From Croceivirga sp. (GTDB lineage Bacteria > Bacteroidota > Bacteroidia > Flavobacteriales > Flavobacteriaceae), in contig JANQQQ010000004.1 of assembly GCA_028284935.1 (NCBI GenBank), forward strand, positions 1 through 64,000: DNA of 64,000 nt. Direction: 5' to 3'. This document shows positions 1 through 64,000 of this stretch, piece after piece. Position numbers and translations under genes: made by a program. The notes under the pieces are model-generated. The model was not told where the DNA came from and did no database searches. It saw nothing but the letters and a program-made list of their open reading frames with translations. Position 1 is the first letter of the stretch. Each line of letters opens with the position of its first letter.

Positions 1-101
1 TTTCCCAAAATGGAAATCCTTGCAATTAACTATCTTCGGTACGGGCGGACATTTTCCTTTGGAAAAGTCCGCAACCAATCAGACACAAGACCGTTGTGCA
101 C
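1..101 (+). repeat. attC-like site 0 (partial, left-truncated by window)
   Basis: Matches the long type at 18518-18653 (aaaatggaaatccttgcaat.aactatcttcggtac.ggcggacatt); ends ..gaccGTTGTGCAC. Confidence 0.75.
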
Positions 102-115
102 AACTCATCAACCAT

Positions 116-2008
116 ATGAAAAAGTACTTTATAATTTTATTGATTCTTACGCTCTCCATTGACGCTTTATGTCAACAAAGCATATCCATTGAGAAAACAG
201 ACTGCTTTTTGGATGACTGCGACCAGTTTAAAAATTATCCCAACATTGAATTCGGGTACCTTAATGTGCCTGAGGACTATGAAAATCATACTGGTAGATG
301 GATAAAAGTGGCCTTTACACTTGTAAAAAGTACGGTGGACAATCCTGAACCAGACCCCATACTCGTCTTTGGGGGAGGTTGGGGACAACCGGAGCTCGAT
401 TTGACCCTATGGCAATCAAATATCATTCCCGCTAAGAACAGGGATATTATCTTATATGATTACCGGGGGTCCGGCTACTCGGAACCTAACTTATGCCCCG
501 ATCTGGGTCAAAAACACTTGGACCTGGTAAAGCAAGACTTAGCCTTTGATGCATTCAATAAACAACTCAACCAGCAATTCTATACTTGTTTTGATGAACT
601 TAAACAGCAGGGAATTGATTATCGCCAATATGGCACGGCAGTCAAAACCATAGATGCCCTAAAGCTCATTGAACAACTTGGGTATAAAACGATCAACCTA
701 TTTGGTGTCTCAAACGGTACCATGGGGATTCAGGGTTTTATTCGAGCTGCGGAAGGGTCCAAGGTTGAAATACGATCCATTTACAGCGATTCCAATGTTC
801 CAATGAGGGATTATCAGCAAGGGGATTTGGGCGTACTCTACAAGGATGTTTTGGAAAAAATATTGGACGAATGTGCCGAGGACCCCAGCTGTAATACTGC
901 CTATCCCAACCTCAAGGAGCGTTTTCATGCCTTTTTGAAGGCTTCCATGAGCAAGCCTTTAATCTACAATGGTGAAACCAAAATAGTATTCAATACCTAT
1001 TTGGTAAATTCTGTGATTCACCAGTTGCTATACAATCCCACTTTGCATAAGGATATCCCACTATTACTGGAGGCATTTATTGCCAATGAATTGGACTTTT
1101 TGGGCATCGGCATCTATCCCGCACTAGAGGAAATACTTTTGGAATCGAACGGAACTTCGGTCATTAATTATACCTACGACTGGAAAGCCAGGCAAGAACA
1201 AGTGGCTGCCGAATATGAGGAAACCAAAAAGAACATCCCAGAATATATGTGGGCGGATTTTTGGCTGGATTTTTACACCACGGATACTATGATTACTTAT
1301 AATCCTAGGGATACCATACCCGTGACCAGTGATGCCCCCGCATTGATTGTTGCCGGAACCTTTGATCCCATTACCGCTCCGGAGTACAGTAGAATAATGA
1401 AAGGTAGGTACCCTAACGGTTACTATTTTGAATACCCTAAGGCCGGCCATGGAGTCTTTACTACGCCATGCGGCAACGAGATGCTCAATGCATTTCTAGA
1501 ACAACCTGAGGTACAGCCCAATAGTGACTGCATACAACCGCTGGCGACTACGCCCATCCCTTTTACCACTTCGCTCTATGCCAATACTAAAATCAGTTCC
1601 CTGATCAAGAAGGTAGCGATGGACCAGAATATTTTATGGATAATGATACTCACTGTTCCTTTGTTATTGGGGCTGGTATACCTTATACGTGCTTTGACCG
1701 GGGCCATCCGCAAAAAAACAGCAGATAGGTTTAAGACACTTTTGTTCTTGTCGGTCTTAGCCTTCTTAATTGGATTAGGGTACTACATGTTCGCTACCCT
1801 AAGTTTAGGAGGGCTAACCCTCTTTTTTGGCCTTGTGAATAGCGCAACATGGCTGCCATGGTTCTGTTTGGTCCTCATGATTTTAGGTGCGGTACAGCTG
1901 TTCCGAATGGTCAAGGAATCGCAATACAGCTTCTGGAACTTGGGGGCCCTAATCTCCGTTGTTTTGGTGCTCATCACCGCATTTACCTATGGTATCCATG
2001 TCATTTGA
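116..2008 (+). CDS. Secreted alpha/beta hydrolase with TAP-like C-terminal region and terminal TM helices
   Basis: Signal peptide MKKYFIILLILTLSIDALCQ; GVSNGTMGIQ nucleophile elbow; TAP-like C-terminal part. ORF start moved from 20 because 20-115 is attC. Confidence 0.8.
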   Translation: MKKYFIILLILTLSIDALCQQSISIEKTDCFLDDCDQFKNYPNIEFGYLNVPEDYENHTGRWIKVAFTLVKSTVDNPEPDPILVFGGGWGQPELDLTLWQSNIIPAKNRDIILYDYRGSGYSEPNLCPDLGQKHLDLVKQDLAFDAFNKQLNQQFYTCFDELKQQGIDYRQYGTAVKTIDALKLIEQLGYKTINLFGVSNGTMGIQGFIRAAEGSKVEIRSIYSDSNVPMRDYQQGDLGVLYKDVLEKILDECAEDPSCNTAYPNLKERFHAFLKASMSKPLIYNGETKIVFNTYLVNSVIHQLLYNPTLHKDIPLLLEAFIANELDFLGIGIYPALEEILLESNGTSVINYTYDWKARQEQVAAEYEETKKNIPEYMWADFWLDFYTTDTMITYNPRDTIPVTSDAPALIVAGTFDPITAPEYSRIMKGRYPNGYYFEYPKAGHGVFTTPCGNEMLNAFLEQPEVQPNSDCIQPLATTPIPFTTSLYANTKISSLIKKVAMDQNILWIMILTVPLLLGLVYLIRALTGAIRKKTADRFKTLLFLSVLAFLIGLGYYMFATLSLGGLTLFFGLVNSATWLPWFCLVLMILGAVQLFRMVKESQYSFWNLGALISVVLVLITAFTYGIHVI

Positions 2009-2017
2009 AGAAAAGCT

Positions 2018-2156
2018 GTGCACAACAAGGGCTATAATTCAGCGTGGCTGAAGAACTAAAATGAAACTAAAAACTAAACATACAGCTGATTTCTTTTGCG
2101 GAACGATTCCAGCGAATCATGCCACACCGAAATCATAGCCGAAACCGTTGTGGTGC
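2018..2156 (+). repeat. attC-like site 1
   Basis: R'' gtgcacaac, L'' gggctat; L' atagcc, R' gttgtggtgc. Confidence 0.85.
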
Positions 2157-2165
2157 ATTATAAAA

Positions 2166-2471
2166 ATGATTACGGTAGAAGAAATAAAACAAGAAATAAA
2201 AAACCAGAATATTGTAACTGTTAGCGGAATTGAATCTGACTTGGAATTTCTCTTGTGGGATTTAACCGAAATGGACAAACTCAATAAAGCTTATCAAGTT
2301 GAAAAATATCACCTTGGACATTATGCAATTGGCTCAGACGGTGGACTTGAAATGCTGACTGTGGAATTTAATACTGGAATAGTATATAGAATTCCATTTA
2401 TTTCAATTGACAACAATGAAAAAATAAAAGTGTCGGACTCAATTGCCGAGCTGATTAAATTAAATAAATAA
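2166..2471 (+). CDS. SUKH/SMI1-KNR4-like protein (orphan immunity candidate)
   Basis: IGSDGGLEMLTVEF.. YRIPFISIDNNEKIKVSDSIAELI resembles the SUKH core; ATG start lies downstream of R'. Confidence 0.6.
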   Translation: MITVEEIKQEIKNQNIVTVSGIESDLEFLLWDLTEMDKLNKAYQVEKYHLGHYAIGSDGGLEMLTVEFNTGIVYRIPFISIDNNEKIKVSDSIAELIKLNK

Positions 2472-2474
2472 CGA

Positions 2475-2589
2475 CACGCCAACAATGGCCATAACCCATG
2501 CCTACCGCTTAGCCATTTTTTCCTAACTTCAATTAACTAAAAAATGCCTGGCACTGGCCACCGGGTCATAGCCGGGACCGTTGTGGCTA
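2475..2589 (+). repeat. attC-like site 2 (GGCCATAACCCATGCC type)
   Basis: R'' cacgccaac, aatggccataacc ... ggtcatagccgggacc, R' gttgtggcta; related to site 26. Confidence 0.8.
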
Positions 2590-2604
2590 ATTTGAATCAA
2601 CTGA

Positions 2605-3369
2605 ATGAAATTATTTGGAAGAATACGACACAAACTAATTTTAGATAATAAAAAAGCTCAATATCTGAAGTATGCTTTAGGAGAAATTGTATTGGTCGTA
2701 ATCGGAATTTTGATTGCTTTACAAATCAACAATTGGAATGAATCAAGAAAAGGCGATATGGCCTTAAAAGAGTATTTAGTAAAAATCAAATCCAATACTT
2801 TGGACGATATGTTCGAACTAGACTCGCTAGCAACCGGAAGGAGACAAATAGCCGAGCTATGTAAACAGGCACGTGCTAGTATTTTGGATAAGACGGAAGA
2901 TGATAACACTGTGCTTTTTATGGCTAGTGGTTGGGCATTTATTGACCTCTATTTTAATCCTAGTATTGGTGGGTATGAAGCATTAAAAAATTCAAATTAC
3001 TATGGAAAAATCAACAATACGGCGTTGGATTCGCTTTTAACACGATACCATACCATTATTGGTGAGATCGCATTAAATGAAAAGAGTTATAATGAATATG
3101 CAGAAAGTCAAGAGGCATATCTTTCCACTCAATTTGACAGGTCTTTGATTTTGGCATATGCCTTTCTACCGCCCGATTCCCTTAACATTAGAGCCACTCC
3201 ACAAACTGAGTATTTTACCGACTTTAAGGAATATACTTCATTTGCTGCCTATCGAAACGTTATTAGTTTAGCTGCCTGGCAGTTTGATACGATGATTCAT
3301 CGATACAATGAACTAGAGGATGTAGGCTTAAGCATTATTGAAGAAATAGACGCGATTATCGAAGATTAA
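2605..3369 (+). CDS. DUF6090-type membrane-anchored protein
   Basis: N-terminus KYLKYALGEIVLVVIGILIALQINNWNE is typical of this Flavobacteriia family. Confidence 0.8.
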   Translation: MKLFGRIRHKLILDNKKAQYLKYALGEIVLVVIGILIALQINNWNESRKGDMALKEYLVKIKSNTLDDMFELDSLATGRRQIAELCKQARASILDKTEDDNTVLFMASGWAFIDLYFNPSIGGYEALKNSNYYGKINNTALDSLLTRYHTIIGEIALNEKSYNEYAESQEAYLSTQFDRSLILAYAFLPPDSLNIRATPQTEYFTDFKEYTSFAAYRNVISLAAWQFDTMIHRYNELEDVGLSIIEEIDAIIED

Positions 3370-3372
3370 AAA

Positions 3373-4401
3373 ATGATAAAAAACAAAAAAGTCAAATTGA
3401 TTGCGCGCATTGTGTTGCTTGTTGGAACAGCAATATCCCTATTTTTTGTGCCATGGATTTTGGTAAAGGCATGGATTTTACCGTTACCCGATACGGTTCA
3501 AGAACAAGTGGATGAAGCCATCGGTCATGGATTTGATGGAATAATTGTTTATGTAGACGAAGCAGGAAAACCACCAGCATTCTATACAGGTGGTTGGAAG
3601 GATAGAAAAAATAGAATACCTGCCAACCCAAAATCATTATTTAAAATTGCAAGCATCAGTAAGTTGTATACCGCTGTAGCACTTACAAAATTGGTAAAAG
3701 AAAAGCGTTTGTCTTTTGATAATAAGCTAACGGATTACCTTCCAGAACTTAAAGAGAGAATTGAAAATGCAGAAGAAATTACCTTAAAAATGATGGTTCA
3801 ACATCGTTCTGGTATTCCAAATTTTACAGACAATCCAGCTTATTGGGAAAACGAGCAAGAAAATGGCAATAATGCTTTAGATTTTGCCCTCGACCTACCA
3901 GCCAGTTTTAAACCTGATAAGGGCTATGAATATTCGAATACGAATTATTTGTTGCTTCGCAGGATAATGGATGATGTTTTAGGGTATAGCCACAATCAGT
4001 ATATCAAAGAGAAAATATTGACTCCTCTAGCGCTGAATAACACTTTTTTTTCGATTACTGAAGTCAATTTAGATGATGTTATGAGCGGATATTACGTTGG
4101 CTATGATGAAGACTTTAAAGCTAACGAGTATGGAATGTTAGCAACAGCGGAAGATGTGGGTATATTCTTGCGAGCATTAAACGATGGTTCAGTTTTTAAC
4201 GAGGGAGAAAAGGAATTTTATCCTTACGAATTTAACCATGGAGGTTTGGTTGTAGGTTATCAGAGTCTTGCAGAATACCACAAAGATATTGATGCTGTGG
4301 TTGTTCAATTCATTAACACTACTGATTTTGAAGGTTATGAATGGAATTTATCGGAAATTACAATTAACCGAATTGTGAAAATAATTAGAAAGAAAAACTA
4401 G
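3373..4401 (+). CDS. Serine hydrolase (class C beta-lactamase-like)
   Basis: SISK motif (FKIASISKLYTAV), YSNTNY motif. Confidence 0.85.
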   Translation: MIKNKKVKLIARIVLLVGTAISLFFVPWILVKAWILPLPDTVQEQVDEAIGHGFDGIIVYVDEAGKPPAFYTGGWKDRKNRIPANPKSLFKIASISKLYTAVALTKLVKEKRLSFDNKLTDYLPELKERIENAEEITLKMMVQHRSGIPNFTDNPAYWENEQENGNNALDFALDLPASFKPDKGYEYSNTNYLLLRRIMDDVLGYSHNQYIKEKILTPLALNNTFFSITEVNLDDVMSGYYVGYDEDFKANEYGMLATAEDVGIFLRALNDGSVFNEGEKEFYPYEFNHGGLVVGYQSLAEYHKDIDAVVVQFINTTDFEGYEWNLSEITINRIVKIIRKKN

Positions 4402-4538
4402 CCATAACAAAATGTGTATAAGTAATAGTGGTTTAAGTGATAAAACCAAAGTATAAACATAAAGCTACGGTTAGCACAAAACCAAAAGGTTTGTGAGTAT
4501 AAATCCCCTACTACTCATACACGAGAACGTTGTGTGTA
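4399..4538 (+). repeat. attC-like site 3 (GTGTATAAGTAATAG type)
   Basis: R'' tagccataac (overlaps CDS stop), tgtgtataagtaatag ... ctactactcatacac, R' gttgtgtgta. Confidence 0.82.
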
Positions 4539-4550
4539 ATTATAAAATAA

Positions 4551-5387
4551 ATGAATAAACCAAAAAAAATAGATGCGGTAAACTTGATGTTTGAAATTGA
4601 CAAATTACTCATCGAGTTATTAGAAAGCTTATCCCCAGATGATTGGGAAAAGCAAACTATTGCACCAAAATGGAAAGTAAAAGACGTGGCTGTTCATCTT
4701 TTGGATGGAAATTTAAGGCACTTGTCAATGCTTCGTGATGGCTATTTTGGTGAAAAACCAGAGGAAATTAACTCTTATCAAGACCTAATAGATTTCTTTA
4801 ATAGGTTAAACGCTGACTGGGTAAAAGCTACAAAACGCTTGAGTCCAAAAGTAATTATTGACTTATTGAAAGTAACAGGTAAAGAAACTTGTGAATTTAT
4901 AGCCACTCTAAACCCTGATGATAAAGCTGTTTTCTCAGTTGCGTGGGCTGGCGAAAATGAATCTAAAAATTGGTTTCACATTGCAAGGGAATATACTGAA
5001 AAATGGCATCATCAACAGCAAATTAGATTTGCGGTAGGAAGAGAAAAAGACTTACTAAGAAACAAGTGGTTTTTACCTTATTTAGATACATCAGTTAGGG
5101 CACTTCCGCATCATTATCGAGATGTAGATGGTGAAAATATGGACTTAATCAAATTTACTTTTATTGGTGAATCTGAATATTCTTGGTTTTTACTTTATGA
5201 AAATAGTTGGAAACTATTGACCGATACGAATTTAGAACCTAAATGTGAGGTGATAATAAAGAATGAATATGCTTGGAAAATATTCACTAAGGGTATGAAA
5301 AGAGACGAAGCAATAAAAGCATCGAAAATAATCGGAAATGAAACTCTTGGGAAAAAAATATTTGATTTGATTGCTGTAATGGCTTAA
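4551..5387 (+). CDS. DinB / maleylpyruvate isomerase N-terminal domain-like protein
   Basis: LLESLSPDDWEKQTIAPKWKVKDVAVHLLDGNLRHL motif. Confidence 0.7.
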   Translation: MNKPKKIDAVNLMFEIDKLLIELLESLSPDDWEKQTIAPKWKVKDVAVHLLDGNLRHLSMLRDGYFGEKPEEINSYQDLIDFFNRLNADWVKATKRLSPKVIIDLLKVTGKETCEFIATLNPDDKAVFSVAWAGENESKNWFHIAREYTEKWHHQQQIRFAVGREKDLLRNKWFLPYLDTSVRALPHHYRDVDGENMDLIKFTFIGESEYSWFLLYENSWKLLTDTNLEPKCEVIIKNEYAWKIFTKGMKRDEAIKASKIIGNETLGKKIFDLIAVMA

Positions 5388-5394
5388 AAATAAC

Positions 5395-5557
5395 TACACG
5401 CAACAATGGCTATATTTCATTGCTGCCCTCCTACGCTAACAATTTTAATTAAATTTAATCGCAAACGAATAAGCCGTGGCAATACGTTCAACAGTGCCTT
5501 CCTCTCGCTCCGCTCGTCGGAGGCAATAACGAAATCATAGCCTTACCGTTGTGTATA
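5395..5557 (+). repeat. attC-like site 4
   Basis: R'' tacacgcaac, aatggctatatttcattgc ... ggcaataacgaaatcatagcc, R' gttgtgtata. Confidence 0.85.
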
Positions 5558-5587
5558 ATTTAAGTATACTTAAACTTAACCTAAAAG

Positions 5588-6385
5588 ATGAGAGTCTTAT
5601 TCTTCCTTTTATTCATTATTACCGCTCAATTCGGAACGTCACAATCCGATTATTTTAATGGGAAAAGAACGTATTGCGAGTTCATCGATGATGATTCAAA
5701 AAAGAAATATGAGCTTGGTATAATATGCATCTCGATGTGGGAGAGATATGGCGGAACAGCTGTTGATATATTTATGGATCTTGCAAAGAAAGATAGTACC
5801 TTTTGCGACGCTTATTTCTTTCTAGGCTACAGTCTACGACTACTGGACAGAGAAGAAGATGCAGTGAAAATGTATTACATCGCGGATAGTCTTGCAAACA
5901 ATAAATCTATAGAATTCAAACAGAACTTAGCAGTAACGGCAGGTCGGATTGGATACACAGATCTTTCACGAAAAAAATATCAGGAAATGATAGAATATTT
6001 CCCATACAGTCCCGAGGGGTATTACGGGGTTGGTGCTTCCAGCCTTTTCTTAGGTGATTATGAAAATGGCTTGAATCATATCAATGATGCGATTCATATT
6101 TACGAAAAGCTCAACAAAACTATTGGGGATGAAGTTTATTTTAATAAGGCGGTCTTGCTAACACTACTTGGAAGATTTGAACAAAGCATAAGTTTGTTCG
6201 ATAAAATAAAAAGTAGGGATATTGTAAAAGATGATATGTACAAAGTTTATTATTCATACAGTCTCATAAAGATCGGAAAAAAAAGAAATGACAATAGAAT
6301 GATCAAAAAAGCGAAAAAGCTCAAAGAAAAAGTAAATGACCTTTCACTTATAAATGACGATATAAGCAGAGAATTTAACGAATAA
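5588..6385 (+). CDS. Secreted TPR-like protein
   Basis: Signal peptide; helical repeat segments (YYGVGASSLFLGDYENGLNHINDAI). Confidence 0.6.
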   Translation: MRVLFFLLFIITAQFGTSQSDYFNGKRTYCEFIDDDSKKKYELGIICISMWERYGGTAVDIFMDLAKKDSTFCDAYFFLGYSLRLLDREEDAVKMYYIADSLANNKSIEFKQNLAVTAGRIGYTDLSRKKYQEMIEYFPYSPEGYYGVGASSLFLGDYENGLNHINDAIHIYEKLNKTIGDEVYFNKAVLLTLLGRFEQSISLFDKIKSRDIVKDDMYKVYYSYSLIKIGKKRNDNRMIKKAKKLKEKVNDLSLINDDISREFNE

Positions 6386-6390
6386 AAACT

Positions 6391-6527
6391 GTACACAACA
6401 ATGGCTATAATTCAACTTTCCCGTTGAACCTAAAACAAAACCGCTAACTTTAAAATCGCTCGATTTCTTTTTTGAAAAATCCTAACGGATTTCCCAAGTC
6501 GAAATCATAGCCGGACCGTTATGACCA
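6391..6527 (+). repeat. attC-like site 5
   Basis: R'' gtacacaac, aatggctataattcaac ... gaaatcatagccggacc, R' gttatgacca. Confidence 0.87.
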
Positions 6528-6540
6528 ATTACCGAGTACT

Positions 6541-7458
6541 ATGAATCCCATCAAAAATCTTACCTATTTCCTTTCCATTTTTGTTTTAAATCTTGGTTTT
6601 ACCCAGAATCTAAAACTCGACCTAGAAGTAGGGAAAACTTATTATCAAACTGCTCAAAACCATTTTATAATGACCCAGAAGATAGAAAATGAGGAATCTA
6701 CTGTTGAAACGGGCATAAATGGGAAAATGAGTTTTAAGGTAACCGGTAAAGATCTTGACAGTTACCATCTTGACGTGAAATTTCAAACCCTTGAAATAGA
6801 TATGAAGTCACCATTTGGAGACACTTATATAAATTCAAACGATTCGTCCTCTACCGATGTTTTTTCCAAACTTCTTAGACAAATGATTTCTAGTACTTTT
6901 AAGGTTAAAATGTTTCAAAATGGTTTTGTCAAAGAAATTGATATGGACAGTCTTTTTTCAGGACTACTTGAATCTTTTCCTGAAATTCCTAGATTCCAAA
7001 AGAGAGGTTTAATCGAAAAACTAAAACAGGCATATGGGGAAAAAGCATTCAAAGGAAATCTAGAGATGATTACCGCGATATTTCCAAACAAAAAAGTCAA
7101 TATCAACGACAAATGGAGAAATGAGATAAAATTGGAAAGCGGGATGTCCGCACAAATGAAAAATGAATTTACACTTAAGGAATACAATAAAAAATTTGCT
7201 TTAATTGAATTAAATTCTGCTACAAAGACCAACGACAAAGATTCCTACGTTCCCATCAATGGGAATCCAATGAAATACAACCTACATGGAACAATGAAAG
7301 GGGTAATTAAAATTGATACGAAAACAGGTTGGATCATTGATTCCGAAATGGTTCAAGATTTTAAAGGAACCATTGAAATGAAAGATGCCAAAAACAACGA
7401 AACAATATATTCCGTTCCAACTACATTTGACAATAAAATGATTATTAAAGGAAACTAA
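6541..7458 (+). CDS. Secreted DUF6263-like protein
   Basis: Signal peptide; LDLEVGKTYYQTAQNHFIMTQKIENEE; ANDKW-like motif (NINDKWRNEI). Confidence 0.5.
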   Translation: MNPIKNLTYFLSIFVLNLGFTQNLKLDLEVGKTYYQTAQNHFIMTQKIENEESTVETGINGKMSFKVTGKDLDSYHLDVKFQTLEIDMKSPFGDTYINSNDSSSTDVFSKLLRQMISSTFKVKMFQNGFVKEIDMDSLFSGLLESFPEIPRFQKRGLIEKLKQAYGEKAFKGNLEMITAIFPNKKVNINDKWRNEIKLESGMSAQMKNEFTLKEYNKKFALIELNSATKTNDKDSYVPINGNPMKYNLHGTMKGVIKIDTKTGWIIDSEMVQDFKGTIEMKDAKNNETIYSVPTTFDNKMIIKGN

Positions 7459-7461
7459 AAC

Positions 7462-7595
7462 TGACCATGACAATGGCTATAATTCAACCCTACCCTTAAG
7501 TGCCTTTCCAAATAATCTTAAGTTAGGGCAACTTAAATTAAACGGCGCGATTTCATCCCTTCTGGGCCGCAATCATAGCCGAACCGTCGGCAATA
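7462..7595 (+). repeat. attC-like site 6
   Basis: R'' tgaccatgac, aatggctataattc ... aatcatagccgaacc, R' gtcggcaata. Confidence 0.8.
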
Positions 7596-7609
7596 ATTTA
7601 AATGGTTTT

Positions 7610-9106
7610 ATGAAAAGAATATTCCTTACGATTTTAAGTATTTTGGTTTTAACCGCTTGTGAATCTGATAATTCTCCGGACACGATGACGGATGATGAGA
7701 TATCAGAAGGGATGGATGATAATGGTGAAGACGAACAAGACGATGACGACCCTGACCAGGAAGATGATGATATTATTAATGAAGATTTTTTTAATCTTCT
7801 AGTAGGTGATACTTCAAAAACCTGGAAAATTAAATCTGCGACCGTTGAAGGAAGTAATGGGAATTCAGACATCACCTTAAGGGCAAATGTGCAAGATGAT
7901 GAGTTTCTCTTTAAAGCCGAAGGGAATTTAAATAGCGGGGAATTTAGGGGACAATTGATTTGGAAGGAACGAAAAGTTTATGACTGGGCCAACAATGGAG
8001 CCAGTGATGCCTACCACCGTCCCAGGACCTTGGATTTTGATATCAACGAGGATGGCATCTTAATGACCTCAGAAATACAGCTGGAATTAAATGAAAATAT
8101 GGAAGTTCAAGGCTTTATACTTCTACAAAACAGCGAAACTATTTCCATTTCCTTGAAAGAAAAGCAGATGGAAGATTACAAAAGTATTCCAACTGCTCTG
8201 GATTTCGAATTTGTTGAAGACTTCAACAACATCCTTAGCTCTACAAAATCCACTGGTTTCAGAGCATCTTACCAAAATAACAATCTTTATCTATCCTATA
8301 GGGACGATGCCAATGGCAGGGTAAGGAAAGTATTCAAATATGACCCAGTAGGAAAAACATTGGATTCCACCCAAATCTCATTTCAGGGTAGCGAGTTTGT
8401 ATCCAGTAGATTGCATTTCTTCGACAATAAATTGGTTGTGATGGGAAGTGCCTTTATTTCAGAATTGGATTTATCCTTAGATCAAGAATTGAATACAATT
8501 TCTACCGGACTCGCCCAAAATTTATCGAGAGCAGGTACTGCTGCGGTTGATAATGCTATATATGTTCTCGGTGGGGATACCGGTATCTTTAACGAGCCCT
8601 ATCCCAACCATATTATTAGAATCTACGAAAATGACCCACTTGGTCTTAAGGATGAGTTTACTTTGAACACCCCCAGAAGATTGGCCGAAGGGGAAATTGT
8701 GGACGATATCATTTACATATTCGGTGGTGAAAACGTTGAAACAGCTGGTTCCACTGATGGTATTTTCATTTATGACAATCTAGTTACCTATAATTTGGTG
8801 GATAAAATAGTGGACGTGATACCGTTGTCGGTAGAAATGAACTATACCTCTGCTGTTAGATACGAGAATTTAATATTCGTTGCGGGAAGAAGCGCTGTAA
8901 CCAATATGGACACCCAAATTGTTTTTGGCGCACTCAACACAGAAACAAAAAATTTTAACGAGATTCCTTTCAGCCTTGAAAACCTGACCAGTGATGAATT
9001 CAATATTGAGGCCATGACCGTTTTAGAAAACACATTATATGTGGCATTGGCAAAAAAAACGAATTCTACCATTACCATTCAGGCCGTAAATCTTGAAAAT
9101 CTATAA
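7610..9106 (+). CDS. Kelch-like beta-propeller lipoprotein
   Basis: Lipobox LTAC, acidic linker, repeated IYVLGG/IYIFGG propeller motifs. Confidence 0.65.
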   Translation: MKRIFLTILSILVLTACESDNSPDTMTDDEISEGMDDNGEDEQDDDDPDQEDDDIINEDFFNLLVGDTSKTWKIKSATVEGSNGNSDITLRANVQDDEFLFKAEGNLNSGEFRGQLIWKERKVYDWANNGASDAYHRPRTLDFDINEDGILMTSEIQLELNENMEVQGFILLQNSETISISLKEKQMEDYKSIPTALDFEFVEDFNNILSSTKSTGFRASYQNNNLYLSYRDDANGRVRKVFKYDPVGKTLDSTQISFQGSEFVSSRLHFFDNKLVVMGSAFISELDLSLDQELNTISTGLAQNLSRAGTAAVDNAIYVLGGDTGIFNEPYPNHIIRIYENDPLGLKDEFTLNTPRRLAEGEIVDDIIYIFGGENVETAGSTDGIFIYDNLVTYNLVDKIVDVIPLSVEMNYTSAVRYENLIFVAGRSAVTNMDTQIVFGALNTETKNFNEIPFSLENLTSDEFNIEAMTVLENTLYVALAKKTNSTITIQAVNLENL

Positions 9107-9110
9107 TCAC

Positions 9111-9270
9111 TATTGCCAACAAGGTGTATAATTAATTGTGGCTTTATTCCTAGGACGGAATCCCTTTCAATCAATTATCTTTAGGTCACACGGCGGACAT
9201 TTTCCTGGCTTCGACAAACTCAGCCTACACAAACAGTCCTCAACTAATCATACACAAACCATTGTAAGAA
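9111..9270 (+). repeat. attC-like site 7 (GGTGTATAATTAATTG type)
   Basis: R'' tattgccaac, aaggtgtataattaattg ... caactaatcatacacaaacc, R' attgtaagaa. Confidence 0.8.
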
Positions 9271-9287
9271 ATTAAAATAGTACTTAT

Positions 9288-9962
9288 ATGTTCAAAAAAG
9301 CTTTATTGGCTATATATCTATTATGTACTACATCATGTAACCTATCAAAAAAAATCGATAAGGGACTAACCCCAAAGGAAATCGAAATCTTTTTTAAGTG
9401 TGCATTGGACGCCGAGTTTGGAGACAACGACTATGGATTAAAAAAATGGAACAAAGACATTTTGGTGTTCATTAAAAATCCTGAGCAAGAACAATTACTA
9501 AAAGAATTTAAAAAAATAAGGACGGAAATCAACGAGTTAAGTTCAGGTATCAAAATCATTCAAGTTGACGTAGAGTCAAAAGCCAATTTTATCATTTTTT
9601 TTTCTGATAAATATAATTATGCAGCATATGAACCATCCACTATGAACTATTTAGATGAAAACTTTGGCATGTTTTGGGTACACTGGAATCGAGAGTTAGA
9701 AATAGAAAAGGGAAGTATGTATGTTGATGTGAAAAGGACCAAAGAGATTGATTGTCAAAAACACTTGTTGCGGGAAGAACTAACTCAGGCGTTAGGTTTA
9801 ATGAACGATCATTCATATGACAAAGAAAGCATCTTCTATTCAGGTTGGAATTGTACAACAACTTATTCACTACTCGACAAAAAAATAATTGGGCTTTTTT
9901 TAGATGAAAAGCTGGAAGCAGGCATGAACTCTAGCCAAATAAAAAAGGTCATAGGAAAATAA
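9288..9962 (+). CDS. DUF2927-like lipoprotein
   Basis: Lipobox; LLREELTQALGLMNDHSYDKESIFYSG metalloprotease-like motif. Confidence 0.55.
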   Translation: MFKKALLAIYLLCTTSCNLSKKIDKGLTPKEIEIFFKCALDAEFGDNDYGLKKWNKDILVFIKNPEQEQLLKEFKKIRTEINELSSGIKIIQVDVESKANFIIFFSDKYNYAAYEPSTMNYLDENFGMFWVHWNRELEIEKGSMYVDVKRTKEIDCQKHLLREELTQALGLMNDHSYDKESIFYSGWNCTTTYSLLDKKIIGLFLDEKLEAGMNSSQIKKVIGK

Positions 9963-9964
9963 CC

Positions 9965-10102
9965 GCTTACAACAATGGCTATAATTCAGCTTTACCCTTG
10001 AACCAAAAACAAATTTCCTAACTTTAAAAACAGCTCGATTTCTCACTTGAAAAATCCTGTCGGATTTCCCAAGCCGAAATCATAGACGTAACGTTGTAAC
10101 AC
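9965..10102 (+). repeat. attC-like site 8
   Basis: R'' gcttacaac, aatggctataattcagc ... gccgaaatcatagacg, R' gttgtaacac. Confidence 0.85.
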
Positions 10103-10105
10103 ATT

Positions 10106-10705
10106 ATGAAAGGTAGTTCCATATTCATAATACTTATCCTAATTTTTAAGAATGGCCTGGTATCCGAATCTCAGGCAATGGATAATGAATTATGTAAAAT
10201 TCTCTATGAACTGTCTCTGGACAACCAAAGATATCGAGGTACTATGGGAAAAATATCCGACCATTTCCCTAATGCTTTGGATTCTTTAATACTCAATAGA
10301 GGATTGACCAAAACCGACTTTTATTCCCTACCTGAACAACGACAGGGAGAGTTAAATCAACAAGCCTTAGAATTAGCCAGAAGAAAGCTCAAGCCTTTAA
10401 TGAAGCAAAATGATTCACTTCTTGTCCTACAGCAAAAACTGGACTCGAAAAACACAAAAAAATTAATTGAAATTACTAAGAAGTACGGTTGGTTGACAGC
10501 AGAAGGATTGGGATGCAAGGAGAGATTCAGAACCGTACTGATTTTTAGACATGCACCTGAAAAATATTGGGATGAAATTAGTAGGCTAATCGAAAAGGAA
10601 AGGACGGAAAAAAGATTGTCAGGCTATGAGCACTATTTAATTGACAATCATTTGAAAGGTAGACCACCATTAACTAAAAAACCTTCGGACTTTATAAACA
10701 AATAA
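10106..10705 (+). CDS. Secreted hypothetical protein (DUF6624-like)
   Basis: Intact ORF between two attC-like sites; ITKKYGWLTAEGLGCKERF..RHAPE motif. Confidence 0.45.
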   Translation: MKGSSIFIILILIFKNGLVSESQAMDNELCKILYELSLDNQRYRGTMGKISDHFPNALDSLILNRGLTKTDFYSLPEQRQGELNQQALELARRKLKPLMKQNDSLLVLQQKLDSKNTKKLIEITKKYGWLTAEGLGCKERFRTVLIFRHAPEKYWDEISRLIEKERTEKRLSGYEHYLIDNHLKGRPPLTKKPSDFINK

Positions 10706-10706
10706 C

Positions 10707-10867
10707 GTGTAACAACAAGGACTATAGTTAATAGTTACAATTGGTTAACTTGAAACTAGAAACCATCAAAGGCTGGATTTGCCGCCCTTCGAAAGGCTCA
10801 GCGGGCGCGGCGGGAAATCTTTAGATTTCCCAGCGCCGCTACACATTATAGCGGAGCGTTCTGCCTA
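10707..10867 (+). repeat. attC-like site 9, with internal hairpin gggaaatctttagatttccc
   Basis: R'' gtgtaacaac, aaggactatagttaat ... cacattatagcggagc, R' gttctgccta. Confidence 0.75.
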
Positions 10868-10883
10868 ATTAAAACCAAAGACT

Positions 10884-11279
10884 ATGGATGTATTTAAAAA
10901 TATTGAATTTGTCGGAATGCTCTGTATGGGAGCTTTTGTAGGAGGAGTTCTGAATTACGGGCTATCAAAAATAAAAGATGATAATTCATTCGCAAAAATC
11001 ATAACCACAATTTTTGGTGCTGCCTTTAGTGGAGTAGTTTTTGTTTTTCTCGAAAAATTGGTAAACAAAGAGAATACCGATTCTTTACAGATCTATATGT
11101 ACCCAATTGGATTGATTCTTGCACTTTTATGGGCACAAATTCCTTACACAATAGAAAACCGAATTAAATCTGATAATATATATGTAAAAGTGATTGGAGT
11201 TATTCATTTTCTTGGGATTTCAGCTATTACCGTATTTCTGATTGTAAATATTTTTACTGGAAATATGAATACTAACTAG
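10884..11279 (+). CDS. Small multi-TM hypothetical protein
   Basis: Intact ORF with predicted TM segments; stop codon lies in R'' of site 10. Confidence 0.6.
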   Translation: MDVFKNIEFVGMLCMGAFVGGVLNYGLSKIKDDNSFAKIITTIFGAAFSGVVFVFLEKLVNKENTDSLQIYMYPIGLILALLWAQIPYTIENRIKSDNIYVKVIGVIHFLGISAITVFLIVNIFTGNMNTN

Positions 11280-11413
11280 GCACAACACGGTGTATAAGTA
11301 ATAGCGATTCAAGTAATAAAACGAAAGTATATACATAAAACAGAGGTCAGTGCAAAACCGAAAGGTTTGTAATTAAAATCTGCTACTGCTCATACACTGG
11401 ACCGTTGTGCTTC
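11277..11413 (+). repeat. attC-like site 10
   Basis: R'' taggcacaac, acggtgtataagtaatagcg ... tgctactgctcatacactggacc, R' gttgtgcttc. Confidence 0.85.
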
Positions 11414-11444
11414 ATGCCAAAAATCTAGTCAATAAAACCATGAA

Positions 11445-11866
11445 GTGATTTTAAACGATAGTTTCACTGTCAAACAAATTATTCGCAATATGCCGACAAG
11501 AGAATCAATAGAAAATTTTATCAAAGCAGTTGAAGAACAACCGCATGACCAAGTAATTTTAAATTATTATACGGAAGATGCGTCTATTCAAGAAAATCAA
11601 AATATGCCCAGAATCGGAATAGAAAACTTAGTTAGAAACGAAAAAAAATGCTGAAAAAAGCTATTAAAGTTCACTCTAAGTGCGTAAAACCGTTCTTTCA
11701 TTTTGAGGACAGCGTTGTAATAAGATGGAAATTTCGGTTTGAATGGATGGATGATTCAACGACCGAAATTGAGGAAATCGCATATCAAAAATGGCATGGA
11801 GAGAAAATCCAACATGAACAATTCTTTTATGACCCCAAACAATTTGAACCTAAAAAGAGAGGTTAG
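11445..11866 (+). pseudogene. SnoaL/NTF2-like protein, frameshifted at A8 tract 11641-11648
   Basis: 69-aa and 72-aa ORFs join as one NTF2-like domain if frame is corrected at the poly-A. Confidence 0.6.
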
Positions 11867-11867
11867 A

Positions 11868-12359
11868 ATGGAGGAAACTGTAAAAATTGACAGACTTGGA
11901 TCAGAAGAATTAGACAAGTTTGTTGACCTTATTAAATTATTTGGTGAAGTGTTTGAAATGAAAGACTTATCACTTCCTGGTGAAAAACACCTTCAAAAAC
12001 TTCTTAGTAGGAGTGATTTTGATGCATTCATAGCTCTTAATAATAACAAAGTAGTTGGAGGATTAACAATATATTTATTGGATCAATATTATTCTGAAAA
12101 GCCTTTAGCATACATTTATGACTTGGCAGTACGGACAAATGATCAAAGACAAGGAATTGGAAAAAAACTAATTGAAGAAGTCAAAAAAAGTTATAAGTTG
12201 AAAGGTTTCCAAGATGTCTTCGTTCAAGCAGAGGAAGTTGATAAACATGCAATTGAATTTTATAGATCAACAGATCCTTCAGAGGAAGAGCAGTTAGTCT
12301 ACTTTTCTTACTCACTGAATAAACAAAAAAAGTACGAAAGCAGTGATGGCTACAAGTAA
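11868..12359 (+). CDS. GNAT acetyltransferase, AAC(3)-I-like
   Basis: LFGEVF ... AYIYDLAVRTNDQRQGIGKKLIEEVK...G.QDVFVQAEEVDKHAIEFY follows the AAC(3)-I pattern. Confidence 0.72.
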   Translation: MEETVKIDRLGSEELDKFVDLIKLFGEVFEMKDLSLPGEKHLQKLLSRSDFDAFIALNNNKVVGGLTIYLLDQYYSEKPLAYIYDLAVRTNDQRQGIGKKLIEEVKKSYKLKGFQDVFVQAEEVDKHAIEFYRSTDPSEEEQLVYFSYSLNKQKKYESSDGYK

Positions 12360-12465
12360 TTGCTAGTTCTTGCCCATTCTGAAAGTTCCTGCGGAATTTT
12401 CAGTTCGGTGCATACTTGTAAAGCCCTGTATTAACCCACGCAACTACCCATTACCTAGACCATTA
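12336..12465 (+). repeat. attC-like site 11 (decayed)
   Basis: atggctacaagtaa ... ttttcagttcggtgcatacttgtaaag...cccacgcaactaccca resembles site 19; R' poorly preserved. Confidence 0.5.
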
Positions 12466-12566
12466 AACCAAATTACCACTGGTCAAGCTCCATACAGCTT
12501 CGAAAACGACAGTCGAACCATTTCGCTATATTTCCGTAAAATTCGCTGGACTGAACATAGTGCCGC

Positions 12567-12576
12567 GTTGTGCTTC
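12567..12576 (+). repeat. Isolated R'-like half site (catagtgccgc-GTTGTGCTTC)
   Basis: Identical to R' at 11404-11413. Confidence 0.4.
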
Positions 12577-12601
12577 GTGAAACTCGTCAAGACCCTTGGA
12601 A

Positions 12602-14092
12602 ATGAAAAGATCACATATTTATCGTAGTTCAATTGAGACATTATCTGTCATTCTTATCCTCTTATTTTTTTTAATTGGATGTGTAAGTAAAAATGAAACT
12701 GACTCCAAGCAATCCCCCAATATAATCTACATCCTAGCTGATGATTTAGGATATGGTGATCTGAGTTTTACTGGCCAAGGGAAGTTTGCTACCCCGAACA
12801 TTGATAGACTGGCCAAGCAGGGGATGTTTTTTGCCCAACACTATTCAGGCTCCACAGTCTGTGCTCCATCTCGCTCTTCGTTAATGACGGGACTACATAC
12901 GGGCCATACTTTTATTCGCGGAAATAAGGAAGTACAACCTGAAGGTCAATATCCAATCGATTCTACTGCCTGTACCATTGCCAAACTTCTAAAAAACAGT
13001 GGCTATGTAACGGGCGCATTTGGAAAATGGGGATTGGGCTATCCTGGTTCGGCAGGAGACCCCAATCACCAGGGATTTGAGGAATTCTATGGATACAACT
13101 GTCAAAGACAGGGCCATAATTACTACCCGTACCATTTATGGCACAACCAAATAAAGGTGGTTCTTGAGGGAAACCAACTTAGGAAAACCAACACCTATGC
13201 CCCAGAATTAATTCATAGCAAAGCACTTAGATTTTTAGAAAACAATAAAGACACAAGTTTTTTCCTCTACTACCCATCCATTATTCCACATGCGGAATTG
13301 GCTGCTCCTGAAGAATTAATGAAAATATATAGAAACGAGTTTGTTCCAGAAGAAAACTATATAGGTATTGACGAAGGACCATATTACAAAAACGGAGGTT
13401 ATGGTTCGCAGGATGAACCACATACCGCTTTTACTGCCATGGTAAGACTGCTGGATGAGCAGGTTGGTGACATTTGGCACAAGGTCGAAGAGCTAGGTAT
13501 CTCAGAAAATACCTTGATCATTTTCACTTCAGATAACGGTCCACATATGGAGGGCGGAGCAGACCCCGATTTTTTTGATAGTAATGGAAAATTCAGGGGC
13601 TATAAAAGGGATCTATACGAAGGCGGAATACGGGTTCCGATGATTGCATATTGGCCCAATAAGATCAAACCCGGAACCATTTCCAATCATGTTTCTGCCT
13701 TCTTTGACTTTCTTCCCACCGTTTGTGACATTGCCCAAATAGAAACACCTCATGATATTGATGGCATTTCATTCCTCCAAGAACTTTTAGGAAATCCCCA
13801 ACGTAAACACCAACATCTATATTGGGAGTTTCATGAACATGGTGGAAAACAGGCAGTCCGGCTCGGTAACTGGAAAGGTATACGCCTAAACATGAGTGAC
13901 AATCCTAACGCAGCTATTGAGCTCTATGATTTATCAAATGATCCCGGGGAACAAAACAACATCGCCGATGGTCACCCGGATGTTGTCCGAAAAATCGCGG
14001 ACATCATGGCAAAAGAGCATGAACCATCAGAAATCTTCCAGTTCCAATTCGAAAAAAAGCTAATCAAGGAAACCCAACAAATGCTAAAATGA
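12602..14092 (+). CDS. Arylsulfatase (S1-type) lipoprotein
   Basis: NIIYILADDLGYGDL; FGly signature CAPSRSSLMTGLHTGH. Confidence 0.92.
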   Translation: MKRSHIYRSSIETLSVILILLFFLIGCVSKNETDSKQSPNIIYILADDLGYGDLSFTGQGKFATPNIDRLAKQGMFFAQHYSGSTVCAPSRSSLMTGLHTGHTFIRGNKEVQPEGQYPIDSTACTIAKLLKNSGYVTGAFGKWGLGYPGSAGDPNHQGFEEFYGYNCQRQGHNYYPYHLWHNQIKVVLEGNQLRKTNTYAPELIHSKALRFLENNKDTSFFLYYPSIIPHAELAAPEELMKIYRNEFVPEENYIGIDEGPYYKNGGYGSQDEPHTAFTAMVRLLDEQVGDIWHKVEELGISENTLIIFTSDNGPHMEGGADPDFFDSNGKFRGYKRDLYEGGIRVPMIAYWPNKIKPGTISNHVSAFFDFLPTVCDIAQIETPHDIDGISFLQELLGNPQRKHQHLYWEFHEHGGKQAVRLGNWKGIRLNMSDNPNAAIELYDLSNDPGEQNNIADGHPDVVRKIADIMAKEHEPSEIFQFQFEKKLIKETQQMLK

Positions 14093-14262
14093 ATATGCGA
14101 ACCGAGGGTTATTATATGACAATAGGAACCAGTAACTTAAGTGATTCTGAAAGCTGGGACACATACTCCTTTTGGTTGAGTGTTATGCGGTATAATCAGA
14201 CGATAGGACAAATTGGTTTTAAATGAAACAGTTTTACTTCATAAATTAAGAAAAAAACCAAA

Positions 14263-15963
14263 ATGAATTTGATCATTAAGAAAACAACAAGTAACTTTTT
14301 GAAAATTATTATCTTTTTGTGGTTTGTATGTGATTTTGGAAATATTAATGCTCAAAACAGTGCGATAATTCCAAAAAGGCCTGACAACTTTCAACCATAC
14401 ATCTATAAATACTCAACAAAGCAATTAAAAAAATTCACGCGTAAACATATAAAAAAAGCAGCTGCTGCGGTTGAACAAATGGAAGAGGTTGTTTTCAAAG
14501 GTCCTTACAAAGCATCGTTTACTTCTTTATCGGAACACCAAACCCCCGAATGGTTTAAGGATGCAAAATTTGGGATAGCAGTTAATTATGGTATTTACAG
14601 TGTTGCCGGATATGGCCCGAAAGGCTATGGAGGCAACTACTACACGGATGTTTACCTGGATTACATTTATACAAAAGGCAAAGATGACTATTACAAGAAC
14701 CATTGGGGGGAGAATTTTGAGAAAGACGATTTTATTCCCCTGTTTACGGCTGAAGCGTTAAACGCGGAAGAATACATAAAGTTATTTAAAAATGCAGGAG
14801 CAAAGTATATTGTGCAATTCAATATGCATCGTTCAACCGGTATGCCTCTTTGGAATAGCGAATACACTTTTCGTGATGCCATAGATATGCCACCTTACCG
14901 CGATTTAACGGATGAGTTTGTAAAAGCATGCCGAAAATACGAGTTGAAGTATGGTATGTATTTGAACCTTGAGGACAGTTACTATCCCTTACTTATGCCA
15001 GATAACACAATCCATGTTAGGGAATGGACAAAAATGGATAACAACCCGATTGCAACCAATCATTCATTTGAAGTAACATATCCATTTAGTGCGGAAAACG
15101 ATGCAAGAAAACTACAGGGAAAAATACCGGTATATGATTATGTTGATGATTATCTTTTACCCATTTCAAAAGAATTTATAGACAAATATGAACCCGACTA
15201 TATTTGGTTTGATGGGGGATGGAAACGTCCATTTTGGTATTACAAATCTGATAAAATTGCGGCTTACTTTTATAATAAATTCCATAACCAAAAAGAGGTA
15301 TTGGTAAACAGTCGTTTGGGCAATGATGCATACGGGTTGCTCGGCGACGTATTAGTGAGTGAAGGAGGGCAAGTAGATGGAGGGGAAATTGCCGATTATT
15401 GGGAGGAATGCAGACCTATGGGAAAGAATTTTGCGTATGACTGGCGGGAAAATAAAATGAATGTCCCGTCTTCGAAGCGTCTTATTCAAATGTTAATAAG
15501 AATTGTAGCAAATGGAGGAAACTTATTGTTGATCGTAACCCCGGATGGAGCGGGTAAAATTCCTGAATACCAGATTGACAGATTAAATGATATAGGAACA
15601 TGGCTCAGCTTTAACGGAGAAGCAGTTTATAATACCCTCGAAACCAAATGGATAAGCGAGGAGTCCATACTTGGAAATAAGGTTTATTACACCCAAAGCA
15701 AAGATGAAAAGTACGTCTATGCAAATTGTTTCGAATTGGAAAATGACGAAGTACTGCTTGTAAAAGTACGTGCAAAAGAGGGAAGTGAAATTAAACTACT
15801 TGGTTACAATCAACCTCTTACTTGGTATAATGTACCCTGGGGATTAACGATTAAACTACCCACCGAGTTTCAGGAAATAAAAAATAGAAGAGATGCTCCG
15901 GCTTGGGTGTTTAGGTTCGAGCCCAAAGATGGCCCAAGCCCAACCCGCCAACAAAATGAGTAA
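14263..15963 (+). CDS. GH29 alpha-L-fucosidase
   Basis: HQTPEWFKDAKFGIAVNYGIYSVAGYGP; DYIWFDGGW; NGGNLLLIVTPDGAG. Confidence 0.9.
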   Translation: MNLIIKKTTSNFLKIIIFLWFVCDFGNINAQNSAIIPKRPDNFQPYIYKYSTKQLKKFTRKHIKKAAAAVEQMEEVVFKGPYKASFTSLSEHQTPEWFKDAKFGIAVNYGIYSVAGYGPKGYGGNYYTDVYLDYIYTKGKDDYYKNHWGENFEKDDFIPLFTAEALNAEEYIKLFKNAGAKYIVQFNMHRSTGMPLWNSEYTFRDAIDMPPYRDLTDEFVKACRKYELKYGMYLNLEDSYYPLLMPDNTIHVREWTKMDNNPIATNHSFEVTYPFSAENDARKLQGKIPVYDYVDDYLLPISKEFIDKYEPDYIWFDGGWKRPFWYYKSDKIAAYFYNKFHNQKEVLVNSRLGNDAYGLLGDVLVSEGGQVDGGEIADYWEECRPMGKNFAYDWRENKMNVPSSKRLIQMLIRIVANGGNLLLIVTPDGAGKIPEYQIDRLNDIGTWLSFNGEAVYNTLETKWISEESILGNKVYYTQSKDEKYVYANCFELENDEVLLVKVRAKEGSEIKLLGYNQPLTWYNVPWGLTIKLPTEFQEIKNRRDAPAWVFRFEPKDGPSPTRQQNE

Positions 15964-16054
15964 TCCTAAAAACAATGTAATTGAACAGAGAATGTTACAT
16001 TTAATGAAAATTGCAGCTATTTGATAATAGGTTTGCTCTTCGAAATACTAAACC

Positions 16055-16080
16055 TTTCATATACGTAGCCTTTGTACACC
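16055..16080 (+). repeat. Right half of a decayed attC-like site
   Basis: ttcatatacgtagcc-tttgtacacc; R'-like tttgtaca partly complements gtctacaac at 16811. Confidence 0.35.
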
Positions 16081-16086
16081 AGCTAA

Positions 16087-16803
16087 ATGAACATCTACGG
16101 AATAATTTTTAATCGGATTTTTTTTCGAGTTCTCCCAATTGCTGGACTAATAATTTTTTCAATTATCTACAATGAAATAACACTAAATAATATTCTTGAA
16201 AAATTCAAATTTTGGGACTGGGCCGGACTAATACTATTGGTTGTTTTTCTCTATGATCTGGCATTGCACCTAAAAAAAGCTCACAAAAGGAATAAATCCC
16301 TCCAACAAAACAAACTGGAGAAAATCCCAAAAGAAATTGAATTACCGAAAAAATTAAACTTTTTGGATAAAAGAATCAGTATTAATGAAAACAGTATAGA
16401 CATTTACTTAAAAAACGAAGTAATTGTCCATCTGAGTAAATCAAAGAAGCAAATAGAGATTAGAAAATTTATAGGAAAGAAAATTCTAAATTTCAACGAC
16501 ATACAATACCTCTTTCTTGAATACAACCAATATGAAAAAGACACCTTGAAAGACATATTATCTGATAACTCTCATTATGATAAAAATGTTTGGAAAAATT
16601 CATTAATGGCTATGCTTAAAAACGGGAAAACAGTAAACCTTTTTAACGCAAAGCTTGAGGAAACTAATTACGAACAATTGGTTGATTATCAAATCTCCGG
16701 TAAATCGGAAGAAAAATCATATTTACGGAATGGAACAAATATTGTTCGGTTGTTTAGTTACTACATGAACAAGGAATATTTAATAATAAACAATACTATC
16801 TAA
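16087..16803 (+). CDS. Membrane-anchored hypothetical protein
   Basis: Intact ORF with two N-terminal TM segments. Confidence 0.6.
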   Translation: MNIYGIIFNRIFFRVLPIAGLIIFSIIYNEITLNNILEKFKFWDWAGLILLVVFLYDLALHLKKAHKRNKSLQQNKLEKIPKEIELPKKLNFLDKRISINENSIDIYLKNEVIVHLSKSKKQIEIRKFIGKKILNFNDIQYLFLEYNQYEKDTLKDILSDNSHYDKNVWKNSLMAMLKNGKTVNLFNAKLEETNYEQLVDYQISGKSEEKSYLRNGTNIVRLFSYYMNKEYLIINNTI

Positions 16804-16810
16804 AAAGCCT

Positions 16811-16950
16811 GTCTACAACAAGGGCTATAATTCAGCTTTCTCCCCTAACCCAATTTGAAAAACTATATCTTTAAAAATGGCTCGATTTCTCACTTGAAAA
16901 ATCCTTGCGGATTTGCCAAGCTGAAATCGTAGCCGAGACCGTTGTAGCAC
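16811..16950 (+). repeat. attC-like site 14
   Basis: R'' gtctacaac, aagggctataattcagc ... gctgaaatcgtagccgagacc, R' gttgtagcac. Confidence 0.87.
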
Positions 16951-16952
16951 AT

Positions 16953-17645
16953 ATGAAAAGAATATTGGAAATATCATTAACCCTAATTTTTGGAACATTT
17001 TGCTTTGGTCAAAATAACTTGATGACTGAAAGCGAAACGCATATTTTTTGGCAACCTGAAAATAAACTGGAATGGACGGATTTTCGAGCAGATGCAAATA
17101 AAATACCAAACGCTAAAAAATATTGCGATACTGTTGGCCTTTGTACTGCAGCTTCACTTGGGGTTTTTACCGTATTGGACATTCCAAAAAAGAAAAGACA
17201 AAGAGGAAGACTAAAAGAGAAAATTTATGTTGCGCCAGCTTTTGAGTATTCGACATCATATGTTGTTCAGAAGGACAGTCTTGGAATTGAAAAACAACAA
17301 GTGGTTTTCGATATGTTCGAGTTATCTGCAAGATATATACGGAAAGAGTTAAGTTCAATGCTGGAGAAAATGGACGGTTACGGAACTTTATCCATATGGT
17401 TTAAAACCATAGAAAGTGATGCACAAAAACTAAGGACAGAAATGGTGGATTCCTACACTAAAGATGTGTACATCGATAATCGACCCGGCGCTTATTTGGA
17501 ATGGAAAGAGAGAGTGGACAGTACATTAAATGACTTGGAAAAATTTGCTACAAAACCCGAAGATTGCCATCGTTTTATCACAAAACAACCTTTGGACAAG
17601 GATTATAAAATGGCTAAAACTGTTATGGGAAAACTATTTGAATAA
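16953..17645 (+). CDS. Secreted hypothetical protein (DUF922-like)
   Basis: Signal peptide MKRILEISLTLIFGTFCFGQ; WQPENKLEWTDFRAD. Confidence 0.45.
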   Translation: MKRILEISLTLIFGTFCFGQNNLMTESETHIFWQPENKLEWTDFRADANKIPNAKKYCDTVGLCTAASLGVFTVLDIPKKKRQRGRLKEKIYVAPAFEYSTSYVVQKDSLGIEKQQVVFDMFELSARYIRKELSSMLEKMDGYGTLSIWFKTIESDAQKLRTEMVDSYTKDVYIDNRPGAYLEWKERVDSTLNDLEKFATKPEDCHRFITKQPLDKDYKMAKTVMGKLFE

Positions 17646-17653
17646 AAAAATAC

Positions 17654-17828
17654 GTGCTATAACAATGGCTATAATTCATTGCTAGCCTATAAACCCAATG
17701 TTTTTAATTAAATTAATTGTCCAACAAACAAACCTCAGAAACAAATTCAACAGTGCCTTCCTCTCCCCTTCGGTAAACTCAGGGTCGTCGGAGGAAATAA
17801 CGAAATCATAGCCGGACCGTTAGCGGTA
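17654..17828 (+). repeat. attC-like site 15
   Basis: R'' gtgctataac, aatggctataattcattgc ... aacgaaatcatagccggacc, R' gttagcggta. Confidence 0.87.
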
Positions 17829-17839
17829 ATTTCCATTTA

Positions 17840-18541
17840 ATGAAGAAAATCCTCACCACTTTCATGCTCCTAACCATAACTTTGGGGTTCTCGCAGACTA
17901 AAATTTCAGAAACGGATTCAACTTTATTTACCGAGACTTATTACAGAAATTACTTTTTTACTTTTGGGCCAATTTTCAATGTTTCTGAATCTCTTATTGG
18001 ACTACAAGTCGGTAATGGGAATGATGAGCAACCGATTGTTCATTTTGAGGACATTTCCGCGGACATTCTGTATAAAGTAAGCGGACAAACAGACTTTAGT
18101 GAAAACTATTCAATTGGTGGTGAGGTGTCATGGAATTATCCATTCAAAGCCAAACTCTCGATATTTACGTTGAACTTTAACCAAATTCGGATTGTCGATA
18201 ATGGCTTTTTTAATAGAAATGTTGGCTTAGCTACCAGATACTACTTAAGATTTACACCAAACGTGCACATTTTAGCAAAACTTAGCCACCAAAGGTTAAA
18301 TCAACAAAACAATGTTGGATTTGGACTTGGACTTCAAAACGAACATCGAAAAATATATTATGGCTTTAGAACAGACTATTTTAAGGACTATTTCAACTAT
18401 TCTGTTTTTCTGCAGGGTTTTCTCTTAAAGAGCAAACTTAGTCTACGACTTACCTACGACCGAATCGATAATTTCGACTTTTTTAATGTTGGACTTAACT
18501 ATGTGATAATAAAAACAGCCGCCAACAAGGTGTATGATTAA
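17840..18541 (+). CDS. Secreted/outer-membrane beta-barrel-like hypothetical protein
   Basis: Signal peptide MKKILTTFMLLTITLGFSQ; alternating beta-rich pattern; C-terminus encoded by attC. Confidence 0.55.
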   Translation: MKKILTTFMLLTITLGFSQTKISETDSTLFTETYYRNYFFTFGPIFNVSESLIGLQVGNGNDEQPIVHFEDISADILYKVSGQTDFSENYSIGGEVSWNYPFKAKLSIFTLNFNQIRIVDNGFFNRNVGLATRYYLRFTPNVHILAKLSHQRLNQQNNVGFGLGLQNEHRKIYYGFRTDYFKDYFNYSVFLQGFLLKSKLSLRLTYDRIDNFDFFNVGLNYVIIKTAANKVYD

Positions 18542-18653
18542 TTGCGGTCGGATTTCCTAAAATGGAAATCCTTGCAATCAACTATCTTCGGTACAGGCGG
18601 ACATTTCACATTGCAAAAGTCCACAACTAATCCTACACGAGCCGTTGGTTATA
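18518..18653 (+). repeat. attC-like site 16
   Basis: R'' gccgccaac, aaggtgtatgattaattgcgg ... cacaactaatcctacacgagcc, R' gttggttata. Confidence 0.82.
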
Positions 18654-18673
18654 ATTAAAGAAAACATCTATCC

Positions 18674-19558
18674 ATGAAAAAAACATATTGTTCGATTTTA
18701 TTGTTCTCATCAATATATACCTATTCCCAAATTGAAATACATGATTCTGATTTAAACAAACTGGTTGAAATCGGTGAATACTATTCTAAGAATGTAATGT
18801 TAACCCAAAAGTCTGCTATCGAAGACTTAGAGAATTTTAGAACTGAGAAATTAAAAAATATAGTGAACGTACTTCAAATTCAGTCTAAACAAAGTATTGA
18901 AATTTTAGATAAAAAATATTTGAACAGACCAAATTATGATGATTTAGTAATGTGGTACGTAATTAGAGAAATACATTACAATTTGACCGACAGGGAAAAT
19001 GAATCCAGAGCTAGCATTGAAATTGCCAGAGAGGTAGCAAAAAAGAAGATTGATGAAAGATGGTTATTAGACAATTATTATCATAGACTATATGGAGCCG
19101 TTGCCATGATTTTTAATTCAACCGACCTGAGTGAATATAATATTGAACTAGACAACTATGGATTAAAGTCCAACACAGAGAAAGCTATTGTCTTTCTAAA
19201 TCTAATGGATGCCCTTGGAACTAGATTTAGAGTTCTTCAAGTGATGAAGAATTATAAAAAGTTAATGGATTTTACTTCTAGAATGCCAAAGTTCAATGGT
19301 AAAGAATATTATTACTACACGGACTTTCAATATGAAGATTTTGAATGGATTGGGCACAAAAAAATTGAAATGTTCGATGAAAGACATATTGGGCTTTTGT
19401 ATGAAATAATTTTGGCACATATGGACGCTGAATCGGATATTAACGGAAAAAAAGAAACATTGGAAATTTACCAGAACTCTATTATGACTAAGCCGGAATA
19501 TTTTAAATATTCAAGTCTTGAATCAGATTTGAAAAAGCTATATAAAAAAAGTAAATAA
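18674..19558 (+). CDS. Secreted hypothetical protein
   Basis: Intact ORF with signal peptide between two attC-like sites. Confidence 0.55.
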   Translation: MKKTYCSILLFSSIYTYSQIEIHDSDLNKLVEIGEYYSKNVMLTQKSAIEDLENFRTEKLKNIVNVLQIQSKQSIEILDKKYLNRPNYDDLVMWYVIREIHYNLTDRENESRASIEIAREVAKKKIDERWLLDNYYHRLYGAVAMIFNSTDLSEYNIELDNYGLKSNTEKAIVFLNLMDALGTRFRVLQVMKNYKKLMDFTSRMPKFNGKEYYYYTDFQYEDFEWIGHKKIEMFDERHIGLLYEIILAHMDAESDINGKKETLEIYQNSIMTKPEYFKYSSLESDLKKLYKKSK

Positions 19559-19559
19559 C

Positions 19560-19700
19560 TATAGGTAACAATGGCTATAATTCAACTTTCCCTTTGTACC
19601 ACAATCGAAATCTCTAACTTTAAAATGGTTTGATTTCTTTCTTGAAATTTTCTAATCGAAAATTCCCAAGCCGAAATCATAGCCGAGACCGTTGGCGTTA
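19560..19700 (+). repeat. attC-like site 17
   Basis: R'' tataggtaac, aatggctataattcaac ... gccgaaatcatagccgagacc, R' gttggcgtta. Confidence 0.87.
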
Positions 19701-19722
19701 ATTTAAGGAAGTTCGCATTTGA

Positions 19723-20210
19723 ATGGAAAATACAGGAATAATACCTGAGATATCAAGCTTTGAAGACTTATTAAAAAAGTTGGAATATGATTTGAAAAGA
19801 TACTATAAAAACAATCATTCTTACGAATTTATTGATTGTATAATGTCACTAAACGCTCTTCCGGAATGGATTAAAACTCCAATGACACATCGGATGAGTT
19901 AAAGGATTTGGCACGTGAAAAAGAATCAATTATGAAAGGTAACAACGGATTTCAATTCGACGAATCGAAACTGGAATCTGAAATTGATCACCAGTTGAGA
20001 TTTATTAGACTTTTTTGCAATCATTCCAAGCACAAAACGGACTCTGGACATATTCCACGTATAATTTCGAAATACGGAGCTACTCTTCCTATGACATTAC
20101 CGGCGAAATTATATAGCATAATTGCGATAGGACAAATAGAATTTGACGCTGAGTTTTTACTTAGGAACGTCCATAATTTCTGGAAACGAAATATTGAAAA
20201 TAAAAACTAA
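19723..20210 (+). pseudogene. Hypothetical protein, frameshifted near 19873-19900
   Basis: MENTGIIPEISSFEDLL...LPEWIK stops at 19902; restoring one A at 19873-19876 joins NSNDTSDELKDLAREKESIMKG... to the 100-aa ORF. Confidence 0.6.
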
Positions 20211-20366
20211 TGCCAAAACGGTGTATAATTAATTGCGACTGGATTCCTGAAACGGAATCCTTTGCAATCAATTATCTTTAGTCTCAGGCAGACATTTTCC
20301 CGGCTTCGACAAGCCCAGCCTACATGAAATGTCCGCAACCAATGCTACACATGACCGTTGTACATA
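20208..20366 (+). repeat. attC-like site 18
   Basis: taatgccaaaac, ggtgtataattaattgcgac ... gcaaccaatgctacacatgacc, R' gttgtacata. Confidence 0.8.
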
Positions 20367-21056
20367 ATGCCACAAATGAAAAGCCTACTGACATTCATAT
20401 TAATAATAATTGGTTTAAAGGTATTTGCCACACCACAAGTTCCTGATATCTTAATTTATAATGGAAAGGAATATGAATGGAGTGGTTATAGTCCCGCTTT
20501 TGAATATTTTGAGCTGAACAATTTTCAACCACCAGAAGAAGCAGTCATTACTACTGGAAACTATTCTGTATTCATAATGACATACGAAATAGTTGACCAA
20601 AAACTATATTTAATAGACGTTGAAGTTGAAGTGGAACAAGAATCTGAATATGGTTCTGACTATCCTCCAGATTTGGTAAGTAAATCAGTTTTCAAAAGCT
20701 ACTTTCCTAATGGGAAAAGGTTTCTAGTGGACTTCTATTCTAATATTCAACTAATTCCATACGGAGAAGTTATCGAAGTAACTAAAAACGATTGGACTGA
20801 CATTCATTGGGAAGATTATTTAGTATTCGAAATAAATAATGGAACTGTAATAACTGAACTTGACGTGAATTACAAACAGTTTAACAGACTTAAAAGAAAA
20901 CAATTTAGAGCATTCAAAAAAACAACTGAATATCAAAAAACCACCGAACTTGAAAAAGAAAACCTTAATAGATTTAATGAATTTCGACCAAACAAATTTA
21001 CGATGGATGAATATTTGGAATTGATTATTTTGAGGCTAATAAAACAATTAAAATAA
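20367..21056 (+). CDS. Secreted hypothetical protein
   Basis: Signal peptide MKSLLTFILIIIGLKVFA; intact ORF. Confidence 0.55.
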   Translation: MPQMKSLLTFILIIIGLKVFATPQVPDILIYNGKEYEWSGYSPAFEYFELNNFQPPEEAVITTGNYSVFIMTYEIVDQKLYLIDVEVEVEQESEYGSDYPPDLVSKSVFKSYFPNGKRFLVDFYSNIQLIPYGEVIEVTKNDWTDIHWEDYLVFEINNGTVITELDVNYKQFNRLKRKQFRAFKKTTEYQKTTELEKENLNRFNEFRPNKFTMDEYLELIILRLIKQLK

Positions 21057-21062
21057 AGCACT

Positions 21063-21224
21063 ATTTACAACAATGGCTATAAGTAAGGGCGCCGTTCTCG
21101 CCTACCCTTCGGCTAGCGCTGCGCTTCTTAGAATCAGAATCCTCGTGGATTTTCAGTTTGGTGTGTACTTGCAAAGCTAAGTGATAACCCACACAACTAC
21201 CTATATCCGAGACCGTTGTGTGTA
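21063..21224 (+). repeat. attC-like site 19
   Basis: R'' atttacaac, aatggctataagtaaggg ... acccacacaactacctatatccgagacc, R' gttgtgtgta. Confidence 0.8.
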
Positions 21225-21251
21225 ATTTGAACGGTAAAAGTTCTACAAAAA

Positions 21252-21767
21252 ATGAATGTAACGATTAGGAAATGGCAATTATCGGATATTGACAATCTTG
21301 TTCGATATGCAAACAACAAAAAGATTTCAGACAATTTGGCCGACGCTTTCCCATTTCCATACTCAAAAGAATTCGGATTGGAATTTATAGAAAGAGTTTC
21401 TAATGAGCAACCGACAAAAATTTTCGCGATTACATCTGAAAATATGGCAATCGGTTCGATCGGAATATTTCCCGACCAAGATATTTATAGAAAAAATGGA
21501 GCTATTGCATATTGGATTGCTGAACCATATTGGGGAAAAGGAATAGCGACTTCTGCAATTGAACAAATTTTAAGATATGGATTTGACGTACTCAGACTGA
21601 CAAGGATTTACGCCAAACCGTTTGGAACGAATATCGGTTCGCAACGTGTTCTTGAAAAAATGGGGTTTGAATTAGAGGCAACAATTCCAAAAGCAGTATT
21701 TAAAAACAATATTTATTTGGACGAAAAAATATATGGAAAAATAAAAAGTACACACAACAGTGTATAA
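21252..21767 (+). CDS. GNAT N-acetyltransferase (RimJ/RimL-like)
   Basis: AIAYWIAEPYWGKGIATSAIEQILRYGFDVLRLTRIYAKPFGTNIGSQRVLEKMGFE. Confidence 0.9.
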   Translation: MNVTIRKWQLSDIDNLVRYANNKKISDNLADAFPFPYSKEFGLEFIERVSNEQPTKIFAITSENMAIGSIGIFPDQDIYRKNGAIAYWIAEPYWGKGIATSAIEQILRYGFDVLRLTRIYAKPFGTNIGSQRVLEKMGFELEATIPKAVFKNNIYLDEKIYGKIKSTHNSV

Positions 21768-21822
21768 CCGAAAATTAATGCATAGTAGCCCTAACGGACG
21801 ATTATATGAGCCATTTGCACAA
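21749..21822 (+). repeat. attC-like site 20 (short type, about 74 bp)
   Basis: R'' tacacacaac, agtgtataaccgaaaattaatgcatagtag..cggacgattatatgagcc, R' atttgcacaa. Confidence 0.7.
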
Positions 21823-21847
21823 TTACATGAGAAAGAAAAGTTGAATA

Positions 21848-22297
21848 TTGATTTTCGTGATTCTTGGTCAAATGTTGGCCATTTCTATTTCATGTAATCG
21901 AATAGCGAAACCTATTAATCCCGAATTGAAAATGGAATCCTTAACATTCGAAAAATGGTTAACCGAAATCGGAAGTTCAAAGAATTTTAGTCAGGAAATT
22001 AAGGCTTTGAACTTTGGACTATTTGAAATAGAAAATGGATACGGGATTTATCTAATTGGTTCAAAAGAATATGATGAAAATAATGGGGATTGGGCGACAA
22101 ATGAAGATTTTGTTCCAAAAAACAAATATTATTATATCGAACAATCCGAAAAACAGGAATGGGAGGAATTCCAAAAAGATACCAGGAAAAGGATTTTGGA
22201 CTATTTAGATTCTAAAAAAGAGGACGGACTGATTTTTAATCGCGTTAGACACATTACGATTGGATTTGATGATGGAAATTTGAATTTAATAAAATAA
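21848..22297 (+). CDS. Lipoprotein-like hypothetical
   Basis: Intact ORF (TTG start), ISISC lipobox; between two attC-like sites. Confidence 0.5.
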   Translation: MIFVILGQMLAISISCNRIAKPINPELKMESLTFEKWLTEIGSSKNFSQEIKALNFGLFEIENGYGIYLIGSKEYDENNGDWATNEDFVPKNKYYYIEQSEKQEWEEFQKDTRKRILDYLDSKKEDGLIFNRVRHITIGFDDGNLNLIK

Positions 22298-22299
22298 CT

Positions 22300-22474
22300 C
22301 CGCACAACAGGGAGTATAATTCATTGCTTCCTTCCAACCCTTATTAATTTTTTAAATTTAATATCCAATAGACAAGCCTCGACGATGAATTCAACAGTGC
22401 CTTCCTCTCCCCTTGCGCCAAGCTCAGGGTCGTTGGAGGCAATAACGAAATCATAGCCGAGACCGTTGTAAGCC
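22300..22474 (+). repeat. attC-like site 21
   Basis: R'' ccgcacaac, agggagtataattcattgc ... gcaataacgaaatcatagccgagacc, R' gttgtaagcc. Confidence 0.82.
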
Positions 22475-22477
22475 ATT

Positions 22478-23308
22478 TTGAAAAAATATATTGCCATAAT
22501 AAGCTCGCTAATTTTGCTTTCCTGTTTGGAAAGCAGTGAGGATAGAATTGTTAGAAAACTTAGCTTTGAACTTGACTCGAGAGGACTAGAGATTGATACC
22601 GTAATTACCATAAACGCAACGGAAATCCTAGTTAGTCCCAAAGACTACAAAAAAGAACGTTTGACCGTTTACCTTTACGACTTTATTAAGGTGAAAAATG
22701 AAGATTCTTTAGAAACTTTACTTGAGCAACAAGCAGATAGAATTCAAGCTTGGTTCGAATTACCTGAATGGGACAATGAAAGTGATGTATTTTCACCTTG
22801 GCTAACATCAAGGCTAAAGGACCCAGAAATCTACAAACAAAAGCACACGGAAAACTATGCTTTGATTTTTAACCATACCAATACTGAAACTCATAAAATG
22901 ACCTCAGTTGGAAAAAGACTTCTTGGTCATTGGAAAATGACGGAAAAGGAATTCGAAAAATGGGCTAAGGATTATTTGAATACTAGATATAAAAAAGAGG
23001 CCCAACTAATAAAAACTCCACATAAGGACTTAGAACTCTTTCAACTTAAATGTCCCTGGAATCAACAACTTTCCTATGGTTTAATTTTTACGGAAAACTT
23101 TAAAAACGAGGCTTCAGACAAAATTGGCTACCCTTTCCATGTTCTCTTGAACGGTAATTTTCCAGTCTACATTTCAAAAAAAGGTGATTTGAAAGTTTTG
23201 AAAAAAAGCATTGAAGAGATGGAATCAAGAATAAAACAAAGGGACATTTTACCAACGGAGTTAATTACTTATACGAGAAACGGAATTGAAATATCTGAAA
23301 TAAAATAA
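22478..23308 (+). CDS. Hypothetical lipoprotein
   Basis: MKKYIAIISSLILLSC lipobox; TTG start. Confidence 0.55.
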   Translation: MKKYIAIISSLILLSCLESSEDRIVRKLSFELDSRGLEIDTVITINATEILVSPKDYKKERLTVYLYDFIKVKNEDSLETLLEQQADRIQAWFELPEWDNESDVFSPWLTSRLKDPEIYKQKHTENYALIFNHTNTETHKMTSVGKRLLGHWKMTEKEFEKWAKDYLNTRYKKEAQLIKTPHKDLELFQLKCPWNQQLSYGLIFTENFKNEASDKIGYPFHVLLNGNFPVYISKKGDLKVLKKSIEEMESRIKQRDILPTELITYTRNGIEISEIK

Positions 23309-23312
23309 AAAC

Positions 23313-23439
23313 GGCTTACAACAAGGGCTATAATTCGGCTTTCCTTTGAACAGATCAAAGACCTTAATTTTGAATGACGACTGGATTTCTTGGTTGGAAA
23401 ATCCCGTTGGGATTTCACAAGCCGAAACCGTTGCCTGAA
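23313..23439 (+). repeat. attC-like site 22 (L' arm deleted)
   Basis: R'' ggcttacaac, aagggctataattcggc ... cacaagccgaaacc, R' gttgcctgaa; 'tcatagccga' missing. Confidence 0.72.
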
Positions 23440-23448
23440 AACTGAAAA

Positions 23449-24144
23449 ATGAGAATCCGAAACAACCTATCAACAATAATGATTTTGATTCTTTGCTCTT
23501 GCAACGAAAAGACGGAAGAGCAAAAAACTGCGCAGAATTCAGAATCAATTACCGAATCTAAAACAGAAATAAAAACGGAATTGGAATTAAATATTGATTA
23601 CTCAAAATCTGCCGAACTTTTCGCAAAAGAAGTTTTGAAGGAAAATATCCGAACTCACGTGTTTGATTTGTCGAAATTGGAAAAACCGAATCACCTTCGA
23701 ATTTTCAAATCTGATGGACTCGAAAAAATAATTGCTTATTCAAACAAAAATTATCCACAAAAATCTGAACCTAACTATTACGAACATTTTACGCTTTTTG
23801 TAGCCACATTTGAGAATCAAGAAAATGCTGAAATAGCTTTTGACCGAATTAAATCTGATTCGAAGTATGGATTATCAGAATGGAGTGAATTGGAAAGTGA
23901 CCAATCAGAACGAGTAAGAGCATTGAATATTGGAGCAAAACCTGGTGGAATGATAACTCAAATCGGAAAGCAAATTTTCAGTTTGGTAGAGACTTGTAGA
24001 GAAACACCAATTGGTGGAACTTGGAAAGACTACGAAAATAAATTCATTGGATTTGTAACAACAAACGAAATGGAAATTGAGGTTCTAAATTCCTATTGCG
24101 GAATGGATAGATATAAAATTGAGAAAATAAAAGCCAGCGGGTAA
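23449..24144 (+). CDS. Hypothetical lipoprotein
   Basis: MILILCSCNEK lipobox; stop codon inside the following R''. Confidence 0.55.
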   Translation: MRIRNNLSTIMILILCSCNEKTEEQKTAQNSESITESKTEIKTELELNIDYSKSAELFAKEVLKENIRTHVFDLSKLEKPNHLRIFKSDGLEKIIAYSNKNYPQKSEPNYYEHFTLFVATFENQENAEIAFDRIKSDSKYGLSEWSELESDQSERVRALNIGAKPGGMITQIGKQIFSLVETCRETPIGGTWKDYENKFIGFVTTNEMEIEVLNSYCGMDRYKIEKIKASG

Positions 24145-24296
24145 CAATGTATAACCGCAATTTCGGCAGATTCGACTACCCTTCAACAAGCTCAGGGCAG
24201 GCTAGAATCCACTCGGAATTGCTAAAGGTAGTGCTTAACCGAAAAACCATAACTTGAAAGACGTAGCTAACGGTTATACGAGACCATTGCGGTGCA
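24136..24296 (+). repeat. attC-like site 23
   Basis: cgggtaac, aatgtataaccgcaa ... gctaacggttatacgagacc, R' attgcggtgca. Confidence 0.75.
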
Positions 24297-24303
24297 TTAG
24301 AAA

Positions 24304-24813
24304 ATGAATACTCGAAAAACTATATCTATTCTTATAAACGGAACTTTTCTGTTCACATGTCTTCTATTTGTACTCGACGGTCTGACTTCGTTCGAAATAA
24401 AAAACCAATTAATTAAATCTTTCGCCTACTATGGGACAATGATTTTGACGCCAATAACACTTATTTGGAATCTTCTTCATTTTATGAGAAGAAATAGTAA
24501 AATTATATCAGTAACGATTCCGCTGGTTAGCCTAATTGGATTATTGGTTGTAGGCCCTTCGAAAATCGCATTTGCATCTTCGGCCTGGAAAACCCAAGAG
24601 ATCGTTTATCAAAATGGACATTCGCATTTTAAGACAGTGGAATTTCAAATGCAAGATGTTGGAGCTTTAGGATACAATAAGAGAACGGTGGAGGTCATGC
24701 ATTTGACTGATCTATTTATGATAGTGGGCCCGGTGGACGAGAATATCGAAGAAAGAATTGAATGGGTAAAAGTCAACATAAAAGTGAATGAACTTGGGTT
24801 AAAATATCCTTGA
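24304..24813 (+). CDS. Multi-TM hypothetical protein
   Basis: Intact ORF with predicted TM segments. Confidence 0.55.
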   Translation: MNTRKTISILINGTFLFTCLLFVLDGLTSFEIKNQLIKSFAYYGTMILTPITLIWNLLHFMRRNSKIISVTIPLVSLIGLLVVGPSKIAFASSAWKTQEIVYQNGHSHFKTVEFQMQDVGALGYNKRTVEVMHLTDLFMIVGPVDENIEERIEWVKVNIKVNELGLKYP

Positions 24814-24828
24814 AGAATAAAATAAAAC

Positions 24829-24986
24829 GCACCACTACAAGGGCTAAAAAGCATACTGGGGAGACGATGAAAATTACAATGAGTATATTAAACTCAAATT
24901 GTAAAACGGAAGAATTGCCTCGCTTAAGCTGCGGCGATTTAAGGTACCATTGCCATACCACTTCTTAGCCGGGTCCGTTGTGCAAC
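24829..24986 (+). repeat. attC-like site 24
   Basis: R'' gcaccactac, aagggctaaaaagc ... cttcttagccgggtcc, R' gttgtgcaac. Confidence 0.78.
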
Positions 24987-24991
24987 ATATC

Positions 24992-25492
24992 ATGAAAACT
25001 CTAACTGAAATACAAAATATAGTAAATGAATTAGCGAAAAAAATAAACGCATCAACTTATTTATTGCCAACTTTTAGCTCTCCGATTGGAGATGCAACAC
25101 CAAATATTGAGATTGACAATTCAGGACTTTATAATTACGTGATTTCAGAAAGAGGAAATGAGTATGATAGAAAAATCACGTCTGACTTAAATGATTTATT
25201 GTATTGGATTTTTTCATCTGTGACCTTTTCTATGGCTTGTGATTATGAATTAAAAAATAGAATTGAAGATAAAGACTGTCGTAGAATAATATTCGCAAAA
25301 CGGGAAGAATTACTCGGGATTTTAAGCAAAGATTGGGAAGAAAAGGAGAGGAAAAAGCACCAATCAATTCTTGAGAACAGTCCTTTTGATGATTTAGCAG
25401 GATTAAGAGCGACATATTGCGGAGAATTGAGAGCAAAAGGATTACCGGAATCTGAAATTGACAAACTCGCTTATGAAAAATATCCTGAATAA
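24992..25492 (+). CDS. Imm63-like immunity protein (orphan)
   Basis: YNYVISERGNEYDRKITSDLNDLLYWIFSSVTFSMACDYELKNRIEDKDCRRIIFAKREELLGIL..W resembles Imm63. Confidence 0.6.
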   Translation: MKTLTEIQNIVNELAKKINASTYLLPTFSSPIGDATPNIEIDNSGLYNYVISERGNEYDRKITSDLNDLLYWIFSSVTFSMACDYELKNRIEDKDCRRIIFAKREELLGILSKDWEEKERKKHQSILENSPFDDLAGLRATYCGELRAKGLPESEIDKLAYEKYPE

Positions 25493-25497
25493 AATAC

Positions 25498-25573
25498 GTT
25501 GCACAATCATATATAACCGAAAATTAATACATAGTAATCCGTAACTGACGGTTATAAGAGACCGCTGTAACCA
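25498..25573 (+). repeat. attC-like site 25 (short type, about 76 bp)
   Basis: R'' gttgcacaat, catatataaccgaaaattaatacatagtaatccgtaactgacggttataagagacc, R' gctgtaacca. Confidence 0.75.
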
Positions 25574-25591
25574 ATATGAGAAATTCGAATA

Positions 25592-26695
25592 ATGAAAAGA
25601 ATAATTTGTCTTTTTTTAATCCTACTTCTTTTTTCTTGTCAATCAAATCCAACTGACAAAATCCAAAGTTCTAATGACAATATTGTTATTGGAAAACGGC
25701 TTCGTTATACATCAAAAATTCTAAACGAGGAAAGGGAATTATTAATTTCTCTACCTCAAAATTATGATAGAAACATCCATACATATCCGATTATAATTGT
25801 AATGGATGGTGAGTACCTATTTGAAATCACAAATGCAATCGTAAAGATTAAAACGTCGAGAAATGAAATGCCAGAAAGCATTGTTGTTGGAATTCCAAAC
25901 AATACTGGAAATCGTGCTGATATGGCCTTAGAGTTATTTAAAAATGATGGAAATAAATTTTTTGGCAATAATGGTGGTAAATCTAAAGTGTATTCAAATT
26001 TTATATGTAAAGAAATAATTCCATTTTTAGAGAACACATATCGCGTGAATTCTCATAAAACAATAATAGGAATGTCACCAAGTTTCGGTCCAGTATTAGA
26101 AGTATTTTGGAATGAACCTGGAATATTTAGTGGTTACATAGTTTTAGCTGCTGAACTCTCGCTAAAAACAAATACTGGGCAAACAATTGCTCAAAAGTTA
26201 GAAAAATCAATTAAAGATAGTCTACAACCAAGTTCTTCGATTTATATAGGTAAAGCAAGTGACGACTTATTAAAAAGACCACCGGAAGAAGCAGAAGTAT
26301 TTATTAGTCTAAATCAAAAATTGGACTCAATAGCGAATCCAAAGATTAATTATACGATTGAAATACTCGAAAATGAAAATCATTACGGAATGGCAATTTC
26401 TGGAATCGAGCATGGATTAGAAACTATTTATCCCACAGATATTTGGAGAATACCTTACAAAGAATTTTGGAATTCCAATAACCCAGCAAATGAAATAAAA
26501 CTGTTTTATCAGAACCTTTCCGATAATTACGGATTTAAAATTATACCATTGGAAGATTCTTTTTATTATGCACAAACGCTATTGGGTACTGCAAGAAGGT
26601 TAAAAAGACAGGGGCGAATAAATGAATTGAAAGATGTTTTAGATTTAGGGTTAGAATATTACCCTAATTCAATAGAACTGAAAACACAAAACTGA
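25592..26695 (+). CDS. Esterase-family alpha/beta hydrolase, lipoprotein
   Basis: Lipobox LLFSC; RELLISLPQNYDRNIHTYPIIIVMDGEYLFE; IIGMSPSFGP. Confidence 0.75.
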   Translation: MKRIICLFLILLLFSCQSNPTDKIQSSNDNIVIGKRLRYTSKILNEERELLISLPQNYDRNIHTYPIIIVMDGEYLFEITNAIVKIKTSRNEMPESIVVGIPNNTGNRADMALELFKNDGNKFFGNNGGKSKVYSNFICKEIIPFLENTYRVNSHKTIIGMSPSFGPVLEVFWNEPGIFSGYIVLAAELSLKTNTGQTIAQKLEKSIKDSLQPSSSIYIGKASDDLLKRPPEEAEVFISLNQKLDSIANPKINYTIEILENENHYGMAISGIEHGLETIYPTDIWRIPYKEFWNSNNPANEIKLFYQNLSDNYGFKIIPLEDSFYYAQTLLGTARRLKRQGRINELKDVLDLGLEYYPNSIELKTQN

Positions 26696-26710
26696 AAATA
26701 AAATAAAAAC

Positions 26711-26824
26711 TGGCCATAACAATGGCTGTAACCATGCCTATCGCTTAGTCATTTTTTCCTAATTTCAATAAAGTAAAAAATATCTGGCGCTGGCCACCAG
26801 GTCATAGCCGGACCGTTACGGTAC
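26711..26824 (+). repeat. attC-like site 26
   Basis: R'' tggccataac, aatggctgtaaccatgcc ... ccaggtcatagccggacc, R' gttacggtac. Confidence 0.82.
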
Positions 26825-26854
26825 ATGTAGAAAATGTTTCAGTAATCCATAAAA

Positions 26855-27280
26855 ATGTTAAAGACCGGTTCAATAATCCTCAGTATTTGGAGCTGCCTTA
26901 ATTTTTTCCCTTCACTATATGTTGTGGCAAGTATCCTTTTCCTTGGCAAGCATCCCCCTGGATTGTATGCAATACTGGACGCTAATGATATCATATCAAT
27001 GAATTCCCAAATGCTCGCCACCGTGGATTCCATTGGTCTTTTTGCCAATTTATCCGTTGCCGCTTTAAACCTATTGATTTTAGTTGTTATTTGGAAGGGG
27101 CTTATTAAAGGAATTCAATGGACTTATTGGGCTCTATTGGCATCATGTGTTCTATCCATATTGGCAGGAGTAGCAGCGGACCAAGCTGTAGGTTTTGCTT
27201 TTCCCGAGGTAAATTTAATCTCCGCAGCAATCGTTGTGGCGGGGTTTGTTATTTGTGCAATCGGACTCTTCAAAAAATAA
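26855..27280 (+). CDS. Four-TM hypothetical membrane protein
   Basis: Intact hydrophobic ORF between attC-like sites. Confidence 0.6.
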   Translation: MLKTGSIILSIWSCLNFFPSLYVVASILFLGKHPPGLYAILDANDIISMNSQMLATVDSIGLFANLSVAALNLLILVVIWKGLIKGIQWTYWALLASCVLSILAGVAADQAVGFAFPEVNLISAAIVVAGFVICAIGLFKK

Positions 27281-27290
27281 TAAATAAAAA

Positions 27291-27400
27291 CGTACGGTAA
27301 CAATGGCTATAATTCATTGTGATTTTGTTCTACAACTAAATAAAAGTATAAATCAAGGGCTAATTTCTAAGTGGAATCATTGCCGAGACCGTTAGGCTTC
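27291..27400 (+). repeat. attC-like site 27
   Basis: R'' gtacggtaac, aatggctataattcattgtg ... gtggaatcattgccgagacc, R' gttaggcttc. Confidence 0.8.
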
Positions 27401-27418
27401 ATTTAAGAACAGTAAGAA

Positions 27419-28192
27419 ATGGGAAATTTCATTAAGTTAAACACTGAAAACATTGCTTCGGAACACATTTGTTGTGCCATATCCGACAAAAAATGTGCTG
27501 ACAGCTATCAAGCAAAAAAAGATTGGCTAAAAAAGGAATTTAATAATGGATATGTCTTTAGACGGCTCGATGAAAGAGCCAAAGTTTTCATTGAATATGG
27601 CCCTGCTGAAAACGCTTGGATTCCTATAACCGCTCCCCATTATTTAAACGTTAATTGTTTTTGGGTTTCAGGGAAATACAAGAAAAATGGATACGGAAAA
27701 GCTCTTTTGCAATCAGCAATTGAAGATGCGAAAGAGCAAGGTAAAAATGGACTTGTGACTGTTGTAGGGACAAAAAAATTCTATTTTATGAGTGACACCA
27801 AATGGCTATTGAGACAGGGATTTGAAGAAGTAGAAAAGATTTCAAGTGGTTTTAGTTTGTTAGCACTTGGCCTTAATGAAAAATCCGAAAATCCTAAATT
27901 CAATGCATCTGTAATAAGTGGTGAATGCCCGGACAAAGAAGGGATAGTTGTCTATTATTCCAACAGATGTCCGTTTGCGGAATTTCACGCTAAAGAATCG
28001 TTGGCGGAGACGGCAGAAAAGAGAAATCTACCATTGAAAGTAATCAAACTCAAGACTATGGAAGAAGCCCAAAATGCACCAAGCCCTGCGACAATTTTCA
28101 GCCTGTTTTTAGACGGAAAATTTATGACGACTGACTTAAGTGTGTGTATGGACAGTCGATTTGACAAAGTGATTGAGAAATTGAAAAAATGA
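27419..28192 (+). CDS. GNAT N-acetyltransferase with YoaP-like C-terminal domain
   Basis: YKKNGYGKALLQSAIEDAKEQGKNGLVTVVG; CPFAEFHAKESLAETAEKRNLPLKVIKL. Confidence 0.8.
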   Translation: MGNFIKLNTENIASEHICCAISDKKCADSYQAKKDWLKKEFNNGYVFRRLDERAKVFIEYGPAENAWIPITAPHYLNVNCFWVSGKYKKNGYGKALLQSAIEDAKEQGKNGLVTVVGTKKFYFMSDTKWLLRQGFEEVEKISSGFSLLALGLNEKSENPKFNASVISGECPDKEGIVVYYSNRCPFAEFHAKESLAETAEKRNLPLKVIKLKTMEEAQNAPSPATIFSLFLDGKFMTTDLSVCMDSRFDKVIEKLKK

Positions 28193-28875
28193 AGAATAAC
28201 CAAACTTCTAAATATAGCCCAGAAGAAATCTTTGAGATTTTTAAAGAGCAGCACCGACTTGCAAGTCCTCTTGACCCTATTGCAGATGAAACATTTGAAT
28301 TGACAAAAGGAACTGTAATTATTGACCTTCAAGATGCTCAAGACCTACTTCCCTGGCATAAGTGGACGGAATGGTTAAATAAATGCTATGGTATTGAAGC
28401 GAAAAGTGCAGAATGGAAAGAAATTGTAAAGCCAATAACAGAAAAGACCTTATGGGATGTATGCCTATTTATCTCTAAACGAGCTGAAAAAAAACGAATA
28501 AAACCGATGAAGCTCTTAGGAAATGAATGCTTAAGCTCCGCTGTTTTCCTTACCCTAAAGAAGAATTTAAAAACTAAAGGAGCTAGAGTGGATAACCTGA
28601 GACCATCTACCAATATCTCAGAATATTTGGATAATAATGACAACTTTTCTCCTTTACTTGAAGAAGCAACATTAACAGGGGTAAGAACTTTTGACAAACT
28701 GACTTATGGGAAATTGGAAACTGAAGGAAGATTTAAATATTGGATAGATAAGATTTTACCCAATGTCATTTACAAACGACCTCTGAAAACTGGAAGTTTG
28801 GTCACTTTTAGAGATTTAGTGAATAGAATAATTGAAAATAATAAACTAGGCACAACACTGTATATGAAACCATAG
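28189..28875 (+). CDS. Conserved hypothetical protein, overlaps preceding CDS by 4 bp
   Basis: ATGA overlap with upstream gene; C-terminus encoded in attC. Confidence 0.6.
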   Translation: MKNNQTSKYSPEEIFEIFKEQHRLASPLDPIADETFELTKGTVIIDLQDAQDLLPWHKWTEWLNKCYGIEAKSAEWKEIVKPITEKTLWDVCLFISKRAEKKRIKPMKLLGNECLSSAVFLTLKKNLKTKGARVDNLRPSTNISEYLDNNDNFSPLLEEATLTGVRTFDKLTYGKLETEGRFKYWIDKILPNVIYKRPLKTGSLVTFRDLVNRIIENNKLGTTLYMKP

Positions 28876-28920
28876 CCGCCTATCAGCAGGATACGCTTCA
28901 TATACTCAACGTTGTATGGC
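28847..28920 (+). repeat. attC-like site 28 (short type, 74 bp)
   Basis: R'' taggcacaac, actgtatatgaa ... cttcatatactcaac, R' gttgtatggc. Confidence 0.75.
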
Positions 28921-28942
28921 ATTTTAGAAACGAAAATAAATT

Positions 28943-29404
28943 ATGATTAGAGGACTTTATGAAACTCATTTATATGTTGAAAATTTAGAAAAATCAATAG
29001 AATTCTACACCAAAGTTCTTGGACTAAAACAATGTCGCTTCGGGGCGGAACGCAGAACCGCCTTTTTTTGGATAGGAAAAGACAAACAGGCAATGCTCGG
29101 ATTATGGGAAAAACCTAAAGAAGAAATTGATTTACGACATTTCGCTTTTGAGTGTGACCCTGAATGGGTAATAAATGAATCTGTGAACTTTTTAAAATCT
29201 CACGATTTAAACTACTGGAATTTTCTACAGGATGATAATGAAAAGCCCATGGTTTTTTGTTGGATGCCAGCAGTCTCCATATATTTCAGTGACCCAGACG
29301 GACATTATCTCGAATTTATCGGAATCTTACCTGGAAAGACCAAAGGGAATGATGAAAAGCAAGTCGTTACCTATGAGCAATGGCTTCAAATAAAAGATGA
29401 ATAA
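28943..29404 (+). CDS. VOC/glyoxalase family protein
   Basis: GLYETHLYVENLEKSIEFYTKVLGLK; FSDPDGHYLEFI. Confidence 0.9.
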   Translation: MIRGLYETHLYVENLEKSIEFYTKVLGLKQCRFGAERRTAFFWIGKDKQAMLGLWEKPKEEIDLRHFAFECDPEWVINESVNFLKSHDLNYWNFLQDDNEKPMVFCWMPAVSIYFSDPDGHYLEFIGILPGKTKGNDEKQVVTYEQWLQIKDE

Positions 29405-29408
29405 AAAA

Positions 29409-29547
29409 CGCCATACAACAAGGACTATAATTCAACTTTCCCTTTGAACCCAAAACAAAATAGCTAACTTTAAAACAGTTCGATTTCCTTCTTGAAAAAT
29501 CCAAAAGGATTTTCCACTCCGAAATCATAAACGGACCGTTGTAGGTA
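29409..29547 (+). repeat. attC-like site 29
   Basis: R'' gccatacaac, aaggactataattcaac ... ccgaaatcataaacggacc, R' gttgtaggta. Confidence 0.87.
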
Positions 29548-29564
29548 ATTTAAAACACAAATCA

Positions 29565-30716
29565 TTGAAGAATATCATTGCACTTATTTTATCATTGACA
29601 ACTTTGGGGAGTTGTGGACAGGAGGTATCCACCATAGAAATGTCAAGTTCCATTAAACAGAAAGTTGACTCTTTATTTTCTGAATTTGATAATCTTGATT
29701 CGCCAGGATATGCAATAGGAATATCAAAAAATGGAAAAACCTTATATAAAAATGGGTATGGTGCTGCAAATTTAGACTATAATATTCCTATTGAAACAAA
29801 TTCGGCATTTAGTATCGCCTCTGTTTCAAAACAGTTTACTGCAGCCTGCATCGCGCTGCTAATTCTTGAAAACAAAATCTCATTGGAAACTCCAGCTTCC
29901 GAATTTATTCCAGAATTAAAAAAATATTCCGACACCATTCGAATTAAACACCTTATCTATAACACTAGTGGAATTACGGATTATCATCGACTTAAACGCA
30001 AAAGCGGTACGTCTTGGGTAACATTTAATTACTTCGATATAAATGAATGTATTTCCACTTCACTCGCTGAAGATAACCTTCAATTTAGTCCAGGTGACCA
30101 ATGGGACTACTGCAATGTCAATTTTATGCTATTGACAAAAATTGTGGAAAAAGTAAGCGGTAAATCTTTCAGTGAATTTGCAAAAGCCCAATTGTTTGAG
30201 CCGCTAGAAATGAAAAACACCCTTATAAATGACGATATAACCCAAATAATCAAAAAGAGGGTTACTCCCTATAATTACAGAACAAGGGACTATTTGGATG
30301 GATATCAGGAATATGGTATAACCCTCAAGGATAAAGGGAAATATATTCAACATCCAAGAAATTCACCGCATTATGGTGGAAGTGGCGTTGTTACCACAAT
30401 TGATGATTTACTGAAATGGAGCGCTAATATGACGAGTAAAAACTTCGGGGGGCAAAAGTTTTATGACTTAATGCATAAAACCATAACGTTTGGTCATGAT
30501 AGGGATAATCAAGCTTTTGGTCTATACATTGGAGATTTTAACGGACGGGAAATAGTTGCTTGGGATGGTGGAGACTGGGGGATTAGCTCACAACTTTTGC
30601 GATTTCCAAATGAAGGCATTGCAATTGCAGTGCTTTCAAACCTAGGTTCAGGCGAAGCTTTCCGAAAAGCTAATGGCATCGCAGATATTTTAATTGACGA
30701 GGGAATTATAAAATAA
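29565..30716 (+). CDS. Serine hydrolase (class C beta-lactamase-like), lipoprotein
   Basis: SVSK motif (FSIASVSKQFTAA), YCNVNF motif; TTG start. Confidence 0.85.
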   Translation: MKNIIALILSLTTLGSCGQEVSTIEMSSSIKQKVDSLFSEFDNLDSPGYAIGISKNGKTLYKNGYGAANLDYNIPIETNSAFSIASVSKQFTAACIALLILENKISLETPASEFIPELKKYSDTIRIKHLIYNTSGITDYHRLKRKSGTSWVTFNYFDINECISTSLAEDNLQFSPGDQWDYCNVNFMLLTKIVEKVSGKSFSEFAKAQLFEPLEMKNTLINDDITQIIKKRVTPYNYRTRDYLDGYQEYGITLKDKGKYIQHPRNSPHYGGSGVVTTIDDLLKWSANMTSKNFGGQKFYDLMHKTITFGHDRDNQAFGLYIGDFNGREIVAWDGGDWGISSQLLRFPNEGIAIAVLSNLGSGEAFRKANGIADILIDEGIIK

Positions 30717-30718
30717 AA

Positions 30719-30854
30719 TTACTTGTTCCAATGGCTATAATTCACTCCTACCCAACACTCCATTTGAATATTTTCCTACATTGGAATAAAAGAAAACAAG
30801 TGGCTCCATTTCGTCCCTACCGAGCCGAAATCATGGCCCGGACCGTTGTTTATA
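30719..30854 (+). repeat. attC-like site 30
   Basis: ttgttcc-aatggctataattcactcc ... gccgaaatcatggcccggacc, R' gttgtttata; R'' poorly conserved. Confidence 0.72.
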
Positions 30855-30879
30855 GTTCTAATCAAATCTGAAAATAAAC

Positions 30880-31473
30880 ATGAAAAAATTTGTAATATTC
30901 AAGTTAATACTAGTTTTATTACTCCTATCTAACTGTAAACGTTCACCAACAACAGACCAACCAACGCTAAATGATTATATAGTTGGTGAAGAACTGACTT
31001 TTAAATGGGTAAGCTCTGTTGACGGTGAAACTCGTGGTGAAGGAATTGACGTTCGAGAAATAGTGGATTTTAAAGGTGAAATAGCACTTTGGAATGGTTT
31101 CGATACACTAAAGATCTCTGATATTCTAAATGAAAGGAAAAGTAACACGCCATACCGGGACTGGCCTTTGGAAGTAGGGAAAAAATGGAAATATGAATCT
31201 GAATGGACAAATGAATCCGGTGAAAAGGGAATAACCAGTCAAGATGTAGAAATTCTATCATTTGAAGAGCTTGATGTAGCAGGCGAAAAGTTTATGGCGT
31301 ACAAAATAAAATATGATGGATATATTCAAAATTATCAAGCTGGAGGAAAAGGGAAAGTCACGGATATTGTTTGGTATTCCCCCAAATTAAAATTTAACAT
31401 AAGACATACCCAAGAAGGCGGCGGTGGTTTTCGATACACTAATGAATTGATCAACTACACAAGTCCCAAGTAA
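30880..31473 (+). CDS. Hypothetical lipoprotein
   Basis: LLLSNC lipobox; intact ORF. Confidence 0.6.
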   Translation: MKKFVIFKLILVLLLLSNCKRSPTTDQPTLNDYIVGEELTFKWVSSVDGETRGEGIDVREIVDFKGEIALWNGFDTLKISDILNERKSNTPYRDWPLEVGKKWKYESEWTNESGEKGITSQDVEILSFEELDVAGEKFMAYKIKYDGYIQNYQAGGKGKVTDIVWYSPKLKFNIRHTQEGGGGFRYTNELINYTSPK

Positions 31474-31478
31474 AAACT

Positions 31479-31652
31479 GTACACAACATGAGCTATAGTG
31501 CATTGATTCCCTCCAACCCTTACTATTTTTTAAAATTTAATATCCAATAAATAAGCCTCGACGATGAATTCAACCGTGCCTTCCTCTCCCTTCGCCAAGC
31601 TCGGGATCGTCGGAGGTACTAACGAAAACATAGCCGAGACCGGTTCTACGTA
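31479..31652 (+). repeat. attC-like site 31
   Basis: R'' gtacacaac, atgagctatagtgcattg ... ctaacgaaaacatagccgagaccg, R' gttctacgta. Confidence 0.75.
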
Positions 31653-31666
31653 AACTAAAACAGATC

Positions 31667-32008
31667 ATGCTTGATATAGACAATGTAAATTTGGGGTGTG
31701 TAGTATATTCAGAATAAATCAATGGAATTGAAGCTGAATGGATTGTTAATCGAGAAGATAAAATAGAACGTGGAACTGGAATCGGAATACGAATAACTGA
31801 ATTAAACAAAAAAAGGAGATTTGAAGGCGAATTTGAAATTACGTACTCTGATGCAGATGGTAATAAGTCACCGAAACTAAATTTGATTATTTCATTTGAA
31901 TTGGGATATTATAACCTGACATGGAACAACAATGAAAAAATTACGGATATAGGGATCGGTATCGAAAGTGATAATAAGTTACTAGCCAGTTTTACAAAAG
32001 CAAGATGA
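31667..32008 (+). pseudogene. Small hypothetical protein with in-frame stop at 31715-31717
   Basis: MLDIDNVNLGCVVYSE*INGIEAEWIVNREDKIERGTGIGIRITELNKK...ASFTKAR; overlaps next ATG. Confidence 0.5.
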
Positions 32009-33132
32009 AATACGCCTTACTCTTCAAATCATTTTTCTTAATTGTTTCATTTGGAACATCATTTTCCCAAGAAAACAATTCAGACGACATTGTTTCAAGT
32101 ATTATCCAAAAAAATGGTCTTAAATTCTTAAAAAGCAAAAACATAACTTCCGTTTCCATAGGAATTTATAAAAACGGTAAAGTTTACACAGAACACTTTG
32201 GGGAGATTATAAAAGGAAAAGGAAACCCGCCTAATGACAAGACAATATATGAAGTTGGCTCTGTTTCAAAAACCGTCACAGGTTATCTTGTAGCGAAAAG
32301 TGTACTAGAGCAAAAAATTAAACTGGAAGATGACATTAGAATTTACTTAAAGGGAAATTATTCAAACTTAGAATATAATGGTACACCTATTACGATAAGG
32401 AACTTACTTACACATACAAGCGGATTACCGACATTCCTTCCCCTTAAAATGAACGGATTATACGAAAAACTCACTGAAGAAGTACCTTATGAATACTTGG
32501 CATTGGAAAAATCATACAGCAAAGAAAAATTCTTAAATGATTTAAAAAGGGTTTCACTAACAGCAAGACCAGGTGTTAATTATTCTTATTCCAATGCCGG
32601 TGCAGAATTAATGGGATATATCCTAGAAGTGGTTGATGGCAAAAGCGTTGAGGAGCTCTTATACGAACATTTCTCCGAGAAATATAAGATGTCAACCTTA
32701 ACTATTGAATTGGATTCATTACAAACTAAAAATCTTGTCCGGGGATATTGGATGAATGGCGAAACACTCGTACCTAATAATCTGAACTCCCTTTGGGGAA
32801 CAGCAGGTGGCATGAAAATGACAATTATTGATATGCTGCAATACGTTGAATTACAACTAAACAATAGCGACCCAATAGTTTGTGAATCTCACAAAGCGCT
32901 TTATGAGGTGCGGAGTCCTCTAAATATTGCTTATTTCTGGCGTGTTTGGAAAGATAAATATGGGACGTCTTATAATCATCACGGAGGAACAAGCGGTACT
33001 CAAAACTGGTTGTTCATTTATCCAAAACATAATTTAGGCATATCAATTATAACCAATCAAAGTGGGCCTAAAACACCAAACCTATTAAGTAAAACAGCTC
33101 AAAAAATACTTAAAGAATTAACTGATGAATAA
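32005..33132 (+). CDS. Serine hydrolase (class C beta-lactamase-like)
   Basis: SVSK motif (YEVGSVSKTVTGY), YSNAGA, HHGGTSG. Confidence 0.85.
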   Translation: MKYALLFKSFFLIVSFGTSFSQENNSDDIVSSIIQKNGLKFLKSKNITSVSIGIYKNGKVYTEHFGEIIKGKGNPPNDKTIYEVGSVSKTVTGYLVAKSVLEQKIKLEDDIRIYLKGNYSNLEYNGTPITIRNLLTHTSGLPTFLPLKMNGLYEKLTEEVPYEYLALEKSYSKEKFLNDLKRVSLTARPGVNYSYSNAGAELMGYILEVVDGKSVEELLYEHFSEKYKMSTLTIELDSLQTKNLVRGYWMNGETLVPNNLNSLWGTAGGMKMTIIDMLQYVELQLNNSDPIVCESHKALYEVRSPLNIAYFWRVWKDKYGTSYNHHGGTSGTQNWLFIYPKHNLGISIITNQSGPKTPNLLSKTAQKILKELTDE

Positions 33133-33135
33133 CAC

Positions 33136-33253
33136 CTTAAGTAACAATGGCTATAGTTCATTGAGACCTGCTGGTTAGGACCAGGAACATTTCTTACTTT
33201 TAGATTGACTCTATTTCCACAGTTGGAAATCCTAGCCAATATCGTTGTGCGCA
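33136..33253 (+). repeat. attC-like site 32
   Basis: R'' cttaagtaac, aatggctatagttcattg ... ggaaatcctagccaatatc, R' gttgtgcgca. Confidence 0.78.
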
Positions 33254-33300
33254 AGATTTTTCTAAACTGTTCGGGAAAAATCAGAAACGAATACTATTAA

Positions 33301-33783
33301 ATGAAAAATCCAATACTTCTAATTTTGCTGTTGATTTTGGGTTCTAGTTCTCAAGCTCAAACCTTCAAGTTATATCAAACAAGGAATATTCATAATCAAC
33401 TCCGACTTAATACCAAAACTGGAGAAGTGTACCAAATTCAAGATGATGGCCTCAAATTCTTAGTTAAATCCGAAATTACCCCCGAAAGTGAAAAGCCAAA
33501 CAGATATTTACTTCAGAAAACAGACAACATTTGGACATTTATATTGTTGGACAGGTTTTCGGGAAAGATTTGGCAGTGCCAATTTAGCGCATCAAAAGTT
33601 GATGAAATATTAACTGTGCCAATTAATTTAAAGGAATTGTCCAGTACAAAAACTAACAGGTTTTCCATTCAACCTCTAACGAGTATGTATCAGTTCTATT
33701 TAATAGATGACGAAACCGGCGAAATGTGGAAATTTCAATGGAGTACTAAAGGAGATAATTATCGATGGATTGAAAAAATGTAA
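33301..33783 (+). CDS. Secreted small beta-rich hypothetical protein
   Basis: Signal peptide; repeated TGEVYQI/SGKIWQC/TGEMWKF pattern. Confidence 0.6.
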   Translation: MKNPILLILLLILGSSSQAQTFKLYQTRNIHNQLRLNTKTGEVYQIQDDGLKFLVKSEITPESEKPNRYLLQKTDNIWTFILLDRFSGKIWQCQFSASKVDEILTVPINLKELSSTKTNRFSIQPLTSMYQFYLIDDETGEMWKFQWSTKGDNYRWIEKM

Positions 33784-33792
33784 TTAAAATCC

Positions 33793-33892
33793 TGCGCACA
33801 ACAATGACTATAATTCACCTACCTGCCTGCAGGCAACGAAATTCTAACTAACTTGAAACTTAATTACTATTGTTGCGGCAGGATTTCAAAAA
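33793..33892 (+). repeat. attC-like site 33 (right end lost)
   Basis: R'' tgcgcacaac, aatgactataattcacc present; no L'/R' before next CDS. Confidence 0.5.
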
Positions 33893-33895
33893 AAC

Positions 33896-34534
33896 ATGAT
33901 GAAAAATGTACTCCTCTTTCTCTTTCTTTCAAACGTTACTTTTGGACAAGAAAATACCACAATCACTTTTTTCAAAGATAAATATGCACAAAATGAAGTA
34001 CCTAATGGTCCTTACATGTTGGAAACTAAAGTGCTCAACGATTCCATAACTTCCAAGGTCTTTTCCAATGTAAAAAAGGGGCGAAAATTATGGTCAAAAT
34101 CCTTTTTAAGAGACCAACCCTATGGAACTTGGAACCGATATGATAAAAAAGGGAATATTGAATCCACCATGGACTACAATTTTATCCTGACCTATGGAAA
34201 GTATGTTCCCGAAGGAGCAATTGATAAAAGTGGAAGGCCTATTGATACTTTTACGCCTTCAAACTTGGAAAAAATTCAAACCCATTTAAGAAAAAACTTT
34301 AGATATCCTGAAATTGCGCAAGAAAATGGAACTCAAGGTCGCGTCGAGATTCAATTTACAATAAACAAATTGGGACAGGTTGGGAATATCAGTATTCTCG
34401 ATGGACAAGATCTACATTTAGATACCGAGTGCTTTCGATTAATAAATAGCCTACCAGAATTAGAACCATTGTTGGAGAACGGAGAAAAAGTTTCATCCTA
34501 TCATACTTATGCTATTTCATTCAAACTTTTGTAA
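33896..34534 (+). CDS. TonB C-terminal-domain secreted protein
   Basis: FRYPEIAQENGTQGRVEIQFTINKLGQVGNISILDG..LD.ECFRLINSLP. Confidence 0.8.
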   Translation: MMKNVLLFLFLSNVTFGQENTTITFFKDKYAQNEVPNGPYMLETKVLNDSITSKVFSNVKKGRKLWSKSFLRDQPYGTWNRYDKKGNIESTMDYNFILTYGKYVPEGAIDKSGRPIDTFTPSNLEKIQTHLRKNFRYPEIAQENGTQGRVEIQFTINKLGQVGNISILDGQDLHLDTECFRLINSLPELEPLLENGEKVSSYHTYAISFKLL

Positions 34535-34540
34535 AAAATA

Positions 34541-34680
34541 CAGTGAGCAAAGGCCATAATTTATGGCTCCTTGTTGGTTAAGACAAAGAACAATTCTTAC
34601 TTTTATTACGGCCCAATGTTACGGTTCGCATTCTCTGAATTTCTCCCCACCATAAAGCATAACCGAGACTGTTGGTGGTC
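34541..34680 (+). repeat. attC-like site 34
   Basis: cagtgagcaa-aggccataatttatgg ... ccataaagcataaccgagact, R' gttggtggtc. Confidence 0.68.
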
Positions 34681-34761
34681 ATTGAAGGAAGAATCTACGA
34701 ATTCGGTAGACCGCTAGGGTTTCCTTCGGAAGGAACAAAATCTTCTTTTAGAAATCATTGT

Positions 34762-35802
34762 ATGTTTAAAAACTTAAAAATAGTAGAACTGGCAAGCGTT
34801 TTGGCTGGTCCTTTAACAGGGTCTTTCTTTGCGGAGTTAGGTGCTAAGGTTATTAAAATAGAAAACAAACTTACCAACGGAGATGTTACAAGAACATGGA
34901 AACTCCCAACTGAATCCAAAGAAAGAGCAATCTCTGCCTATTATAGTGCTGCAAATTTCTTGAAGGAAAGCCTATTGCTCAATGTTACGGATATCCTGGA
35001 CTATGAGATTTTAATTGGTCATATAAAGGATGCCGATATTGTTATAACCAACTACAAACCCAGTACTGCCAAAAAACTTAAGCTGGGCTATGCTGATTTG
35101 AAACAATACAATCCATCCCTCATTTATGCAGAACTTACAGGGTTTGGTGATGACGAATCAAGACCGGCATTTGATGTGGTATTGCAGGCTGAAACCGGGT
35201 TCATGTTTATGAATGGCGAACCAAATGGAAACCCTGTAAAGATGCCCGTTGCTTTAATTGATGTACTTGCTGCCCACCACTTAAAAGAAGCTATTCTTTG
35301 TGCCATTATTAATAAGCTAAATACCGGTAAGGGAAAACATATTAAAGTTTCACTTTACGAGAGTGCTTTGGCGTCTTTGGCAAATCAAGCCACCAATTGG
35401 TTAATGGAAGGGCATATTCCACTACCTATGGGAACACAGCATCCTAACATTGCACCCTATGGAGATATGTATCGTACAAAAGATGGTAAATTACTTGTTT
35501 TGGCCATTGGTTCCGATAAACAATTTGAAAACTTATGTATTCTTTTAGGAATAGAATTTAACGGGTTTGGAACAAATGCCCAACGGGTATCCAAAAGAGA
35601 AACTTTAAACCATGGAATAAGTGAATGTATCATCCAAAAAACATCAAGGTACTGGGTTTCCAATCTTGAACCAAGAAACATTCCTTATGGCATTGTAAAA
35701 AATATGCAAGAAGTTTTTAAGGATAAAAAAGCAAAAAAAATGTTGCTTCACGAAGTTATTGAAGGTACGGAAACCGTTAGAGTGAAAACAGCACTTGTTT
35801 AG
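34762..35802 (+). CDS. CaiB/BaiF family CoA transferase
   Basis: KIVELASVLAGPLTGSFFAELGAKVIKIE; NPSLIYAELTGFG. Confidence 0.88.
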   Translation: MFKNLKIVELASVLAGPLTGSFFAELGAKVIKIENKLTNGDVTRTWKLPTESKERAISAYYSAANFLKESLLLNVTDILDYEILIGHIKDADIVITNYKPSTAKKLKLGYADLKQYNPSLIYAELTGFGDDESRPAFDVVLQAETGFMFMNGEPNGNPVKMPVALIDVLAAHHLKEAILCAIINKLNTGKGKHIKVSLYESALASLANQATNWLMEGHIPLPMGTQHPNIAPYGDMYRTKDGKLLVLAIGSDKQFENLCILLGIEFNGFGTNAQRVSKRETLNHGISECIIQKTSRYWVSNLEPRNIPYGIVKNMQEVFKDKKAKKMLLHEVIEGTETVRVKTALV

Positions 35803-35821
35803 CCGTTGATGAATAAAGGCA

Positions 35822-35893
35822 ACCCAACAACAAAGCCTATAAATTCATAGGAGTCAAATACTGCCATAAATCATAGACGAACCGTTGTAAGCC
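35822..35893 (+). repeat. attC-like site 35 (short type, 72 bp)
   Basis: R'' acccaacaac, aaagcctataaattcatagg..ccataaatcatagacgaacc, R' gttgtaagcc. Confidence 0.72.
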
Positions 35894-35922
35894 ATTGGTG
35901 CAAAAGGAAAAAAAGTATTGAA

Positions 35923-36363
35923 ATGGAAAGTATTAGTCATAGAAAAGCAACAGTTAATGATAAAACAATTGTAGTCGACTTTGATTATCGGCTTGACAAG
36001 GATGAACATGTCAGACTAAGCAGGGAAGAAAAAATCACCAAAGCAATAGTGGATGACGAATGCTTTATAATTTTGCAGAACGACAGAGAAATTGGATTTG
36101 TAATTTTCGATTACCGTTTCTTTGACCAAGGGTGGATAGAGCTCCTTATCATAGATGAAGAATACAGGGGAAAAGGGATCGGTGGAAAAACACTTGAATT
36201 CATATGTGAGCAATGTAGGACGAATAAGGTATTCACTTCTACAAATAGCTCAAATACCCAAATGCAAAGAGCCCTTACCAAAGCTGGATTCTCATTTTCA
36301 GGTAAACTAAATGGATTGGATGATGGGGACCCTGAACTCTTTTATTACAGGGAATTAACCTAG
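35923..36363 (+). CDS. GNAT N-acetyltransferase
   Basis: GWIELLIIDEEYRGKGIGGKTLEFICEQ. Confidence 0.88.
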   Translation: MESISHRKATVNDKTIVVDFDYRLDKDEHVRLSREEKITKAIVDDECFIILQNDREIGFVIFDYRFFDQGWIELLIIDEEYRGKGIGGKTLEFICEQCRTNKVFTSTNSSNTQMQRALTKAGFSFSGKLNGLDDGDPELFYYRELT

Positions 36364-36385
36364 AAGCCCCTGTATTGAAAAGTAA

Positions 36386-36868
36386 ATGACGATAAGAAAA
36401 CTAAATAAAACCGAATTAAGCTTTTTGACTGACATGCTATACGAAGCGATTTTTGTTCCAGAAGGACATGACCCTTTGCCAAGAAAAATCATTAAAGACA
36501 AATCCTTATCCAAGTACATTGAAAAATGGGGAAAGGACAAATTTGATATTGCATTGGTTATGGAATCCAATAATCAACTTGTTGGTGCAATTTGGGGACG
36601 ATTACTGACGGACGAGAACAAAGGATTTGGGTATGTGGACAATAGAACACCTGAATTGAGCATGGCAGTCAAACCCGAATACCGAAACCACGGAATCGGA
36701 ACAAAACTGATGAATAAAATCGCGTCGGAATATCAGAAAATCGGTGTTGAATGCCTGTCACTGAGTGTTGACAAAGCGAACCACGCTTCAAATTTGTATA
36801 AACGAATTGGATACGAAATTGTTGAAGAGACAGAAACTGCTTGGACAATGAAAAAAAGAATAAAATAA
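36386..36868 (+). CDS. GNAT N-acetyltransferase
   Basis: PELSMAVKPEYRNHGIGTKLMNKIASEYQKIGVECLSLSVDKANHASNLYKRIGYE. Confidence 0.9.
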   Translation: MTIRKLNKTELSFLTDMLYEAIFVPEGHDPLPRKIIKDKSLSKYIEKWGKDKFDIALVMESNNQLVGAIWGRLLTDENKGFGYVDNRTPELSMAVKPEYRNHGIGTKLMNKIASEYQKIGVECLSLSVDKANHASNLYKRIGYEIVEETETAWTMKKRIK

Positions 36869-36873
36869 CGTTT

Positions 36874-36902
36874 TACAACAATGGCCATAAGCAATTGTTG
36901 TA
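36874..36902 (+). repeat. Terminal attC remnant: perfect 9-bp inverted repeat tacaacaat-N11-attgttgta
   Basis: Direct reading; R''-aatggccat retained, then R'-like box without central region. Confidence 0.7.
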
Positions 36903-36928
36903 TGCTATTAGAGAAGATACAAAACAGG

Positions 36929-37906
36929 ATGAAACAAGCACTGATCCTAGTATTGATTTTAACCACATGTAGCCTTTCTGCACAAAAAATTGATTATTCC
37001 TTTCCTGAAGGCTATGAAAATGAAATATCCCGAAAGGACTACAAGTACTTAGTCGATGAATCGGTCAAAGCAATTTCCAAAAACTATAGAATAGCTTCAA
37101 TACATGAAGGTGTCGTGGAATTGGAGGAAGGGCAGGACTATGCTGCGGTGAACCTCCACAATTTGATTCTAAGATGCGCTCAAATTAGTAAACAGGATTG
37201 GAGCGAATTGATAGTTTCCCATTTTAACAGCATGTATGAATCCATTGAGGCCCGAAAACAACTTGACCCAAGGAAATTTGAAACCCTGGTCGATTATTTC
37301 AGTATTAGAATTTATCAAGAAAGCTATGTCAATCAAAACGGCGGAACGGATAATCTTGTCACCAAAAAACATCTGGACGGAACGGTTTCACTCTTAATGC
37401 TTGATTTACCATCAACCTTCATGCCCATTCAAAAAAACATGTTTGATTTATGGGGTAAAACCGTGGATGAAGTATTCGAAATTGCCCAAAAAAACGTCAA
37501 TAAACAGGAATTTACCAAAGCCACCGAATCCATTGACGTAAAGGACCAAAAAATTGAGATCTATTTTATGGAAAATGAAGATTATGGAGCAAGTCTTGCC
37601 CTTGACCTAAAAAACAACGCCCCGGAATTTGTTGGGGAATGGGGTTCGGTGGTTGCTATTCCAAACAAAGGAATTGTGAACATTTGTAAAGTTTCAAAAG
37701 ACAACCCCGTTGATTTCATTTTGTTTATCGAAAGGTTTAAACCCGTTGTTGAACAATTCCACAATCAACATCCCCAGCCCATTTCTACAGATTTCTATTG
37801 GTATTACAATGGGCAGTTCACTAAAATCAATGTTTTTGACCATAATGGAGAACTAAATGTGATTTCCCCATTGCGATTGACTGAATTAATGTCCAAAAAA
37901 AATTAA
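36929..37906 (+). CDS. DUF1444 family secreted protein
   Basis: MKQALILVLILTTCSLSAQ signal; DFILFIERFKPVVEQFHNQHPQP. Confidence 0.6.
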   Translation: MKQALILVLILTTCSLSAQKIDYSFPEGYENEISRKDYKYLVDESVKAISKNYRIASIHEGVVELEEGQDYAAVNLHNLILRCAQISKQDWSELIVSHFNSMYESIEARKQLDPRKFETLVDYFSIRIYQESYVNQNGGTDNLVTKKHLDGTVSLLMLDLPSTFMPIQKNMFDLWGKTVDEVFEIAQKNVNKQEFTKATESIDVKDQKIEIYFMENEDYGASLALDLKNNAPEFVGEWGSVVAIPNKGIVNICKVSKDNPVDFILFIERFKPVVEQFHNQHPQPISTDFYWYYNGQFTKINVFDHNGELNVISPLRLTELMSKKN

Positions 37907-37927
37907 GAACGAACAACATTGCTACAT

Positions 37928-39391
37928 ATGCGTGCAAACATCAAGAAAAACCATTGGCAGTTGGAAAATACCTACGCCAATTTACCAGCCCTTTTTTTTA
38001 GTCTTCAACATCCCGTGCCGGTGACCAAGCCAAAAATGGTTTGTTTTAACCCAGCGTTGGCCAATGAATTGGGGCTCGAATTCTTATATGGTAAGAAGGA
38101 AAATATAGCCGATTATCTATCCGGAAACAAGATGCCCAATGGCGCCCGGCCTTTGGCGCAAGCCTATGCAGGGCACCAGTTTGGTCATTTTACCATGTTG
38201 GGAGATGGTAGGGCCATTCTATTGGGTGAACAGGTAACGCCTAACGGCAAAAGACTCGATATTCAATTAAAGGGATCGGGGCAAACCCCATACTCCAGAC
38301 GAGGGGACGGTAGGGCCACCTTATATTCCATGCTGCGGGAATACCTCATTAGTGAGTCCATGCATCATTTGGGCATACCTACGAGCCGAAGCTTGGCCGT
38401 AGTTTCGACCGGAGAGCAGGTTTTTCGTGAAACCATACATAACGGAGCCGTGCTTACCCGCGTTGCAAAGAGCCACATACGTGTTGGCACCTTTGAATAC
38501 GCACGTAATTTTGGTACCAAGGAAGATTTGCGAGCGCTTATCACCTATGCTTTAAAACGGCACTATCCCGAAAAAAAGGATGCAGACCATCCCGCTCTTG
38601 AATTGTTAAAAATGGTTATGTATGAACAGATTGACCTAGTTGTTCAATGGATGCGGGTAGGGTTCATCCATGGGGTCATGAACACTGACAACATGAGTAT
38701 AGCCGGTGAGACCATTGACTATGGTCCATGTGCTTTTATGAATGCCTACCATCGTAGGACCGTTTTTAGCTCCATAGACACCAATGGCCGCTACGCCTTT
38801 GATAACCAACCCCTTGTTACGCAGTGGAACCTTACGGCCTTGGCCCAGGCCCTTTTGCCCTTGATTTCAGAAAACCAAGAAAAGGCCATAGGCCTGGCTC
38901 AGGAAGTCATAGATGGATTTCAGCATACCTTTACCGAAAGATGGTATGCCATGATGTTTGGTAAACTCGGTATTTTACATCCTCACGAGGAGGATAAAAA
39001 CCTGGTGGATGAATTGCTCTCCTTAATGGAAGCCCATAATGCTGATTATACCCAAGTATTTTTGGCTTTACAACAGGAGAAGGAATTGTATGGATCACTC
39101 TTCAGGTCGGAGGAATTTAAAGGTTGGATACAACAGTGGAAAAAAAGGCACCTACAGAAAGGGCATAAAGAGTCGAGTTTGGAACTTATGAATACACTCA
39201 ACCCTAAGGTTATCCCTCGTAACCATTGGGTAGAAAATGCCCTGGAAGCCGCAGTTAAAGGAAATATGGCACCTTTTGATGAATTGCTGGTCCTGCTTTC
39301 AAAACCCTATGACAATCTTCCTGATGAACTACAATTTCAACAAATACCTGAAGGTTTTGATGCTCAGTACCAGACCTTTTGCGGCACCTAA
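37928..39391 (+). CDS. selO: Protein adenylyltransferase SelO (YdiU)
   Basis: QAYAGHQFGHFTMLGDGRAILLGE; GSGQTPYSRRGDGRATLYSMLREYLISE; FIHGVMNTDNMSIAGETIDYGPCAFM. Confidence 0.95.
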   Translation: MRANIKKNHWQLENTYANLPALFFSLQHPVPVTKPKMVCFNPALANELGLEFLYGKKENIADYLSGNKMPNGARPLAQAYAGHQFGHFTMLGDGRAILLGEQVTPNGKRLDIQLKGSGQTPYSRRGDGRATLYSMLREYLISESMHHLGIPTSRSLAVVSTGEQVFRETIHNGAVLTRVAKSHIRVGTFEYARNFGTKEDLRALITYALKRHYPEKKDADHPALELLKMVMYEQIDLVVQWMRVGFIHGVMNTDNMSIAGETIDYGPCAFMNAYHRRTVFSSIDTNGRYAFDNQPLVTQWNLTALAQALLPLISENQEKAIGLAQEVIDGFQHTFTERWYAMMFGKLGILHPHEEDKNLVDELLSLMEAHNADYTQVFLALQQEKELYGSLFRSEEFKGWIQQWKKRHLQKGHKESSLELMNTLNPKVIPRNHWVENALEAAVKGNMAPFDELLVLLSKPYDNLPDELQFQQIPEGFDAQYQTFCGT

Positions 39392-39615
39392 ATAAAATAT
39401 TAAGAACAGTAACCCTAAAAACCGAATGCCAAGAAGATGAAAGGTAACTGGAAAATTGAACGCCCTAGCTATAAATAATCATTAAATCAGCTAGATTTTT
39501 GATGGACAATTTCCTCCCCTTTTGTACCTTCCACCTACATCTTTCGGATGCTCGCTGGGAGCATTGAAAAATATTGTGGGGACCATGGGGTCCATCTAGA
39601 AAACGTAGTGAAAAA

Positions 39616-39975
39616 ATGAAACCAAAAGAAGTAATTAAAGAATGGGTCAAGACCTTTAATGAGGGAAATGCCCAAAAGATTTCGGAATTTTATCATGATG
39701 ACGCAATTAATCATCAAGTGACTAATCCACCTGTTGTTGGAAAAGCTGCCATCCGAGAAATGTTTGAGCGTGAATTTAAGGAAGCAGATATGACCTGTAT
39801 CATCGAGAATATTTTTGAGGATAAGGAATGGGGAATCTTGGAATGGAAAGATCCCTTGGGACTGCGGGGTTGTGGATTTTTTCAAATGGAGCACGGGAAA
39901 ATTAAATTTCAAAGGGGGTACTGGGACAAACTATCTTTTTTAAGACAGCATAAATTACCTATCACGACGGAGTAA
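39616..39975 (+). CDS. SnoaL/NTF2-like protein
   Basis: VKTFNEGNAQKISEFYHDDAINHQV. Confidence 0.8.
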   Translation: MKPKEVIKEWVKTFNEGNAQKISEFYHDDAINHQVTNPPVVGKAAIREMFEREFKEADMTCIIENIFEDKEWGILEWKDPLGLRGCGFFQMEHGKIKFQRGYWDKLSFLRQHKLPITTE

Positions 39976-40151
39976 ATGGTAAGCAACCCAAACAAGCTAA
40001 AGTTTGGTGTTATTTGATGACTTCCGAAGTAATAAAATAGGCACATAGGATTGGTTTCCACCATGGGACTGTTCCGTTAAATGATTCCAGACCCAAATTG
40101 CGGTGAGGCCAGTTGACGTAATTAGAGTATTAATCTGTTAGGACATAAACA

Positions 40152-41600
40152 CTGAGACTTAGTTTTTACATCATTATCATTTCCTCTTTTTTAAGTTGTT
40201 CGGAAACGAAAACGCATCAAAATATTCCTGCAAGCCATCTTCAAAACACTTTTTTAAAAGATGTCAACACAACCCATCCAGAAATCCAGGGAGTTTGGAA
40301 GTCCATTGGCAATGGATATTATCTGGAAGTTCAAAAGGATAGTATTTTATTGCATAGTTATACCAATAACAGCTGCTATAAAGAAAAGAACGACTATTTG
40401 GAGGGTCTATTGAATTCTCAAAGCCAGTTTATCCTCCGGGAAGATACGCTTGGAATTTACCTTACCGATTTTGGCGACAAAACCCAAATCCTACAAACAA
40501 AAAAAGACTTTATCAGAGTTCATGGACTTCCCGAAAACTGTGTCGGATTTTCTGAGATGACAAAACTAAGCCCTAGGGAACTCTTTAAACTATATATGGA
40601 TACCATGCAGGAAAACTATGCCTTCAGAGATGTCCGAAATCTTAATTGGAAGGTGTTATTTGAGCAGTATAAGGATAGTATATCAACCCATGGGGAAGCA
40701 CTTTTCAAGACCATGGGTAAAATCGCGACATTGACAAAGGACCAACATACAAAGGTCATTTCAAAGACTGGGGAAGCTTTGCAATATCGTGTTACACCGT
40801 CGGCAGAAATTGTAAGGGAAGCCTTTGGGGAGCAATCAGAAATAGAAGACCGCAACACCTTTTTTAATACATTCTTTGCAACAAATTACAGGAATATATC
40901 GGACAGCTTATTACAGGGAAAAGGGCAAAAAGTAGCCAATGATAAAATAGAATGGGGACCTTTAAATCAAAACATTGGCTATATCAATATTTTTTCGTTT
41001 GCGGGTTATCTTGATAAAGAATTTACCAGAAAGCAACAGATTGATAGCCTTAATGTAATCATGCAGGATATTATTGCAACCTTTGAGTATAAAGATGTTA
41101 TCATTATTGACATCAGTTTTAATTTTGGTGGATATGATGCCACTGCCCTTACCATAGCGAGTTATTTTACTGATGTTCCGGTCTTGTCACATACCTCCCA
41201 AGTTTTCCATAGCGGTTCTTTTTATGATGAGGATGAGGTAATGGTCCATCCTGCTGAATCAAAAACCTTTACAAAGCCGGTTTATGTACTTATGACGGAT
41301 ATCAGCAGAAGTGCTGCAGAGGGTTTTGTCATGATGATGGGAGCATTGCCCAATGTCCAACTTGTTGGAACAAATACCTTGGGAACACTATCCGGTATGC
41401 TGGGAAAGTCGATAGGTGATTTTTATACCACCTATTCCAATCAAAAATTGGTTGATCCACATGGCCGTTCTTTTGAGGCTTCGGGTGTTCCACCTGATAT
41501 TAAGTTAAGTGTCTTTAAGAAAGAAGCTATATTTCAAAGCCATAAAAATACAGTGAATCATATGATAAAAATGATTGAGGAAAGTAAAAATGGCCGTTGA
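40152..41600 (+). CDS. S41 family peptidase lipoprotein (upstream frame open to a CTG; no canonical start)
   Basis: Frame from CTG reads LRLSFYIIIISSFLSC (lipobox); C-terminal S41 fold with VLMTDISRSAAEGFVMMMGALPNVQLVGTNTLGTLS. Confidence 0.65.
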   Translation: MRLSFYIIIISSFLSCSETKTHQNIPASHLQNTFLKDVNTTHPEIQGVWKSIGNGYYLEVQKDSILLHSYTNNSCYKEKNDYLEGLLNSQSQFILREDTLGIYLTDFGDKTQILQTKKDFIRVHGLPENCVGFSEMTKLSPRELFKLYMDTMQENYAFRDVRNLNWKVLFEQYKDSISTHGEALFKTMGKIATLTKDQHTKVISKTGEALQYRVTPSAEIVREAFGEQSEIEDRNTFFNTFFATNYRNISDSLLQGKGQKVANDKIEWGPLNQNIGYINIFSFAGYLDKEFTRKQQIDSLNVIMQDIIATFEYKDVIIIDISFNFGGYDATALTIASYFTDVPVLSHTSQVFHSGSFYDEDEVMVHPAESKTFTKPVYVLMTDISRSAAEGFVMMMGALPNVQLVGTNTLGTLSGMLGKSIGDFYTTYSNQKLVDPHGRSFEASGVPPDIKLSVFKKEAIFQSHKNTVNHMIKMIEESKNGR

Positions 41601-41859
41601 CGGGAACCATATTTATAGCTAATCACCCAAACACGCTCCTATCAACGGTGAAAACCAACACCCCCAGTTTCATCGTAATTTTCTTTCTAAAATACCCGAA
41701 GTATAAATGCCACTCAATTGCACTTCGAATTATTAAAGATTAATTTTGAAGCACTGTTATTCTTGTGAAGAATAGATCCTATGGGAGACCCAATACCACA
41801 ATGACCATCATGGCGATTTTTAATTTTAATGCCGTTTCATCGCAATAAAGTATTTGTTA

Positions 41860-43065
41860 ATGAGCATATCAAAAAAAGTACCTATTGTCATTCTCAATGG
41901 ATTCCTCGGATCGGGAAAAACAACACTTTTTAGAAACCTTCTTGCGCAGGCAAATAAGAAGAACATACGGGTAGGTGCCATTGTAAATGACATGAGCGAG
42001 CTGGATGTAGATGGTGAATTGTTGGGTATAACCGATATCGTTGAGGAAGATAACAGTATCTTGGAATCCATTCACTCCTGTGTTCTGAGCAGCAAAAAGG
42101 GCATACAAGAACTTGATAGGTCACTGAAAAGATTGCTGTCCAATCAACGTCCAGAATTAATCGTCATTGAAACTTCTGGAAGTGGCCATCCTATGCCCCT
42201 CGTCAACTATTTCAAAGATAACACGGCGGTCCGGCTTACGGGAGTCTTTGTACTTGTCGATAGCTTGATGTTGGCCCACGATTACAATTATGGTGAACTT
42301 TTGGTACCAAAAATGCAAAACAACCTGGCACGGAACAGCAGGGATACGGTAAACTTATTGGTAGAACAGATACTGTTTTGCAGCCATCTTCTCTTTACTA
42401 AAGCAGACCGCATCAACAAAGAGAAACTGCCGCATATGGCATCCTTTATTCAAAGTATCAACCCCTTTGTATCAACGCATTCCGTACACTTTGGGAAACT
42501 GGATATTGACTCCTTATTTGAACTTCAAGAATACGATTACCACAGGGTAGCCCAATTAATTGAGGAGTTACAACCGGTATTGGCAGCTGAAGAACAGCAC
42601 GAGAGACCCTATGATTTGGCAACTAGGGTCATCAAAGATGACCGACCATTTCACCCCCAGCGCCTTTGGGAGGTCTGCCATCAATACTTGGATAAGCGAA
42701 TTTATCGTAGCAAAGGGTTCTTTTGGCTGGCCAGCCGGGACAAATATTCCCTATTGTGGAATCAGGCTGCAGGCAGCATTAGTCTGGAAATCATTGGATC
42801 CTGGCAGTCAGGTATCGTAGAAGATAGGAATCACGGTCTTACAGAAATGGAAATACAACTTTTGGAAGAAAGACTTTCAAAAGAATCGGGTCGCTTTGGA
42901 GATCGTCATTGCGACCTTACCGTAATCGGTGATAAAACCCAAGTGGACCCATTTACAAATGCGTTAAGATCCTGTTTTCTAACAGAGGAAGAAATAGCAC
43001 TCTGGAAAAATGGTCATCCGTTTGATGACCCTTGGCCTAAAAATTTAGTGAAAATGGTGAATTGA
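41860..43065 (+). CDS. COG0523/CobW-like GTP-binding protein
   Basis: Walker A GFLGSGKTTL; IVNDMSELDVD; CobW C-terminal domain. Confidence 0.88.
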   Translation: MSISKKVPIVILNGFLGSGKTTLFRNLLAQANKKNIRVGAIVNDMSELDVDGELLGITDIVEEDNSILESIHSCVLSSKKGIQELDRSLKRLLSNQRPELIVIETSGSGHPMPLVNYFKDNTAVRLTGVFVLVDSLMLAHDYNYGELLVPKMQNNLARNSRDTVNLLVEQILFCSHLLFTKADRINKEKLPHMASFIQSINPFVSTHSVHFGKLDIDSLFELQEYDYHRVAQLIEELQPVLAAEEQHERPYDLATRVIKDDRPFHPQRLWEVCHQYLDKRIYRSKGFFWLASRDKYSLLWNQAAGSISLEIIGSWQSGIVEDRNHGLTEMEIQLLEERLSKESGRFGDRHCDLTVIGDKTQVDPFTNALRSCFLTEEEIALWKNGHPFDDPWPKNLVKMVN

Positions 43066-43285
43066 ACCCTTAAATGGCAACTGATTGGGATTTATAGTTG
43101 CCTTTATCGCTTGAAGATGGTATGCTATTGCTTTCTTGTTACCTTTAAACTTTATGCCCAAGTCTGCTGGAAGTAAATCAGGCAATCCCAAGCATTACCT
43201 TTTGCAAAAAAGGAACTGTGAAGAATCAAAGCAGTGGTTCTTGAAAATTAGGCTTAATTAATGAAAAAATAGATACTCATCCCAT

Positions 43286-43657
43286 ATGAAGGTAACACCG
43301 GAAAAAAATGAACAAATTGCAAAAATGACCTTCTCATCCATTTATCCCCATTACGTGAATAAAGTGGAGAAGAAAGGGAGAACCATACAGGAACTGCACC
43401 AAGTGATTGAGTGGTTGACCGGATTTGATGAAGATAGTTTGCAAAAGCTTATCGAAGAACAGGTTACTTTTGAAACGTTTTTTCAAAAGGCGGAATTACA
43501 TCCCAATGCACATCTTATCAAAGGAGTGATCTGTGGTTACCGAATTGAAGAAATAGAAGACGAATTTGAGTTGTATAGAAAATGTAGGTATTTGGATAAG
43601 TTAGTTGATGAGTTGGCCAAGGGTCGAAAAATGGAAAAAATTCTACGAAAGGAATAA
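43286..43657 (+). CDS. DUF2200 family protein
   Basis: FSSIYPHYVNKVEKKGRTIQELHQVIEWLTGF; MEKILR end. Confidence 0.85.
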   Translation: MKVTPEKNEQIAKMTFSSIYPHYVNKVEKKGRTIQELHQVIEWLTGFDEDSLQKLIEEQVTFETFFQKAELHPNAHLIKGVICGYRIEEIEDEFELYRKCRYLDKLVDELAKGRKMEKILRKE

Positions 43658-43666
43658 GCAGTAGCC

Positions 43667-44209
43667 ATGCAGCCTTTCATCAGTTTTGAGACGGAACGTC
43701 TTCTTATACGCCCAACAACCGTTGAGGATGCCCCATTTATCCTAAGATTGATGAACACTCCAAAGTGGCTGAAGTTCATTGGTGATCGAAATATAAAAAC
43801 CCTGGAAAACGCCCAAACCTATATTGTCGCCAAAATGATCCCACAATTACAACAATTGGGATATTCCAATTATACAATGGTTAGAAAAGCAGACACGAAA
43901 AAAATAGGAAGTTGTGGATTGTACGATCGGGAAGGGCTGGATGGAATTGATCTGGGGTTTGCTCTTTTACCAGAATATGAAGGTCAAGGTTATGCTTTTG
44001 AAGCCTCAGATCGGCTGGCGCGAGCCGCTATCCAAGAGTTTGGTCTAACTCGTTTAACCGCAATAACCACAAAAAACAATAAGGGTTCCCAACACCTCTT
44101 AAAGAAGCTCCAATTTAAATTGGCAGATACTGTCATCTTGCCCAATGATACGGAAGAGTTACTTCTTTTTTGTTTAAAAAAGACCCCTAATTCAGGCGGC
44201 ATGGAGTGA
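43667..44209 (+). CDS. GNAT N-acetyltransferase
   Basis: ETERLLIRPTTVEDAPFILRLMNTPKWLKFIGDR; GYAFEASDRLARAAIQEFGLTRLTAIT. Confidence 0.9.
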   Translation: MQPFISFETERLLIRPTTVEDAPFILRLMNTPKWLKFIGDRNIKTLENAQTYIVAKMIPQLQQLGYSNYTMVRKADTKKIGSCGLYDREGLDGIDLGFALLPEYEGQGYAFEASDRLARAAIQEFGLTRLTAITTKNNKGSQHLLKKLQFKLADTVILPNDTEELLLFCLKKTPNSGGME

Positions 44210-44245
44210 TGGAACTTTCTGATGCGGGTCCCCCTAAAAACAAAA

Positions 44246-44278
44246 CCCACCCTTAAAGGTTTAAGGATGGGAAAAAAA
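44246..44278. terminator. Probable bidirectional terminator (cccaccctta..taaggatggg)
   Basis: Inverted repeat between convergent GNAT and dnaJ genes, A/T tract. Confidence 0.55.
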
Positions 44279-44372
44279 TTGCTATGAAAAAGAAAATTAG
44301 ATACTGGTCAACAGTATCAATGTCAAATATACGTTTTTTCGTTAAACAAAACGGATTTTATCGATAGTATTC

Positions 44373-45485
44373 CTATGAGAACATATCTTTAACCTTTTCA
44401 AAGAAGGATTTATCCGATTTTTCCGGTCTGGGGACAAAATTCTCATCGTTTTGCATACGCTCAAAAAATTCACGTTGCTCCCTTGTCAACTCCTTTGGAG
44501 TCCAAACGTTTACGTGGACCAAAAGGTCGCCACTGCCGTAGCCATTCAAACTTTGGATACCTTTACCTCGTAATCTCAAGATTTTTCCCGATTGTATTCC
44601 CGGTTCCAGTTTTATTCGCACCTTACCCCCCACGGTGTCAATTTCCTTGGAGCTGCCTAAAACCGCTTCAGAGATACTGATGTATAAATCATAATGAAGG
44701 TTATCCCCTTCCCGTTTTAGCGTTGAATGTTCTTCAGTTTCTATGGCCACCAATAAATCCCCCGGAATACCATTTCCTGGAGCCCCATTGCCTTTTCCAG
44801 ACACCTTTAGTTGCATACCATCTTCCACACCGGGTGGAATTTTGATGGAAACGGTTTCTTCAACTGTTTTGAGACCATGGGTATCGGCACCACTGGGTCG
44901 ATGGTCGATTACCTGACCCGTACCACCACAAGTACTACAGGTAGTGGAAGTTTGCATACGTCCCAAAATGGTATTGGCAATCTTGGTTACTTGACCACTT
45001 CCCCCACAGGTAGGACAGGTTTTATAGGTTACGCCATCTGCCTGAAGTTTGCGTTTCACCTTGACTTTTTTCTCAACGCCATTGGCCACTTCTTCCAAGG
45101 TGAGTTTCACACGAATCCTTAGATTACTACCCTTAACCCGACGTTGGCCTCCACCGAAGCCCCCAAAACCGCTAAAGCCACCACCGAAGGCACTACCAAA
45201 GATATCCCCAAATTGACTGAAGATATCTTCCATATTCATTCCTCCACCGCCAAAGCCACCGCCCTCAAAGGCAGCATGCCCAAACTGGTCGTATTTGGCT
45301 TTCTTGTCAGGGTCACTCAAAACCTCGTACGCTTCAGCCGCTTTCTTAAACATTTCTTCGGCTTTGGCATCCCCAGGGTTTTTATCGGGGTGGTATTCCA
45401 GCGCTTTTTTGCGATAGGCTTTTTTGATTTCCGCCGCGGAAGCTCCCTTGGATACCCCTAATATGTCATAATAGTCTTCTTTCAT
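44373..45485 (-). CDS. dnaJ: Chaperone DnaJ
   Basis: J domain with [13 protein letters not shown] zinc repeats (reduced set). Confidence 0.95.
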
Positions 45486-45491
45486 AATGCC

Positions 45492-46061
45492 TTAATTCCC
45501 AACTACTACCTTGGGGTGTCTTATAATACGGTCACCCAGTTTAAAGCCTTTTTCAATGACATCAATTACTTTTCCCTTTAACTTTTTGTTGGGGGCAGGT
45601 ATTTGGGTAACGGCGTCGTGGATTTCTGCATCGAAAGTATCTCCTTCACCCACTTCAATTTCTTCAAGACCTTTTGTTTTTAATGTTTCACGGAATTTGG
45701 TATTGATAAGCTCAACACCCTTCAACAATTCCTTTTCCTCCGTTTTTGCTATTTCCTTTAGAGCGCGATCAAAATCGTCCATAACAGGTAATAGGGATAC
45801 CATAACCTCCTGTCCAGCGGTTTTAAAAAGATCCATTCGTTCTTTTGACGTACGCTTTTTAAAGTTCTCGAACTCCGCGAACAACCGCAAAAATTTATCC
45901 TTTTCCTTGGCCAGTTCTTCCTTTAATTGCTCTTCTTCCGAAAGCGGTTCCTTATCCTCCATTTCATTGCTCACCTCTTCCCCGTTAAGCTCGGTCGCAT
46001 CCACGGATTGTTGTTCCCCATGGGTTTCCTCCATTTCCTGAACCTTACTTTTTTTGCTCAT
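45492..46061 (-). CDS. grpE: Nucleotide exchange factor GrpE
   Basis: FAEFENFKKRTSKERMDLFKTAGQEVMVSLLPVMDDFDRAL. Confidence 0.95.
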   Translation of the reverse strand: MSKKSKVQEMEETHGEQQSVDATELNGEEVSNEMEDKEPLSEEEQLKEELAKEKDKFLRLFAEFENFKKRTSKERMDLFKTAGQEVMVSLLPVMDDFDRALKEIAKTEEKELLKGVELINTKFRETLKTKGLEEIEVGEGDTFDAEIHDAVTQIPAPNKKLKGKVIDVIEKGFKLGDRIIRHPKVVVGN

Positions 46062-46152
46062 TATTCTCTATTCTTTTAAAGTTGCTTAAAAGGTGGCAAA
46101 AGTACTGCCATTCCCTAAATAAATGTCAAAATGTCATTGGATTCCATAAAAA

Positions 46153-46172
46153 AATCCGCCAAAAGGCGGATT
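46153..46172 (-). terminator. Stem-loop aatccgcc-aaaa-ggcggatt
   Basis: 8-bp perfect stem downstream of the 46198-47160 gene. Confidence 0.65.
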
Positions 46173-46197
46173 ATGATTTATCAACGTACACCAGCGG

Positions 46198-47160
46198 TCA
46201 ACTATAATTCTGTTCGTAAGTAGGTTCCATGGTTTTCTCCTCGCAAGCGGCTCCATCGTAAAAACTCTCAAGCGCCTTGCATATGTTCTTGTAATTGAAC
46301 GTAAAACCCTTTTTTTCGATGCGTTTACTGCTCACCCGTTGACTAGCAAATAACAGGTAGGCCATTTCACCCAAGAGAAGCTCCATCATAACCTTGGGTA
46401 CATTGGGCAGAAATAAAGGTTTTTTTAACACCTTGGCCAATTCTTTGGTCAATTTTGCATTGGTCACTGGGTTGGGCGCTACTCCGTTAAAAGTCCCTTC
46501 CAAGCCCTTTTCAAGGACAAAAAGGAACATACGGGCCAAATCGTTGATATGAATCCAAGATTGCCATTGTTGTCCACTGCCAAAAGCAGCCCCTACATAA
46601 TTATTTATGGGCTGAACCATTTTTGGCAATGCACCACCTTGGTCGGAAAGCACCAAACCGATCCTGATTTTGGAGACTTTAAAATCAAATGTTTTGAACG
46701 AATCAATTTCTTTCTCCCATGCTTGAACGACCTCACCTAAAAAGCTATCATCAACCGCGGTTTCACCTTCTTCATAAAATGTGGTCAACGAATTGGGGTA
46801 AATTCCAATGGCAGAAGCTGAAATAAAGGCTCCTACTGAATGGTCTTTGGCATTCTCAAGTCCTTTTCTTAGGGTTTTCAAGCTATCCAATCGGCTGTTT
46901 AAAACTTCCTTTTTATAGGATACTGTCCATTTTTTGGAAATGGTAGCTCCAGCAAGATTAACAATCGCAGTAACCCCCTCCAAGGACTTTTCGTCAATTT
47001 GATTTAAAGAGGGATCCCAGTAGAAGCCATGATACCCTTCTTCAGAAACAATTTTATCCCTGTTGGTGGTCAAGTAATGAACCGGTACACCATATTGTTT
47101 TAGCTCCCTCACCAAAGCTTGCCCCACTAGCCCAGTGGCACCAGTTATCAATACCTTCAT
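46198..47160 (-). CDS. TIGR01777 family NAD-dependent epimerase
   Basis: VLITGATGLVGQALVRELKQYG; ISASAIGIYP; SWIHINDLARMFLFVLEKGLEGTFNGVAPNPVTN. Confidence 0.93.
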   Translation of the reverse strand: MKVLITGATGLVGQALVRELKQYGVPVHYLTTNRDKIVSEEGYHGFYWDPSLNQIDEKSLEGVTAIVNLAGATISKKWTVSYKKEVLNSRLDSLKTLRKGLENAKDHSVGAFISASAIGIYPNSLTTFYEEGETAVDDSFLGEVVQAWEKEIDSFKTFDFKVSKIRIGLVLSDQGGALPKMVQPINNYVGAAFGSGQQWQSWIHINDLARMFLFVLEKGLEGTFNGVAPNPVTNAKLTKELAKVLKKPLFLPNVPKVMMELLLGEMAYLLFASQRVSSKRIEKKGFTFNYKNICKALESFYDGAACEEKTMEPTYEQNYS

Positions 47161-47283
47161 GCTACATCATTTTTACAAATGTAAAGGTTTGAACTGTCTG
47201 GTTTCCAAGTATTAAAACCGATTTAACAGTCTTGTTCAACTTTTAACGTTGTATTGGGGTCACGTAAATTACACCTCACCTTT

Positions 47284-47946
47284 TTAGCCTTTAAGGGCGC
47301 GGAGCATTTCCCGTTTCCCAGGGGGGCCTGGCAATCGTTCCACAGTAAAGCCAACTTCCTGAAGATTCCGGCGGACACTTCCTTTTGCGGAATACGTGAC
47401 CAAAACACCTTTGCGTTTTAAAGCTTTGTACATTTTTCGGAATAATCCTACCGTCCATAGTTCCGGTTGCACCCTTGGCCCAAATGCATCAAAATATATG
47501 AGATGGAACCTGTCCACATCCTCCATCTCAAAAAAGTCTCTTTTACGTTTTTGTATTGTAAAGGATGAACTTACAACGTATTCTTCCTCCCAAGGACATA
47601 TATGAATTCTATGAAAAATGGATTCAAGTTGGGGTTCACCCAGTTCAAGGACATAATTCAATTGCACCAGTTCTTTTTGAGATACCGGAAAGGCTTCAAA
47701 ACCTGTGTAATCAATCAACAGCCCTCTTTTTGCTGCTTCCCAATAGGTGATTAGGGCATTCAAACCCGTACCAAATCCCATTTCCAAAATGGAGATATTG
47801 GTCTGCTCCAAGGCAAATAGGCCCTGCTTTAAAAATACATGATAGGCCTCTTGAATGGCCCCATGCTTGGAATGGTATTGCTCGTTCCACCCCTCCAATT
47901 GAATGGTCGTGGAACCATCGGAAGTATTGATGATCTTACGTTTCAC
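47284..47946 (-). CDS. mnmD: tRNA 5-methylaminomethyl-2-thiouridine methyltransferase (MnmD-type)
   Basis: DGSTTIQLEGWNEQYHSKHGAIQEAYHVFL; ILEMGFGTGLNA; LIYFDAFGPRVQPELWT. Confidence 0.88.
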   Translation of the reverse strand: MKRKIINTSDGSTTIQLEGWNEQYHSKHGAIQEAYHVFLKQGLFALEQTNISILEMGFGTGLNALITYWEAAKRGLLIDYTGFEAFPVSQKELVQLNYVLELGEPQLESIFHRIHICPWEEEYVVSSSFTIQKRKRDFFEMEDVDRFHLIYFDAFGPRVQPELWTVGLFRKMYKALKRKGVLVTYSAKGSVRRNLQEVGFTVERLPGPPGKREMLRALKG

Positions 47947-47947
47947 C

Positions 47948-48436
47948 TCAATTGGAAATGCGGACCCCGTCCGCCTCGAAGCGCAATGTTTTCTTAGGCT
48001 CGGTGATTTTTGCCACTTCTTCCTTTGTAGCGCCTTTGTCCATAGCGTAGTGCCGTTGGTCTTCCACGGACATTTCCTCTATAAAGGCCTGCCCGTTCAT
48101 GACCACCTCTTTTCCGGCGGAATCAGTAGGTACAAAAAAACCGTAATCCTTGAATCGTACAAACACCTCGTTTTCATCAGTCAGATGTACTTTCATCCAA
48201 CAGCCTTTGGCTTGGCACACCTCTGAGATGGTACCTTTAATCTGGGTGCTTACCGTTTCCGCAATTTCCAAATTTTGAAAAACATTGGAAGTTTTATTGA
48301 TATCTTTTTTCAAGGTAAAGGATTCCCCGTGTAGTGAGGATTGTGCAATACTACCTTGAACGTTGGCAAGCACTAAAAACACAAGAAAAGTGTTAAAAAA
48401 AGTGCTTTTGTGTAAAAAATGAGAGCTCTTTAACAT
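47948..48436 (-). CDS. DUF4920 domain-containing protein
   Basis: VSTQIKGTISEVCQAKGCWMKVHLTDENEVFVRFKDYGFFVP. Confidence 0.85.
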   Translation of the reverse strand: MLKSSHFLHKSTFFNTFLVFLVLANVQGSIAQSSLHGESFTLKKDINKTSNVFQNLEIAETVSTQIKGTISEVCQAKGCWMKVHLTDENEVFVRFKDYGFFVPTDSAGKEVVMNGQAFIEEMSVEDQRHYAMDKGATKEEVAKITEPKKTLRFEADGVRISN

Positions 48437-48511
48437 TTGTGACAATTTAAACGGCCTTTCCCTTGAAAATGCAGGGGAAATAGCTAATTTTAACATTGCA
48501 AAAATACGCAG

Positions 48512-49579
48512 ATGGAGGTACAATCAAATCAAATTGTGGTAGAAAAGTCATCAACAACAAAAATCAATGAGGTCGATTTTAATAATCTTTCCTTTGGTAG
48601 TGTCTACACGGACCATATGTTGGTTGCCGATTACAGGAACGGATCATGGACTATTCCAAAAATAGTGCCCTACCAACCGCTCACCTTGGATCCTGCTTCC
48701 AAGATTTTTCATTATGGGCAATCCATTTTTGAGGGAATGAAGGCGTATAAAGATGCCAATGGTCATGTTTGGTTGTTTCGACCTAGGGACAACCACGCTC
48801 GAATGAATATATCTGCACAACGAATGACCATGCCACAGATACCCCAGGAATATTTTATAGAGGGACTAACAGCACTTCTTGAGCTGGAGAAGGATTGGAT
48901 ACCTACACAACTAGGAAGTTCTTTGTATGTTAGACCTTTTATGTTTGCTTCAGGTACTGGATTCCACGCTTCTCCCGCAGATGAATATAAATTCCTCATC
49001 GCCCTTGCTCCTTCAGGGGCCTATTTCTCAGGAAAGGTAAAGGTGCTCATTGAAGAGACCTATGCCCGCGCGGCTAATGGAGGTGTGGGCTATGCCAAGG
49101 CCGGTGGAAATTATGCTGCGCAGTTCTATCCTACGAAACTGGCCGCGGACAAAGGCTACCAGCAAGTGGTGTGGACCGATGACCACAACCATGAATACAT
49201 TGAAGAAGCGGGTGCCATGAACATTTTTGTTAGAATCAACGACACCCTTTTGACAGCACCTACCAGCGATCGTATATTGGATGGAATAACACGTAAAAGT
49301 ATTTTAGAACTGGCAGCCGATATGGGTGTTAAAACAGAGGTCCGAAAAATCAAAGTTTCTGAAGTGGTGGAAGCAGCCAAAAATGGAAATCTAAAGGAAA
49401 TGTTCGGGGCAGGTACCGCTGCCGTGGTGTCCCCAATATCGGGATTTGGATATCAAGGGGTGGATTATGATCTCCCAGAGTTGGAAAACAGCTATGCCCA
49501 AACGATAAAGACAAAAATTACAGATATCCAGTATAATCGTACCGAAGATAAATTTGGCTGGAGATACAAAGTGGTTTAA
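48512..49579 (+). CDS. ilvE: Branched-chain amino acid aminotransferase
   Basis: FHYGQSIFEGMKAYK; GGVGYAKAGGNYAAQF; FGAGTAAVVSPI. Confidence 0.95.
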   Translation: MEVQSNQIVVEKSSTTKINEVDFNNLSFGSVYTDHMLVADYRNGSWTIPKIVPYQPLTLDPASKIFHYGQSIFEGMKAYKDANGHVWLFRPRDNHARMNISAQRMTMPQIPQEYFIEGLTALLELEKDWIPTQLGSSLYVRPFMFASGTGFHASPADEYKFLIALAPSGAYFSGKVKVLIEETYARAANGGVGYAKAGGNYAAQFYPTKLAADKGYQQVVWTDDHNHEYIEEAGAMNIFVRINDTLLTAPTSDRILDGITRKSILELAADMGVKTEVRKIKVSEVVEAAKNGNLKEMFGAGTAAVVSPISGFGYQGVDYDLPELENSYAQTIKTKITDIQYNRTEDKFGWRYKVV

Positions 49580-49600
49580 GGTTTGTGCTTACCGCTTTAG

Positions 49601-49987
49601 TCATTTTTCCAAAATTGTAGCAATGTCCGGTTTAAAATAGTTGGGGCCTTTCATCACTTTTCCATCTTCCCGATAAATGGGTTTTCCATCGGCCCCCAAC
49701 TTGCTCATATTACTTCGTTGGATTTCTTCAAAAACCTCATCAATCTTGTATTGCATCCCGTGCTCTAGGATGGTACCGCAAAGAATGTACAACATATCCC
49801 CTAGGGCATCTGCTACTTCTTCAAGGTCACCTTCTTGAGAAGCTTCCAAATACTCCTCATTTTCTTCCCGCATAAGCTTATACCGCAGCAAGTTTTTGTT
49901 ATTTCCCAAATTAGCTTTTGGTTGATGGAGTACTCCAAGTCCAAAGGCCTCGTGAAACGCTTGGACCGCTTTGAGTTTATCTTTCAT
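49601..49987 (-). CDS. MazG-like nucleoside triphosphate pyrophosphohydrolase family protein
   Basis: LMREENEEYLEASQEGDLEEVADALGDMLYILCGT. Confidence 0.85.
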   Translation of the reverse strand: MKDKLKAVQAFHEAFGLGVLHQPKANLGNNKNLLRYKLMREENEEYLEASQEGDLEEVADALGDMLYILCGTILEHGMQYKIDEVFEEIQRSNMSKLGADGKPIYREDGKVMKGPNYFKPDIATILEK

Positions 49988-50034
49988 AAAATTGCATGAA
50001 TTGCATTAGTTTTGCTGAAAAATAAGAAAAAGAT

Positions 50035-50223
50035 ATGTTCTCTAAGGGTCAAGCCATTTTTGCCATTCTTTTTATAGTTGCCTTTATTGCCATAATGGTA
50101 ATTACTTATCGAAAGGACAAATCCCTTCATGAAAAGAATTACAAGGGTGTCAAATGGGTGTTATTGACTTTTATAGGTTTTGTAATTTTTCTATTTATCA
50201 TTAAATTTTTGCTTAAAAATTAA
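50035..50223 (+). CDS. Small two-TM membrane protein
   Basis: Intact 62-aa hydrophobic ORF. Confidence 0.6.
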   Translation: MFSKGQAIFAILFIVAFIAIMVITYRKDKSLHEKNYKGVKWVLLTFIGFVIFLFIIKFLLKN

Positions 50224-50333
50224 CAGCAATCTTAGATACACCACAAAAATCTAGTTTTTGACAACATTTGTTGTAAATCTCTCGAACGGAATAGGAAAAA
50301 ACGTACTTTTGTAATGTTAACCTAACTGTTACC

Positions 50334-50513
50334 ATGATTACTTTTTTTAGCATTTTATTTGTTTTGATGATCATAAACGGCGCCTTGCTCTTGTTCAGCG
50401 CTAATGGCACCATGGATGGATTCAAGAAAAAATTCAAGAAAATTTCAGACAATACCGTAATCAAACTTCCCCAAACTGAATTTTCCGACACTAAATACAA
50501 AAAAGCGGTTTAG
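50334..50513 (+). CDS. 59-aa single-TM small protein (below the ORF-track length cutoff)
   Basis: MITFFSILFVLMIINGALLLFSANGTMDGFKKKFKKISDNTVIKLPQTEFSDTKYKKAV; directly upstream of crcB. Confidence 0.65.
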   Translation: MITFFSILFVLMIINGALLLFSANGTMDGFKKKFKKISDNTVIKLPQTEFSDTKYKKAV

Positions 50514-50529
50514 TCCTTACCTTTAGGGC

Positions 50530-50901
50530 ATGAAACAAGTTTTTTTGGTGTTCGTGGGCGGTGGTGTTGGCAGTGCCCTGAGATTCCTCATTTCAAAAAA
50601 CTTCAATCCCCTTTTCAAAAACTTCTTTTTAGGGACCTATTTGTCCAACATTATTGGTTGTTTGATGATAGGTGTATTATTGGGACTATTTTCCAAAGGC
50701 AAGTTATTGACAGAAAACCAAATGATTTTATTGGTTGCTGGCTTTTGCGGAGGCTTCACTACTTTTTCCACATTTGCCTTTGAAAAATACTCATTATTAA
50801 AATCGGGAGAACTACTTTATTTTTCAATTTATATGCTTTCCAGTATTGTAGTTGGTGTTTTGGCCGTTGGAGCAGGTATCTGGCTTTCTCGGGTAGTTTA
50901 G
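50530..50901 (+). CDS. crcB: Fluoride exporter CrcB/Fluc
   Basis: GGGVGSALRFLISK; GTYLSNIIGCLMIG; GFCGGFTTFSTFAFE. Confidence 0.93.
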   Translation: MKQVFLVFVGGGVGSALRFLISKNFNPLFKNFFLGTYLSNIIGCLMIGVLLGLFSKGKLLTENQMILLVAGFCGGFTTFSTFAFEKYSLLKSGELLYFSIYMLSSIVVGVLAVGAGIWLSRVV

Positions 50902-51164
50902 AGATATATTCCTACTTATTTCACAGTATTATTACACAAAATGTAACAATTAGTGGTTAAATGTTAGATAATTCTCAGTTCTTCAGCCACATCTAGTTGT
51001 TTAAGTAATTCATATCCATAAAAAACTTTACAAAAAATTAACATACCCCTAATTTTTGGGGGGTCTTCTGTCAAACATGATAAAAATCAGTTTTTAATCC
51101 TAAAATTTTATAGGGTTGCTTTTTCATTCATATATATTTGGCTCGTTAACTAACAAAATCAATT

Positions 51165-51503
51165 ATGAAGAAAGTCGAGGCAATTATTCGAAAATCAAAA
51201 TTTGATGAAGTCAAAAAAGCGCTTCATGAAATTGAGGTCAACTTTTTCAGCTATTGGGATGTAACTGGAGTTGGCAATGAAAAACAGGGGCATGTGTATC
51301 GTGGTATAACCTACAGTACTACTGATATACAGCGCAGGTATCTGGTCATTGTAGTATCTGATGATTTCTTGGAAAAAACAGTGGAGACACTGATTAAGAC
51401 TGCTGCCACAGGGAATGTTGGAGACGGAAAAGTATTTGTTTCCGAGGTTTCGGAAGCTTATAGAATCAGGACCGGTGAAAGCGGTTCCGCAGGAATCAAC
51501 TAA
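51165..51503 (+). CDS. P-II family nitrogen regulator
   Basis: MKKVEAIIRKSKFDEVKKALHEI; GDGKVFVSEVSEAYRIRTGESG. Confidence 0.93.
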   Translation: MKKVEAIIRKSKFDEVKKALHEIEVNFFSYWDVTGVGNEKQGHVYRGITYSTTDIQRRYLVIVVSDDFLEKTVETLIKTAATGNVGDGKVFVSEVSEAYRIRTGESGSAGIN

Positions 51504-51535
51504 CAAAAACCAACTATTTATTAGAAACTAAAATT

Positions 51536-52774
51536 ATGGAAGCAGGATTATTTACAGCGAATAACGTATGGATGATGGTGTGTACCGCTTTGGTATTCTT
51601 TATGCACCTTGGGTTCTCCTTTTTGGAAATTGGATTGACCCGTCAAAAAAATACAGTGAACATTCTCTTTAAGAATGTATTTATTATTACCGTTGGGCTT
51701 CTCCTTTACTATATTGGAGGCTTTAACCTAATGTATCCGGGATTTGAAGAGGGGGATGCGGGAATTTTGAAATTTGCGGGATTTGGAATTGCCGCTCCTG
51801 AAGGAGGTATGACTCCAGAATACGCCAGTGGCGGATATACCTGGTGGACGGACTTCCTATTTCAGGGAATGTTTGCCGCCACGGCAGCAACCATCGTCTC
51901 TGGAGCCGTTGCCGAACGTGTAAAACTCGGTTCCTTCATGGTATTTACCATTATCTATGTGGGATTGGTCTACCCCATCGTTGGTGCTTGGAAATGGGGT
52001 GGTGGCTGGTTAGATGGGCTTGGATTCTACGATTTTGCCGGTTCAACTTTGGTACACTCCGTAGGTGGATGGGGAGCATTGATTGCGATTTATCTGCTGG
52101 GAGCGCGCATCGGCAAATTTGGAGAAGACGGGAAACCAAAGGCAATTCCTGGTCACAACCTGCCCTTGGCAGCGGCGGGCGTACTGATACTTTGGCTAGG
52201 CTGGTTTGGGTTTAATGGGGGTTCCGTACTATCAGCTGATCCGGAATTGACCTCATTGGTGCTGGTAACCACATGTTTGGCCGCGGCTGCAGGTGGCGTT
52301 TCCGCATTTGTCACTTCTTTTCTCAAGTACAAAAATTTTGACCTTACCATGTTCCTAAATGGAATATTGGGCGGACTGGTAGGAATTACTGCTGGAGCGG
52401 ACCAAATGACGCCCAACGAAGCAGTAATTATAGGTTTGATTGCAGGGGTAGTTATTGTATTTGGTGTCGCACTTATTGACAAGCTTAAGCTAGATGACCC
52501 TGTAGGTGCTGTTGCGGTTCACCTGATCTGTGGAATCTGGGGTACTTTGGCTGTTGGAATCTTCGGCGCAATGGCCGGTTTTGATCAGTTCTTGGTCCAA
52601 TTGGCAGGAGTTGGTGCGGCGGCGGCTTTCTGTTCAATTACAGCGTTTGTTATTCTATTTGCAGTTAAAAAGGTATCTGGCCTTAGAGTATCGGAAACCG
52701 AAGAGTTGGAAGGTTTGGACATTCACGAACACGGTATGGACGCCTATGCCGACTTTAGGATGAACCAGCATTAA
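51536..52774 (+). CDS. amt: Ammonium transporter
   Basis: Multi-TM; STLVHSVGGWGALIA; GWFGFNGGS; HLICGIWGTLAVGIFG. Confidence 0.95.
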   Translation: MEAGLFTANNVWMMVCTALVFFMHLGFSFLEIGLTRQKNTVNILFKNVFIITVGLLLYYIGGFNLMYPGFEEGDAGILKFAGFGIAAPEGGMTPEYASGGYTWWTDFLFQGMFAATAATIVSGAVAERVKLGSFMVFTIIYVGLVYPIVGAWKWGGGWLDGLGFYDFAGSTLVHSVGGWGALIAIYLLGARIGKFGEDGKPKAIPGHNLPLAAAGVLILWLGWFGFNGGSVLSADPELTSLVLVTTCLAAAAGGVSAFVTSFLKYKNFDLTMFLNGILGGLVGITAGADQMTPNEAVIIGLIAGVVIVFGVALIDKLKLDDPVGAVAVHLICGIWGTLAVGIFGAMAGFDQFLVQLAGVGAAAAFCSITAFVILFAVKKVSGLRVSETEELEGLDIHEHGMDAYADFRMNQH

Positions 52775-52795
52775 CATTTTAAATCATAAAAAGGA

Positions 52796-52823
52796 AACGG
52801 AGCGTTTGGCAGAACGCTCCGTT
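52796..52823 (+). terminator. Stem-loop aacggagcgtt-tggcag-aacgctccgtt
   Basis: 11-bp perfect stem downstream of amt. Confidence 0.75.
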
Positions 52824-52900
52824 AAATAACCTTTTTCACTTTACACATTCAAACAAATCAAAAAACACCCTTTTTGACGGGGTATCTAATTCTTGAAATT

Positions 52901-53929
52901 ATGAAAACGATTATTAATACAAAGTTCTTAAAAAAAATACTTTTAATAAGCTTAAGTGTGGTCAGCTTTAATACATTCGCCCAAGAGGAAGAATCTAAAA
53001 GCCCGTTCTCCCTTTCGGGAAGTATTGATGCCTACTGGAGAACAACGGGAATGGATGCAGGGGACGATGTCACCGCTACACCCACCTCTTTTGCCAATCA
53101 AACTGGTTTTGCACTCGGTATGGGCAATATTATTGGAACCTATGAATCGGGTTCCACTGGAGCCGTAGTGGATCTGGTCTTTGGACCGCGTGGTACGGAA
53201 GCCACCTTTGAAAATGACGTTTTAAACGGAATTATAAATCAGGCCTATGCCTATTGGAACGTTTCTGACAAAACCACGATTACCGTGGGGCGCTTTAACA
53301 CTTGGGTGGGTTACGAAGTCATTGCCCCTGCGGCCAATTTCAATTATAGTGTATCCTATCTCTTCTCTAACGGTCCATTTTCCCATATAGGTGCAAAGGC
53401 AGATTTTACCCTTTCCGATGATGTTAGCTTGATGTTGGCCGTTACCAATCCTTGGGATACCAACGATACAAGCACCACCGGTGAATATGCCGTGGGAGGA
53501 CAATTAGGTGCCTATGGCCAATTTCTTAACCTATACTATGATAGTGGAGCAAATGGTGGCTTAGGTTTTGAAATTGATTACACCGGAGGTTTTGATGTTA
53601 CCGAGGACTTTTTCCTGGGTATCAATGCCGCATTTAATGATAACTCAGAAACCGAGACAGGTTTCTATGGAGTAGCACTCTATCCTCAATTGGCTACCTC
53701 GGATAGCTTCTCAATTGGCTTGAGGGGGGAATATTTTCAGCCGACTGCCGAAGCTGGTGACCCCGATGGTGTTACGGCCATTACCCTTACAGGTAGCTTT
53801 ACGAAAGAGAACCTAATCATCAAACCTGAATTTCGCTTAGATTCTTCAGATGCCTTATTCGGAACTACAGCAGATCCATCAGACAGCTTGGCTTCCTTCT
53901 TAATAGCCGCTATTTACACTTTTGATTAA
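52901..53929 (+). CDS. Outer membrane porin/beta-barrel
   Basis: Signal peptide ..SFNTFAQ; FSLSGSIDAYWRT; repeated amphipathic strands. Confidence 0.82.
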   Translation: MKTIINTKFLKKILLISLSVVSFNTFAQEEESKSPFSLSGSIDAYWRTTGMDAGDDVTATPTSFANQTGFALGMGNIIGTYESGSTGAVVDLVFGPRGTEATFENDVLNGIINQAYAYWNVSDKTTITVGRFNTWVGYEVIAPAANFNYSVSYLFSNGPFSHIGAKADFTLSDDVSLMLAVTNPWDTNDTSTTGEYAVGGQLGAYGQFLNLYYDSGANGGLGFEIDYTGGFDVTEDFFLGINAAFNDNSETETGFYGVALYPQLATSDSFSIGLRGEYFQPTAEAGDPDGVTAITLTGSFTKENLIIKPEFRLDSSDALFGTTADPSDSLASFLIAAIYTFD

Positions 53930-53984
53930 TATTTAGTTGTTGTATGAAGAAATCCCCTGGCAATCGTAGTTGTTGGGGGATTTT

Positions 53985-54641
53985 TTAGTTGGGCAAAAAA
54001 TCTTTTACTCCTGCAATTACCTTGGTATTCATAAAATTTTGCCTTGGCACCAAGGGGCAGGAGTATTTTTTGTTGTATACGCAATAGGGATTATACGCTT
54101 TGTTGAAATCAATGACCAAAGTATCTGATTGAGGTATCCGTAAATCCAAATAGCGGCCTCCTCCATAGGTTTCCTCACCATTGGTCAAATCTAAAAAGGG
54201 TAGGAATAAATAATCCTTAAAACCTTCCGTGTTCCTTAGTTCCAGCCCTTGATAAACCTCTAATTGATGTTTTTGGCCATTCAATTCAAAATGAACCATG
54301 CCATACACAACTTCCCAAGTACGCTCATCCGTGTTTGAGGGCATTTGAAAGGGTTGGGCATCTGGAGTTCGTTCAAAACGAGCGCGGACGACGTAGGTGG
54401 TGTCTGCTGGAAAAAAGTCCAGTCCTTCAAAATCCTTGCGATAGCGATCAGGTAATGGAGAGGTTTTGGGATTTCTGAATTCCTCGTTTCTTTCTTCTTG
54501 ATAATCAAGAATAGCCTGAAGTTTAATGGGTGCTTTTTCATTAGTACCCGCCGGTTCGTTGTGATATTTCTTACCCTGACCGCAGGACCAAAGAAGCAAA
54601 ATCAACAAGAAGCTTACCTTTCTCATGGTACAAAAATACAC
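53985..54641 (-). CDS. DUF1684 domain-containing lipoprotein
   Basis: EERNEEFRNPKTSPLPDRYRKDFEGLDFFP; GGGRYLDLRIP; YNPYCVYNKKYSCPL. Confidence 0.9.
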   Translation of the reverse strand: MYFCTMRKVSFLLILLLWSCGQGKKYHNEPAGTNEKAPIKLQAILDYQEERNEEFRNPKTSPLPDRYRKDFEGLDFFPADTTYVVRARFERTPDAQPFQMPSNTDERTWEVVYGMVHFELNGQKHQLEVYQGLELRNTEGFKDYLFLPFLDLTNGEETYGGGRYLDLRIPQSDTLVIDFNKAYNPYCVYNKKYSCPLVPRQNFMNTKVIAGVKDFLPN

Positions 54642-54689
54642 CAGTCAATTTTTCTTTAGGAATCGTACCTTTTAAAAAAATTTGTTGAC

Positions 54690-55421
54690 ATGAAAGACAT
54701 GATCTTACTTGGTACCTTGGCATTGCTATTTGTTAGTTGCCAAACCAAACCAGAATCCAAGGCCATTTCAGAGGAAAGAATACTCCCAACCCCGGTTGAA
54801 AATCGATATAATGTGGCCTTTCTCATAATGGATGGCGTTTATAATACAGAATTCACAGCTCCTTTTGATATTTTTCAACATACCCAATTCCGTAAAAACA
54901 TCAAGGCCATGAATACGTTTACAGTGGCCAACACTTTAGCACCCATTACTTCTTTTGAGGGCATTAGAATCCTACCCGATTACGATTATACCGTGGACAC
55001 ACTTCCGAAAATAGACATTCTTGTAGTACCAAGTGCGGAGCACCATTTGGATAGTGACTTGAAGGATACCGTGATGTTGAATTTTGTCAAAAGAGTCGAC
55101 AAGGAGGCCCTTTTTATGACCTCACATTGTGATGGAGCATTTGTTTTGGCCAAAGCGGGCCTTTTGGACCAAGTGGCTTCGACTACATTTCCAAGTGATA
55201 TTAACACCTATAAAAATATGTTTCCCCAGTTGGAGGTCAAGGACAGCGTCCTATTTGTACATGACGGAAAATATATTACCTCTGCTGGCGGAGCCAAGAG
55301 TTTTGAAGCGGCGCTTTATTTAGCAGAATTGTTTTATGGGGATACAATAGCGCGATCCTTGGCCGATGGGCTGGTTATTGACTGGGATGTAAATTCCGTT
55401 TCAAGGTTCATTCGTCCTTGA
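54690..55421 (+). CDS. DJ-1/PfpI family lipoprotein
   Basis: NVAFLIMDGVYNTEFTAPFDIFQHT; MTSHCDGAFVLAKAGLLD. Confidence 0.85.
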   Translation: MKDMILLGTLALLFVSCQTKPESKAISEERILPTPVENRYNVAFLIMDGVYNTEFTAPFDIFQHTQFRKNIKAMNTFTVANTLAPITSFEGIRILPDYDYTVDTLPKIDILVVPSAEHHLDSDLKDTVMLNFVKRVDKEALFMTSHCDGAFVLAKAGLLDQVASTTFPSDINTYKNMFPQLEVKDSVLFVHDGKYITSAGGAKSFEAALYLAELFYGDTIARSLADGLVIDWDVNSVSRFIRP

Positions 55422-56829
55422 TTTTATACCGTGCGTCATTAAAGTACTTTTTCACCAATGTGTTGAATTCGGGCGTAATACGCAGCAAAGCGGTATTTGG
55501 TATGGTGTATAGCTGCTCCTTTGATGTAAACCCTTTTTTCAAAGCCTCTTCCAGATAAAAAAGCGCGGTTCCAAAATCTTCATTTTTGGAGGCAACGGAG
55601 GCAACTTTAAGGTAGTTGTCAAAGTCTTTTGGAATAATAATGGTCTTGAGCATATAAAGGAACACAAGGGCTTCTTCATCAACTACCTTCTGACTGTTCA
55701 CCAAATCAATATTGTCCTCTATCAAGGCGTTGACATAACCGTTAAGGCGATGTCCCATCTCCCTTTCTGCTTTACTGGTTCCATTGATATATTTATCTAT
55801 TTGGGTCTTTTGATAGTTCCACCAGCCCAAATTATTGAAGTTGTAGGTCAACACATCTTCCTCAAGGTAAAAGGCAAAATCCTCCCGCAAAAGGATTTCC
55901 TTGAAAAGGGCACCTTCTTCTTCCCGTTTTTGTAATCGAAAACCCCTGTCCCGTTTCAAGGCTCTCTTTCGTTCCCTTAAAGAATCCGTATTTCTTAGCG
56001 TTCTATAGCTATTAAGGGTCTCTGCCATAACCCTATTGGCAATGAGGTATTCCTTTTTCGCGAGCAACTCCTCAATGTATGCAATGTCCATTTGATAAAG
56101 CTCCTCTATCAAAATAGAGTCCTTTGCTGCATTGCCCCTGGACATGGCCAATAGTTCAAAATGGGATATGGATTGGAAAATTCTTCGTTGTACATTATCC
56201 ATTGATGGTGTACCTACTAGGATACTATTCGGAAATTTGAACCCATTCAGCACTTTTTCGTCCTTTAATAACATGGGATAATTATAATTTTTTTTATCCA
56301 CGACCCCAACAAACTGAAATGGATTTTTTGCGTTTAAGAGTTCAACGTTGGCAATTGCCGCATTAATGGAAATTGTGCCTTCAACATCTTTGATAAAAAT
56401 AGGGACAAGATTGGCAAATCGGCCGCTATCTTCAAATCCTGCCGTATAGACCCTACTTTTATTCAAAGGCAAAAGATTGATGAGATGATCCATCAACGTT
56501 TTTGTTCGCAACATGTTCTCAGAAAGCGAAAGCGAATCATGAATAGCGTTAGGTGCAGCGACCACATAACCAAAGTGGTTGGCCGCCGGAACAAAAGTAG
56601 CCATCTCCTGCTTTGCCTTACCGCTTGTGTTCATTACCGCCAATAAGGGCCATTTACCTTTTAGCTCAAAGTTTTCGGGTAAAAATAGGGCGTACGTCTG
56701 TGGGATGGAATCGTGAATCTTTAAGGAATCCACAATAATTCCTTTTTTTAACTTCAATTCTTGTGAGTGGACGCCAAAGGAGACTAGGCCAGTTAAGATT
56801 AAGGTTAGTGGTGCTAGTATTCTAGTCAT
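55408..56829 (-). CDS. Secreted alpha/beta-hydrolase-like protein with TPR-like C-terminus
   Basis: LLAVMNTSGKAKQEMATF; helical C-terminal half; convergent overlap with PfpI gene. Confidence 0.55.
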   Translation of the reverse strand: MTRILAPLTLILTGLVSFGVHSQELKLKKGIIVDSLKIHDSIPQTYALFLPENFELKGKWPLLAVMNTSGKAKQEMATFVPAANHFGYVVAAPNAIHDSLSLSENMLRTKTLMDHLINLLPLNKSRVYTAGFEDSGRFANLVPIFIKDVEGTISINAAIANVELLNAKNPFQFVGVVDKKNYNYPMLLKDEKVLNGFKFPNSILVGTPSMDNVQRRIFQSISHFELLAMSRGNAAKDSILIEELYQMDIAYIEELLAKKEYLIANRVMAETLNSYRTLRNTDSLRERKRALKRDRGFRLQKREEEGALFKEILLREDFAFYLEEDVLTYNFNNLGWWNYQKTQIDKYINGTSKAEREMGHRLNGYVNALIEDNIDLVNSQKVVDEEALVFLYMLKTIIIPKDFDNYLKVASVASKNEDFGTALFYLEEALKKGFTSKEQLYTIPNTALLRITPEFNTLVKKYFNDARYKIKDE

Positions 56830-56872
56830 AAAACACATACAACAAAAACCTCGCCAAAATTGAAGATTTGGT

Positions 56873-57328
56873 TTAAACATCTTTTGATTTGCTAACGGGA
56901 GAATTGGAAACTACATTGGATAGAATGATATGCGTTCTTGTTTCACCATAACTTATTAGTTTATCAATAAACTGTTCCAAATGGGCCTGATCTTGAATCA
57001 CGACCTCCATGATAATGTTTTCGTTTCCTGTAATCCGATAACAATTGATCACTTCCCTAAAAGTATCCACTTTATCCAAGAAAGGCCGTAATTTTCCAAC
57101 GAAGGCCCTTAAGGTAATGATGGCCTTTAACTGATAACCGAGCTTGGCATAGGAAATATGCGCCGTGTAGTTCTCTATTACCCCAAGATCTTCCATTTTT
57201 TTTACGCGTTCGGCTACGGCGGGAGAAGTCAATCCCACTTTTCTGCCTATTTCGGTAAAACTCATCCTTGCATTTTGTTGAAGACAACGCAGGATTTCGG
57301 TACTTAAATGGTCAATTTTAAAATTCAA
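56873..57328 (-). CDS. Lrp/AsnC family transcriptional regulator
   Basis: LRCLQQNARMSFTEIGRKVGLTSPAVAERVKKMEDLGVIENYTA. Confidence 0.93.
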   Translation of the reverse strand: MNFKIDHLSTEILRCLQQNARMSFTEIGRKVGLTSPAVAERVKKMEDLGVIENYTAHISYAKLGYQLKAIITLRAFVGKLRPFLDKVDTFREVINCYRITGNENIIMEVVIQDQAHLEQFIDKLISYGETRTHIILSNVVSNSPVSKSKDV

Positions 57329-57445
57329 AGTGTTTTTACTATAAATCTTAAATATTATCGTAAAATTGAATAATTCCTTTTTTATTTAAAGATAACTAAT
57401 TTTTTATCATTAGTAATTTTACTATACTCAATTACTAGACTTTCC

Positions 57446-57847
57446 ATGGAGAATAATGGTTTTGATTCATTGCCGGTTTATAAAAACTCACTTGCGCTTC
57501 GCGACTTAAGTGACGCCCTTGGACATTATTTCTCTCCTGAACGTCGAGTGTTTTCGAAAAAAAGTTTGGGATTGAGGGCGATTATTGCAGAATCCCTAGT
57601 AAACGACGCCTCCCTCCTGCCGGTCACTATCGAAAAAGCCTACAAGTCCAGTTCCATTAACTACAGGCTAAAAAATGCAAACTTCATAAATATCATCACC
57701 AAGAACATTGGTTCCTATTGCAATGGGTTGGAAAACGATGGGATAAAGGAAAAAGAGTACCTTCAACTGCTTCGCAAGGAATTGAAAACGTTTAGGAAAT
57801 CCTTCAAGCAGTGGAGAAAATCATTGCTTCATGATTCCGAACAATAG
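57446..57847 (+). CDS. Hypothetical protein, divergent from Lrp/AsnC gene
   Basis: Intact 133-aa ORF. Confidence 0.5.
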   Translation: MENNGFDSLPVYKNSLALRDLSDALGHYFSPERRVFSKKSLGLRAIIAESLVNDASLLPVTIEKAYKSSSINYRLKNANFINIITKNIGSYCNGLENDGIKEKEYLQLLRKELKTFRKSFKQWRKSLLHDSEQ

Positions 57848-57997
57848 GCACAAATACTCTTCAATATTGTGAAACATATTTTATAAGCCATTAAAGGCTT
57901 GAATACTCAAAGCCAAGAAAAGACCCTTCGACTTTCCTCATGGAAAGCGATTTGCCCAATTTTCAATTCGCTTCGCTTGTGGAAATTGGCTCTCTGC

Positions 57998-60900
57998 TTA
58001 CATATTTCTTCGATATTGCCCCCCTACTTGAAACAGGGCATTGGTAATCTGCCCCAACGAACAATATTTGGTCACTTCCATTAACTTTTCAAACGTATTG
58101 CCGTTTTCAACGGCAACCTCCTGCAATTCCCTAAGCCATCCTGAAGCTTCTTTGGGGTTTCCCTTTTTAAGGTTTTCCAATGTCTTTATTTGGTCGTTCT
58201 TTTCTTCCTCAGTCGCCCTGATTACTTCGGCGGGCAGGACAGTTGGCGACCCTTTTGAACTTAAAAAGGTGTTTACCCCTATAATTGGATACGCACCCGT
58301 ATGCTTCAACGTTTCGTAATGCAAACTTTCCTCTTGTATTTTTGAACGTTGGTACATGGTTTCCATAGCCCCCAAAACCCCTCCCCGCTCGGTGATGTTG
58401 TCAAATTCCAACAGAACCGCTTCCTCTACCAAATCGGTGAGCTCCTCGATGATAAAGGATCCTTGCAACGGATTTTCATTTTTGGCCAGTCCCAACTCTT
58501 TATTGATGATCAGTTGGATGGCCATAGCCCGTCTTACGGATTCTTCCGTGGGCGTTGTTATGGCCTCATCATAGGCGTTGGTATGCAGGGAATTGCAATT
58601 ATCATAGATGGCATACAAGGCCTGAAGGGTGGTTCTGATGTCATTAAAATCTATTTCCTGGGCGTGCAGACTCCTCCCTGAGGTCTGTATATGGTATTTT
58701 AGCATTTGCGCCCTTGGACCGGCACCGTATTTATCCCTCATGGCTTTGGCCCAGATTCTCCTTGCTACCCGCCCAATGACGGCATATTCCGGATCAATTC
58801 CATTGGAAAAGAAGAAGGAAAGATTGGGGCCAAAATCATCAATTAGCATCCCCCTACTTAAGTAATATTCCACATAAGTGAATCCATTGGATAAGGTAAA
58901 GGCCAGTTGGGAAATGGGATTTGCTCCCGCTTCAGCAATATGGTAGCCCGATATGGAGACCGAATAAAAATTTCTAACCTTGTTCCTTATAAAATATTCC
59001 TGAACATCCCCCATCAAGCGCAATGCAAATTCAGTTGAAAAAATACAGGTGTTTTGGGCTTGGTCTTCTTTTAAAATATCAGCTTGCACCGTGCCCCTGA
59101 CCTGATTTAGGGTTTTGGCCTTTATTTCTTCGTAAATGTTCGCCGGTAAAACCTCGTCACCCGTTACCCCCAGAAGGAGTAGGCCCAACCCGTTATTACC
59201 TTCCGGAAGCTCACCGTTGTAGGTAGGTTGTTGAACCCCCTTTTTTTTATAGATGGACTTAATTTTCTTTTCAACATCTTCCTGCAGCTTATTTTCTTTG
59301 ATGTATTTCTCACAGTTTTGGTCGATAGCGGCATTCATAAAGAACCCTAGCAACATGGGTGCAGGACCATTAATGGTCATACTTACGGAGGTCATAGGGT
59401 CACTTAAATCAAAGCCCGAATACAGTTTTTTTGCATCGTCCAAACAGCAGATGGAAACCCCAGCATTTCCAATTTTTCCATAAATATCGGGGCGATAATC
59501 GGGATCATGGCCGTACAAAGTGACTGAGTCAAATGCAGTTGACAGTCGTTTTGCCGGCATATCCAGACTCACGTAATGAAACCGTCTATTGGTCCTTTCC
59601 GGACCACCTTCCCCTGCGAACATGCGAGTCGGATCTTCTTCGGTCCGTTTAAAGGGATAAATACCAGCGGTATACGGAAATTGCCCGGGTACGTTTTCCT
59701 TGAGCATCCACAAAAGCAAATCGCCCCAAGCTTTGAATTTGGGCAATACTACCTTAGGGATTTCATTATGGGACAAAGAGGTTGTATGGGTTTTGATGCT
59801 TATTTCCTTATCCCGGACTTTATAGGTATATAGTGGTGCTTTATAGGTATTGACCTGCTTTTCCCAATTCAATATAAGTTCCCAATTTCTGGGATGTAAA
59901 TCCATTTTTACCCGATCGAACTCCGCCAACAACGCCTTTATAACTTCCTGATTTCCTGGCTTCGCATGGGCGAGGATATACTCTGTATGTAATCCCGACT
60001 TTTCAAGACCCTGTGAAGTGCTTTGGACAGAAACATCGGTCAAACCCAAAATTGTAGTGCAAATTCCGTAAAGTTTTTGGCCGATATTGGATTGCTGTAC
60101 AACGTTCTGGTCATAACTTCTGTTATTCTCTGAAATTTCGGAAAGGTAACGCGTTCTGGGGGGAGGGATGATGAACTGCTTTTCCGCAGTTGCTCCCCCT
60201 ATTTTAAAATTGGAGGTTAGATCGGCATTTGCCTTTTCCGCTAAGGTGTTTATCGTGGCAAGGTACAAAGCATTCATACCCGGGTCGTTGAATTGCGAGG
60301 CCATAGTACCATATATGGGCAAATCTTCCTCTTTACTGTCCCAAAGACCATTGTTCCTCACATATTGTTTCCGAACGTCTCGAATGGCATCCAAAGCACC
60401 TCGTTTATCAAACTTGTTGATGGCCACCAAATCAGCAAAATCGAGCATGTCAATTTTCTCCAGTTGAGTGGCCGCCCCAAACTCTGGGGTCATCACATAA
60501 AGGGATACATCACTAAAGTCTAAAATTTCAGTATCGGACTGACCAATACCTGAGGTTTCCAAAATAATTAAGTCAAATTCAGCCGCTTTTAAGATTGAAA
60601 TGGCTTCACCAACGTGTTTGGAGAGTGCCAGGTTGGACTGTCTTGTGGCCAGGGAACGCATATATACCCGTTCCGTATTTATGGCGTTCATCCGTATCCT
60701 ATCTCCAAGAAGTGCCCCACCTGTCTTTCTTTTTGAAGGATCTACCGAAATCACCCCAATACTTTTGTGTGGGAAATCCATTAAAAACCGCCTAATCAGT
60801 TCATCCACAAGGCTAGATTTCCCAGAACCACCCGTACCTGTAATCCCCAATACGGGCGCATTGGACTTCGCCTTGATTTTTGAAAAATGTTTTTGAAATT

Positions 60901-61447
60901 CCTCAGGACGATTCTCCGCCAAGGAAATCAATCGGGCTATGGTATTGGAATCCTTTTTAGTTAGCTGTTTACCCAGATGAGCACCTTCATTGGAACTTAA
61001 CTTGGGGACATCAACATCACATCGTTGTACCAAATCATTGATCATTCCTTGAAGCCCCATTTTTCTGCCATCATCGGGAGAATAAATCCGTTCTATTCCA
61101 TACTTCATCAAAGCCTCAATCTCATGCGGGAGTATTACACCGCCGCCGCCGCCAAAAATCTTGATATGGCCTGCGTTCCTTTCCTGCAACAGGTCGTACA
61201 TGTATTTAAAGTACTCATTATGCCCCCCTTGGTAGGAAGTCATGGCGATGGCATTGGCATCTTCTTGTATGGCACAATTTACTACCTCGGCAACACTTCT
61301 GTCATGTCCTAAATGGATAACTTCGACCCCGGTTGACTGAATAATTCGCCGCATAATGTTAATGGCGGCATCATGTCCATCAAACAACGAGGCTGCGGTT
61401 ACTATGCGTATTTTGTGTTTTGGTTTGTAGGGTGGGATTTGCTCCAT
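57998..61447 (-). CDS. icmF: Methylmalonyl-CoA mutase family, fused isobutyryl-CoA mutase (IcmF) architecture
   Basis: N-terminal B12-binding domain, MeaI-type G domain ([21 protein letters not shown]), C-terminal mutase barrel. Confidence 0.9.
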
Positions 61448-61583
61448 TATTGAACCTTCATTTAATCCTTTGCAAGTTACGATAAACGCAATAAAAACTG
61501 AATTAATATCAGAATATTATAAAAAAGATCACCCAATCGAGCTATTTTTTTTGAATCAAATAATTTTAATGGACTTTTAGGTT

Positions 61584-62432
61584 ATGAAACTGACTATTCT
61601 TATCCATTGCCCCGATCAAACGGGTATTATTTATTCCGTTACCAATTTTCTATTTGAAAAGAAGGGAAACGTAATTTACCTAGATCAACATGTGGATATG
61701 GAAGCCCAAGTGTTTTTTATGCGCTTGGAAGCCGATTTTGAAAATGGATTTACCAAGGATTCCTTTGAAACCGAGTTCAATGAAACCCTGGCCAGATCAT
61801 ATAAAATGCAGTGGAGCTATCATTTGGACGGTACCTTGCCAAAAATGGCAATTTTTGTATCCAAGTACAATCACTGCTTATATGATTTGTTGAGCAGACA
61901 TCGATCAGGGGAATTGGATGTTGAAATCCCGTTTATCCTGAGCAATCATAAGGATTTGGAATATATAGCCGAACAATTTGGAATCCCCTACTACCATATT
62001 CCAGTGACCAAGGCATCAAAGGACGAGGCTGAGTCAGAACAGTTGCGGTTGCTTCAAAAACATCAGGTTGATTTTATAGTTCTGGCCCGCTACATGCAGA
62101 TTGTCTCTTCAAGGCTTATTCAGCATTATCCCAATAAAATCATCAATATCCATCATTCTTTCCTACCTGCCTTCGCGGGGGCAAAACCGTATCATGCTGC
62201 CTTTGAACGGGGTGTCAAAATCATTGGGGCAACAAGTCATTATGTCACGGAAGAATTGGATGCAGGGCCCATTATTGAGCAGGATGTGACCACGGTTTCC
62301 CATAGTCATAGCATAAAAGATTTTATCACTAAGGGTAGGGACTTGGAAAAAATTGTCTTGTCAAGAGCCGTTAAGCTTCATGTCCATAGAAAGACCATGG
62401 TCTACAATAATAAAACGGTCATCTTTACGTAA
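61584..62432 (+). CDS. purU: Formyltetrahydrofolate deformylase
   Basis: CPDQTGIIYSVTNFLF ACT domain; INIHHSFLPAFAGAKPYHAAFERGVKIIGATSHYVTEELDAGPII. Confidence 0.94.
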   Translation: MKLTILIHCPDQTGIIYSVTNFLFEKKGNVIYLDQHVDMEAQVFFMRLEADFENGFTKDSFETEFNETLARSYKMQWSYHLDGTLPKMAIFVSKYNHCLYDLLSRHRSGELDVEIPFILSNHKDLEYIAEQFGIPYYHIPVTKASKDEAESEQLRLLQKHQVDFIVLARYMQIVSSRLIQHYPNKIINIHHSFLPAFAGAKPYHAAFERGVKIIGATSHYVTEELDAGPIIEQDVTTVSHSHSIKDFITKGRDLEKIVLSRAVKLHVHRKTMVYNNKTVIFT

Positions 62433-62645
62433 TACCGAACAATGAATCCTCTACCCAAGGAACTTTCATTTAACTATTTTTTAAAATACCCCATCAACAA
62501 TATTCTTTTTTTATCCCCGTTATAACTTCAAGAAAACAAAGCAATTATAACATATTGCTAATGTTTAGTTAACCTTGACCAAGGTCAGAAAATTGAATTT
62601 TGTTCCGAGTTATTTGAGTTAGCATTTTTTTGAGTTAGTTAGTTT

Positions 62646-62671
62646 AAAAGCCAGTGATCTCACTGGCTTTT
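62646..62671 (+). terminator. Stem-loop aaaagccagtg-atct-cactggctttt
   Basis: 11-bp perfect stem followed by T tract. Confidence 0.7.
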
Positions 62672-62827
62672 TTAATTACTATCGGCAAAAGAATCGCTAA
62701 CTGAGCCATACATAACTCTATTTCAGAGGTAAATTATTATCGGGGCTTACGGTTTTTAGCGTTTTGTTAACGTTTTGAGGTGGTTGATTTTATAACTTGT
62801 TAGGTGTGCTAATTCATCAATCAAACC

Positions 62828-64000
62828 ATGGGGCAATCTTCCAAAGGCATTGTCGTCTTCCTCCTTGTAATCCAAAGCGTATTACTTTGGGGAAAATCTC
62901 CCATTAAGGAAGAGGCAAAACCAATCGAGTTTGTTTTTCAGGATTCCTTGGATTGGGCGGATTATTACTACAATATCCATCGGTATAAACAAGCCATTCC
63001 TTTGTACAGGAAAAATCTTGATACCATACAGCACGAAAAAATTAAAATACTTAAAAAGCTGGCCTTGAGTGAAGCCGCTATGGAACATCCTTCGAAGTCG
63101 GTTTCCTATCTGCATGAATATTTACAACTTGAATTTAGACCTTCTTTTTTACTACATGAAGGATTTGATTCCATTAGGGGCACCGACGAGTTCAGCAGTG
63201 TTTCTGAACAGGTAATTCCAAAAATTAACATCTGGGCCCTATTGTACTTTTTTGTTGCGTTAATTGGCTTTTATGTGATGGGAATGCTAGTTCTGAACAA
63301 AAAAATCGATATTCATGCACGTATCATTATTGCCCTCTTTGTATTTATTCATTCCCTTTTTATTCTCAATATTAGTATTAATCGCGCGAATTTCCTGTTT
63401 GAAATTCCACATAGTTATTTAATGTCCACTTGGTCCTCTTTTCTATATGGCCCCTTACTTTTCCTATATTTTAGAAGGGTATCCCAAAGGCATAGACTCA
63501 ACTGGGAGGATTTTTGGCATTTTCTGCCGACCCTGCTGTTGATTGGGTACCTAGTTCCAAATGTTTATGCTTTTACCGGCGCAGAAAAGGTCAACCTCAT
63601 GCTTTCTCGATTACAAAATGGGTTAAGTCCCTCCGATTCCAGCAAACTGGTATTGATAGTGACTTTGAAAGCTATTTCACTGGCCGTATATGCCTACTTT
63701 ATACATCTTCTTTTAAAGAAAAATAATACCACCGAACCATCAAAGTCAAAGACCCGGCTTTGGCAAAAGAATATCTACTACATCCATGTGGCCTATGTTA
63801 TCACCTATATCGTGTACGGTGTATCCATTTCTTTGGGTAATCCTTATCCCGTTTTATTGCACATTCCAATTATCATGATGGCTGTAATGGTCGTGTATGT
63901 AGGATATGCGGCCAATGTACAACCCAATGTCTTTAGTGGGGTGTATGCCTATACCAACAATCGACTTTTTCCAAAATATGTAAAATCCGGACTTACGGAA
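62828..64000 (+). CDS. Membrane-bound AraC-type regulator (5' part, runs off window)
   Basis: ORF open to window end; multi-TM core (LYGPLLFLYFRRV...NVQPNVFSG..YTNNRLFPKYVKSGLTE) typical of Bacteroidota AraC proteins; HTH would lie beyond 64000. Confidence 0.65.
   Translation, partial: MGQSSKGIVVFLLVIQSVLLWGKSPIKEEAKPIEFVFQDSLDWADYYYNIHRYKQAIPLYRKNLDTIQHEKIKILKKLALSEAAMEHPSKSVSYLHEYLQLEFRPSFLLHEGFDSIRGTDEFSSVSEQVIPKINIWALLYFFVALIGFYVMGMLVLNKKIDIHARIIIALFVFIHSLFILNISINRANFLFEIPHSYLMSTWSSFLYGPLLFLYFRRVSQRHRLNWEDFWHFLPTLLLIGYLVPNVYAFTGAEKVNLMLSRLQNGLSPSDSSKLVLIVTLKAISLAVYAYFIHLLLKKNNTTEPSKSKTRLWQKNIYYIHVAYVITYIVYGVSISLGNPYPVLLHIPIIMMAVMVVYVGYAANVQPNVFSGVYAYTNNRLFPKYVKSGLTE

Follow-up and report, generated by a model that had tools for sequence, protein, structure and literature searches.

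A probable meta-AAC0020-group acetyltransferase gene within an integron-type cassette array of a flavobacterium with no recognisable integron integrase

Is the acetyltransferase gene at 11868-12359 a member of the AAC(3)-I group of aminoglycoside-resistance enzymes lying in an attC-flanked cassette, as the initial annotation proposed, and what kind of DNA surrounds it? We addressed both questions in the window, that is, the whole stretch of 64,000 nucleotides of the Croceivirga sp. contig, together with the rest of its genome and with homologues in other genomes and plasmids. The wider array turned out to be the more surprising part: these are integron-type cassettes in a flavobacterium without an integron integrase.

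Placement of the acetyltransferase

The gene under study is the following:

11868..12359, + strand: GNAT acetyltransferase of the meta-AAC0020 group, based on open reading frame, homology, clade and selection

The reading frame extends from ATG (11868) to TAA (12359) over 163 codons with no internal stop, and LFGEVF, AYIYDLAVRTNDQRQGIGKKLI and DVFVQAEEVDKHAIEFY are all present in the protein, in the order that the initial annotation had given. It is a single-copy gene, with no close copies elsewhere in its own genome according to a genome search, and no homologues were found among phage records. Comparison with the Aquimarina homologue yielded dN 0.19 and dS 1.20 (dN/dS ≈ 0.16, NG86), i.e., purifying selection, which implies that the protein was under constraint through most of that divergence.

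Membership in the GNAT family is clear from a Pfam Acetyltransf_1 match (E 4e-14). Among the NCBIfam models AAC_3_I fits best (E 7e-28, residues 7-136), but its score of 97.6 bits misses the curated cut-off of 200 bits, reaching only about half of it. Among solved structures, phmmer placed meta-AAC0020 (5F46-5F49, 5U08) first, with E 9e-56 over residues 4-150, while the AAC(3)-I chains 5HMN, 4YFJ, 6BVC and 1BO4 gave E 4e-14 to 9e-12. Identities range from 69% with Aquimarina sp. RZ0, 61% with meta-AAC0020 (147 residues, the full domain), 55% with the homologue of genome G121 and 53% with a Myroides plasmid homologue, down to 27-33% with AAC(3)-Ia/b/c/d/h.

That best model, the motifs held in common and in the same order, and the fact that AAC(3)-I (AAC(3)-Ia, Ib, Ic, Id, Ih; 1BO4, 5HMN) is likewise a GNAT family carried in integron cassettes would favour a true AAC(3)-I enzyme, acetylating the 3-amino group and forming an environmental offshoot of the cassette family known from clinics. 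We consider this improbable. In maximum-likelihood trees built from translated homologues of plasmids and genomes, the AAC(3)-I rows (AAC(3)-Ia to Ih) form a 100/100 clade with the window protein outside; the latter pairs with Aquimarina (100/99) and falls, with meta-AAC0020 and other Bacteroidota homologues, in a 12-row clade supported at 99/99. An AU test of a constrained clade of AAC(3)-I plus the window protein returned p 0.053, which is not decisive alone; we therefore base the exclusion from AAC(3)-I on the missed cut-off, the identities and the support of the branches. The window protein also has PLAYIYDLAV in place of the SEIYIYDLAV of AAC(3)-I and a shorter loop preceding the HLQKLL segment. 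The initial annotation was right about a GNAT related to AAC(3)-I and carried as a cassette gene, while the nearest characterised enzyme is meta-AAC0020.

With meta-AAC0020 the window protein shares the motifs as well as the clade, and its Tyr131 corresponds to chain residue 137, the tyrosine that is mutated to Ala in 5U08. The two differ in the metagenomic origin of meta-AAC0020 and in a C-terminal tail of about 13 residues, absent in meta-AAC0020, which exists because the frame of the window gene runs into the 3′ attC-like site described below. Xu et al. (2017, ACS Infectious Diseases) reportedly showed that meta-AAC0020 makes cells resistant to sisomicin, tobramycin and gentamicin C and that it acetylates at 6′, i.e., has AAC(6′) regiospecificity, which also speaks against a true AAC(3)-I. 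Judged by sequence, the window gene most likely encodes a meta-AAC0020-group aminoglycoside acetyltransferase rather than AAC(3)-I. If expressed, the enzyme would transfer the acetyl group of acetyl-CoA to an aminoglycoside amino group, most likely at 6′ if it resembles its nearest characterised relative.

The cassette and the array

The gene is the second of two in a cassette with the following parts:

11404..12475, + strand: two-gene cassette, bounded by the G/TT crossover in the 5′ site and by the decayed 3′ site
11276..11414, + strand: intact 5′ attC-like site, R″ GGCACAAC, R′ GTTGTGC
11490..11654, + strand: first cassette gene, 5′ part; reading frame interrupted near 11640, in an A8 run
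11648..11866, + strand: first cassette gene, 3′ part in another frame; stop just before the GNAT start codon
12330..12475, + strand: decayed 3′ attC-like site, from alignment to 21055-21228; overlaps the last GNAT codons

The cassette begins with G/TTGTGCTTC at 11404, inside the intact site. No intact attC lies 3′ of the GNAT gene: the site there is decayed, aligning well with the intact site 21061-21225 but having lost the CAAC of R″ and changed the GTTG of R′ to ATTA. The two cassette ends show only a gapped partial match, in which the leftover 3′ arm TACGAAAGCAGTG resembles the expected CATGAAGCACAAC. The GNAT frame enters this decayed site, and the cassette homologues in genomes G154 and G103 also terminate within their own sites. 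For the first gene, Pfam gave no match to the frame-joined sequence (11490-11866), and an early impression of an NTF2-like fold went unsupported. The cassette is real but partly decayed; with its first gene frameshifted and its 3′ site decayed, it may be a relic even though the GNAT frame is kept. It would now be locked in place, because of the decay of the 3′ site. The claim of an attC-flanked cassette gene stands for the cassette and its 5′ side, while the 3′ site is decayed and the surrounding array has no IntI and is no recognised integron.

Downstream, still within the array, the segment 12565-16075 carries a sulfatase and an alpha-L-fucosidase, with no clean attC-like sites between 12.48 and 16.07 kb. 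At 12567, GTTGTGCTTCGTG resembles the start of a cassette and differs little from that of the GNAT cassette, GTTGTGCTTCATG.

The cassette belongs to an array of about 35 attC-like sites, 74-178 nt in length, that covers about 38 kb including its continuation on contig C13. The array and its further sites in the window are as follows:

1..36905, + strand: cassette array, all sites on the + strand; continues 5′ on C13:1-1312, reversed
2016..2157, + strand: attC-like site
2473..2590, + strand: attC-like site
4398..4539, + strand: attC-like site
5394..5558, + strand: attC-like site
6389..6528, + strand: attC-like site
7461..7596, + strand: attC-like site
9110..9271, + strand: attC-like site
9963..10103, + strand: attC-like site
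10706..10868, + strand: attC-like site
16809..16951, + strand: attC-like site, bottom strand folds (z = -4.0)
17653..17829, + strand: attC-like site
18516..18654, + strand: attC-like site
19559..19701, + strand: attC-like site
20207..20367, + strand: attC-like site
21061..21225, + strand: attC-like site, the intact relative used to recognise the decayed site 12330..12475
22298..22475, + strand: attC-like site
23312..23440, + strand: attC-like site
24135..24297, + strand: attC-like site, divergent
24828..24987, + strand: attC-like site
26710..26825, + strand: attC-like site
27291..27401, + strand: attC-like site
28846..28920, + strand: attC-like site, short
29409..29548, + strand: attC-like site
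30719..30855, + strand: attC-like site
31477..31652, + strand: attC-like site
33135..33254, + strand: attC-like site
34538..34681, + strand: attC-like site
35821..35894, + strand: attC-like site, the shortest (74 nt)

Each site starts with NNNNCAAC-AATGGCTATAATTCA or a variant, at or directly past a stop codon, and closes with CATAGCCGAGACC-GTTGNNN shortly ahead of the next start codon. The array sites and the 5′ site of the GNAT cassette have the two complementary arm pairs and the conserved AAC / GTT core of attC, with cores that are mostly GTTGNNN, unlike the GTTRRRY of class 1. Across 26 sites the arms form 14 pairs in which 87.9% of cells are paired, compared with 25-43% when the arms are slid, and cells with compensatory changes on both sides number 26 against 7.4 in shuffles. 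An Rfam search of the window returned no match.

In integrons the crossover falls between G and TT, and as a result a cassette's opening bases are complementary to the 3′ arm at the opposite end of that cassette and not to the arm that they face. This is the pattern seen here: over 29 cassettes, own-end complementarity averages 4.59 of 6 positions, against 2.39 for the neighbour and 2.21 when shuffled (z = 11.1), and the own end is the better match in 26 of 28 cassettes. Examples are GTTGTGCACA with TGTGCACAAC (93 and 2024) and GTTGTATGGC with GCCATACAAC (28911 and 29417). Own-end complementarity is the footprint of integron-type cassette insertion at G/TT. Neither terminators nor copied repeats would be expected to produce it, which weighs heavily against taking the sites for terminators or for a dispersed repeat family, in an array grown by ordinary duplication and transposition. 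Such an origin would agree with hairpin-capable sites placed directly past stop codons and with the absence of an integrase, but the repeats are concentrated in this array, each cassette has a different gene and all genes share one orientation; we regard it as highly improbable.

Several other observations concern the contents of the array and the rest of the genome. Three more GNAT genes of other subfamilies occur in the array (21252-21767, 35923-36363 and 36386-36868), and the cassette genes 28943-29404, 3373-4401, 29565-30716 and 32005-33132 weakly resemble Fos/VOC fosfomycin enzymes and class C beta-lactamase-like serine hydrolases, with every score far under the curated cut-off. Elsewhere in the genome, attC-like sites were seen in C3:48001-68000, possibly a second small array, and in C36.

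The locus and its recombinase

On C13 the array runs on through three more sites, after which come a gene for a 504-aa membrane protein and then an ABC transporter gene. In two congeners about 0.2 kb separates dnaJ from the ABC gene, its neighbour there, whereas dnaJ in this genome lies 44.4 kb into the window; the region with the array was therefore inserted between the two. The inserted region comprises the array and flanking genes (window 1-46061), with an uncertain 3′ limit since SelO was not found in the congeners.

A search with TIGR02249 detected no IntI over the cut-off in the organism's own genome or in 400 genomes of the family; the best matches in the own genome were XerD and an XerC-like protein. 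No recombinase occurs at the 5′ end of the array on C13 or at its 3′ end in the window, and no intI with attI lies next to the array. A covariance model of the sites gave strong matches in at least 33 of 151 family genomes, each of a different genus, and such genome counts are lower bounds because the model (R1) misses long-hairpin sites and only some of the candidates were scored in the genome search.

The array resembles a sedentary chromosomal integron or a CALIN in its single orientation, small gene units, foldable sites with paired outer and inner arms and G/TT footprint. It differs in having no IntI over the cut-off in the genome or in the 400 family genomes, in its mostly GTTGNNN cores and in its Bacteroidota host. 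To our knowledge, integrons are almost absent from Bacteroidota. For Bacteroidetes, the IntegronFinder 2.0 work gives only In0 elements from earlier and one complete Salinibacter integron (PMC9024848), and models of attC origin cover no Bacteroidota (PMC8352920).

We propose, and hold to be probable, that the window gene encodes a meta-AAC0020-group GNAT that acetylates aminoglycosides and lies second in a two-gene integron-type cassette, part of a chromosomal array collected at G/TT by a non-IntI recombinase. As in integrons, the cassettes would have been gathered by a site-specific recombinase that acts on folded attC-like sites between G and TT, and this enzyme would be neither a recognised IntI nor encoded at the array.

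Related cassettes in other flavobacteria and on a clinical plasmid

Several homologues of the GNAT gene are themselves carried in cassettes. On the Myroides odoratimimus plasmid p63039, from a human isolate (NZ_CP013691.1 53506-61928), blaOXA, blaMYO-1 and aadS come after the homologue, with attC-like sites between the genes. The ends of its cassette match (GTTAGCGGGC / ACCCGCTAAC), those of blaMYO-1 match at 5/6 positions, and those of the blaOXA cassette show no complementarity. Upstream lies a divergent IntI/XerA-like tyrosine recombinase (TIGR02249 166 versus XerC 142) whose gene overlaps that of an IS91-type transposase. In G154 (G154:C9, 6679-8200) the ends also match (GTTGTGTGTAA / CTACACACAAC), and the next cassette encodes a class A subclass A2 beta-lactamase, with complementary ends though its own 3′ site is truncated. 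The homologues of G231, G103 and Aquimarina adjoin attC-like sites, some of them decayed; none were seen beside those of Flavisolibacter, Rhabdobacter, G121 and G310.

This company bears on what the enzyme acts upon. What a GNAT acts on is difficult to foresee, members of the family that share 60% identity could favour different amines, and the protein misses the AAC_3_I cut-off; it also comes from an environmental genome and from an array full of unrelated functions. Its natural substrate might then be an amino sugar, a polyamine, a peptide or a small toxic amine, with aminoglycoside activity being incidental. Although this has an appreciable chance of being correct, we think it unlikely, given the closeness of the protein to meta-AAC0020, which has been crystallised under the name of an aminoglycoside acetyltransferase, the grouping of the Myroides homologue with resistance genes on a clinical plasmid and the beta-lactamase cassette that adjoins the G154 homologue. 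Aminoglycoside acetylation remains our preferred reading. The suggestion that the gene would illuminate the origin of clinical AAC(3)-I found no support; what the data support instead is an environmental pool of cassette-borne aminoglycoside acetyltransferases.

Units of similar build are known from another flavobacterium. According to a 2026 study, aph(3′)-IVb flanked by 27 bp of upstream and 140 bp of downstream sequence is integrated by Riemerella anatipestifer without homology, and the 140 bp 3′ UTR folds like attC (PMC13148043). Similar behaviour is ascribed to lnu(H) and blaRATA (PMC13148043). Like the cassettes of the window, these insertions consist of a short 5′ UTR, a gene and an attC-like 3′ UTR of about 140 bp (PMC13148043); they involve single genes acquired by transformation, whereas a natural array of about 35 sites is found here, and the likeness is one of unit structure. 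On these grounds the window array would fit as a natural array of Riemerella-type units.

Taken together, an IntI-less array of about 38 kb with a G/TT footprint and a relative of meta-AAC0020 within it points to an overlooked cassette pool, whose reach is indicated by homologues in like cassettes adjoining blaOXA, blaMYO-1, aadS and a subclass A2 beta-lactamase. Tentatively, and with somewhat less than even confidence, we suggest that flavobacteria may possess their own integron-like cassette system, made of attC-like sites and a non-IntI recombinase, perhaps host XerC/XerD or an enzyme like the IntI/XerA-like protein of Myroides, and that clinical Bacteroidota plasmids would have drawn aminoglycoside acetyltransferases and beta-lactamases from its cassettes. 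The array provides an explanation, at the level of sequence, for the way in which Riemerella inserts genes without homology, and it opens the recombinase's identity to testing.
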